Below, one piece after another: positions 1 through 33,591 of a stretch of 33,591 nt of DNA. The notes below the pieces were generated by a model. That model had not been told where the DNA came from. It saw only the letters and a program-made list of their open reading frames with translations, and made no database searches. The position numbers and the translations under genes were made by a program. Each line of letters begins with the position of its first letter. The stretch's first letter is position 1. The DNA lies in assembly GCF_000739695.1 (NCBI RefSeq), contig NZ_BBIO01000023.1, positions 1 to 33,591 of the forward strand, written 5' to 3'. This DNA is from Tepidicaulis marinus (lineage in GTDB: Bacteria; Pseudomonadota; Alphaproteobacteria; Parvibaculales; Parvibaculaceae).

Positions 1-171
1 GAGATTTTACATCTTCCCGTCATCGATGATGAAGACCGGGCTTCTACCTATGTTTTTTCATCGATCACGCAGCTAACGACCGCCGAGGCCCCCTCCCCTT
101 TCGGTCGTCTCGTCATGGAAACTCTGGATTTGACGAGCCTGGTTGCATTCCCCAGCCGGGCGGCGGATTAA
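1..171 (+). CDS. C-terminal fragment of a protein cut by the left edge (PAS_5-like?)
   Basis: Frame 1 is open from the first base to a TAA at 169-171, giving 56 residues with no start codon inside the window that would make a sensible complete gene. The fragment has the pattern HLPVIDDEDRAS near its N-terminus. I read this as resembling the 'LLLPL..DG..' strand of alphaproteobacterial PAS_5-type proteins. The partial gene at the right edge (33270-33591) looks like the N-terminal part of the same kind of protein. If the sequence is circular the two belong together, but the frames differ by one base at the junction. Family assignment is by eye only. That it is coding rests on the open frame and the plausible protein composition. 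Confidence 0.4.
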   Translation, partial: EILHLPVIDDEDRASTYVFSSITQLTTAEAPSPFGRLVMETLDLTSLVAFPSRAAD

Positions 172-325
172 TCCACCACTCTTCTCCCAAGTTGTGCCGA
201 CGTGGTGCGTCCCCTCTCGGGTCATAGGGCAACATGCGCCGCGATAGCGGCCCATCTGCCGTTTTCTTTCTCAATGGAGGCTTTTGACCTACTCTTGTAA
301 AAGGCCGGTTTTGGGAGGGGAAAGA

Positions 326-697
326 ATGGGTGTTGTAGAAACGTTGGCCGTTATGCTCATCGCTTCGTTCGTTGGAGGTGTCGCGGTTTTCGCGTTCCGA
401 TATACGTCTCATTTCATTGATCTTATCGGGAAAATCAACGGTATCTCGCTCGGACTTTACACGCTTTATATGGCTGTTGATGTTTCGAGCAGCTATGGCG
501 CTCGTGCCATGCGTGACCTTATCGCTGATGATAGGCGCGGTGAGTTTTATGATCGCCTTGATAGTCTTATGCCGCTCCCGACGCTGGTCGCGTTGTTCAT
601 TTTTATGGGGTGGATGGGTTACGTGATGATTCTTGCGATGCTGGCCTCTTACGTATCTTCGGAACGCTCTGCGGATCGGTCCTCAAAGGATGAATAA
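326..697 (+). CDS. Small integral membrane protein, unknown function (123 aa)
   Basis: I chose the ATG at 326 because GGGAGGGG lies 5 bases upstream. An in-frame TTG at 284 would add 14 residues and is less convincing. Hydrophobic segments are visible at about residues 4-25 (VETLAVMLIASFVGGVAVFAF), 40-52 and 85-110 (ALFIFMGWMGYVMILAMLASYV), so two or three membrane spans are likely, with a charged Ser/Asp-rich C-terminus (ERSADRSSKDE). I do not recognise the family. It stands alone before the partition locus, and the inverted and tandem repeats of that locus begin directly after its stop codon. Confidence 0.6.
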   Translation: MGVVETLAVMLIASFVGGVAVFAFRYTSHFIDLIGKINGISLGLYTLYMAVDVSSSYGARAMRDLIADDRRGEFYDRLDSLMPLPTLVALFIFMGWMGYVMILAMLASYVSSERSADRSSKDE

Positions 698-721
698 CCA
701 TCGGTGGCTATTCAAATGCAG

Positions 722-739
722 CTAGCCATGAATGGTTAG
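722..739. repeat. Imperfect palindrome in partition control region
   Basis: The sequence ctagccat-ga-atggttag forms an 8-bp inverted repeat with one C/T mismatch. Related TAGCCAT/GGCTA words recur on both sides (about 700-706 and 751-757), so the region 690-870 is unusually rich in symmetric words. It lies between the membrane protein and parA. It is probably part of the centromere or a protein-binding cluster (inference). Confidence 0.4.
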
Positions 740-768
740 TCATAGGGGGTTAGCCATCATCGATTATT

Positions 769-810
769 CGATAACGAATAGCCGATAACGAATAGCCGAT
801 AACGAATAAC
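769..810. repeat. Three tandem 14-bp repeats, candidate partition centromere (parS)
   Basis: The unit CGATAACGAATAGC occurs head-to-tail at 769-782 and 783-796, with a third copy (last bases AC for GC) at 797-810. Tandem short direct repeats just upstream of a parA gene are the usual form of a type Ib/VirC-like partition site bound by a ribbon-helix-helix partner protein, which is encoded at 1548-1934. The repeats sit upstream of the parA promoter, so they may serve both as centromere and as operator. The function is inferred from position; the repeats are directly visible. Confidence 0.65.
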
Positions 811-829
811 CCATATGCAATATCGGTTA

Positions 830-867
830 TTGACTACCGGATATTTGTTAGCGTATAACAAATATCC
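830..867 (+). promoter_or_regulatory. parA promoter overlapped by a perfect 12-bp inverted repeat
   Basis: TTGACT (830-835) and TATAAC (854-859) are separated by 18 bases, a good sigma-70-like promoter. The inverted repeat GGATATTTGTTA / TAACAAATATCC (839-850 and 856-867, 5-base loop) covers the spacer, the -10 box and the expected transcription start. A protein bound there would block transcription, so autoregulation by ParA or its partner is the simplest reading. Confidence 0.65.
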
Positions 868-892
868 ATTATCGGTTATTCAAGAGGCTCCC

Positions 893-1555
893 ATGGCTCA
901 GGTCATTTCCGCCATTCAAGAAAAGGGCGGCGTCGGTAAGTCCACCCTCCTTTGCGCCCTGGCCGCTCGGCTGGCCAAAGACGGCGCAAAAGTCGTCATT
1001 GTGGACACCGATCCGCAGAAAACCTGCCTGAAATGGGCGGAAAAAGACAAATGCGGCGTTGATGCCGTCGAACAGCTGAACGACGAGCTGCTGACCAAGA
1101 CGGTCAAGCATCTCAAAGGCTCCTATGACGTGGTGATGATCGACACGGCCGGGTACAAGAGTGCCATGGCCGTATATACGGTCATGCGCAGCGATATCAT
1201 CTTCATCCCCTGCAAAGCCGCCGAACCCGATGCCAAGGGCGCTTTGCGCACCTGGCAACACGTTCAGGCCATTTCCGAGTCCGCGGATATCTACCCACAA
1301 ACCTATGTCGTTCTGTCCGATTTCGACAAAGGCACGTCGATTTCCGAGGGCATCCGCGATGCCCTGGCTACGCAGGGTCTGATTACCCTGAAAACGCCGC
1401 TTTGGCACCGGACCGGGTTCAAGGAAATGCACACCCACGGCACCCTGCCGCCTGGTTCCGCCACGGCCGCCATCAATGAATTTGTGGCCGAGCTGCAGCT
1501 TGCCGGCGCCCTCGAATTCTACCGCGAGCCTAAGAAGGAGGCCGTCAATGGGTAA
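893..1555 (+). CDS. parA: ParA-family partition ATPase (VirC1-like)
   Basis: A 220-residue deviant Walker-type ATPase. The Walker A box KGGVGKST is at residues 11-18, the Walker A' segment VIVDTDPQ at 35-42, and the Walker B-like VVMIDTAG at about 80-87. The length and the lack of an N-terminal DNA-binding domain place it with the small ParA (type Ib)/VirC1 group, which segregates plasmids by dynamic nucleoid binding; VirC1 also helps recruit the relaxosome to the transfer channel. I chose the ATG at 893 because it places the protein start directly before the P-loop strand, as in the family, and because the promoter ends at about 859. A longer frame from 815 would start upstream of the promoter. 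The stop codon overlaps the next gene by 8 bases, so the two are translationally coupled. Confidence 0.9.
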   Translation: MAQVISAIQEKGGVGKSTLLCALAARLAKDGAKVVIVDTDPQKTCLKWAEKDKCGVDAVEQLNDELLTKTVKHLKGSYDVVMIDTAGYKSAMAVYTVMRSDIIFIPCKAAEPDAKGALRTWQHVQAISESADIYPQTYVVLSDFDKGTSISEGIRDALATQGLITLKTPLWHRTGFKEMHTHGTLPPGSATAAINEFVAELQLAGALEFYREPKKEAVNG

Positions 1556-1934
1556 GCTCCATATCGATTTGACGGACACCGAAGAAGATCTTCCGAAGGC
1601 CGAGAAGCCCGCCGAAAAGCCGCAGAAACCGGCCAAAAAGGCAGAGGCCGGTTCTGTCAAAGCGGGCAGGGGGTCCAAGAGCGAGGAAGAGCGCCAGATG
1701 CTCGCAGGTGAGCTTGCGCGCGGCTTGCCCAGCCCAAGCCGCGAAAGCCTGCGTGACAAGCTGCGTCACCGTACCCAGCTCAATTTTAACCGCGTCCCGG
1801 TCTTCGTCCGCGATGCGTTCAATGAGCGGGCGGAAGCGCTCGGCATGTCGAAAATCGAGTATTTCTACCATTTGCTGCGCAAAGACGGGGTGGATATTCC
1901 GCCATACGAGCAGATGGACCGGCGCACGCTCTAG
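1548..1934 (+). CDS. Ribbon-helix-helix partner of ParA (ParB/VirC2-like)
   Basis: 128 residues. The ATG at 1548 overlaps the parA stop and has AAGGAG 7 bases upstream. The N-terminal 45 residues are Lys/Pro/Ala/Glu rich and probably disordered. Residues about 78-113 (LNFNRVPVFVRDAFNERAEA followed by LGMSKIEYFYHLL) fit a strand-helix-helix DNA-binding fold. Small ParA proteins are regularly followed by such a centromere-binding protein, and VirC1 is followed by VirC2, also a ribbon-helix-helix protein. The likely targets are the 14-bp repeats at 769-810 and/or the inverted repeat at 839-867. The role is inferred from domain pattern and operon position. Confidence 0.75.
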   Translation: MGKLHIDLTDTEEDLPKAEKPAEKPQKPAKKAEAGSVKAGRGSKSEEERQMLAGELARGLPSPSRESLRDKLRHRTQLNFNRVPVFVRDAFNERAEALGMSKIEYFYHLLRKDGVDIPPYEQMDRRTL

Positions 1935-1958
1935 GCTGGGCTTCGGACATGCAAAAGG

Positions 1959-1980
1959 GCAGGGGGCCGGAGCCCCCTGC
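1959..1980 (+). terminator. GC-rich hairpin with CGGA loop after partition operon
   Basis: The arms gcagggggc / gccccctgc form a 9-bp perfect stem closed by CGGA. It lies 25 bases after the stop codon of the parA operon and is followed only by gggtttcg, so it is a weak intrinsic terminator or an mRNA-stabilising hairpin. A stronger terminator follows at 1998-2023. Confidence 0.55.
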
Positions 1981-1997
1981 GGGTTTCGTTCTCGTTG

Positions 1998-2023
1998 AAA
2001 TCGGCTGGTTTCAGCCGATTTTT
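1998..2023. terminator. Intrinsic terminator, probably bidirectional
   Basis: aaatcggctg-gttt-cagccgattt forms a 10-bp perfect stem, giving a run of five T in the plus direction (2019-2023). It can end the parA operon. It also directly abuts the stop codon of a possible minus-strand gene (2022-2186), so it may serve convergent transcription. Confidence 0.7.
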
Positions 2024-2186
2024 ACACGATTAAAGGCCAAAGCCATTCCACCAGATCGCGCAGCGTTGGCACCAATACCAAGACCATTTGGATAGTCTTA
2101 AGCACTCGCTGCTCAGTGTTGCTGCGCTCAACCTTGACCAAATGGTTAGGTTGTCTTACGGTAGCTTGTATAAGTTTCGAATTCAC
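2022..2186 (-). CDS. Possible 54-codon minus-strand gene
   Basis: An open frame begins with GTG at 2186-2184 and ends with TAA at 2022, right at the terminator hairpin. AAGGAGG lies about 10 bases upstream of the GTG. The predicted peptide has a polar N-terminal half (ERSNTEQRVLK in the middle) and a hydrophobic C-terminus ending WLWPLIV, so it could be a small membrane peptide. It is below usual gene-calling size and I recognise no family. Support comes from the ribosome binding site and from the convergent terminator. The alternative is that the region encodes an untranslated RNA or nothing. Confidence 0.3.
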   Translation of the reverse strand: MNSKLIQATVRQPNHLVKVERSNTEQRVLKTIQMVLVLVPTLRDLVEWLWPLIV

Positions 2187-2304
2187 CGGCTATACACCTC
2201 CTTTCCCCCTGCGGATTGGATACCTCGCACGGCCATGCGAGGCAGTTGCCCGGCAGAGATCAAGCAACAAACGTTAATAGAATACCACAACCGTCCAATG
2301 GTTT

Positions 2305-2325
2305 AAAGCCGCTGGGCGGTTTTTT
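2305..2325 (+). terminator. Terminator-like hairpin with T run
   Basis: aaagccgc-tgg-gcggttt pairs over 8 bp (one G-T), followed by continuous T to 2325. No protein gene ends nearby on the plus strand. Either an untranslated RNA runs rightward through about 2170-2325 (TATAAG at 2169-2174 is a possible -10), or the hairpin is part of the repeat region. Confidence 0.45.
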
Positions 2326-2367
2326 CTTGGCTTTTACCCGCTTTTTCACGGATATTCCCAAGTATTC

Positions 2368-2408
2368 CATGGTCTTCTCATGGTTTCCCATGGTTTCCCA
2401 TGGTTTCC
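2368..2408. repeat. Tandem 10-bp repeats CATGGTTTCC
   Basis: Three exact copies of catggtttcc (2379-2388, 2389-2398, 2399-2408) are preceded by an 11-base variant catggtcttct (2368-2378). Each unit contains CCATGG across the junction, a palindromic core repeated once per helical turn. Such phasing suits cooperative protein binding on one face of DNA. No coding frame explains it. Confidence 0.7.
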
Positions 2409-2686
2409 ACAAGTATTTACCCCTAGTGTTCGTTTTTCCTGCACCAAGGTAGGGGCGTTTGTTGCAAGAAACCAGCATGTCAGCCCGATATTCGCCCAAA
2501 ACACTGCTAGTACTGCTTCCGATGGTCCTTTGAGGGTAGGGCACATCGCCTCTGGCGACCGGGCTCTATGGCTACGCCACGGAGCCGCCTTCGCCGTCTC
2601 CGCCCATACGGGTCACGATCCCTTGCGCGGTTCCGAACCGGCAAAAGCGTAAAACAGGTTTGAGCCGCGTCAACCTATTGCGATTT

Positions 2687-2733
2687 GGAGGGCACCCTTT
2701 CGGATGCCCTCCGTCCGGCGCTTATGCGCCGGA
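2687..2733 (-). terminator. Paired hairpins at the end of DUF736 copy 1
   Basis: ggagggca/tgccctcc (2687-2694 and 2705-2712) and tccggcgc/gcgccgga (2714-2721 and 2726-2733) form two adjacent perfect 8-bp stems. The stop codon of the minus-strand DUF736 gene lies in the loop of the second. No strong T run follows, so termination or 3' mRNA protection are both possible. Confidence 0.5.
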
Positions 2734-3048
2734 TCGGGCTTTGTCCTGTTTCCCTTCGCGCCGGTTCCAGACGAGATTGAAAACGCCATCCTCCTTGTCG
2801 GACTGGAAAAGCGCGCAGTTGACGGGACGGGCGAGGAACGGGTCATTTAAGCGAACCGACCAGAACGGCTTGCCGTCCTTGTCCTTGGCCCAGGCAGCGC
2901 CAATTTCGCTTTCAATCCCCTCGTGCCGGATCGAGTAGTCAGCGCCGGCATCCATCGGCTTGAAAACCAGGTCCGCGCTGCCGATAAGGCTTTTCAGCTG
3001 GCCGCGAAGGATGCCGTTCTGGTCCGCTTTGAGCTTGGCGATGATCAT
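2722..3048 (-). CDS. DUF736 family protein, copy 1 (108 aa)
   Basis: The protein begins MIIAKLKADQNG and contains FKPMDAGADYSI and GAAWAKDKDGKPFWSVRLNDPF, the hallmark sequence of DUF736. This is a small soluble family carried on many alphaproteobacterial conjugative plasmids and integrative elements, with no established function. I chose the ATG at 3048 because the paralogue at 15166 starts at the same residue and AGGAG lies 8 bases upstream; a TTG at 3054 would add two residues. The two copies have opposite orientation, and their upstream regions share conserved blocks (see findings), so they are a diverged duplication rather than independent acquisitions. The C-terminus of this copy is more basic (NRREGKQDKARSGA). 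Confidence 0.85.
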   Translation of the reverse strand: MIIAKLKADQNGILRGQLKSLIGSADLVFKPMDAGADYSIRHEGIESEIGAAWAKDKDGKPFWSVRLNDPFLARPVNCALFQSDKEDGVFNLVWNRREGKQDKARSGA

Positions 3049-3498
3049 TTTCAAAACTCCTGCTACTTCCGGCCGCCACCACGGCGTGCCGTCTTGGCGT
3101 CCGAAAGACCGGCTCTAGCGCCTGGCAGCACCCGGCAGGGCGGAAGCGCAGCGGACGAGCTGGCCAGCTGCGTTTTTGCTGCGCGAGGAATGCCCGCAGG
3201 GCAGGGGAAAAAGGCAAAGCCGGCCTGTTTGCGCCAGAAGCGAGACGGTCAGGACCGCCCGCTTAGACGGCTCACCCGTGGCGATCCGGGCTCAAGACAG
3301 GTGCTTGCGGATGTTTGCCGCCCAAACGGCCCAGAATAAGCCCCACAGAGGCGTAATGCCGCATGAGCGCCCTTTCCCGGCTTTCAGCCGTTTCGGCGCT
3401 CCTGGGCGAAATATGGGGATTCTGGGATAGGAAATTCGCTTGCAGCCGGGCAGGGGAGGGCTCTACCGTCAAGCGTTCCTGTTTTGTTCATAAGCCCG
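3049..3498. other. Gene-poor leader of DUF736 copy 1
   Basis: About 450 bases without a convincing gene. It contains a 12-bp palindrome acggcgtgccgt (3081-3092) close to the DUF736 start and a perfect 12-bp palindrome agctggccagct (3158-3169). It also has blocks (3120-3155 and 3180-3212) that match, in inverse orientation, the leader of DUF736 copy 2 at 15003-15090. From 3220 to 3498 I see nothing clear. The conservation suggests a long regulatory 5' region. Confidence 0.5.
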
Positions 3499-3819
3499 AT
3501 GAAACGCAGCCCATACCATCACCGCATTTGGCCAAAATCCGTGCTGACCCTGCACAACATGACCCGCGCCATCGAGCGCGGCGAACTGGACGTGCACGCC
3601 CTCTGCGATGGGCAGTGCCCGCGCAATCTCATCTTCGATGTGCCGTTGAAGCTGCTTTCCGCCGCCGTCCCGCCGAAGCGCTATACCCTGATCGGAAAGC
3701 ACATCCGCTGCCCGGTTCGCGGCTGCCGCTTCCGCTGCAATGTCATGGTCAAGATTTCCAATCTGCCAACGCAATCCATCTCCGTACATGAACCGCCCCC
3801 TTATTGGAAATTGGGGTAG
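3499..3819 (+). CDS. Unknown Cys-containing protein (106 aa)
   Basis: Begins MKRSPYHHRIWPKS; an in-frame TTG at 3484 would add five residues. Neither start has a good ribosome binding site. The sequence has HALCDGQCPRNLIFDVP at about residues 34-50 and IRCPVRGCRFRCNVMVK at about 71-87. That gives two Cys pairs (CxxxC and CxxxxCxxxC), compatible with a zinc-binding fold. GC-rich third positions in this frame and a composition like the neighbouring genes support coding. A minus-strand frame covers the same bases but reads as a shadow. The function is unknown; the Cys layout is the only clue. Confidence 0.55.
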   Translation: MKRSPYHHRIWPKSVLTLHNMTRAIERGELDVHALCDGQCPRNLIFDVPLKLLSAAVPPKRYTLIGKHIRCPVRGCRFRCNVMVKISNLPTQSISVHEPPPYWKLG

Positions 3820-3868
3820 GAGCAAACGGTGAACGTCACACTCTGTACTTTTATTCCCCTGTCATTGT

Positions 3869-4462
3869 CTATTCACGCGTCACATTGGCAGCATACTCTT
3901 CAACAATTTCCTCAATGTCTTTCCATCTCCCCCTGCCAAGATAGACTTCTAACTTTTGATAAAAATTGTCGAAGTCCTTCCATTCATCATAGGTGTTGAT
4001 GCTGCCACTCCAAGAAGGAATCTCTATTCCAAAACGTTTCATCGCATCTTGAAAGTTCTTCTCGTCCGCTTCGAAGGCAATCCAGTCGCCAGGCGGTGTA
4101 CTCAACGATCTACTTCGCATTCTCTCAAGCGATTGACGGATATGAGATGCAGAAAACGCAAGATCGTTCATTCTGTCATACGAAGGTTCGTCTCGCTGCG
4201 TTCCGCTAGGTTTGGATAAATTTCGTGCATATTTCCCAGCGCAAAACCCGACTGCAAAAGCGACGACGAGTCCGAACCACCACGACCAAAGCACGGACCA
4301 GATTGCGCTAACCGCTTGGATAACCATCTCCTGAAGGAGTGAAAAAACAGACCAGAGAGTGATCCCTTCCACAGTATTTGTCACAATCGCAACGAAGACC
4401 GCACTTCCGGCGAGCCCAACGAGCCCTACAGCCCAGCCCACTAATTTCTTAGATATCGTCAA
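3869..4462 (-). CDS. Unknown membrane-anchored protein coupled to the SRAP gene (197 aa)
   Basis: Starts with TTG at 4462, overlapping the SRAP stop codon (TTGA), so it is probably translated by coupling. The N-terminal hydrophobic segments at about residues 8-28 (VGWAVGLVGLAGSAVFVAIV) and 57-77 (VLWSWWFGLVVAFAVGFCAG) suggest two membrane spans. They are followed by a roughly 120-residue polar, acidic cytoplasmic or periplasmic domain (KDFDNFYQKLEVYLGRGRWKDIEEIVEEY at the end, probably helical). No family recognised. The gene is less GC-rich than its neighbours. Its pairing with a DNA-damage-related protein may only be positional. Confidence 0.65.
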   Translation of the reverse strand: MTISKKLVGWAVGLVGLAGSAVFVAIVTNTVEGITLWSVFSLLQEMVIQAVSAIWSVLWSWWFGLVVAFAVGFCAGKYARNLSKPSGTQRDEPSYDRMNDLAFSASHIRQSLERMRSRSLSTPPGDWIAFEADEKNFQDAMKRFGIEIPSWSGSINTYDEWKDFDNFYQKLEVYLGRGRWKDIEEIVEEYAANVTRE

Positions 4463-5184
4463 AGCTGCAAATCCTCGTCAATGGGCTCCGCCAATTTTGC
4501 GCCCTGGTTGCGAACATTTCCAATTTCCCTGCCTATCGGCCAGGCGCGCATAAGTTGGGAGGGCAGGGGTTCGGACGCGAGTTTCACCGCGTCCTCAGCC
4601 GGAGCTTTCAGCCACGTTTCCCGATCCTCCGGGGCCACAATGACCGGCATCCGGTCATGAATCCGCTCCATGAGCGCATTCGGCCCCGTAGTGAGGATCG
4701 CAAACGTGTACCCCTCCCAGGGTTCATCCTTCCAAGTCCCGCGCCAATAAGTCCATATGCCGGCGAAAGTCATCAGACTTTCATCGCGCATACCGATGGC
4801 GAAAGCCGTTTTGTCCTTCGGACCATCTTTCCGCCACTCATAGAAATGATTGGCCGGGACCAGGCATCGATGGCGCTTCATGGCCGGCCCCCAAAGCTTC
4901 GAGCTCAAGACGCCTTCAACGCGCGCGTTGAGCGTCGAGCTGCGCTTTTTCTCAAGCGGGTCTTTAAGCCATGGCGGCACCAGGGACCAAAGGCACATCG
5001 CGCCTTTGATTTCGTCATCCTTGCAAAGCACGGCTGCCGTCATCTGCATGGGCGCGATGTTGTAACTCGGCCGAAACTCACCTTCATCGGGTTTCGTCGG
5101 CTTCACGGGCGCTCTCGCGCCGCCGTTCAGCCGTTCCCAGGCATCTGCCCAGGTCGGTTCGTAAAGGGCAAATCGTCCGCACAT
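4459..5184 (-). CDS. SOS response-associated peptidase family protein (SRAP, YedK/HMCES-like)
   Basis: Starts MCGRFALYEP; Cys2 is the conserved nucleophile after Met removal that forms a thiazolidine link to abasic sites in single-stranded DNA. The other family residues are visible: Asn42 in YNIAP, Glu116 in ANHFYEW and His176 in IHDRMPVI. The length (241 aa) is normal. The ATG at 5184 has GGAGG 7 bases upstream; a longer frame to 5535 has no conserved sequence. SRAP proteins shield abasic sites in ssDNA. On a conjugative plasmid this may protect the transferred single strand (inference). A C-terminal overlap couples it to the downstream membrane protein. Confidence 0.92.
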   Translation of the reverse strand: MCGRFALYEPTWADAWERLNGGARAPVKPTKPDEGEFRPSYNIAPMQMTAAVLCKDDEIKGAMCLWSLVPPWLKDPLEKKRSSTLNARVEGVLSSKLWGPAMKRHRCLVPANHFYEWRKDGPKDKTAFAIGMRDESLMTFAGIWTYWRGTWKDEPWEGYTFAILTTGPNALMERIHDRMPVIVAPEDRETWLKAPAEDAVKLASEPLPSQLMRAWPIGREIGNVRNQGAKLAEPIDEDLQL

Positions 5185-5260
5185 CTCATCCTCCGATCGA
5201 TCCCGGCCGCCCAGCCTAACCCGAACGATCGGGAAGGGAAGGGCACTCCATCGCCGATTG

Positions 5261-5274
5261 TCCTGCCGGCAGGA
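5261..5274. promoter_or_regulatory. 14-bp perfect palindrome upstream of the SRAP gene
   Basis: tcctgccggcagga is a perfect palindrome 77 bases upstream of the SRAP start codon, with a further half copy (cggcagga) directly following. It is a plausible operator. It is not a LexA box of a type I can name. Confidence 0.4.
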
Positions 5275-5323
5275 CGGCAGGAAGCGCCAGCCGCCAGGAT
5301 CCGCTATGCGGATACTTGGCGGC

Positions 5324-5518
5324 CTAAAAGAAATTAGCATCGCGTGCCCAATCCCAGCATTCACGGGCAAGTCGGACCAGTCCGGCCAATGCCCACGGAA
5401 TGCTTGATAGAAGCGCTGAGGGCTTCCGATTATTCGATTTTCGGGGGGATTGAGTTGTGCGTATCGGGCGCGGACGCCACCTGAAACGCTTATCCCGCCG
5501 ACGAGGGAACTTCGCCAT
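5324..5518 (-). CDS. Small basic/hydrophobic protein, paralogue A (64 aa)
   Basis: Begins MAKFPRRRDKRFRWRPRP; the N-terminal third is strongly basic. A hydrophobic, amphipathic C-terminal segment follows (PWALAGLVRLARECWDWAR). A second copy lies at 6696-6902 in the same orientation. Shared blocks are RRRDKRFRWRPRP, SPRKS and ALAG.V.R.ARE.W. The C-terminal blocks align at protein level although the DNA has diverged, which supports real coding. No clear Shine-Dalgarno is visible before the ATG at 5518. I do not know the family. A membrane-binding or nucleic-acid-binding peptide is possible. Confidence 0.55.
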   Translation of the reverse strand: MAKFPRRRDKRFRWRPRPIRTTQSPRKSNNRKPSALLSSIPWALAGLVRLARECWDWARDANFF

Positions 5519-5686
5519 GCGGGAGATGTTGCCAATGAGATACCCTTCGGGAATGGCTGGCAAGCGTTTTACTTAGAATGGAGAACTCGTCTCGCCGAAG
5601 CCTGTGAGTAACGGGGAAAATTGTGCCTAAGACCATCCCTACAAAGATGATTTAGGAATATCTCCTCTTGTGAGCAAGGGAACAGA

Positions 5687-5713
5687 AAGGTGACTGCATT
5701 CAGCAGCCACCTT
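5687..5713 (-). terminator. Terminator of the 92-aa minus-strand gene
   Basis: aaggtgactgc / gcagccacctt form an 11-bp stem with one mismatch directly downstream (minus sense) of the gene ending at 5724. On the minus strand the stem is followed by ttctgttccc, a short T-rich stretch. Confidence 0.55.
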
Positions 5714-5723
5714 CCCTTATGCA

Positions 5724-6002
5724 TTAGCGCTCCATTTTCGCGCTTTCTTTGTGGTGATTCGTTTGAAGATCGGAGCGTGGGTAAATAGCTCGCTCGACGA
5801 ACACCATTTCAGCGACAAATCGCAGGAGCGCCGTTCTAATAACCTGATCCTTGCCGCGCCCGCTGTCGTAGACCACCAGCCGGTGCCGTTGTGACGGGCC
5901 AGGCTCTTTCATTTTCAATTCGAGCCGGTCGTCTTTGAATTTCAGGGAAAACTCGACACTGTCTTCACCGCCATTGGCGGTTTCCTCCACGGTCCTTGGC
6001 AT
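5724..6002 (-). CDS. Unknown small soluble protein (92 aa)
   Basis: Starts with the ATG at 6002, which has an excellent AGGAGGGG site 3-4 bases upstream. The product is charged and hydrophilic, with alternating strands (VEFSLKFKDDRLELKMKEPG, then HRLVVYDSGRG) followed by a helix (DQVIRTALLRFVAEMVFVERAI). It has no signal peptide, no membrane span and no family I recognise. It is transcribed divergently from the TetR-like gene, with symmetric sites between them, so it is a plausible target of that regulator. Confidence 0.7.
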   Translation of the reverse strand: MPRTVEETANGGEDSVEFSLKFKDDRLELKMKEPGPSQRHRLVVYDSGRGKDQVIRTALLRFVAEMVFVERAIYPRSDLQTNHHKESAKMER

Positions 6003-6116
6003 GTCCCCTCCTGACCACCCCGCCCATACATGGGTGTAGCTTTAATACTGAAATGATTCGTTTTCCTTGTAGACCAACTGCGGGTTGAATTTGGAGGGTT
6101 CGGCCCGAGTGCCCAT

Positions 6117-6162
6117 CGAGCAGTGCTCGCGCACGGCGTGCGCCGTTGCGAGCGAATCGCAA
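6117..6162. promoter_or_regulatory. Two palindromes in the TetR divergent region, candidate operators
   Basis: cgagcagtgctcg (6117-6129) is a perfect 6-bp inverted repeat around one base. ttgcga-gcgaa-tcgcaa (6146-6162) is a perfect 6-bp inverted repeat with a 5-base centre. Both lie between the divergent 92-aa gene and the TetR-family gene, where autoregulatory operators are usual. Confidence 0.45.
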
Positions 6163-6223
6163 TGAATATATGGTTCTGCCGGGATTGGGGTGGCGTCACA
6201 CAACAAAAAGCAGGGGCATTTCA

Positions 6224-6664
6224 ATGCCGAAAACAGGAAGGGGGGAGAGCCGGGGGCTTCATGCTTGGCGCGCAGCGCGTCAAGAAAGAAGTCACAAGGC
6301 TATTCTCGCCGCGACCCATGACCAATTCACTTCCCAAGGATTCCAAGCCGCCTCGGTAATCGATATTGCCAAAAAGGCGCCTGTTTCGACCGCCACGATC
6401 TACAAACATTTTCCGAGCAAAGAAGCCCTGGTTGCGGCAGTCATCGAAGATTTCTTCTCGGCCAAACCCAGCGTTCCACACAACCCAAAATGTGATCCGA
6501 AAGAGCAAGCCTACGCCTTCCTGAATGCCATGATTTTGGCCGATGCCAGAAATCTGATGGGCGAGCTGGCCGATCAAGACATTGAGGGGCAGGCCATGGA
6601 CGTGTTCAAAGACTGGCTTGGGCATTCACGCCGCGCCCTCGATGCGCCAGGCGCTCGGAAATAG
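6224..6664 (+). CDS. TetR-family regulator, short form (146 aa)
   Basis: Residues about 22-78 are a clear TetR N-terminal domain: RSHKAILAATHDQF, then the helix-turn-helix ASVIDIAKKAPVSTATIYKHF and SKEALVAAVIEDFF. I use the ATG at 6224 (preceded by aggggcatttca). The usual family length is about 190-210 residues, so at 146 the C-terminal ligand-binding domain is cut short after about 60 residues and ends in an Arg/Lys-rich tail (RRALDAPGARK). The gene may be a truncated remnant or a DNA-binding-only regulator. The neighbouring repeat-related 68-aa gene begins (minus strand) just beyond its end, which could mark a rearrangement boundary. Confidence 0.8.
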   Translation: MPKTGRGESRGLHAWRAARQERSHKAILAATHDQFTSQGFQAASVIDIAKKAPVSTATIYKHFPSKEALVAAVIEDFFSAKPSVPHNPKCDPKEQAYAFLNAMILADARNLMGELADQDIEGQAMDVFKDWLGHSRRALDAPGARK

Positions 6665-6695
6665 AGGAGCGTGTCCCTGTGCCCAGCGCCTCCGC

Positions 6696-6902
6696 TCACG
6701 GGGCGCTGACATCCAATAGGAATGCCCAGACTTCCCTCGCAAATCTCAAAACCGATCCGGCAAGGGCAATCATGCCCGCCCAGGTAAAGAGACGTGGCCC
6801 CCTCGGGTCTTTTCCGTGTGATTTGCGGGGGGATCTGATTGAGCGCATCGGGCGCGGTCGCCACCTGAAACGCTTATCCCGCCGACGAGAATCATTCGCC
6901 AT
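6696..6902 (-). CDS. Small basic/hydrophobic protein, paralogue B (68 aa)
   Basis: Begins MANDSRRRDKRFRWRPRPMR; it is the paralogue of the 64-aa protein at 5324-5518. The basic N-terminus is nearly identical. The C-terminus (TWAGMIALAGSVLRFAREVWAF) is more hydrophobic than copy A and could span or lie in a membrane. A block of about 30 bases within the N-terminal coding part is identical between copies, including third codon positions. This suggests recent duplication or selection on the DNA itself. Its 3' end is 31 bases from the convergent TetR gene. Confidence 0.55.
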   Translation of the reverse strand: MANDSRRRDKRFRWRPRPMRSIRSPRKSHGKDPRGPRLFTWAGMIALAGSVLRFAREVWAFLLDVSAP

Positions 6903-7090
6903 GCGGGATAGCTTGATGAGTAAGCATCCCGTAGGGCTGTGCTGTCAACCGCGTCGCCCGGATCGAACCCGCTTTACCTGTGGACAGATTGGGCTCACTC
7001 CGTGAACGGAGAGTTTCAAATTTCAGAAAACCCAGCCCCACCAGCATTGCTGGCGGGGTGAAAGATTGGGGGCCCCTGACGGGCCCCCCT

Positions 7091-7181
7091 GGTCAAGCCC
7101 CAAGCGCTCCGCGTGAAAGCCGCCCGGCCGTGGCTCGCTTCGCTGCGCCCGCACCACCCGGACGGCTTTCAGAGCTTGACC
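7091..7181. repeat. Large interrupted inverted repeat (possible cruciform)
   Basis: ggtcaagc (7091-7098) pairs with gcttgacc (7174-7181). Inside it, tgaaagccg (7114-7122) pairs with cggctttca (7163-7171), extended by CCGG. The central arm also has local symmetry. Position and layout resemble extended hairpins in single-stranded initiation or transfer regions, but no specific type is recognised. Confidence 0.5.
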
Positions 7182-7212
7182 ATTCCCCCGACGCTCATTG
7201 GCGCTGGCCTAG

Positions 7213-7238
7213 TCAGGGTTGCGTGTGCGCAACCCTGA
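7213..7238 (+). promoter_or_regulatory. 11-bp hairpin just upstream of the DnaJ-gene ribosome binding site
   Basis: tcagggttgcg-tgtg-cgcaaccctga is a perfect 11-bp stem ending 5 bases before the AAAAGGAG Shine-Dalgarno (7243-7250). It could terminate upstream transcription (no T run) or control ribosome access. Confidence 0.5.
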
Positions 7239-7258
7239 TTAGAAAAGGAGTTTTCTTG

Positions 7259-7762
7259 ATGAAACCCGCCGACGCTATGTCCTTCCTCGGCCTCTCCGGT
7301 GAGATCACGGAAGAAAAGCTAAAAGCCGCTTTCCGCGCCGCTGCGAAGAAATATCACCCGGACGTGAATCCGGCTGGTGAAAACATGATGAAGGCCGTAA
7401 ATGCTGCGTTCGATGTGCTCAAAAGCATGATCGGCCAGAGCATCGAGGCCGACCAGACCACAGCAGGGGAGGGCTATCCCGAAGCGCTGAACGAGGCTCT
7501 GAACGCGGTTCACGGTCTGCCGGGGCTCGAAATCGAGATTTGCGGTAACTGGGCCTGGGTAGGCGGCAACACGCGCGAGCACCGCGAAGCGCTGAAAGCT
7601 GCTCACTTCCGTTGGGCGCCTAAAAAACACCGTTGGTATTTCCGGCCCGATGAATGGAAAAGCCGGGCGCGTGGCAACCTCTCCATGGAAGAAATCCGGG
7701 AGCGTCACGGCTCCCAGGCATTCCGCGCGGGCAGCCGCGCACAGATCACGGGGGCCGCATAA
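7259..7762 (+). CDS. DnaJ-domain protein (167 aa)
   Basis: The ATG at 7259 has AAAGGAG 8 bases upstream. Residues about 5-60 form a J domain with the essential HPD motif at 33-35 (AAAKKYHPDVNPAG), which stimulates DnaK ATPase. The Gly-rich and zinc-finger regions of full DnaJ are absent. The C-terminal half has EICGNWAWVGGNTREHREALKAAHFRWAPKK and HRWYFRPDEW. I know this Trp-rich arrangement from short DnaJ-like proteins on plasmids and phages; its role is unknown. It is the first gene of a three-gene operon (overlaps of 1 and 4 bases). It probably recruits the host chaperone to plasmid proteins (inference). Confidence 0.85.
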   Translation: MKPADAMSFLGLSGEITEEKLKAAFRAAAKKYHPDVNPAGENMMKAVNAAFDVLKSMIGQSIEADQTTAGEGYPEALNEALNAVHGLPGLEIEICGNWAWVGGNTREHREALKAAHFRWAPKKHRWYFRPDEWKSRARGNLSMEEIRERHGSQAFRAGSRAQITGAA

Positions 7763-8373
7763 TGTCGATCCCGCGCCCCGTCGATCACGCCCCTATTGTT
7801 GCCCGGCTTCTGCCGGGCAATTGGGCTCTCAACCGCATCAAGACCGATGACGCCGCCGACGCATGGCACAAATGCGCCTACATCCACGATAAGGCCAAAC
7901 CTGCCCGCCTTATCTGGCTCATGAAGGACTGGCATAAGCCCGACCGGCTACGCATCGCAGGTTATTTGCCCGCCTGGCCGACTGCCGCCTTTTCGCGCGT
8001 ATCCAGGGCCAGCATCGGGGTAAGCGCGCGCAGGCCGTCCGAACAGATCGCCCGAGAGATCGAGCGCCGCTTTTTGCCCTGCTATCTGGAAGAATGGGAC
8101 CAGGCCGAGAAGTACCGGCACGAGCGGCAAGCTGAATTCGAAGCCTTCCGGCTGCGCGTCGAAATGGTTCGCCAGCTATTCCCCGAGCTGCGCCAGCAAA
8201 CGCATGTCCCCATGACCGACTATCCGAGGTTTTACATCGGGCGGATGGCCGAGCTGGAGCTGTCGCACTACAGCGCCGGAACCCGGATCAAGCTTGAGCT
8301 TTCCTTTGGTGAATTGCTGCAGGTGTTGCATCTCCTGAAAGCCAACCGCGAGCAGGGGAGGGTGGAGGGATGA
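7762..8373 (+). CDS. Unknown protein, second gene of the DnaJ operon (203 aa)
   Basis: The start ATG shares a base with the DnaJ stop codon (TAATG), so the genes are coupled; a longer frame from 7654 lies inside the DnaJ gene. The protein is soluble, Arg/Trp rich, with a coiled-helical segment around residues 95-135 (SEQIAREIERRFLPCYLEEW, then EKYRHERQAEFEAFRLRVEM) and a helical C-terminus. No catalytic motif or family is recognised. Its operon position suggests a job with the DnaJ-like protein. Confidence 0.7.
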   Translation: MSIPRPVDHAPIVARLLPGNWALNRIKTDDAADAWHKCAYIHDKAKPARLIWLMKDWHKPDRLRIAGYLPAWPTAAFSRVSRASIGVSARRPSEQIAREIERRFLPCYLEEWDQAEKYRHERQAEFEAFRLRVEMVRQLFPELRQQTHVPMTDYPRFYIGRMAELELSHYSAGTRIKLELSFGELLQVLHLLKANREQGRVEG

Positions 8374-8939
8374 CCGAGCAAACCCAAACCCCTGCCGTTG
8401 CCGAATACCGCTCAAGCATGGAATATTTCATAGCGGAGGCCGTGCGCCTCGATTGGCTGCGCATCGAGGAATACGGCAAGAGCGAGAAAATGGCCGAGGT
8501 TGTCCACGGCATGGCAGAGCTGGCGCTTGCCTTCGCCCAGCAAAACCTAGAAGCCCATAAAGCCGGGCCCTGGGCCGAGCTGGATTGTATTGCCGACTGG
8601 CTGGACCATTTTGCAGAGCATACCCGCGCCCCTTCCGGCACGGTCCCGAAACCCGGTCAGAAAGGGGACTTCCCCCTTGTGATCGAGGGATGGGCAGTGC
8701 ATGTCACCTATCGCCTTTTTTGCGGGATGACAGATCATTTCGTCTTTCGGCATTTCGGCAAGAATGGGGAACTGGCCCCGGCACCCTACGCCGTGGGCGG
8801 GTATAGGTCCCATCATGCGATAGACGGACTGACCGCGCAGCTCGGCGTGGAGGAAGTGGCCCGCCAAGCCTTGGCGGATGTGTGGGGTTCGGTCACGCCG
8901 CAAGAACTCGACAGGAGAAACCAGCTCAGCTTGTTCTGA
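8370..8939 (+). CDS. Unknown protein ending in a beta-clamp-binding motif (189 aa)
   Basis: Overlaps the previous gene by ATGA. The N-terminal half is helical (YFIAEAVRLDWLRIEEYG, then AELALAFAQQNLEAH). The middle has GWAVHVTYRLFCGMTDHFVF. The last six residues are NQLSLF. QL[SD]LF is the established consensus by which bacterial polymerases, MutS, MutL and others bind the DNA sliding clamp (DnaN). An exact match placed at the extreme C-terminus is a strong hint that the protein docks on the clamp. The rest of the protein is unfamiliar. A terminator follows at 8956-8990. Confidence 0.7.
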   Translation: MTEQTQTPAVAEYRSSMEYFIAEAVRLDWLRIEEYGKSEKMAEVVHGMAELALAFAQQNLEAHKAGPWAELDCIADWLDHFAEHTRAPSGTVPKPGQKGDFPLVIEGWAVHVTYRLFCGMTDHFVFRHFGKNGELAPAPYAVGGYRSHHAIDGLTAQLGVEEVARQALADVWGSVTPQELDRRNQLSLF

Positions 8940-8955
8940 GCGCGGCCTGAGCTAT

Positions 8956-8990
8956 CCCCCATAGGTTCCTATGGGGGGAGCGGCTTTTTT
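8956..8990 (+). terminator. Terminator of the DnaJ operon
   Basis: ccccc-atagg-tt-cctat-ggggg forms a 10-bp perfect stem (8956-8977). Six T follow at 8985-8990 after agcggc. Confidence 0.65.
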
Positions 8991-9022
8991 ACAGGCAGGA
9001 TATTAATTTTCCTAATATTCGT

Positions 9023-9051
9023 TTGACTTATATTTGCCAGGGAACTATATT
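9023..9051 (+). promoter_or_regulatory. Strong promoter of the HigB-type toxin gene
   Basis: TTGACT (9023-9028) and TATATT (9046-9051) with a 17-base spacer. The imperfect palindrome ggaactatatttcc (9041-9054) covers the -10 box and is a likely antitoxin operator. The toxin ATG is at 9057, only 5 bases after the -10, so the transcript would start at or beside the start codon. Confidence 0.7.
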
Positions 9052-9056
9052 TCCTC

Positions 9057-9413
9057 ATGACATGGAACGTGGAATTACACGACGACTTTGAGCCCGAATT
9101 TGATGGGTTGGACGAGGCTATAAAAGACGCTTTGTTGAAGCGGCTAGCGCTGCTGAAAATAAAAGGTCCTCAGCTCGGCCGCCCGACAGTGGATACGCTA
9201 GAGCGATCCCGCCACCCAAATTTGAAGGAACTGCGATTTAATGAAGGCGGCGGTGTTTGGCGTTTCGCTTTCGCCTTCGATCCTGAACGCCAAGCCATCA
9301 TTCTTTGTGGTGGTGATAAAGCGGGTGAGAACCAGAAAGCATTTTATCGCTGGCTGATCGATTTGGCGGATGCCCGTTTTGACGATCACCTTGAAAAACA
9401 GAAAGGGAATTAA
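9057..9413 (+). CDS. HigB/RelE-type toxin (phage Gp49-like family)
   Basis: 118 residues with the family layout: an N-terminal helix pair (FDGLDEAIKDALLKRLALLKIKG), LGRPTVDTLERSRHPNLKELRF, the strand WRFAFAFDPERQAIILCGGDK, and a C-terminal helix. These toxins are mRNA interferases, usually acting at the ribosome. The gene comes before its antitoxin, as in HigBA-type modules, with one base between them. There is no Shine-Dalgarno before the ATG and the promoter -10 lies 5 bases upstream, so a leaderless mRNA is likely. Function is assigned by family pattern and by the XRE partner. Confidence 0.85.
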   Translation: MTWNVELHDDFEPEFDGLDEAIKDALLKRLALLKIKGPQLGRPTVDTLERSRHPNLKELRFNEGGGVWRFAFAFDPERQAIILCGGDKAGENQKAFYRWLIDLADARFDDHLEKQKGN

Positions 9414-9414
9414 G

Positions 9415-9744
9415 ATGGGCCGGACATTAGAGCAGATTATGGAGTCCTTGCCGGAAGAACGCCGAAAGAAGATCGAAGCTGGGGCTCAAGAGCTTTTGGC
9501 TCTGCACGAATTGCGGGAAGCTGCAGAGTTGACCCAGGTTGATCTGGCGAAGCTGGTCGGTCTTTCGCAGAGCGCGGTTTCTCAGCTCGAAAAGAAGGGT
9601 GACGCGCGCGTTTCGACCCTGAGCAAATATGTGCAAGCTATTGGTGGTCAGCTTGAGTTGGTAGTCAAAATGCCAAACGGCGCCACCGTGTCGCTGCGGT
9701 CGCTCAAGAACGAAGAAAACGACGAATTGAAGTCCGCATCGTAA
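9415..9744 (+). CDS. XRE-family antitoxin (HigA-like)
   Basis: 109 residues from the ATG at 9415. A lambda-repressor-type helix-turn-helix lies at about residues 38-62 (AAELTQVDLAKLVGLSQSAV, then SQLEKKGDARVSTLSKYVQA). The N-terminal helix (LEQIMESLPEERRKKIEAG) is typical of HigA-like antitoxins, and the C-terminus contains LELVVKMPNGATVSL. It neutralises the upstream toxin and represses the shared promoter (family knowledge). The gene may be translated by coupling, since the toxin stop codon is one base away and the sequence gaaaggg lies upstream within the toxin gene. Confidence 0.88.
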   Translation: MGRTLEQIMESLPEERRKKIEAGAQELLALHELREAAELTQVDLAKLVGLSQSAVSQLEKKGDARVSTLSKYVQAIGGQLELVVKMPNGATVSLRSLKNEENDELKSAS

Positions 9745-9765
9745 CCACTGCGAAATCTTCTATGG

Positions 9766-9771
9766 TATAAT
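9766..9771 (+). promoter_or_regulatory. Extended -10 promoter of the Fic module
   Basis: TGGTATAAT (9763-9771) is a consensus extended -10 element, 27 bases before the start codon at 9798. No good -35 is visible, as is usual for this promoter class. It separates the Fic module from the preceding HigBA-type module. Confidence 0.6.
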
Positions 9772-9797
9772 GCAGCAATCACTTAACGGGTGAAAGC

Positions 9798-10199
9798 ATG
9801 GCTAAACCTACTTCCTCATTCATTTCTAAGGGTACTTCTCGGAACTCCCGCCGTATTAAACCCAAGTTGCAGCGGATCGGCTATTCGTTGCCGCTCGATG
9901 CGGTGCCAGGGAATTTCGTGGCGGGATACAAAGAGCTCGTTGCTAAACACAAGAGGGGCAAGGCTACCCGTGACCAGTCGCCGGAAGAAATTATACGCGG
10001 CCTTGCGGCAAAACATGGCGTCACACCTGAGCGCACCGAATTAGATGACATGGCCGATGATTTCGCCCGCCTTTCAGATGCCGAAGTTGAGCCGGACGAA
10101 CTGGCCGATCTTGTGGTTACTCTCAAACGCAAAGGCATTCTGACCGCTGACGAAGCCGTCAAACTCTATGCCCAGCATGTCGCCTCACAAGTGTCATGA
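9798..10199 (+). CDS. Putative antitoxin partner of the Fic protein (133 aa)
   Basis: The ATG at 9798 follows gggtgaaagc. The protein is basic at the N-terminus (SKGTSRNSRRIKPKLQRIGYSL) and acidic later (ELDDMADDFARLSDAEVEPDELADLVV). Its stop codon overlaps the Fic start (ATGA), the arrangement of small-antitoxin/Fic pairs. I searched by eye for the class I inhibitory motif [S/T]xxxE[G/N] and did not find it here or in the Fic protein. The inhibition mechanism may therefore differ, or the protein may have another role. Assignment as antitoxin rests on gene order and coupling. Confidence 0.6.
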   Translation: MAKPTSSFISKGTSRNSRRIKPKLQRIGYSLPLDAVPGNFVAGYKELVAKHKRGKATRDQSPEEIIRGLAAKHGVTPERTELDDMADDFARLSDAEVEPDELADLVVTLKRKGILTADEAVKLYAQHVASQVS

Positions 10200-10918
10200 C
10201 ATTTGATCCCTTCGGTGATTTCAAAGAGCGCGGCTACCTGCGCAACGTTGAAAGGATCAAAGACCCTGCAGTGGTCAAACGCGTGGAGGCGGTTTCATTC
10301 CGCGCAAGTATCGATGACGTGCTAGCACACCTGAAATCGAAATCCGAGATTGGGTATCAAGATGTCCTCGATACCCATAAGAAGCTTTTCTCGTCGGTCT
10401 ATCCCTGGGCAGGTCAGAGCCGTACGGAGAACGCCCCAGGGATTGCCATTAGCAAGGCGGGTAGGGATGACCTCTTTGCTCACCCACGCGATATACAGCG
10501 CGCCGTAGAATACGCCTTAACGCAAGCAGCCGATCCAAAGAGGGTGCGGGAACGGCCCGGCGAGATTTTTGGCCAGCTGGCGCATGCCCATCCTTTTCTT
10601 GAAGGAAATGGGCGCACCATTTTGGCCGTCCATTCCGAGATCACCCGCCGCGCCGGCGTAAGTATTGACTGGGCGAGAACGAACAAACAGGATTATCTGC
10701 GTGCCCTAACTGCCGAGCTAGAACAGCCTGGCAAGGGCAAGCTTGATGAATACCTGAAACCGTTCGTGGAACGCAAAGCGGCTACCCTCGAAAAGACGGC
10801 GGAAGTGCTCAAGGAAATTACCGCGCCCAGTGCGGCACTCGCCAACACTGCCAAGCTTCTGAAAGCCCAGCAGGCGAGGGTGCAGGCTCAGAAGAACGAA
10901 CAAGGACCCGAACGGTGA
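10196..10918 (+). CDS. fic: Fic domain protein (AMPylase-type toxin)
   Basis: 240 residues. The Fic signature HPFLEGNGR is at 132-140, with the catalytic His132, after the family lead-in LFSSVYPWAGQSR (65-77) and GQLAHAHPF. Fic enzymes usually transfer AMP (or related groups) to hydroxyl side chains, with gyrase/topoisomerase IV among bacterial TA targets. The second Arg of the full HPFx(D/E)GNGRxxR motif is replaced by Leu (GNGRTIL), a variant I believe is shared by a subgroup of short Fic proteins. The C-terminal ~50 residues are Lys/Gln/Ala-rich and helical (LANTAKLLKAQQARVQAQKN). The gene is coupled at both ends (ATGA with the putative antitoxin, GTGA with the next gene). Confidence 0.9.
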   Translation: MTFDPFGDFKERGYLRNVERIKDPAVVKRVEAVSFRASIDDVLAHLKSKSEIGYQDVLDTHKKLFSSVYPWAGQSRTENAPGIAISKAGRDDLFAHPRDIQRAVEYALTQAADPKRVRERPGEIFGQLAHAHPFLEGNGRTILAVHSEITRRAGVSIDWARTNKQDYLRALTAELEQPGKGKLDEYLKPFVERKAATLEKTAEVLKEITAPSAALANTAKLLKAQQARVQAQKNEQGPER

Positions 10919-11106
10919 TCGAAATCTATCATCTATTTGGCATAGCCTGCGTTGTATTCACAGCCGCATGGAGCTTTGCTTACTTTCTGAATTGGTCGCG
11001 CCCAATTCGATTCTTCTGGGCGTATTCCGCAATTCTTCTCGGAAGCTTGACCTTTTACACAGCCTCTTTCCCATCGTCGTTGTACCCAACCTTTTCCTGG
11101 CTATGA
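10915..11106 (+). CDS. Small membrane protein coupled to fic (63 aa)
   Basis: GTG start overlapping the fic stop codon (GTGA). It has two hydrophobic segments, about residues 7-25 (LFGIACVVFTAAWSFAYFL) and 32-50 (RFFWAYSAILLGSLTFYTA). No family recognised. Its own stop overlaps the ATG of the next small membrane protein, so fic, this gene and the next form a coupled chain. Confidence 0.6.
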   Translation: MIEIYHLFGIACVVFTAAWSFAYFLNWSRPIRFFWAYSAILLGSLTFYTASFPSSLYPTFSWL

Positions 11107-11333
11107 CAATGCAGACGATAGGGAAGACGCTGATGGATGCGCTGATGGTCTATGGAACTCTCTCCGGGCTTTTGCTCTGCGGCTTCGCTACGCTTGCCGC
11201 TCTGCAGCCCTCAGCAATCGCGCGACCCTTCTTCGTTACCAGGCGTTTTCGAACCTTCGTCGCACTCGCCTTTATCAGTGCGATCTTCGCCTTGTTAACA
11301 GGGATCATGGCTTACTATGGCTCTCGTCTATAA
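11103..11333 (+). CDS. Small membrane protein, last gene of the Fic chain (76 aa)
   Basis: The ATG at 11103 overlaps the previous stop codon (ATGA). Hydrophobic segments are at about residues 13-33 (DALMVYGTLSGLLLCGFATL) and 50-70 (TFVALAFISAIFALLTGIMA), with a positively charged loop between (RPFFVTRRFR), suggesting two spans. A longer frame from 10968 lies inside the preceding gene. The function is unknown. A frameshift splitting one four-span protein into two is possible, but the clean ATGA overlap argues for two genes. Confidence 0.6.
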   Translation: MTMQTIGKTLMDALMVYGTLSGLLLCGFATLAALQPSAIARPFFVTRRFRTFVALAFISAIFALLTGIMAYYGSRL

Positions 11334-11349
11334 CGGCGACGTGTGAGAG

Positions 11350-12360
11350 CTACTGCTTAAAATGATTGAGTGGCCAAACATCTGGTTCCCAACATTCAGT
11401 TGTTTTATCGGATGATAAGAATGTAGGCATCGTAGGCGTGATGGATTTGTTTCCCATCTTCCGCATTACTTGCTCCACCCTCTCACGTCCACGTACATAT
11501 CCCACCACGGCATAATGGTAGGGAGAGTGAAGATTTGCCATCAGCCGAACTGTGCCGATTAACAATATCTCATTGAAATTCCCGCACGCACAACTTTCGA
11601 GGCGATAGCCAGTATTCTCGGGAACACCATTCCTGCTGTCACCGCCAACGATGTAGGAAACGTTTGTTCTGTTTCCTAAAATGTACTCGAGACAAAGTGG
11701 AGTGAAATCGTCGGGGTCAAGTGTAGTGAGCATCTGGCAATAAGCGATTTTTGCAATCATCCGCCCAAAACTCTCTGGAACATGTCGAAATTTAGTAACC
11801 AGCTGCTCCGGATACTTTTTCAAAAATGCTTCAGAGCGTGGTTGGTCTGCCTCCGCTTTTAGAAGCCACTGTTTTGAGAGGTCAACATCGGGGGGTAGAC
11901 CTTGGAGAATTCCCGCCTTTCCCATTTGATAGTAAACGAGGGCAGCGGGATATTCATCATAGCGCACCCTTATTTTCTTTTGCCCAGGTTTGACCGGGGG
12001 AATATCAATCCAATCACGGGTTTTAAGTCTCTTTTGCCTCTGTCTAGAAGGCTTGTTGTTTCTAGACTTTCCTCCGTATGCGTATCGTGCATCTCCCCAC
12101 AATTCACGGGCAACATCTAACTCAAACTTACTGGTGATCTTCGCGCACCGTTTGCAAGTGGCGTTGAGTAGCACATGTTCCCCACCAAGCGAGTGAGGAA
12201 CAACATGCTCATCAGAAAGTGACACTCCAGCTTTCCGGCAGTAGATGCAGAACCCAAACTCTTTTTGTGAAGTTTTGTCCATGAGCGCAAATCCGTTTGG
12301 CGCATAACAAATCTTATGGGAAATTTCTGGCGTTCTTGGGGGGGCTTTTGCGGGATTCAC
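11350..12360 (-). CDS. HNH endonuclease family protein (336 aa)
   Basis: The N-terminal part holds an HNH_5-type zinc/HNH module: CIYC (38-41), DEHVVPHSLGG (50-60, with Glu51-His52 and His56), LNATCKRC (65-72). The remaining ~260 residues have no motif I recognise, but carry a later CACGNF. The start is uncertain: the GTG at 12360 has a GAGGCGG-like site close by, while an ATG at 12282 (MDKTSQKEF) would drop 26 residues with no better signal. The gene is lower in GC than its neighbours and stands alone, divergent from rep. A mobile or defence-type nuclease is the natural reading (inference). Confidence 0.8.
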   Translation of the reverse strand: MNPAKAPPRTPEISHKICYAPNGFALMDKTSQKEFGFCIYCRKAGVSLSDEHVVPHSLGGEHVLLNATCKRCAKITSKFELDVARELWGDARYAYGGKSRNNKPSRQRQKRLKTRDWIDIPPVKPGQKKIRVRYDEYPAALVYYQMGKAGILQGLPPDVDLSKQWLLKAEADQPRSEAFLKKYPEQLVTKFRHVPESFGRMIAKIAYCQMLTTLDPDDFTPLCLEYILGNRTNVSYIVGGDSRNGVPENTGYRLESCACGNFNEILLIGTVRLMANLHSPYHYAVVGYVRGRERVEQVMRKMGNKSITPTMPTFLSSDKTTECWEPDVWPLNHFKQ

Positions 12361-12390
12361 ACCGCCTCAGTTACGCGCTATAACTCCATG

Positions 12391-12418
12391 ACTTTCGCAT
12401 ATTAACAGTTACGAAAGT
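12391..12418. promoter_or_regulatory. Inverted repeat ACTTTCG-N14-CGAAAGT, candidate operator
   Basis: actttcg (12391-12397) and cgaaagt (12412-12418) form a perfect 7-bp inverted repeat with a 14-base centre, between the divergent HNH and rep genes. The same arrangement (actttcg ... cgaaa with exactly the same spacing) occurs upstream of the virB operon at 32483-32508, suggesting one regulator for both places. Confidence 0.55.
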
Positions 12419-12446
12419 TGAGCGGAGGCAAATTTACAGCAATAAC

Positions 12447-12452
12447 TTGACG
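12447..12452 (+). promoter_or_regulatory. Possible -35 box for rep transcription
   Basis: TTGACG is a good -35. The -10 is poor (TAGAGT at 12468 with a 15-base spacer, or TATTTA at 12473 with 20). It lies upstream of the structured rep leader and fits as its promoter, but the call is weak. Confidence 0.35.
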
Positions 12453-12524
12453 CGACTCAGCCGCGCCTAGAGTATTTACCATACTTTGCGCCGATTCTGC
12501 GCGAATCCACAAGGAGTTGAGAAT

Positions 12525-12617
12525 TTGAGGCCATGGGCCAGTTCGGCGGCAACCGAACAAAGGGCCCGAAATAGAAAAGCCCCGGTGCGGCGGCAACCAC
12601 AAACCGGGGGCTCCTAA
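12525..12617 (+). CDS. Possible 30-codon leader peptide of rep
   Basis: AAGGAG (12511-12516) stands 8 bases before a TTG at 12525 that opens a 30-codon frame ending with TAA at 12615-12617. The peptide is Arg/Ala/Gln-rich with no family similarity. Its stop codon lies inside the left arm of the large inverted repeat at 12606-12661, so translation through the leader would open that hairpin. Leader peptides with this job control rep genes in IncFII- and IncB-type plasmids. No sequence relation to those is claimed. The call rests on the Shine-Dalgarno and the position only. Confidence 0.3.
   Translation: MRPWASSAATEQRARNRKAPVRRQPQTGGS
12536..12567 (+). ncRNA. Stem-loop 1 of the rep leader
   Basis: gggcc-a-gttcgg-cggcaa-ccgaac-aaag-ggccc folds into a two-part stem. 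Its apical loop region ggcggcaacc reappears in the next hairpin. It is probably part of an untranslated regulatory leader or an antisense-RNA target (inference). Confidence 0.45.
12579..12612 (+). ncRNA. Stem-loop 2 of the rep leader
   Basis: agccccggt and accgggggct pair with one bulge, and the interior again carries gcggcggcaacc. The 3' arm also overlaps the left arm of the 12606-12661 inverted repeat, so the two structures are mutually exclusive, as in attenuator-like switches. Confidence 0.45.
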
Positions 12618-12661
12618 AGATCGAAACCAATCTGAAATCTGAGTCGATCTTAGGAACCCCC
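12606..12661. repeat. Long inverted repeat before rep
   Basis: gggggctcctaaagatcga (12606-12624) is the inverse of tcgatcttaggaaccccc (12644-12661) with one bulge and one mismatch, around a 19-base centre. It could be an operator, the stem of a regulatory RNA, or both. It lies directly upstream of the rep frame. Confidence 0.65.
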
Positions 12662-12702
12662 AGAAAAGCAGTCAAGAAAAAAGCGCGTTTCGCGCCACGG
12701 GA

Positions 12703-13842
12703 TTGCTTTGCCTAATCGCTGCCGCTCTCCGGGCATTTGCGGAGAAAGATGCGGTGACGGACCAACTGGACCGGGCGCTTTCGCGCCTATACAATGAATA
12801 CGCTAAGGGATTGATTTCATTCGATGAATTGTCCCGGCGCGAAGACGAAATCAGAGCTGACAGCACGAAAAACCGCCGCATGGCGGCACAAACCAGGCGT
12901 AGAGAGCATGTCCAGGAATGGCGCTCCTTCCGCCACAAGCTGCCAATCAGTGCCTCCATGCACCTGACAGACGCGCGCGCGAGCGCCCTTGAAGGCCTCA
13001 TCTATCTGATCGCCAGGGACTCGAAGGATGGTGATTTTGAATGCCAGGTGCCGGTTGCAGCCATTGCCGCCGTCGCCAAAGTGTCGGAGCGGTCAGTGCG
13101 CTTGATGCTCAGTGTCGCGGAGGATTTGAAGCTCATCGAGCGCGAGCATGTTCGAATCAAAGCCTACCGCAACGCACCGAATGTCTATCGCATCATCGAG
13201 GGCCAACTGCAGCGCCTTGTGGCGCGTTTAAAAGCGCGCTTTGCGCGCGAGAGCGGCCAGGAAGACGCCCGCCCGCAATCCATGCCCGCTAATCCTGCAA
13301 AACCATGCAGCGTATCCAGAGAAGATTTATCTTCTCTACCTACATCCCCCCCTGCAAATGCCAACAGTACCCCTGCTGCCCCTGCAGAAAGTAGGAAAAG
13401 GGCCGACGCGCCTAATCGGCGCGACGACTTCAAGGCGGGGACTTCGCCCCGCCATGAGCGCGGCGCTCCCGCGCCGCGAAATGCTTGGCAGTTTAAGCGA
13501 GGGGGCGCAGCGCCGTACCTCGATCCGCAGATTTCAACGCGTATGGCCATCGCCGCATTGGAGATTTTGAAAATTCCTCGAAGCGGCGGCCATTGGACCG
13601 AAGCCGTGGAGGATCTGCTGAGATCGAGACACCCCGATATTGCCGAGGGATATTGGAAATCCCGAATTCGGCTGCACGGCCCGCGTGCCTATCTGGCCGT
13701 GCTCGAAGCGGCATTGAAGAAAGAAACCCGCGACGAAAAACCGATCCGCAACGAAACCGCGTATCTCATCGGCATTCTGCGCTGCCAGCCTGATGAATGC
13801 CGCCCGGATGTGTCCGTTCAGAAAATTTTGGAGGCCGCATGA
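12703..13842 (+). CDS. Putative plasmid replication initiator (winged-helix protein, 379 aa)
   Basis: Residues about 65-165 look like a winged-helix DNA-binding domain: LPISASMHLTDARASALEGL, then VPVAAIAAVAKVSERSVRLM and EDLKLIEREHVRIKAYRNAP. A low-complexity Pro/Ala/Arg linker follows (about 190-270), then a helical C-terminal domain (TRMAIAALEILKIP ... RAYLAVLEAALKKETRDEKP ... AYLIGIL). This plan and the structured leader fit RepC/RepA-type theta initiators of alphaproteobacterial plasmids, but similarity is only by eye. The start is uncertain: TTG at 12703 has no Shine-Dalgarno, while GTG at 12754 has GGAGAA 7 bases upstream and would give 362 residues. It is coupled (ATGA) to the nuclease gene. 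Confidence 0.6.
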   Translation: MLCLIAAALRAFAEKDAVTDQLDRALSRLYNEYAKGLISFDELSRREDEIRADSTKNRRMAAQTRRREHVQEWRSFRHKLPISASMHLTDARASALEGLIYLIARDSKDGDFECQVPVAAIAAVAKVSERSVRLMLSVAEDLKLIEREHVRIKAYRNAPNVYRIIEGQLQRLVARLKARFARESGQEDARPQSMPANPAKPCSVSREDLSSLPTSPPANANSTPAAPAESRKRADAPNRRDDFKAGTSPRHERGAPAPRNAWQFKRGGAAPYLDPQISTRMAIAALEILKIPRSGGHWTEAVEDLLRSRHPDIAEGYWKSRIRLHGPRAYLAVLEAALKKETRDEKPIRNETAYLIGILRCQPDECRPDVSVQKILEAA

Positions 13843-14348
13843 TCCCGCGCCGTGTGATTCTGGCGGCGGCGGCCGCGCTCGCTTCGCTCGCTTATGCCGC
13901 CGTCTTTCCTCTATCGCCGCCCCTGCCCGGCGAGCGGGCACGGGTGATCGACGGCGACACGGTTGAGCTCGGGCCCAACCGTGTACGGTTTTGGGGGATC
14001 GATGCGCCGGAGCGCATTCAACAATGCGCGGATGACGCCGGCCGCGCGTACCGCGCAGGGGCGGCCTCAACCGCACACCTTGCTCAGATGATCGCGGGCA
14101 GGCCGCTTTCGTGCCGCCCAATCGAAAAGGATCGATATGGGCGCCAGGTCGCCATTTGCTGGGCAAACGGCGACTGGCTATCGGTAAACGCCCGCATGGT
14201 CTTGGAGGGCATGGCTTTTGCCACCACCGATTACGACCGCCTGGCGGCGATCTATCTGCCTCTCGATGCCATCGCTTCCGCACGGGGGCATGGCTTGCGG
14301 CAGCTCCGGTGCCAGCGGCCCGCCGATTTTCGGCGGTCTTCTCGGTAG
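13839..14348 (+). CDS. Secreted thermonuclease-like protein (SNase family, 169 aa)
   Basis: The start overlaps the rep stop codon (ATGA). Residues 1-22 are a signal peptide or anchor (RRVILAAAAALASLAYAAV). The SNase core follows: RVIDGDTVEL with Asp40, RVRFWGIDAPE with Arg50 and Glu58, and DRYGRQVAICW with Arg102, matching the catalytic Arg/Glu/Arg set and calcium-binding Asp of staphylococcal nuclease. Such exported nucleases are frequent on conjugative plasmids (ParB/TraD-neighbour nucleases). A role in DNA processing in the periplasm is a guess. The 10-bp hairpin at 14359-14382 follows. Confidence 0.88.
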   Translation: MIPRRVILAAAAALASLAYAAVFPLSPPLPGERARVIDGDTVELGPNRVRFWGIDAPERIQQCADDAGRAYRAGAASTAHLAQMIAGRPLSCRPIEKDRYGRQVAICWANGDWLSVNARMVLEGMAFATTDYDRLAAIYLPLDAIASARGHGLRQLRCQRPADFRRSSR

Positions 14349-14358
14349 AAACGACTAA

Positions 14359-14382
14359 CCAGCATTGGCTAACCAATGCTGG
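14359..14382 (+). terminator. 10-bp perfect hairpin after the nuclease gene
   Basis: ccagcattgg-ctaa-ccaatgctgg begins 11 bases after the stop codon at 14348. No T run follows, so it may act as a factor-assisted terminator or 3' stabiliser. Confidence 0.5.
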
Positions 14383-14440
14383 ACGCGTTGACGCGCGACA
14401 GAACCGATAAATGGGAATTGAGGCCGCGCGAGAAAAAGGG

Positions 14441-14460
14441 ATCGCTGCCGGAGCAGCGAT
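14441..14460. repeat. CGGA-loop hairpin
   Basis: atcgctgc-cgga-gcagcgat is a perfect 8-bp stem closed by CGGA, the same loop as at 1959-1980 and 14543-14560. Confidence 0.55.
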
Positions 14461-14515
14461 GAATTTTGTCGGGGAATGAAGACCTGTTGCGCCTGGCGGC
14501 ACGTTTGAATGAAAA

Positions 14516-14560
14516 GCGGCGACCTCTGTCGAGGCCGCCGCCAAAGCCCCGGAGGGCTTT
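14516..14560. repeat. Two adjacent hairpins
   Basis: gcggcgacctc/gaggccgccgc (14516-14541, one mismatch, TGTC loop) is followed at once by aaagccc-cgga-gggcttt (14543-14560, perfect). Both are GC-rich and outside any gene. Confidence 0.55.
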
Positions 14561-15002
14561 AGAAGGTGTGCGGACTATGGAGCCGTCACCCCCTCGGGTC
14601 GGCTTATTCTTATCACTTGCCGCTTTCAGCTCCTTTAAAGCGCTCCGGCCAATTGAACCTATCTGCGGCACTTTTCTTTCCGCTGTGAGCACTCAACCGG
14701 GGCAACAAATCAAGCCGTACCTTCCAGCCCATCCAGCCGGACCGATTAGCACGAAGCGCGCGCCTTTCTTGATGCCTCGCGCCGGCAGGACTGCCCCGCC
14801 CCTTCGATGTGAGCGGGGGTTGCCGCGTTCCTTGGGAGCCATGACTGATCATCAATCGGGGTTTTAAGAAGGCCGCTAGCCGCACGTCATTTGCCTGCTG
14901 CGCCCCAGGCACATTCTCCCGAAAGCTCAAGCACCGTGACCGCCGTTCTTTACGTGGAAAATCTGGCCAGCCATCGCCGGGGTAGCAATCCGGCGCGCCA
15001 AG

Positions 15003-15090
15003 AATTTTCCCCTGCCCTGCGGGCATTCCTCGCGCGCCAAAATTCTAGGCACTCTGAATCGTCCGCTTCGCTCCCGCCCTTCGGGTGCAA
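15003..15090. repeat. Leader block shared (inverted) with DUF736 copy 1
   Basis: The run ttttcccctgccctgcgggc and the adjoining attcctcgcgc match, on the opposite strand, bases around 3180-3212. Next, gtccgct..cgct.ccgccct..cgggtgc matches around 3125-3155. The spacing to the DUF736 start codon is similar in both copies. Confidence 0.6.
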
Positions 15091-15127
15091 CCCCGTCGAT
15101 AGCCGTCCCGGTCGATTTCCACGAACG

Positions 15128-15144
15128 GCGGACACGGTGTCCGC
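15128..15144. promoter_or_regulatory. 17-bp palindrome before DUF736 copy 2
   Basis: gcggacac-g-gtgtccgc is a perfect inverted repeat lying 21 bases before the start codon and just before AGGAG. It is a likely repressor operator. Confidence 0.55.
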
Positions 15145-15165
15145 TAAAAATTCAGGAGAACGACC

Positions 15166-15495
15166 ATGATTATCGCGCAGCTCAAAAAAGATGAAAACGG
15201 CAACCTTCGCGGCCAGCTCGTGACCCTCACGATGAATGCGCCGCTTGTCTTCCGTCCCAACGAACGCGGCGCTGCCTTCTCGGTCTTTATTGAAGGTGCG
15301 GCACCTTCCGAAGTCGGCGCGGCATGGCTCAAGAAGTCCGACGACAAAACGTTCTACTCGGTCCGGCTGGATGACCCTGCGTTTCCGCATCCGCTCAGCT
15401 GCGCCCTGTTCGAGAGCACCCATGAAAACGAAACGTTCAATCTCGTTTTCACTCGGCCGAAGCGCCAGGGCGATGAAAGCGAAGGCAACGACTAA
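15166..15495 (+). CDS. DUF736 family protein, copy 2 (109 aa)
   Basis: ATG at 15166 with AGGAG 7 bases upstream. Family features in order: MIIAQLKKDENGNLRGQL, APLVFRPNERGAAFSVF, VGAAWLKKSDDKTFYSVRLD, CALFE, FNLVFTRPK. It is clearly homologous to the protein at 2722-3048 but only moderately similar, so the duplication is old or the copies came separately. The acidic C-terminus (GDESEGND) contrasts with the basic tail of copy 1. The function of DUF736 is not established; it is a frequent companion of conjugative and integrative elements in alphaproteobacteria. A terminator follows at 15504-15531. Confidence 0.88.
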   Translation: MIIAQLKKDENGNLRGQLVTLTMNAPLVFRPNERGAAFSVFIEGAAPSEVGAAWLKKSDDKTFYSVRLDDPAFPHPLSCALFESTHENETFNLVFTRPKRQGDESEGND

Positions 15496-15503
15496 ACCGA
15501 CCC

Positions 15504-15531
15504 GAGGGCGGCTTTTGGTGAAGCCGCCCTC
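15504..15531 (+). terminator. Terminator of DUF736 copy 2
   Basis: gagggcggctt-ttggtg-aagccgccctc is a perfect 11-bp stem starting 9 bases after the stop codon. Only TT follows, so termination strength is uncertain. Confidence 0.65.
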
Positions 15532-15587
15532 TTACCCATCGGTAAGGCAGTTTCACGCAATTTCGCTAAAATGCACGGTTTTTCCCG

Positions 15588-15652
15588 TTGACAATATGAT
15601 GGTGTCAAATAGTTACTCACCTTGCAAATGTGTAAAAATGCAGCACTAATAA
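15588..15652 (+). promoter_or_regulatory. AT-rich promoter region of the small RHH gene
   Basis: TTGACA (15588-15593) is a consensus -35, but no good -10 is found at 16-18 bases. TTGCAA (15623-15628) with TAATAA (15647-15652, 18-base spacer) is an alternative. The region 15585-15700 is notably AT-rich compared with its surroundings. Confidence 0.4.
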
Positions 15653-15749
15653 ATAGTCAGCATACCGTGTTTATCGGCATCATAGGTACGTATGGTGCTA
15701 AGCGAATTTCATCGCGCGTTGCCTACCTTCGCGTGTAAGCGAGAGAAAC

Positions 15750-15980
15750 ATGCCGAGACCCAAGAGATTTAAGGACCCCGTCCGCGTCTCCCTCGTCCTC
15801 GATGCAGACGTGCGAGCCATGATGCAATTCCTGGCGGCGGGCGACCACGCCCCCTCCTCGTCCGTGCTGGTTCAAACTGCACTCGAAGAATACTTTGAAC
15901 ACCACATTGGGAAGAACTGGCGCACGCACTATAAGCGCCTGACCGAGATACAGGACCGCTTTCACAAAGAGGAAACATAG
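15750..15980 (+). CDS. Small ribbon-helix-helix DNA-binding protein (76 aa)
   Basis: Residues about 10-50 (DPVRVSLVLDADVRAMMQFL, then SSSVLVQTALEEYFEHH) match a strand-helix-helix fold. The N-terminus MPRPKRFK is basic and the C-terminal tail is charged. It has its own strong terminator (16101-16134) and lies directly upstream of the iteron array and the mob genes. It may be the protein that binds those repeats or controls the mob promoter. That role is inferred only from position. Confidence 0.65.
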   Translation: MPRPKRFKDPVRVSLVLDADVRAMMQFLAAGDHAPSSSVLVQTALEEYFEHHIGKNWRTHYKRLTEIQDRFHKEET

Positions 15981-16100
15981 ACAATTTTATGGAACCTCTC
16001 CCCTTCCGCCCCGTGCGGACGTGGTGAGTCATCCCCTCGGGTCCAAAAAAAACAAAGTGTGCCGCAGGCACGCCGATATTTTTTATTCGATGTTGGAACG

Positions 16101-16134
16101 AAGGCGCGTGCCCCCAGGGCAACGCGCCTTTTTT
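16101..16134 (+). terminator. Strong intrinsic terminator
   Basis: aaggcgcg...cgcgcctt with an inner gccc/gggc pairing forms a long stem followed by TTTTTT (16129-16134). It ends transcription of the small RHH gene and insulates the iteron/mob region. Confidence 0.8.
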
Positions 16135-16156
16135 CGTTTCAGAGGCAGGATAGTGA

Positions 16157-16275
16157 GTGCCGCACCCCATGCGCAGCCTGGCGCGCGGCACAACGGGGGG
16201 TGCCGCACCATGCTTTGCATAGTGCCGCACCACTTTTTCAGGGGTGCCGCACTTGTTTTCAACAAGTGCCGCACC
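16157..16275. repeat. Iteron array: five GTGCCGCAC words, four at exact 22-bp spacing
   Basis: GTGCCGCAC starts at 16157, 16200, 16222, 16244 and 16266; the last four are spaced exactly 22 bases (two helical turns). The gap between the first and second is 43, about two periods, with a degenerate gcgcggcac between. Related words occur at 16059 (forward) and 14664 (reverse). Phased iterons like this are typical of initiator binding in theta-type oriV. Binding by a relaxosome accessory protein is the alternative because the mob genes follow. Confidence 0.75.
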
Positions 16276-16277
16276 TG

Positions 16278-16309
16278 CGAATGATCATCCGTTGTCGGAT
16301 AATCATTCG
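16278..16309. repeat. Inverted repeat next to the iterons, candidate oriT element
   Basis: cgaatgat / atcattcg (outer, 8 bp) and atccg / cggat (inner, 5 bp) form an interrupted stem with loop TTGT. It starts right after the last iteron and 106 bases before the MobC start codon. Relaxase sites in MOBP systems are usually beside such a hairpin. No nick consensus is recognised with confidence. Confidence 0.5.
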
Positions 16310-16331
16310 AGAAACAGCAAACTTTCGCAGT

Positions 16332-16374
16332 TTTCCGACGTTTTTTAAGCCGCTATTATCGATTGTGTCGGAAA
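16332..16374. repeat. Second inverted repeat in the mob leader
   Basis: tttccgac (16332-16339) and gtcggaaa (16367-16374) are perfect 8-bp arms with an AT-rich 27-base centre including TTTTTT. It is a candidate MobC/relaxase binding site or promoter operator. A half-site ACTTTCG (16321-16327) like those of the shared operator lies just upstream. Confidence 0.45.
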
Positions 16375-16406
16375 CTCAAGTCTGCTGTTTGACTGGCAGG
16401 ATACGC

Positions 16407-16424
16407 AATTCTTCATGAAGAATT
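16407..16424. promoter_or_regulatory. 18-bp perfect palindrome over the MobC start codon
   Basis: aattcttcatgaagaatt is a perfect palindrome whose central ATG (16415-16417) is the start codon used for the MobC-like gene. It can act as an operator at the 5' end of the gene, or as an mRNA hairpin that hides the start. Confidence 0.6.
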
Positions 16425-16894
16425 ACATAGAGATGCCCGCTTCGCGCCGCTCCAATCCCTCTGCTAGCGCGCCTGGTTCGAGCGATGATGTTTCCACCCG
16501 TCCGGGGCCGCGGCGGCGCATGGCCAAGCCGAAGCCCGTTCAGTTCGTTTGTGATGCTGAGTTTGCGAAGGCGCTCAAAGACTACGCGGCAGATGAGAGC
16601 CAGCGCGCTGGACGGAACGTCTCCATGTCGGAAGTGATCCGCCGCGCCCTCGATGCTCATATGGACGCCAAAGAGGGACATTCGGCGTCCATCGAGCCCG
16701 TGTTGTTAGAGGTGGCTTTTCAACTGCGTGCAGCGGGCCGCCTTCTCAACCAGTTCTGCCGCGACCTCTATTTTGACCGCTTTGGCGATGAAACCGTGGA
16801 GCGAATTCCGCTCCGCGATTTCCAGATGATGATGAGCGTCTTTGCCGAGCAGGCCGAACAGGTCGGCAAGATCATCGAGGAGCTGAAGCGCTGA
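16415..16894 (+). CDS. MobC-like relaxosome accessory protein (159 aa)
   Basis: Residues about 37-75 (KPKPVQFVCDAEFAKALKDY ... NVSMSEVIRRALDAHMD) are a ribbon-helix-helix-type DNA-binding region. The C-terminal half (EVAFQLRAAGRLLNQFCRDL ... FAEQAEQVGKIIEELKR) is helical, as in MobC proteins that bind oriT and help the relaxase open the strands. The stop codon shares its last base with the relaxase start (TGATG), the usual MobC-MobA order. The start is uncertain: ATG at 16415 lies in a palindrome, and ATGs at 16433 (MPAS) or before KPKPVQF are possible. The Ser/Pro/Arg-rich N-terminus is probably disordered. Confidence 0.75.
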   Translation: MKNYIEMPASRRSNPSASAPGSSDDVSTRPGPRRRMAKPKPVQFVCDAEFAKALKDYAADESQRAGRNVSMSEVIRRALDAHMDAKEGHSASIEPVLLEVAFQLRAAGRLLNQFCRDLYFDRFGDETVERIPLRDFQMMMSVFAEQAEQVGKIIEELKR

Positions 16895-18660
16895 TGGCAG
16901 ACCTGCGGCATTTGCGCGGATCATGGACCGAAGTCCACCCGGAGGCACATTCGGCCACCCGCTCCTGGTGGGATGACTATAGGCGCGGACGCTACGTCAA
17001 GGACCGGGAAGCTGCGAGCTTCGCGCGCCATTTCCGGGTACGGGCCATGACGGCGGCCGGCGAAATTTCAACGACCTCCGTTCCTGGGCAGAGCCGGGAA
17101 CTGGTCTTGAAAAACATTTCCTGGGGAAAGTCCATCGGCCACGCCTTCCGCTTGATCGAATACCTGTCCCGAGATGGGGCATTTAACGTCACCGATCCGA
17201 ACGACCCCAACATGATCAATGGGGTGCAAGCGCATCTCAGGGTGAAGGAGGAATGGGGCTTGCTCCCCGATGCTCAGAACCTCAAGCCCGAGTTTCAGGA
17301 CAAGCCTTCCTCATACTGGCTTCAGGTGCCCGAAAAGGACCGCCTGCAGAGCAGGCAGTTTCTTCATTCGGTCGTGAGCCTGCCGCCGTCCCTGAACCTC
17401 CCCGATAGATCACCTCTTAGTTCCAGCCAGCCCGACGCTGCCGCCGCTGGCTTTGCCCTTTCCTCTGCTGCCCGGTCCGTTTTCACGGATGCCGGGCATG
17501 ATTTCCTCATGTTCCCGCATCGGGATAAGGGGCACCTTCACTTTCATTTCATCATCCAGGCGAAAAGCAGGACGACCGGCAGGCAACTTCACCTGCAGCG
17601 GTCCCAAACCCAAGCTTTGCGGCAGGAATTTGCGCAGTCGCTTCGGCGCGTTGGCATCGATGTTATCGCAACTGAACGCCGCGACCGTGTTCCCGAGCTG
17701 ACCCAAAGCCCGATCGACAAGGCCATTCACCAGACAATTCAGCGGGGAGATGCCTCCTGGTTTCAGCGCCAGCAAGCCTTGCAGGAGGGCAAGTATCAGC
17801 TGGGAACCTTCGCCCGGAAAGCTCCCGGCTGGCACGCCTCATTTGGCTTGGAATACGAAAAAAGGGTGGCTTTCGATCCGCTGCAAAAAGGGACGGCCGG
17901 GCCCTCTCCACAGTCACCCGCTCAGCGAGGATCTGCTGCACGCAGATTGGCTGAACGTCTTGGCCTCGCTGCCCGTTCCCAGCCGCAAGAGCCGGTTGCC
18001 GCGCCTCTGTCCTCTTTCTTGAAAGACCTTCCGCCGGAAGGCGCGGATCACCTGGCGAAGAAGGCGATTGGGCTCTACCGCGCCCCGGAAAAAGCGCTTC
18101 GCTCTTTTGCGGCGATGTACCAGGAGAACCCGAAAATGGCTGTTTGGGCGCTGAACAGGCGGCCCCTGGCCTTCGGCGATTTGAAAGCGGGGTGGGAAGC
18201 GCCCGACCTGACCAGGCGCGAGCTGAACCCGGCGCCGGCATGGTTCGAAGCGGTCAAAGAAGCCCTGCCCGCTTTCAACACACTCTCCGCTACGGAAAAG
18301 CAGATTGCCCAGGTCCAAGCAGCGGAGGCAACCGAGCAGCGCCAGAACAATCTTGCAACCCGCGCCGCCGAGAGGCTGCAGTTGCGACACAACGCAGCCT
18401 CCGCGCATCTGCTTGGGCTTGCCGAGCGTGTTCGGGAGGAATGGGGGCGCGATCCAAGAGCGGCGAGCTATGCCGCTCAGATAGAGGCCCGCGCCATAGG
18501 CTTGCCGGATGATACGCCCGATCTTAACCGGATGGTTGCCGCCGCCCGCGCCGCCCTCCGTCATGAGGCGGAACAAGCTTCCAGAACACCGGATGCAAAT
18601 AGGGCGATCCAGGCCCGTTTGGCCCAGGATCGCCCGAACGACAAGGATCGGGAGAGGTGA
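16894..18660 (+). CDS. Conjugative relaxase, MOBP/VirD2-like (588 aa)
   Basis: The N-terminal third carries the relaxase motifs: FRLIEYLSRDG (85-95), whose Tyr90 fits the catalytic tyrosine motif of VirD2-like proteins; FLHSVVSLPP (156-165); and the metal-binding FPHRDKGHLHFHFII at about 207-221 with His214, His216 and His218. It nicks oriT, stays covalently attached to the 5' end and pilots the strand into the recipient. The remaining ~350 residues are Ala/Arg/Gln-rich and helical without a recognised primase or helicase domain. They probably bind VirD4 or carry the translocation signal. The gene is coupled to MobC and converges on the lipoprotein gene 20 bases away. Confidence 0.88.
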   Translation: MADLRHLRGSWTEVHPEAHSATRSWWDDYRRGRYVKDREAASFARHFRVRAMTAAGEISTTSVPGQSRELVLKNISWGKSIGHAFRLIEYLSRDGAFNVTDPNDPNMINGVQAHLRVKEEWGLLPDAQNLKPEFQDKPSSYWLQVPEKDRLQSRQFLHSVVSLPPSLNLPDRSPLSSSQPDAAAAGFALSSAARSVFTDAGHDFLMFPHRDKGHLHFHFIIQAKSRTTGRQLHLQRSQTQALRQEFAQSLRRVGIDVIATERRDRVPELTQSPIDKAIHQTIQRGDASWFQRQQALQEGKYQLGTFARKAPGWHASFGLEYEKRVAFDPLQKGTAGPSPQSPAQRGSAARRLAERLGLAARSQPQEPVAAPLSSFLKDLPPEGADHLAKKAIGLYRAPEKALRSFAAMYQENPKMAVWALNRRPLAFGDLKAGWEAPDLTRRELNPAPAWFEAVKEALPAFNTLSATEKQIAQVQAAEATEQRQNNLATRAAERLQLRHNAASAHLLGLAERVREEWGRDPRAASYAAQIEARAIGLPDDTPDLNRMVAAARAALRHEAEQASRTPDANRAIQARLAQDRPNDKDRER

Positions 18661-18680
18661 GTTCTCCCGGTAAGCGCCGT

Positions 18681-19136
18681 CTATTCACATTGGTGGACCC
18701 TCAGGAAAAGGAAGCCATCACCCAGATCGTCCTTCGGGCCGACCTGTATGCTTCTCCCGTCATCCTCAAGCTTGATTCGAACAGGTGCATTTTTGTACGT
18801 CCCGGTAACGTCCAGCTCTAGCAGGTTCTCTTCCAGGCGCTCGATGTTTTTCACGCTGTAGTTTCGCACTCCAAAACCTGTTTTGGATCGAATGTGCAAC
18901 ACCCCGTCCTTCTCACTGAACTTCACCCAGTTCGTCAATTCGTCGCGCCGCGCTTCATCAAAATCGCAATCCTGATACCAGTTCTCTGCGAGGGCGATCT
19001 GCTCGCCGTTCTCTGCCACCTTGAGCATCACCTTATCCGAGCTCAATGCGCCCTTTCCGGCTTCTTCCGAGCTGTCTCCGCAAGCCGACAGGGCCATAGC
19101 CATAACGACGCCGATAATCCAAAACCGATGCTGCAT
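18681..19136 (-). CDS. Lipoprotein at the end of the transfer operon (151 aa)
   Basis: The signal peptide MQHRFWIIGVVMAMALSAC has a clear lipobox (LSAC, Cys19), followed by GDSSEE, an acidic +2 region. The mature part is charged and beta-rich (VMLKVAENGEQIALAENWYQ, then VKFSEKDGVLHIRSK), with two further Cys (DCDF and the penultimate residue) that could form a disulfide. It is the last gene of the minus-strand operon, 24 bases after the transglycosylase gene. A lipoprotein here could be an entry-exclusion or channel-accessory protein. That is inference; no family was recognised. Confidence 0.75.
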   Translation of the reverse strand: MQHRFWIIGVVMAMALSACGDSSEEAGKGALSSDKVMLKVAENGEQIALAENWYQDCDFDEARRDELTNWVKFSEKDGVLHIRSKTGFGVRNYSVKNIERLEENLLELDVTGTYKNAPVRIKLEDDGRSIQVGPKDDLGDGFLFLRVHQCE

Positions 19137-19160
19137 CCATGCCTCCGAAACTAAACTGAC

Positions 19161-19655
19161 TTATTCATAATGCCGTGTTTTCCATTCTTCCACCAGTTTT
19201 GAGGCTTCCGGCAAAGCCGTTTTTACGCGCGCGGCATATCGTTTCTGAATTTCCGGCCGTGTCGAGTTGTAGAACCCGACAGCCCGCCAAGTGGGGCCGT
19301 GACGATGGATTTCCTGGGCCAGAATCCATGCGCCGGAGTTGACGCAGGAACAGGGATCGTGTGCCAGGTGCGCCTCGGTAATCCCATATTCCTCCAGCTT
19401 GCCCAGCCACCACGAATTGACCTGCATCGCGCAAATGTCTCTAGAGCCATTCGCGTTTCCGTTCCGGGCGCTCATTTTGAGGCGGCTTTCTGCGAGGCCG
19501 ATTGCCACCAGAAGCTCAGGCGCTATCTGGTATCGCTCGCTTGCCTCGAAAAAGCACATAGGCAACCTGGGATCGGCGCATGCAACGCCGATACCCATAA
19601 CGGCCCATACTGAGAGCAGAGCCGCGAGGTTCCTTTTGACCCTGCCCCACATCAT
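19161..19655 (-). CDS. VirB1-like lytic transglycosylase (164 aa)
   Basis: The ATG at 19655 overlaps the virD4 stop codon (ATGA). The signal peptide (RNLAALLSVWAVMGIGVACA) is followed by a slt domain: APELLVAIGLAESRLKMSAR with the catalytic Glu in AESR, then ICAMQVNSWW and VGFYNST. These enzymes open peptidoglycan for assembly of the transfer channel in the periplasm. VirB1 is usually the first gene of the virB operon; here it stands near the end, after virD4. Four Cys in the mature part (MCFF, ICAM, DPCSC) suggest disulfides. Confidence 0.85.
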   Translation of the reverse strand: MMWGRVKRNLAALLSVWAVMGIGVACADPRLPMCFFEASERYQIAPELLVAIGLAESRLKMSARNGNANGSRDICAMQVNSWWLGKLEEYGITEAHLAHDPCSCVNSGAWILAQEIHRHGPTWRAVGFYNSTRPEIQKRYAARVKTALPEASKLVEEWKTRHYE

Positions 19656-21337
19656 GCCGGCAAGCTCAGACGTTTGCGCAACGTTCGATCTCGATAAGCC
19701 AATACCGTGTCGCACCATACCGGCTTATGGTGATGATTCTGCACTAGAAGAATGTTCTTGCCCGATGGGATCGCGCCGATTTCGTTGGGCTTCATCAGAG
19801 CTATGGCCTCCCAGCTCGATGACACGCTTCCTTTCAGAGTAAGGCCGCGCTGCATCGAGTTCGATTTGCGCTTGCGCGTTTGCTCGCCGATCATTCTTGA
19901 AATCTTGTCCCGCGTTTCCGGGCTGTTCTGCGAGAACACCGTCAAATAGGAGGCCGTGTTGATGAAGGTCTCAAGACCGTCTGCCCCGTATTTCTCGCGG
20001 AGCTGACTGAAATCCTGCAGAACGGCCATACAATGGACCCTCATGCTGCGGCCAAACTCGAAAATGCGCTTGATCGTGTCCGACTTCGGCAGCTGCGCCA
20101 TCTCTTCGATGAGAAACAGCACCGAGTTCGCCTTGCTCTCTGGTTTGGCCGACATGAGATTGTCGGCCAGGGTGTTTACCAGCAGCCCCGTGATAGGCGA
20201 TAGAGCGGCTGCTTCATCGGGCCTCATCGAGACGTAGATGGTTGCGGGTTTTCCATTTCTCAGATCATCGGCCTGAAAGGAACAATCGCTTGTAGCCTCT
20301 CTCACCGAGCTGTTTTTAAACATGCTCAGTGCGGTTGTGAGGCTAGCGAAATGGCTCGCGCGTTCCTTGAAGTTCATGCGCGCCATCTCCATGAAGCCTT
20401 CCTGGACCCTGCGCGGCAGCCCTAAATCTTCGGCGTCATGGGCCGAGAGAATAAGCAGCGCGCCCACGGGGTCTGTCACCTCGATCTCTTCACCGCCGAC
20501 CGAAATCGTCTCGCCCTCTGCCGGGCCTGACGCGGCCCAGGTGAGCACGTCACCCATACACGCATCACGCCCCTCTTTCTCCGCCTTGCCGATCAAATAG
20601 AGCAAGACACTCGACATGAAGGCGCGCGGCGCGTCATCGAAATACGGGTTGGCGCTGTTCTCACGTCGCGGAATGAGGGTGGCCGCGATATTGTCGATCC
20701 GGATTTCCAAAGAGGCTTGATCCTTTGGAAGGGCCGCCCTTGCAATCGGATTGAATTTCGCGCCTTCGGCTCGCCAATCCACCCGGTAGACGGGGCCCAG
20801 CTTCTTTCGCCAGCCAGCCGTCATCTCCCATAGCTCGTTTTTGGGGTCCGCAATGACGAGGCTGCCGGGATAGCTCAGAATCACGGGCACCACCCGCCCA
20901 ATTGTCTTGCCGGACCCGGCCGGCCCGGCCGTGATTTCGCTTCGGGTTTCCTTGCGCACATCCGCGATGAGTTTCTTGCCGCTGGCCCGGCCGAGCAGCA
21001 GGCCCTTTCTGGCCGTGATCCCCATTCGCCCGAAATCGCCCCGCTTCGCCCAGCGGGCGATGCCGTAGCGGGTGTTAGAGAATGAGTATGGGGACCATAG
21101 GAAGGCGGCAAAGACGCTCAGCGGTATCAAAGCGAAACTCGCCAGCATCGCTTGTGATTCCCATGTCCAGTTGCCTGTTCGGATGGTGAACCAGGTCAGT
21201 TCACCCACCCATGCCCAATGGTCTTGTCGAAGTCCATTGAAGCCTGTGAGAAGCCACGCCGATGCGCCTGAAAGGACCGTTCCGGCGGATACAAATGCAA
21301 TCATCCAGCCCTGGGCTTTCTGTTCCTCACGCTGCAT
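19652..21337 (-). CDS. virD4: Type IV coupling protein VirD4
   Basis: 561 residues. The two N-terminal membrane spans are at about 11-32 and 63-82. The Walker A box GPAGSGKT is at 138-145 and Walker B in VLFLIEEMAQLP, with MAVLQDFSQLREKYG (the sensor region) further on. It is a hexameric inner-membrane ATPase that receives the relaxosome and hands it to the VirB channel. I chose the ATG at 21337, which overlaps the virB11 stop by 11 bases; a frame extending to 21415 lies inside virB11. The C-terminus is short and lacks an all-alpha insertion that I could identify. Confidence 0.93.
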   Translation of the reverse strand: MQREEQKAQGWMIAFVSAGTVLSGASAWLLTGFNGLRQDHWAWVGELTWFTIRTGNWTWESQAMLASFALIPLSVFAAFLWSPYSFSNTRYGIARWAKRGDFGRMGITARKGLLLGRASGKKLIADVRKETRSEITAGPAGSGKTIGRVVPVILSYPGSLVIADPKNELWEMTAGWRKKLGPVYRVDWRAEGAKFNPIARAALPKDQASLEIRIDNIAATLIPRRENSANPYFDDAPRAFMSSVLLYLIGKAEKEGRDACMGDVLTWAASGPAEGETISVGGEEIEVTDPVGALLILSAHDAEDLGLPRRVQEGFMEMARMNFKERASHFASLTTALSMFKNSSVREATSDCSFQADDLRNGKPATIYVSMRPDEAAALSPITGLLVNTLADNLMSAKPESKANSVLFLIEEMAQLPKSDTIKRIFEFGRSMRVHCMAVLQDFSQLREKYGADGLETFINTASYLTVFSQNSPETRDKISRMIGEQTRKRKSNSMQRGLTLKGSVSSSWEAIALMKPNEIGAIPSGKNILLVQNHHHKPVWCDTVLAYRDRTLRKRLSLPA

Positions 21338-22253
21338 TGCGTTTTTCCTCACGTTTTTCTGCAAGATCGAGGACTTCCAGCACCCGCCGCTCGCCGGTTT
21401 CATGGGAGCGCCCAACCTGCAGGATTATGTCGATCTGGCTTTCTAGAAATTCGATGACGGAGTCATTGGGGCGGTTCGCCATGCCGATCATTGTCTTGAT
21501 TGCGTGCATTGCTGCGCGCGGATCATCAGCGTGAAGCGTCGCCATGAATCCGCGGTGCCCGGTATTCAAAAGGCGAACGACCGACCAGGAATTATCAATG
21601 CGAAGCTCGCCAGTAATAATTCGGTCAGGACGCATCCGCATCGCAATATCCATGACGCTGGCGTAGTCCCCGCCTCCTTCATCGTCATAGCCTTCAAAAA
21701 CCGAATACTGCGTGAGGTTTTTGTGCGGCATGTCGATCAGCTCGCGCACATCCTCAACTGTGATCAACCGTTCATGGATTGGAATATCCTTCGTCATGCG
21801 GCGCAGAAGCGTTGTCTTGCCGCTCGATGTACCGCCAGAAATCAGAATGTTGCTGCCACAGCGAACCGCGTCCTGAACGCGGCTTGCGAGCGTTGCATCC
21901 ATTCCGAAATCTGAATATTCGATAGAAACCGGCCGGAAAAGACGAATGGCAACGGCCACCCGTTCTTGAACGGCTGGCCCTATTGAAAAGGCGGCGCGGT
22001 GTCCCCCATCCAGCATCACTGAGAGATGCGGATAAAGATCACCGAAGGGCCGCCTTTCCCGGTTTGCAAGAGCCGATGCCAAATCGCGCCAATAGGCTTC
22101 CGTCAGGGCTTTATCATCCACAAGACGGGGGGACGTTGCCCCCCGCTTGTAGAGCATGATTTCACCTGGCCGACAGGCAACGATTTCCTCAACATCGGAC
22201 TGATTCAGGTATTTCTGAATCTTCCCGAGATATGCAGAAACAACGCCGGTCAT
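21327..22253 (-). CDS. virB11: VirB11 secretion ATPase
   Basis: 308 residues from the ATG at 22253, 8 bases after the stop of the cysteine-repeat gene. Walker A GGTSSGKTT is at 140-148, the Asp box LITVEDVREL follows, Walker B is IITGELR and the His box is GHRGFMATLHADD. This is the hexameric cytoplasmic traffic ATPase that switches VirB4 between pilus assembly and DNA transfer. A longer frame upstream (to 22493) overlaps the preceding gene and has no similarity. Length and motifs are normal. Confidence 0.93.
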   Translation of the reverse strand: MTGVVSAYLGKIQKYLNQSDVEEIVACRPGEIMLYKRGATSPRLVDDKALTEAYWRDLASALANRERRPFGDLYPHLSVMLDGGHRAAFSIGPAVQERVAVAIRLFRPVSIEYSDFGMDATLASRVQDAVRCGSNILISGGTSSGKTTLLRRMTKDIPIHERLITVEDVRELIDMPHKNLTQYSVFEGYDDEGGGDYASVMDIAMRMRPDRIITGELRIDNSWSVVRLLNTGHRGFMATLHADDPRAAMHAIKTMIGMANRPNDSVIEFLESQIDIILQVGRSHETGERRVLEVLDLAEKREEKRNAA

Positions 22254-22261
22254 ACTTGGCT

Positions 22262-24400
22262 CTATTGCACAACGGGGCAAAAATACGTTGCCCGGACGAA
22301 CGGTGATCCCTGATTTGTCCAGGCTCCATACTGCTTGCTCCCATCCGGCAGCTGTGTGACCTGTCGGCTCTGATTGCGGTCGAAATGAGTCATTCTCAGC
22401 GCATATGAGAGCGTTATACACGCACTGTAGGAGCTGAGGCCGGTCACTTGGCGCGAAGACGGCAGATAGTCCCAGAACTGATTGTATGGACAACTATTGG
22501 GGTGTGATGAGCATCCGGCCCCAAAATAATAACCACGTTGACGGCTGTCTTCAGAGTCCCATTGCGTATATGCATAAATCGTCCGGTTCTCGCTTGAATA
22601 AGTGCACCCGTTGGTAGGTCCTTGGCTCGCCCCTGCCCCGTTTGCATAAATGGCTTCGGAACCATCAGGCCGCCGATAGATGGATGACCTGTCAGTCAGC
22701 TTATAGACGTTGCAGCCCACGTATTCTTCCTGGCCGTTGAGCACATCGGCATTGCGGACAAACACGTAGGGCACCGGAGATTCGTTCTCATTCACGGCAG
22801 GGCTTCCGACATTGACCCGCCCTTCCGGGCCGTCAATATAGGTCTGCGCGACCGGCAAGGCCGAGCGCGCGGCATCGTCGTTCTCCCAGCCGACCTGTTC
22901 CAGATTATGACCTGCCGTCTCACCCGTGCGTTCGCACGAAGTGAGATAGGAACGGACCCCATCAGGCTCGTAGAAAAAGCGATGGTGAATGTAGCTGAGG
23001 CCCGCCGCCAAATCGTGGTCAAACTGCCCTTCGCAGCCCATCCGCGTCTTGGTGACGCCGAGCTCAACTCCTGGCAAGCAGCCAGAAATGTGCTGCGGCG
23101 ACCCGTTTACAGTAATGAATTTCCTGCCCTGGCGGATCACCACACCCTGCTCCGCATTGTAAGCGTCTTCACAGACGCCATAATCCATTTGCATCGCATA
23201 AGTCGTGGGCGAATCCACGCAGCCGGCCACATTGCGCTCTACACCCTCGTCGTCGGTATAGATCGCCCGGTGCTGCTGCGTCGAAAGGTCATCATCGAAA
23301 TCATGCCGGATCGAGCAACCGTCCGTGGTGAATGTCACCGGGAAGGTTTCTTCGGTCGGCAGGCAGGGAGCAACAACAGTCCGGCGTTCCCGATCATCAT
23401 AATAGACCGTTTCGGCCTGCACGGTCGCGCTTAGCTGCTCCAAGCTCGTGAGGATCGGGCACGCGTTCTTTTCTTCCACAAGCTGGTAAAAAAGATATTC
23501 ACCCGTCACATCCACATACCGCTCGCAGTCCGTCACGAAGGTATTGTTGCCCTGCCAGGTGTAATATTTCCGCGCTTCTTGATAGGCCCTTCCCTCTTCC
23601 CTCGCGACGGCGACAGAGCAGCCTTCCCGTGTGGTCTTAAGGGGTAGGCGCTGGCTCGTGTCGGAGCACTCGCTGCGTTCGCTTTCAACTCCGTCAACCA
23701 GCGTGATCAAGCGGCCTTGGACAATGGCGACACCCTCCGTTTCAGAAACGCGGGGTTCGCACCCCTCAAACGTCTCTGTCACAGAAGTCTGCTGTTCGGG
23801 TTCCTTGACGACCTCCGGCGGTTGAAAATTAGCAAGCTGGTCGTTTCCGCCTTCGCCTGTTTTGCCGGAACCGCCAAGGCTATCGCCGTCTTGTCCGTCT
23901 TCGCCGTCTTCCCCTTCATCGTCTTCTTCCGGCTTGGGCAGCTTTTCAAGCATCGCCATTGCGTCTTCAATCGCTTCGGGAAACTTACCGGCGACAGGCA
24001 CCGGATACCCCTTCTGCACTTCGTTAGCATTGGGGTCGAATTGCGTCGAAAGCGGGAACCGCAGGCGTTCAGGCGGAAGGTCCGCACCCTCCACCATGAG
24101 CGCGGTCCACTCCACAGACCATGCCCCGCCCTGCCCTGTCCGGTTGGGCTGAGCGGTGCCAATCATGCGGACCCGCTTCATCGCCTGGCCGCCGACGCCA
24201 TCCGCAATATCCTGGAAGAAGGAAGTCGCCCGCGCCGGACCTTCCACCGGAAGATTATCGGCAAGCCGCACCTCACCATTGTCCACGGTCTCAGTCGAAT
24301 AATCTTGTACCGAACCCGGAAGCTTTGGCGCTTCCTGAGCTGTCGCCCCGAGGGGAAAAATCAGCATTCCTGCAAAGAAAATAGCCTTGAGCATACGCAT
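22262..24400 (-). CDS. Secreted cysteine-repeat protein inserted in the virB operon (712 aa)
   Basis: The signal peptide MRMLKAIFFAGMLIFPLGATAQ is followed by an N-terminal domain (about 25-155) and an acidic Gly/Asp/Glu linker (157-205). Then come six tandem modules of about 48 residues. Each has two Cys: 214/245, 261/292, 314/346, 362/394, 410/441, 456/489, so 31-33 residues apart and 15-22 between modules. The C-terminal domain (500-712) has six more Cys (563, 599, 630, 637, 661, 708) and is Tyr/Ser/Asn rich. All 18 Cys could form disulfides, pointing to an extracytoplasmic, probably surface-exposed rod. It lies between virB10 (5-base gap) and virB11 (8-base gap), so it is co-expressed with the channel. 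No standard P-type component fits. A mating-pair adhesin or stabiliser, analogous to cysteine-rich TraN of F-type systems, is my best guess. Confidence 0.8.
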   Translation of the reverse strand: MRMLKAIFFAGMLIFPLGATAQEAPKLPGSVQDYSTETVDNGEVRLADNLPVEGPARATSFFQDIADGVGGQAMKRVRMIGTAQPNRTGQGGAWSVEWTALMVEGADLPPERLRFPLSTQFDPNANEVQKGYPVPVAGKFPEAIEDAMAMLEKLPKPEEDDEGEDGEDGQDGDSLGGSGKTGEGGNDQLANFQPPEVVKEPEQQTSVTETFEGCEPRVSETEGVAIVQGRLITLVDGVESERSECSDTSQRLPLKTTREGCSVAVAREEGRAYQEARKYYTWQGNNTFVTDCERYVDVTGEYLFYQLVEEKNACPILTSLEQLSATVQAETVYYDDRERRTVVAPCLPTEETFPVTFTTDGCSIRHDFDDDLSTQQHRAIYTDDEGVERNVAGCVDSPTTYAMQMDYGVCEDAYNAEQGVVIRQGRKFITVNGSPQHISGCLPGVELGVTKTRMGCEGQFDHDLAAGLSYIHHRFFYEPDGVRSYLTSCERTGETAGHNLEQVGWENDDAARSALPVAQTYIDGPEGRVNVGSPAVNENESPVPYVFVRNADVLNGQEEYVGCNVYKLTDRSSIYRRPDGSEAIYANGAGASQGPTNGCTYSSENRTIYAYTQWDSEDSRQRGYYFGAGCSSHPNSCPYNQFWDYLPSSRQVTGLSSYSACITLSYALRMTHFDRNQSRQVTQLPDGSKQYGAWTNQGSPFVRATYFCPVVQ

Positions 24401-24405
24401 GTGAC

Positions 24406-25740
24406 TTACTCCTTCTTTGCGCCCGCCTGGGCAGATCGAGCCGCAAGAATGCGCGGCTCGGTAATGGCAATGTCGTAGAGGGGTTTGATAAGAATCCGCT
24501 CACCAGCTGCGATGCTCACAACCGGCGCAAGGTCGATCTGCTTTTCCAGCACCTGGGCGGTCACTTGCCCGAGGTTCTGGCTAAACTGATCGGAGGCTTG
24601 GGATATATTCTCGTCCTGAGCGGAGGATGAGGCCGCAACAATTGCCGCGCTCAGCAGCGTGGTAATGAAGGCCGTTCCGTACTTCTCCCAGGTCCGGTTA
24701 TCGAGATCGCCGATGAGCCCGTTCCGGCCCATCGCATCCCCGCCCAAACCTTCAAATGAAATTGACGCTCCATCCGGGCGGAGAAGCCGGGTCCATTTTA
24801 CTTCAAGGCGGCTATCCCCGGTTTGCTCAAGCGGCTTATACTCGCCGATCAGCTGCGTACCCTTCGGAAGCAGCTTGAGACGGCCATCCCCGCCGAAAAC
24901 GTGTTCATCAACCGTTGCCAGGACCCAGCCGCCGATTTGGGTATTAATCGGCGTCCTAAGCACCGCCCAGATTATCTTGTCTTGAGTGATGCGCCGCGTC
25001 CTATCGACCGGCAAGGTCGATTCATCCTCACGCAGCGCCCCATAATCGTCATCCGTCAGCTCGTATCTATCGGGGTCAGTTTCGGGCAGCGAAATATTTC
25101 GCTGCTCCAGCACACCCTCACGGACGAAACCAGGCCCGCCATTGGCTCTACCCGCCAAAACCTGCGCGCGCCATTCGGCCCACGACAGGTAGGTTTTGTC
25201 TGGTTCGGGCGGCGCGGGCGGCGGCGCAGGCGGCGGGGTATAGGGTGCGAGCACGTCAGCGCGAAGCCGAACCGTCTTCGGCCTGCCGTCAAACTGCAGC
25301 TCTAACGAGCCCCGGCTTGTGCCGGCATCGATCCCGCTGAACGTCACGACGATTTCGCACTCCCCGCCTTCCTCAAGGACCGAGGGGCACAAATCGGTCA
25401 TGGCGAACCCTTCTGTGCCGTGCAGCTCCACCTTGCTTAGCTCGGATGCGCCCGGTCCCTCGTTACGGATGCGCAAGACCCCCTCGCCTTCCGTTTGGCC
25501 CTGGCCGAGATCGATGGGAGGCAACGCGAGCTGCTTATCAAGCACGATACGCGGAGGATCTGCTTTCGGAGGATCGCCCAGGTCGAAATAGCCTGGCGGT
25601 AATGGCGGCGGCTGCCGTACCGCCGGACTCGACGGCTCAGACGGCCCGCTCGCAAGCTGCCGAACTGCCACCAATCCGAGGATCGCCGTAACGGCTACGC
25701 CTGCTACAGCTGCCCCAACGATTTTCGGATTGACCGCCAT
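24406..25740 (-). CDS. virB10: VirB10 channel protein with an extra Ig-like domain
   Basis: 444 residues. The N-terminal anchor is at about 8-27 and Pro-rich segments at 40-62 and 168-180. The conserved C-terminal VirB10/TrbI domain spans about 200-435 (IIWAVLRTPINTQIGGWVLA, LLPKGTQLIGEYKP, LGGDAMGRNGLIGDLDNRTW, then the antenna-like AFITTLLSAAIVAASSS). It spans both membranes in the core complex. Unusual is residues about 70-163, an Ig-like beta module (IDLGQG, LRIRNEGPGASELS, FAMTDLCPSVLEEGGECEIV, VTFSGIDAGTSRGSLEL) that resembles ASH/choice-of-anchor-D domains. Its Cys118 and Cys128 could pair. The start shares a base with the virB9 stop (TAATG). Confidence 0.9.
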   Translation of the reverse strand: MAVNPKIVGAAVAGVAVTAILGLVAVRQLASGPSEPSSPAVRQPPPLPPGYFDLGDPPKADPPRIVLDKQLALPPIDLGQGQTEGEGVLRIRNEGPGASELSKVELHGTEGFAMTDLCPSVLEEGGECEIVVTFSGIDAGTSRGSLELQFDGRPKTVRLRADVLAPYTPPPAPPPAPPEPDKTYLSWAEWRAQVLAGRANGGPGFVREGVLEQRNISLPETDPDRYELTDDDYGALREDESTLPVDRTRRITQDKIIWAVLRTPINTQIGGWVLATVDEHVFGGDGRLKLLPKGTQLIGEYKPLEQTGDSRLEVKWTRLLRPDGASISFEGLGGDAMGRNGLIGDLDNRTWEKYGTAFITTLLSAAIVAASSSAQDENISQASDQFSQNLGQVTAQVLEKQIDLAPVVSIAAGERILIKPLYDIAITEPRILAARSAQAGAKKE

Positions 25741-26768
25741 TATGCCCCCTCAGCCTGCGCAGGCGCGCGCGGCTCGTCAGGCTTTTCGGTTCCGACGAGC
25801 TGCCCGCCTGTTTCCCGCTCGATAGCGAAAGGCTCGGTCGGCTCGATGCAAACGACCCGCTGGCCGTTTTTCAACGTCAGCCGCCCGATGGACTCAATGG
25901 CCATGACGGTTTTGCCCATCCGGAAATTGGCCGGCGTATCTATTTCGTCGATAATCTTGAAGGGAACGGGCAAGTCCACTTGGTCGAAACGCTCCGGTTT
26001 CCAGTATAGGAACGTCCAGACCCCATCAGTAAAAACGGTGTCGGGCGCAATGCTCCTGTCGCCATACATCCGGTAGTCGAAGCTCACCTTTGACGCATCA
26101 AAGGGAATGCCTTCGAGGAAATCCGGGTTCAGTTCCCCGGTGCTGCCCCGCCCTTCGAAGCTTCCCTTTACAATGCCCCCGGCATCGCTCACCGCTTCCC
26201 GCTTGCGCTCTTCCGCTTCCCTATCCTCAACCTGTTTCGGGGGAAGCGGCGCAATGCCTGTGTCGAAGACGAGCACGGCCATATCGGGAACCGTGGGAGA
26301 GTCGACAGGGAGCGCGCGGACATAGAACGTGAACACACGCCCGAACTCATCCATAACGATTAAATTGCTATCCACCCCGGCGACTTGCGGCCAAATATCA
26401 AGGTAGCTGTTGCCGTTCTCATGACGCATTCCGAACAGCGCAGCATCACCTACGGCGGCCTCTTTGATTTCCCCAGGCAGCTTTACGCGCGTCACCATGT
26501 GCCGGCGCACATTGATCTTCATCATCAGGTGCTCGGAATAGGCGAAACGCCTTATTCCGGCTTCCGGCGGCGCGTCGTCAAATGCCTCTTGAACCTGGTC
26601 CAAGACTTCAATCTTGGAGGCGTTCTTTGCGCCCTCGATGCGCGGCGGCTCGAAGCCGTTTGCACCCGGCAATGCTTCTGCTGCCCATTCATCATCCAGA
26701 GCGAGGGCAGGACACGAGCCCATTGTCAGGGCCGCAAGCGCCCCCACGATCCATAATTTACCGTTCAC
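25740..26768 (-). CDS. virB9: VirB9 outer-membrane core protein
   Basis: 342 residues starting with GTG at 26768, which has AAGGAGG 6 bases upstream. A frame running to 26816 lies inside virB8. The signal peptide ends at about CPALA. VirB9/CagX features are FAYSEHLMMKINVRRHMVTR, LPGEIKEAAVGD, NLIVMDEFGRVFTFYVRAL in the N-terminal domain and FDYRMYGD, IAPDTVFTDGVWTFL in the C-terminal domain. With VirB7 and VirB10 it forms the outer-membrane core complex. A charged linker of about 25 residues (KQVEDREAEERKREAVSDAG) separates the domains. Confidence 0.9.
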   Translation of the reverse strand: MNGKLWIVGALAALTMGSCPALALDDEWAAEALPGANGFEPPRIEGAKNASKIEVLDQVQEAFDDAPPEAGIRRFAYSEHLMMKINVRRHMVTRVKLPGEIKEAAVGDAALFGMRHENGNSYLDIWPQVAGVDSNLIVMDEFGRVFTFYVRALPVDSPTVPDMAVLVFDTGIAPLPPKQVEDREAEERKREAVSDAGGIVKGSFEGRGSTGELNPDFLEGIPFDASKVSFDYRMYGDRSIAPDTVFTDGVWTFLYWKPERFDQVDLPVPFKIIDEIDTPANFRMGKTVMAIESIGRLTLKNGQRVVCIEPTEPFAIERETGGQLVGTEKPDEPRAPAQAEGA

Positions 26769-27447
26769 TTTCCGCCTCCTTGTCCGCCCGCTCGTCACGC
26801 GCCAGGCTGTAGACATCTACAAACAGCCCGAACGGGTTCGTCAGCTTGTGCTCATCGGTTACTTTCTGGGGATGAAACGAGACGGTCATGCTCGCCACCC
26901 AGGTTTCGCTTTTTTCCAGACGGTCTAACCGCCGGTCCATTCTTGAGAAGGTCACTTGGTAGCGGCGACCGCGCTCGATCACATCGACACGCTCAACAGA
27001 AATATCCCGCGTAAGGCCGCGCTCCTTCATCACATCGTAAGGGCTGTCCCCGTTTGGCGGTTTGACCATGAAGCCCCAGAAGTCTTTCCAGACTTGCGGC
27101 GAACTCATGTATTCGACGCTTCCCCACCGTTCGGCTTCGGTCACAAGATCAATGCGCTCCCGCGCGATCACGTACCGTCTCAGAGCACTTTCAACCGCCA
27201 AATCGAAAGCTGATGCCCTTGGGGAGATCGGCTCTACCGTCCACACAACGTCACTTCGCCCGTCCGCACGGACAAGAAAGACCTCAGTCGATTTCAGGGG
27301 AAGAAGCCCATAGAGCGCCAACGCCATGACGACGATGATTGCCGCCAGCACGCCAGTCACCAGGGCCAAAAGGCGGTTTGTATAAACCGCCATTCTGTAG
27401 CCCTGTCCGTTTTGGACGATGCGCGGATTGTGGCTCAGCTCGTCCAT
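26758..27447 (-). CDS. virB8: VirB8 inner-membrane assembly protein
   Basis: 229 residues with a short cytoplasmic N-terminus, one span at about 27-50 (LALVTGVLAAIIVVMALALY) and a periplasmic NTF2-like domain (ESALRRYVIARERIDLVTEA, then VEYMSSPQVWKDFWGF; later TNPFGLFVDVYSLARDE). It nucleates VirB channel assembly at the inner membrane. It starts inside the end of the VirB7-like gene and overlaps the virB9 start by 11 bases. The C-terminal pattern NPFGL..D.Y matches the family. Confidence 0.9.
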   Translation of the reverse strand: MDELSHNPRIVQNGQGYRMAVYTNRLLALVTGVLAAIIVVMALALYGLLPLKSTEVFLVRADGRSDVVWTVEPISPRASAFDLAVESALRRYVIARERIDLVTEAERWGSVEYMSSPQVWKDFWGFMVKPPNGDSPYDVMKERGLTRDISVERVDVIERGRRYQVTFSRMDRRLDRLEKSETWVASMTVSFHPQKVTDEHKLTNPFGLFVDVYSLARDERADKEAESER

Positions 27448-27599
27448 TGATCGAGCCCATCCGCGTCATAAATCAGATCGCAGGCGCAATCTGATTTTTT
27501 CAGCTCGTTCGTATCGGAGCCGATGCCCTGCCGGTCATCCAGGTGCTCGCACCCGGCCACCAGAAAGGCCATCAGCATCGTTGTAATCAGCCCCTTCAT
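27435..27599 (-). CDS. virB7: VirB7-like lipoprotein (54 aa)
   Basis: Starts with the ATG at 27599, with GGAGG 8 bases upstream. The signal peptide MKGLITTMLMAFLVAGC ends in a lipobox (VAGC, Cys17). The short mature part (EHLDDRQGIGSDTNELKKSD, then CACD) has two more Cys. Size, lipobox and position before virB8 fit VirB7, the outer-membrane lipoprotein that pairs with VirB9. The sequence itself is too short for a firm family match. It overlaps virB8 by 13 bases. Confidence 0.75.
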   Translation of the reverse strand: MKGLITTMLMAFLVAGCEHLDDRQGIGSDTNELKKSDCACDLIYDADGLDQWTS

Positions 27600-27619
27600 T
27601 GATCTACCTCCAAGAAGTT

Positions 27620-28642
27620 TTACGGGTTCGGCCCGCCCCACCCGATCTTGCGGCGGGCAAGGTCCGCCCCCGCCCGCGCGCCTGCGCGAAGTCCCTCGCC
27701 GCCCTTGCGTCCTGCGGCTTTGGCACCCGAAAGCGCCTTCGCTGCCGCAAAACCGCCGGCACCGAGCAGGGCTTGAGATGCGATTTGAGAATCGAGCACA
27801 CCAGCAACGGATGTGGCCATTTGGCGGGCAATGATGTGAAAGAGAACGGAAAGGCAGCCGATGAGGACCATGGCGAAGTAGTCGCCGCTCCAAAAGAAGC
27901 GTTCCACTTCCTCATATGTGGGTGGGTTTGGAAGAACGCCCACATATTCCTTGATGACGGCAATGGTGAAGCCCATCGCGACTGCCATGAACAAGATGCC
28001 GGTGATCCCTGAAAAGAAAATGCGCATGGAATCCCGCGCAAACCCCTTCGTCGCATTGAACAGCAACGCACCCACCACAAATGGGCCGATGGCGGTAATT
28101 GCCATAAACTTGAAAATCGCTTCGAGCAGAAAACCGACGAAAAGGAACCATGCGAAAAGAAACGGGATGATGAGAAAAAGAGACCCGAATGACGCCGAGA
28201 ATTGCCCGACAATGCCAGCGCCATTTATGGCAATGCGCGCAATTTTCAGAACAACGAACACTTCCTTTTCGACCGCATCAATAAGCTCAGGAAACCCGCT
28301 GGCGCTCACCTCTCCGGATAGTGCCGCGATCTTTACGGCAACACCGGTAACACTGTCCCTGGCTGGAAACACGATCCATTCCATCCAGAGAGCACCCGTG
28401 TTGAGGAACAGCCCTGCCACGACGAAGAGAGCCAGCTTGGAGCCTACTTCGTAAGGGCTCCCTTGCCCTTTCGTGATGAGCTGAATGCTGAAAAAAATGA
28501 GATACGCGATCATGAAACCGTTGAGCCACAAGGCGACCGTGCCGCTCGTGGCGTCAAAGGCTTCACGCGCAAAACTCAGGCTTAGCGTGTCGAGCGTTTC
28601 GAACATCCCACACGCAATGCAGCTAACCGCTCCGGTACTCAT
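27620..28642 (-). CDS. virB6: VirB6 polytopic inner-membrane channel protein
   Basis: 340 residues with at least five hydrophobic spans (about 35-55, 70-87, 150-175, 175-195, 210-232, 255-272). The conserved TrbL/VirB6 segment (IPFLFAWFLFVGFLLEAIFK, then FMAITAIGPFVVGALLF) is present, followed by a hydrophilic Gly/Ala/Lys-rich C-terminus (GAKAAGRKGGEGLRAGARAG). It is part of the inner-membrane path of the substrate. The start overlaps the virB5 stop codon (ATGA). Confidence 0.88.
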   Translation of the reverse strand: MSTGAVSCIACGMFETLDTLSLSFAREAFDATSGTVALWLNGFMIAYLIFFSIQLITKGQGSPYEVGSKLALFVVAGLFLNTGALWMEWIVFPARDSVTGVAVKIAALSGEVSASGFPELIDAVEKEVFVVLKIARIAINGAGIVGQFSASFGSLFLIIPFLFAWFLFVGFLLEAIFKFMAITAIGPFVVGALLFNATKGFARDSMRIFFSGITGILFMAVAMGFTIAVIKEYVGVLPNPPTYEEVERFFWSGDYFAMVLIGCLSVLFHIIARQMATSVAGVLDSQIASQALLGAGGFAAAKALSGAKAAGRKGGEGLRAGARAGADLARRKIGWGGPNP

Positions 28643-29475
28643 CTATCGCCCAATTCTCGAAGGTCTCGGGATTCCTTGGCGAACAACTTGAGCGACGGTG
28701 CGCTTTCGATATTCCGTGCCGCATCCATGGCCACCTTGTCCGCCATCAGCCCATTGAGGCGGACTAGCTCGGCCAGAACCGCCAGCTGTATCTCATTCTG
28801 CGCAGCTATCTGGGCGCGCAACGTATTTGCGCTCGATGCCGTCGAAGAAAGGCTACTGAACAGCTCTGCACTGGACCGTGCATCGCCCTTGCTGGCGAGC
28901 CCGTTTGCGAGGGCCGAATCCGTGAGCGTTGCAGACAGCCGGAACCTCGCTTCTCGGGCCCGGTCACGGTCGGCAATCATTTCTTCACGGCTCATGCCGT
29001 TGCTGGCGCGCAGCTCATCTGCAATGTCACCGGCCCGAACATCCAGGGCCTCGACACTGTATAAAGCCTCAGAAATGAACTCTTTCGCCTGCCCGGCATT
29101 GACGATCACATCCGTCATATTCTCGCCGCCCGGCAATTCAATGTTCTCAAGATCAACGGTAAGACTGTTCGCGACCCGGCCGACCTGTTCGGCTAGGCCG
29201 CCGACCGCGCGCAGCGCAATGAGCCCTTCCGAGCCCATCAAGCCGTTCAGCTTTTTGGCCTCGTTCACCTGCTCTTGCATTTTCTCCACTTGATCGGAGA
29301 GGGCGGTGAGCTGCTGTACGAGCGTGACGAAAGACGTGGGATCGTGAACGATCATGGCCGAATATGCCTGATAGCTTCCGCCCATCACGCCGGCCACGAT
29401 GCCAGCGACCAGAGCCGCACGGCGCCAGCCCTTCCCGACCGTCAAATCCTGTCGTTTAAGAACATATCGAGCCAT
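28639..29475 (-). CDS. virB5: VirB5-like minor pilin/periplasmic protein
   Basis: 278 residues. A basic N-terminus and hydrophobic segment at about 19-40 (RAALVAGIVAGVMGGSYQAY) act as signal or anchor. The mature part is almost entirely helical and heptad-like (FVTLVQQLTALSDQVEKMQE, QVNEAKKLNGLMGS, later LRAQIAAQNEIQLAVLAELV), the typical VirB5/TrbJ pattern. VirB5 sits at the pilus tip and helps host recognition. The start at 29475 has GGCGGAG upstream and overlaps the virB4 end by 34 bases. Confidence 0.8.
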   Translation of the reverse strand: MARYVLKRQDLTVGKGWRRAALVAGIVAGVMGGSYQAYSAMIVHDPTSFVTLVQQLTALSDQVEKMQEQVNEAKKLNGLMGSEGLIALRAVGGLAEQVGRVANSLTVDLENIELPGGENMTDVIVNAGQAKEFISEALYSVEALDVRAGDIADELRASNGMSREEMIADRDRAREARFRLSATLTDSALANGLASKGDARSSAELFSSLSSTASSANTLRAQIAAQNEIQLAVLAELVRLNGLMADKVAMDAARNIESAPSLKLFAKESRDLRELGDR

Positions 29476-31835
29476 TTTTCTCCGCCTTTCCGCTGTGCTG
29501 CGGCAACCGCCCGTGAGGCTTGGGAGCCCCCCGTCAGAGACCGCAAAAGATTGCCGAGAGATGACAGGTCAGCGTTCAAGATGACGCTTCCCGTGTCACT
29601 TTTGATGAGCACCGCACGGGGGTACGCTGCCGCAACATCGCTGGTGCCTTTGATGAACTGCCATTCGGAATCCGTCAGATCGAATTCTTCGAAATCGGCT
29701 TTTTGCGCCTGAGTATTTCGGAAGAAAATCCGCTTGGATGTATTCTGCAGGAACGCTTTCGCGTGACCGCTGGCGGTCAACGCGCCCGGGTCCTGGAATG
29801 CCAGCCCGAGCACGCCCTGTTTCTTTCGCGCTTCACGCAAAATCACTAGCAGCTCGGACGCGAACCGCTTGTTTTCGAGCATTGGCGCTGCCTCATCGAC
29901 CATGATGAGGTGTGGTGTATCCGAGCGCCGGATGCGGTAGGCGATATATGAAATCATCGCGGCGGCCCGGTCGCCCGAATCCAAAATATCTGTCATGTCG
30001 AAGGCAACCAGGCGCTTGCCGTCGAAGGACAAGCTGTCTTCCGCTCCATTGAACAGATAAGCGTTGCTGCCCTCCGCCCAGGTGCGCAGCCCGTCTTTTA
30101 CCTCAGACCCGGCTGGAAACAGCTCTTCGAAGGATGCCTTCAAGCTCCGGCCCGCTGTCGGTACTTGCATGAGCATCCCAACGGCCTGCTCAATATGCTT
30201 TTGGCTTTCGGTCCCCTCGGTTCCCGCGAGAAGCGTTAGCCAGTTCGTGAGGAAGGCCAAGTTTGCCTGGGACGGCTCCAGATGGAACGGATTCAAGCTC
30301 AAATCCAAGGCCGGATCGACATATTCGAACCCGTGCACCTGGCAATACGCACGAAAGCCTTCGTTTCGGTCGAATAGAAAGGCTTTCAGATCGGGGAACG
30401 CCTCAAGCGCGCCCAGAATCCAGAACGCCATGAGAGTCGATTTACCGGCCCCCGTGCCGCCGAATACCAGGAAATGCCCAAGCTCCTGCTCACCGGCCCC
30501 GCGATGAAAATTGAAGCGGTATGCCGACCCCTGCGAAGTCGGCATTAACCGCACATATCCCTCGCCCCAATCGCAAGAGCCGATCCCGTCAGCCTGGCTT
30601 TCCATTACCCAAAGATCGGCCACGTTCTCCGCATCGAGCCGGAACGGACGATGCAGCACATCGAGGCCGGGCACCCGCGTCCACCACATCCGTTCGGCTG
30701 AGGCCGTCTCAACCTTGGCATTGATGTTGTGATTGCCGAGCACGCGCATGACCTGCCCGCAGCCGCGCTGAACTTCTTCTTCCGAGTTTCCCTCGACAAT
30801 CACCATTAGCTGATGATCCAGAAGCGTTGATTGCCCGCCCCCTACCCTGTCGGCGGCTTCCTCAAGCTCCTCGGCGGCGAACCGCCCTCCGAACATTGCC
30901 CGCGTCTGGCGCAACCGGAAGGCAAGTTCGCCTTGCGCCTTCGTTGATGGGATCGGTTTTACGATCTGCACCACAGACAGTTCCGCGTCTGCGGCCATAA
31001 GGCCGCTCACGACGCTTGAACTTGTGGCTTCCGGCCAGCCCCGAATGCCGATCATCGCTTGATGCCGCGCGCTGAACGGCGTTTCCAGGCGTATAGCCCC
31101 GCTCCGGTCGATGATTGCGCTGCAATCCACGACCTGCTGCGCCAGCTCGGCCTCTGACGGGTGAAAGTCACCCGCCATTCGCCCGTTCACGACGCCGTAA
31201 AGAAACCGCTCAAGCTCATGTGCCCGCGTGCCGCTGTGCTGCACGGCCGGGCTCCACTCGCTCAGCCGGTCCCGCACCAAACGCTCAACATTGTCGAGGG
31301 CTTCGCGCCGCTTCGCGTCATAGCCGCTTACGCTCACTACGATGAAATGGAGGTTGGCAAAGGACCGCTCGAACTGCTTCGCCCATTTCGAGCTGATCTC
31401 TGCCGCGATGCTTCCGGTCGCCTCGCTTCCCAGGTTCGCCCGGAAGTGCCGCCGCATCGTGACGAAGCGGACAAAGACGGGTTCCGGGTTCAGTGCATCA
31501 AGAAACGACTTCCGCCTGGCCCAGAACGCCTGGACCTCATCAGCCGTCAACCCGTCACCGGCAATGCCTGTGACCGCGAAGACCCGGAAATGCGACCCGT
31601 CTTTGCATTCTACCGTCTTGTCATCCGGCAGAACGCGCAAAAAGGGGATGAAATCGGAATAGGAATTCTCCGGCGTTTTCCCAAACACCGTGTCGCGCAG
31701 GCTTTCCACTGTCGCAAGGGCGACCGCCCCAGCCGTTGCGGCCCCCGCTCCGGCGAAGGCAAGGACGGTCCCCATGCCTGCGTTCTTGGCGTGAACGCCG
31801 GCATCGAACAAGCTTGCGAATTCTGGCCCGCTCAT
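29442..31835 (-). CDS. virB4: VirB4 secretion ATPase
   Basis: 797 residues. Walker A GGTGAGKST is at 459-467, followed by ILGALEAFPDLKAFLFDRN. Walker B lies in PHLIMVDEAAPML, then LVILREARKKQGVLGLAFQD and the TSKRIFFRN region. It is the large inner-membrane ATPase driving pilin dislocation and substrate transfer. The N-terminus holds a hydrophobic stretch at about 22-42 (GTVLAFAGAGAATAGAVALA), as in some VirB4 proteins. virB3 is a separate gene 2 bases upstream. The start at 31835 has GAGGG 6 bases before it. Confidence 0.93.
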   Translation of the reverse strand: MSGPEFASLFDAGVHAKNAGMGTVLAFAGAGAATAGAVALATVESLRDTVFGKTPENSYSDFIPFLRVLPDDKTVECKDGSHFRVFAVTGIAGDGLTADEVQAFWARRKSFLDALNPEPVFVRFVTMRRHFRANLGSEATGSIAAEISSKWAKQFERSFANLHFIVVSVSGYDAKRREALDNVERLVRDRLSEWSPAVQHSGTRAHELERFLYGVVNGRMAGDFHPSEAELAQQVVDCSAIIDRSGAIRLETPFSARHQAMIGIRGWPEATSSSVVSGLMAADAELSVVQIVKPIPSTKAQGELAFRLRQTRAMFGGRFAAEELEEAADRVGGGQSTLLDHQLMVIVEGNSEEEVQRGCGQVMRVLGNHNINAKVETASAERMWWTRVPGLDVLHRPFRLDAENVADLWVMESQADGIGSCDWGEGYVRLMPTSQGSAYRFNFHRGAGEQELGHFLVFGGTGAGKSTLMAFWILGALEAFPDLKAFLFDRNEGFRAYCQVHGFEYVDPALDLSLNPFHLEPSQANLAFLTNWLTLLAGTEGTESQKHIEQAVGMLMQVPTAGRSLKASFEELFPAGSEVKDGLRTWAEGSNAYLFNGAEDSLSFDGKRLVAFDMTDILDSGDRAAAMISYIAYRIRRSDTPHLIMVDEAAPMLENKRFASELLVILREARKKQGVLGLAFQDPGALTASGHAKAFLQNTSKRIFFRNTQAQKADFEEFDLTDSEWQFIKGTSDVAAAYPRAVLIKSDTGSVILNADLSSLGNLLRSLTGGSQASRAVAAAQRKGGEKWLDMFLNDRI

Positions 31836-31837
31836 TC

Positions 31838-32128
31838 TTATCCCTCATACATCTGGCCGCTTACCGGCCAGAACGTTTTTCGGCGGCGGAGTTGGAAGTG
31901 ACCCAGCTTCCAACCGCCGATTACGATTGTGTCGAAGTGAGGTTCTTTCTGGAGATACCGATGGGCGAACACGTAGCCGATGGCGACGGCAATGCCGCCC
32001 AGCAATGCTTGTTCCCCTGTAATGAGGTAGGCCAGCACCCCGACCGTCATCACAATGCCCCACATGTAGATTGTGAGACCCAGCATCGTGAGAGGCTTTG
32101 CGACGGCTCGAAGTACGGGGGCTGCCAT
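31838..32128 (-). CDS. virB3: VirB3 inner-membrane protein (96 aa)
   Basis: Starts MAAPVLRAVAKPLTMLG, the usual VirB3 entry, and has a hydrophobic hairpin at about 16-58 (LTIYMWGIVMTVGVLAYLIT, then ALLGGIAVAIGYVFA). The C-terminus is amphipathic (YLQKEPHFDTIVIGGWKLGH). It works with VirB4 in the inner membrane. An upstream extension to 32212 lies within virB2 and is not used. Confidence 0.88.
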   Translation of the reverse strand: MAAPVLRAVAKPLTMLGLTIYMWGIVMTVGVLAYLITGEQALLGGIAVAIGYVFAHRYLQKEPHFDTIVIGGWKLGHFQLRRRKTFWPVSGQMYEG

Positions 32129-32141
32129 GATCCTGAACCCC

Positions 32142-32444
32142 TTAGCTGCCGCCAGCGGCGAGCCAGCCGATAATCGGCTCGGCCAAAAACAAACCGATGG
32201 TGCCCATGGCAATCCCGCCGAACCAATGCCAGGCGATCCGGCCAGTCATCGAGAGCACCAAGGCGAAGACTGCGAATAGCAAGGCAATCCGCTGCCCCCA
32301 CTTGAGCATCACCTGGATGAATTCGTCGGTCTTGCTAACGAGCGGCGAAGCAATGTCATCCGCAGACTGGGCCAAGCTGGGCTCAACCCATAACGCTGCA
32401 GCGACACCGCAGACCACCAGCCCCAAAAGAAGGTTTCTTCGCAT
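32142..32444 (-). CDS. virB2: VirB2 major pilin (100 aa)
   Basis: ATG at 32444 with GGAGG 7 bases upstream. The long signal peptide ends at about SLA-Q (residues 1-25). The mature pilin of about 75 residues has two hydrophobic helices (RIALLFAVFALVLSMTG and GGIAMGTIGLFLAEPIIGWL) joined by a short basic loop (RIAWHWF), the classic VirB2 hairpin. It is the first gene of the transfer operon. The divergent control region lies upstream (32445-32568). Confidence 0.88.
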   Translation of the reverse strand: MRRNLLLGLVVCGVAAALWVEPSLAQSADDIASPLVSKTDEFIQVMLKWGQRIALLFAVFALVLSMTGRIAWHWFGGIAMGTIGLFLAEPIIGWLAAGGS

Positions 32445-32568
32445 CGTTTGCCTCCAAGATGCTGTCATTACGAAACTGCAGCACTTTCGCGCAAAACTGT
32501 TTACGAAATACAAACAGAAAGGGAGTTACGTAAGAAACAAACAAGGGGAGAAAAAGCGAGGTGAAGAA
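32445..32568. promoter_or_regulatory. Divergent control region of the virB operon
   Basis: It contains three TTACG words in different contexts (attacgaaac at about 32468, tttacgaaat at about 32500, gttacgtaag at 32525) and the operator ACTTTCG-N14-CGAAA (32483-32508). Its repeat spacing equals that of the one at 12391-12418. No clean -35/-10 pair is visible for either direction, which suggests activator-dependent or tightly repressed transcription. Confidence 0.5.
32521..32533. repeat. Direct repeat GGGAGTTACGTAA, copy 1
   Basis: The 13-base word GGGAGTTACGTAA occurs here, 36 bases before the RHH-like gene at 32569, and again at 33253-33265 before the gene at 33270. In the second copy the core is the perfect palindrome GTTACGTAAC. 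Confidence 0.6.
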
Positions 32569-32901
32569 ATGACAAACGAAATCGGCAGAATTGAAGGGGA
32601 TGACGGACCTTGCCGCCAGGTTTTCCATGTCCGTCTCACGGAAAACCTCCTGCCCTTCAAGGCCCGTGTGCATGACGCGCTCGCGCTGCTCGCGCGGTCT
32701 TCCTTCCTGCCGGAGCGACATGAGGTTTATCCCGCCAAATACGCGCAGCTGAGGCTTTTTAAAACGCGCGTCTATGTCGGGCCGGAGGCCAAAGAGGATT
32801 TCGACTCCCTGGCACTCACGACCGACCTCACCCACAACGACATTATCGCTTTCGCGCTATTCGCGCTCTGGAAGCGGGAAAAGCAAAGGAATGCAGCATG
32901 A
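32569..32901 (+). CDS. Probable ribbon-helix-helix regulator divergent from virB (110 aa)
   Basis: The ATG at 32569 has GAGGTG about 6 bases upstream. The C-terminal half (KTRVYVGPEAKEDFDSLALT, then THNDIIAFALFALWKREKQ) fits a strand-helix-helix fold. The N-terminal half (FHVRLTENLLPFKARVHDAL) is unfamiliar. Its position, divergent from the pilin gene across a region with symmetric sites, suggests a transfer-operon regulator. It is coupled (ATGA) to a small exported protein gene. The assignment is pattern-based and moderate. Confidence 0.55.
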   Translation: MTNEIGRIEGDDGPCRQVFHVRLTENLLPFKARVHDALALLARSSFLPERHEVYPAKYAQLRLFKTRVYVGPEAKEDFDSLALTTDLTHNDIIAFALFALWKREKQRNAA

Positions 32902-33170
32902 CCAGACAGGGCCACATCGCAGCCGTGCTTGGTGTTGTTTGCGGATTATTCCTGGGCTCGACATTCGTTTTGGCAGGATCGGGCGATGACCCGTCCACAG
33001 ACGAAACTTGTGTCCAGCTCGCGCAATCCATTGCCACGCTCTACAGCCGCGCAACTCGCCCGCTGATTGGCCGCAATGCGAAGCCCGATCTTATAAGGGT
33101 GCTGGTGGAGCTTGAGCTGTTCAAAACCATGGAATGCTCTGGAGCCCTGCTCAAAGAGGCAGCCGAGTGA
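32898..33170 (+). CDS. Small exported protein (90 aa)
   Basis: Overlaps the previous gene by ATGA. The signal peptide (HIAAVLGVVCGLFLGSTFVLA) is followed by a 64-residue mature part with two Cys (ETCVQL and MECSGAL) likely forming a disulfide, and helical content (LAQSIATLYSRATRP, IRVLVELELFKTMEC). It is probably periplasmic. Its link to the transfer region suggests an accessory or exclusion role (inference); no family recognised. Confidence 0.65.
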   Translation: MTRQGHIAAVLGVVCGLFLGSTFVLAGSGDDPSTDETCVQLAQSIATLYSRATRPLIGRNAKPDLIRVLVELELFKTMECSGALLKEAAE

Positions 33171-33252
33171 TTCAAATTGGGACGCAAACGGAGAAAAAAA
33201 GCCCTACGGCCAATTTCTCCCTTCCAAGCGGACTCTGGTCATGTGAAAGTGA

Positions 33253-33266
33253 GGGAGTTACGTAAC
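33253..33266. repeat. Direct repeat GGGAGTTACGTAA, copy 2, with palindrome GTTACGTAAC
   Basis: It repeats the word seen at 32521. Here it immediately precedes the start codon at 33270, so a bound protein would block the gene. Confidence 0.6.
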
Positions 33267-33269
33267 ACC

Positions 33270-33591
33270 ATGCCAATGAGGCCCGCCGTGAATTTGCTCA
33301 GCCCCAATTCCCGCATGTGCTTTGCTGAATGGTATCGCTTGCGCGCCAAAGACAGCTTCGCCCCTCACATTTCGCATTTCCGTACAAATGCAAATCCGCT
33401 CATCATGGCAATGTGGGTCGGAAAACGTGTCGGGGAAAGCGAAGCGACTTTCCATATCGGTGCCGATGCCGTTGCTGCTTTACCGGAAATCGTCTTCCAG
33501 GAAGGGGGCTGGTACAGCGAAGCGGATTTGCCCATGGCGCAGAAGGCTTTCCAGCTTGCCGCGCGCGGCCGGCATGTTGCGTCGCGCGGTC
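33270..33591 (+). CDS. N-terminal part of a protein cut by the right edge (PAS_5-like?)
   Basis: Starts with ATG at 33270 (an alternative ATG is at 33276) and is open to the edge, 107 codons. Features: CFAEWYRLRAKDSFAPHISH near residue 17, then NPLIMAMWVGKRVGESEATF and EGGWYSEADLPMAQKAF. The W/R-rich entry and following strand pattern resemble PAS_5-type proteins of alphaproteobacteria, by eye only. The likely C-terminus is at 1-171 if the sequence is circular, though reading straight across the join reaches a stop at bases 27-29, so a one-base discrepancy would be needed. Nearby operator-like palindromes suggest regulation. Confidence 0.5.
   Translation, partial: MPMRPAVNLLSPNSRMCFAEWYRLRAKDSFAPHISHFRTNANPLIMAMWVGKRVGESEATFHIGADAVAALPEIVFQEGGWYSEADLPMAQKAFQLAARGRHVASRG

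Follow-up and report, generated by a model that had tools for sequence, protein, structure and literature searches.

The gene named X in this work encodes a protein of 712 aa with a repeat stalk. The protein is probably an adhesin for mating-pair contact (recipient recognition), dedicated to one subset of P-type (VirB-like) conjugation systems and equipped with an exchangeable tip. X was found in the window (the whole stretch of Tepidicaulis marinus DNA that was analysed, 33 591 nt). Recipient recognition was considered the best explanation because a cysteine-rich stalk, predicted to be secreted, occupies a fixed place in the operon and ends in a region that recombines and is apparently matched to the host. 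A previous sequence-only reading of the window had proposed a recipient-binding or pilus-associated adhesin linked to the T4SS. That proposal was partly supported: the linkage to virB10 and virB11 and the recombining, apparently host-tracking tip speak for it, while export, surface display, association with the pilus and disulfides inside the modules stand as predictions.

Gene order of the window operon

The operon is P-type (VirB/VirD4) and runs from VirB2-like to VirB11 with the addition of VirD4, the assignments of VirB3 and VirB5 being weak (Table 1). Gene X is separated from virB10 by 5 bases and from virB11 by 8 bases, as the sequence-only reading had described; ORF, Pfam and TIGR02788 positions agreed on this arrangement. 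In the window VirB10, residues 75–151 (25288–25518) matched NF012200, the model of a domain of the choice-of-anchor D type, at E 2e-7, which falls short of the curated cut-off; the same model was matched by two of the 13 VirB10 proteins from X systems. Cargo genes of the window included those for a Gp49-like (DUF891) protein (9057–9413), a Fic/DOC protein (10196–10918), an SRAP protein (4459–5535) and an SNase (13797–14348).

Table 1. Positions of the conjugation genes of the window and of the parts of protein X
Feature	Position	Strand	Evidence
relaxase (MobA/VirD2-like)	16894..18660	+	PF03432, E 3e-8
virB1-like lytic transglycosylase	19161..19718	-	PF01464, E 3e-11
virD4 coupling protein	19652..21415	-	PF02534, E 6e-60; true start perhaps further in
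virB11 ATPase	21327..22253	-	TIGR02788, E 1e-53; ATG at 22253
X gene, 712-aa predicted secreted repeat protein	22262..24400	-	ORF; ATG start, TAG stop; same-place homologs elsewhere
virB10 (TrbI)	24406..25740	-	PF03743, E 7e-38
virB9 (CagX)	25740..26816	-	PF03524, E 3e-18
virB8	26758..27447	-	PF04335, E 3e-29
candidate virB7 lipoprotein	27435..27599	-	ORF scan; lipobox VAGC
virB6	27620..28642	-	PF04610, E 5e-8
virB5-like	28639..29475	-	PF07996, E 0.0098, weak, below cut-off; same-place homologs
virB4	29442..31835	-	TIGR00929, E 3e-102
virB3-like and virB2-like (TrbC pilin) genes	31838..32513	-	PF05101, E 0.006 (below cut-off); PF04956, E 1.5e-6
X residues 1–21, predicted signal peptide	24338..24400	-	by inspection; cleavage MRMLKAIFFAGMLIFPLGATA/QE
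X residues 22–150, N-terminal domain, proposed docking base	23951..24337	-	beta-rich in L034 homolog model; low confidence in window protein
X residues 151–205, acidic flexible linker	23786..23950	-	sequence; pLDDT <50 at residues 153–201
X residues 206–497, six two-Cys beta modules	22910..23785	-	module HMM, two Cys each; pLDDT ~90
X residues 498–576, post-module beta domain	22673..22909	-	seen across family alignment; pLDDT 82–94
X residues 577–712, RPDG hinge and C-terminal tip	22265..22672	-	tips recombine and appear to track host

Distribution of the X family

Window X had no match in Pfam or NCBIfam searched to E 0.1, in PHROGs to E 1 or in PADLOC to E 0.01, and these searches assigned it to none of the known families of enzymes or cytoplasmic proteins. 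The Pfam matches of its homologs (DUF7523 0.053, PKD 0.025, DUF883 0.076 and CfaA_B_C 0.16, among others) all lay below the cut-offs. X represents an unannotated family, labelled ‘hypothetical protein’ wherever it has been annotated on plasmids.

The family was found at 48 places, nearly all of them alphaproteobacterial: three in the window genome, 13 on plasmid records, 13 in other genomes and 19 on genome contigs. This count includes the near-copies L043/L050, L041/L042 and L045/L046, and excludes a second place in each of the H4 and H5 records. The sequence-only reading had held that known P-type systems lack such a part, which proved wrong for the subset represented by these places. The plasmid places came from a tblastn search of 72 556 PLSDB records, 13 of which carried relatives, and the 19 contig loci from a scan of genome contigs. 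The two further copies in the window genome were located on contigs C22 and C46. By profile search, X was present in 3 of 61 relatives, 11 of 385 class genomes and 4 of 398 phylum genomes, each count including the window's own genome. The X of Rhodobiaceae bacterium UBA4490 (L033) was the same as that of a same-genus genome (G001).

Outside the Alphaproteobacteria, X was carried by plasmids of both Nitrosospira and Desulfovibrio. The 5.5-kb contig L041, which bears the label Colwellia, encoded an X identical at 738 of 756 residues to that of a Rhodospirillaceae locus (L042), and its label is perhaps a binning error. The family also occurs on pMSR-1, a plasmid of Magnetospirillum gryphiswaldense MSR-1. 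Broken copies were seen at L025 and on plasmid unnamed2 of Roseibium aggregatum S1616 (L065). No relatives of the three tips searched (window, L009 and L040) were detected in the phage collection, and IMG/VR likewise gave none when scanned with the window tip or alignment A2.

Linkage of X to virB10 and virB11

The sequence-only reading had proposed a survey of the gene between virB10 and virB11, and this revealed near-absolute linkage. VirB10 was the upstream T4SS neighbour of X in all 45 places where this side was in view (it was out of view at L014, L066 and L067), and VirB11 came next downstream in 44 of 45 (out of view at L023, L026 and L065). The exception was L024, where X was followed by VirD4. 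At this place (L024/L068, a 1.34-Mb contig), X was 501 aa long with four module matches, and the VirB11 profile was silent over the 18 kb examined.

The gap between virB10 and X was 218–925 bases in three Novispirillum places, and in L045/L046 an extra ORF of ~250 codons lay within it (3759–4683 in L045). These two scaffolds of Novispirillum itersonii ATCC 12639 matched exactly from the first base to the end of the X stop codon, after which they diverged within a few bases, the VirB11 proteins beyond this point being 85 % identical; they represent either two elements with one half in common or an assembly fork.

Between X and virB11, the arrangement ranged from an overlap to a gap of 111 bases in loci that were scanned or had an annotated start. 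This bears on a highly improbable alternative, that of X as an effector or polymorphic toxin with a conserved carrier and an exchangeable C-terminal toxin. Polymorphic (CDI-type) toxins possess a signal, a repeat stalk and a variable C-terminus, and the signal peptide, repeats and ~130-aa variable C-terminus of X recall such contact-dependent toxins. However, the 8 bases in the window and the short intervals in these other loci leave no space for an immunity gene, and no toxin domain was detected with Pfam or PHROGs (window X and 10 homologs) or with PADLOC (window X only).

Systems lacking X were examined as controls by searching 190 class genomes with a VirB10 profile built from X systems, which matched in 44 genomes. 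Among 30 control VirB10 loci, six had X after VirB10, 19 had VirB11 directly after it with no X and five did not show VirB11. The top profile scores belonged to X systems, with the exception of two G108 systems that scored below three X-less loci. A tree was built from 47 VirB11 rows, of which 28 had X and 19 did not; its deep forks were open and the window formed a long branch. The X label required two changes on this tree, against 15.0 for shuffled labels, and none of 500 shuffles went as low. By these relationships, X marks a subset of P-type systems. The two changes may represent either one gain and one loss or two gains.

Domain organization and cysteine pattern

The signal peptide and acidic linker of the sequence-only reading were borne out, the former by a signal-like start seen by eye and the latter by the acidic character of residues ~151–205. 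A simple signal-peptide proxy was passed by 29 of the 34 family members. The cysteine pattern had been reported exactly: window X contains 18 Cys, all after residue 210 (the first at residue 214), with spacings of 31, 31, 32, 32, 31 and 33 inside the six modules, and a module HMM also finds six. The Cys-rich C-terminal part that had been noted corresponds to the remaining six Cys, at residues 563–708. There were seven neighbouring Cys pairs 30–34 residues apart; when 18 Cys were placed at random over residues 210–712, only 3 of 100 000 trials did as well, and the periodicity is not due to chance.

Iterated searching with the module HMM gave 225 matches in 34 X proteins, ranging from four to 15 per protein, with six in 18 proteins including window X and the highest numbers in Insolitispirillum (15) and Novispirillum DSM 11590 (12). 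Both Cys were present in all 216 matches of at least 36 aa, a count biased towards two Cys since the HMM was built from the window modules; their spacing was 30–32 in 175 of the 216 and 27–36 overall. Nine shorter matches were dropped from this count, of which seven carry no Cys or one. Pairing within modules is the simplest reading, because the modules at either end of the array retain both Cys as well. The odd Cys total of 16 of the 34 proteins (signal peptide counted) weighs against such pairing and against the adhesin model.

In the AlphaFold2 model of window X, the 10-residue mean pLDDT was 82–95 over residues 211–590 and below 50 in most of the N-terminal part and the tip. The model of a Thalassospira homolog (L034) gave ~89 for the N-domain (residues 51–160) and 37–85 from residue 611 onward. 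The modules were modelled as small beta units whose best structural matches, all weak, were single propeller blades: Foldseek searches (PDB and viral models) and VIA-align (PDB) returned blade-like local matches only, none with Z of at least 5, a result that does not in itself prove a novel fold. These WD40-like beta-propeller matches reached E 1e-5 with a TM of 0.04, and VIA Z scores of at most 3.7 over 41 residues. The variation in module number from four to 15 argues against one closed propeller ring. Sequence searches gave no relative of known structure below E 0.38, and the failure of these searches to reveal a structural relative counts against the adhesin reading. The Azospirillum X (378 aa, with four module matches, two of them partial, and neither N-domain nor tip) also misfits the full adhesin model.

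A terminal Trp, often as Gly-Trp, is shared by many X proteins whose tips differ (L005, L006, L008, L017, L021, L034, L037–L040, L045–L048 and L051). The glycine-rich C-terminal part of the Desulfovibrio X (L009, residues 554–718) matched phrog_4474, of unknown function, at E 3e-11.

Recombination of the tip

Seven Thalassospira-type loci were compared (L034–L039 and L044, of which L039 is labelled only Rhodospirillales; L052, with short flanks, was left out). Mean pairwise identities over aligned residues were 95.6 % for VirB4, 87.4 % for VirB5, 92.0 % for VirB6, 94.2 % for VirB8, 90.7 % for VirB9, 91.0 % for VirB10, 96.4 % for VirB11 and 92.7 % for VirD4. The X body had a mean of 90.6 % and the X tip 50.8 % (range 29.1–97.4 %), compared with 81–99 % for individual pairs of the other T4SS proteins.

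Tip classes do not track the X body. For example, L034 and L035 were 92.5 % identical in the body and 34.7 % in the tip, and L035 and L044 were 90.4 and 94.1 % identical, respectively. At the DNA level, identity between L034 and L035 was 74–94 % over virB10 and the X body, 35–60 % over ~500 bp of tip and 79–93 % over virB11. A similar drop was seen for L034/L039, and none across the tips of L035/L044 and L034/L038. Synonymous divergence was decisive. For L034/L037, dS was 0.36 in the body and saturated in the tip (tip dN 0.30), and for L035/L044 it was 0.79 in the body and 0.32 in the tip (tip dN 0.039); by these values, the tip has its own genealogy. L035/L036 gave a dS of 0.40 in the body and 0.10 in the tip. 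The synonymous divergence shows that tips have been exchanged by recombination and are not merely fast-evolving. Beyond these loci, the Roseibium plasmids ZYF612 p2 and RF14 were 69 % identical in the modules and 27 % in the tip, and two Novispirillum X proteins were 67 and 39 % identical, respectively.

A distinctly unlikely alternative is that X is a structural extension of the core complex with an invariant role, its tip being simply unconstrained. Its constant presence in the operon and conserved body would suit such a part. Within tip classes, however, dN was far below dS (L035/L044, and L034/L038 with a tip dN of 0.032 and dS of 0.86), though the L034/L037 tips differ more.

The tip recombination would look the same if X were a structural part of the outer-membrane core, or of the base of the pilus, that is exposed at the surface and evades plasmid-dependent phages or grazers by varying its tip; the place of X next to virB10 fits a core part of this kind. 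Such escape is considered unlikely; in the comparison of VirB4, VirB5, VirB6, VirB8, VirB9, VirB10, VirB11 and VirD4, VirB9 did not show such variation (87–96 % identity).

No silent tip cassettes were found in the flanks searched (about 10 kb at most). In the window genome, tip sequence was confined to the three X genes, and the window tip had no match among plasmids at E up to 0.01. All 52 tblastn tip matches outside the tabulated X genes lay within other X gene loci (L059–L062, L065 and L067).

Association of the tip with the host

The systems of window X and of the copies on C22 and C46 differ greatly although they share one genome, with identities of 33–35 % for VirB10 and 30–31 % for VirB11. 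The X proteins were 22–23 % identical in the N-domain and 32–33 % in the modules, compared with 54 % (global), 56 % (local) and 59–61 % (core) in the tips. Among all pairs with 25–50 % module identity, the tip score had a median of 88.8 bits over the 20 pairs from one genus, against 22.7 bits over 466 others. A stricter set of 32 proteins, from which rows with a self-assigned genus (L039, L052 and L033) and tips shorter than 100 aa (L009, L010, L011 and L026) had been dropped, gave a median of 90.5 bits over its 15 same-genus pairs. The 406 different-genus pairs had a median of 22.3 bits and a maximum of 63.2 bits, and this maximum exceeded the scores of three of the 15 same-genus pairs. When genus labels were shuffled over 24 body clusters, 0 of 2000 shuffles reached the observed difference, a signal contributed by just two genera, Thalassospira and that of the window.

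Judged from these comparisons, the tip appears to track the host rather than the transfer machine, which fits recipient recognition. Neither of the two alternatives raised for the recombining tip accounts for this pattern: escape from phages or grazers alone does not predict similar tips on very different machines in one host, and an unconstrained tip would not remain similar between such systems. A further possibility, that X is a surface-exclusion factor blocking mating between donors with the same system, is extremely improbable. The host association, the encoding by the element and the probable surface location of X agree with such a factor, but exclusion should differ between systems that share a host, and in the window genome tips resemble one another across strongly diverged systems.

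Proposed role

As a recipient-recognition adhesin, X would be exported by Sec and oxidized in the periplasm, where its N-domain may dock on the outer-membrane core formed by VirB7, VirB9 and VirB10. Each module would be clamped by its own disulfide, the modules would stack into a rod whose length could be altered through module duplication, and the C-terminal tip would be displayed outside to bind a receptor on the recipient surface. Since the tip lies between the conserved RPDG hinge and the conserved virB11, it could be replaced by homologous recombination, by which the plasmid would be re-aimed. We lean slightly towards a broader proposal, in which X is the hitherto unrecognized recipient-choice module of an entire branch within the P-type systems, a rod of paired cysteines with variable length; swaps of a ~400–500 bp tip cassette between plasmids would re-aim the host range, and the resemblance to F-type TraN would be convergent and not one of descent. 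The operon also encodes a VirB5-like protein, the known candidate for a tip adhesin, and its presence counts against X as the adhesin. Nothing describing X was found among the matches listed from open-licence PubMed Central papers.

Recipient choice by P-type systems is poorly understood, and X, if the proposal is true, is a dedicated, modular and experimentally separable part of it. The family is present in environmental bacteria, including on the plasmid of the well-studied M. gryphiswaldense MSR-1, and the natural tip alleles on close Thalassospira-type machines are ready-made matched pairs for the study of specificity. The host preference of a plasmid could become readable from its tip sequence.

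Comparison with known systems

X differs from polymorphic (CDI-type) toxins in lacking room for an immunity gene and a detectable toxin domain. The C-termini of PilV are exchanged by a shufflon. PilV of IncI-type plasmids is an adhesin of the type IV pilus and gives conjugation its specificity (PMC9045228). X belongs with a different pilus class, and no silent cassettes of its tips were found in the flanks searched.

Recipient contact is attributed to VirB5 and KikA-Pep, as surface or pilus-tip factors, in P-type systems and to TraN in F-type systems in parts of PMC12624023, and sections of PMC12857230 also name VirB5 and KikA-Pep for P-type systems. X resembles these P-type proteins as a proposed surface factor for recipient contact. 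It is a separate protein, additional to VirB5, and in loci whose X tips are as little as 29 % identical VirB5 keeps 81–96 % identity.

The parallel with F-type TraN drawn in the sequence-only reading holds as an analogy and fails as a relationship. PF06986 (TraN) had no match in window X (E up to 0.1) or in 10 homologs (E up to 1), and matched in five of 96 class genomes, the window genome not being among them. Homology was rejected on this basis and on hhalign, in which 18 X proteins compared with four of six TraN proteins, all alphaproteobacterial, gave a probability of 0.04 % and E 0.89. The layouts also differ. X has another Cys pattern, a linear array of four to 15 modules with the tip at the C-terminus, and a gene between virB10 and virB11 in a P-type operon; the C-terminal domain of TraN, by contrast, is a separate one that folds back on the N-terminal domain (PMC9246713). 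Which receptor and which recipient species are used depends on the TraN tip, and specificity is reversed when tips are swapped (PMC9246713 and PMC13104618). The likeness between the two proteins is thus one of analogy only, with no detectable sequence relationship: X, like TraN, is Cys-rich, encoded in a conjugation operon and predicted to be secreted, and combines a conserved base with a variable tip.
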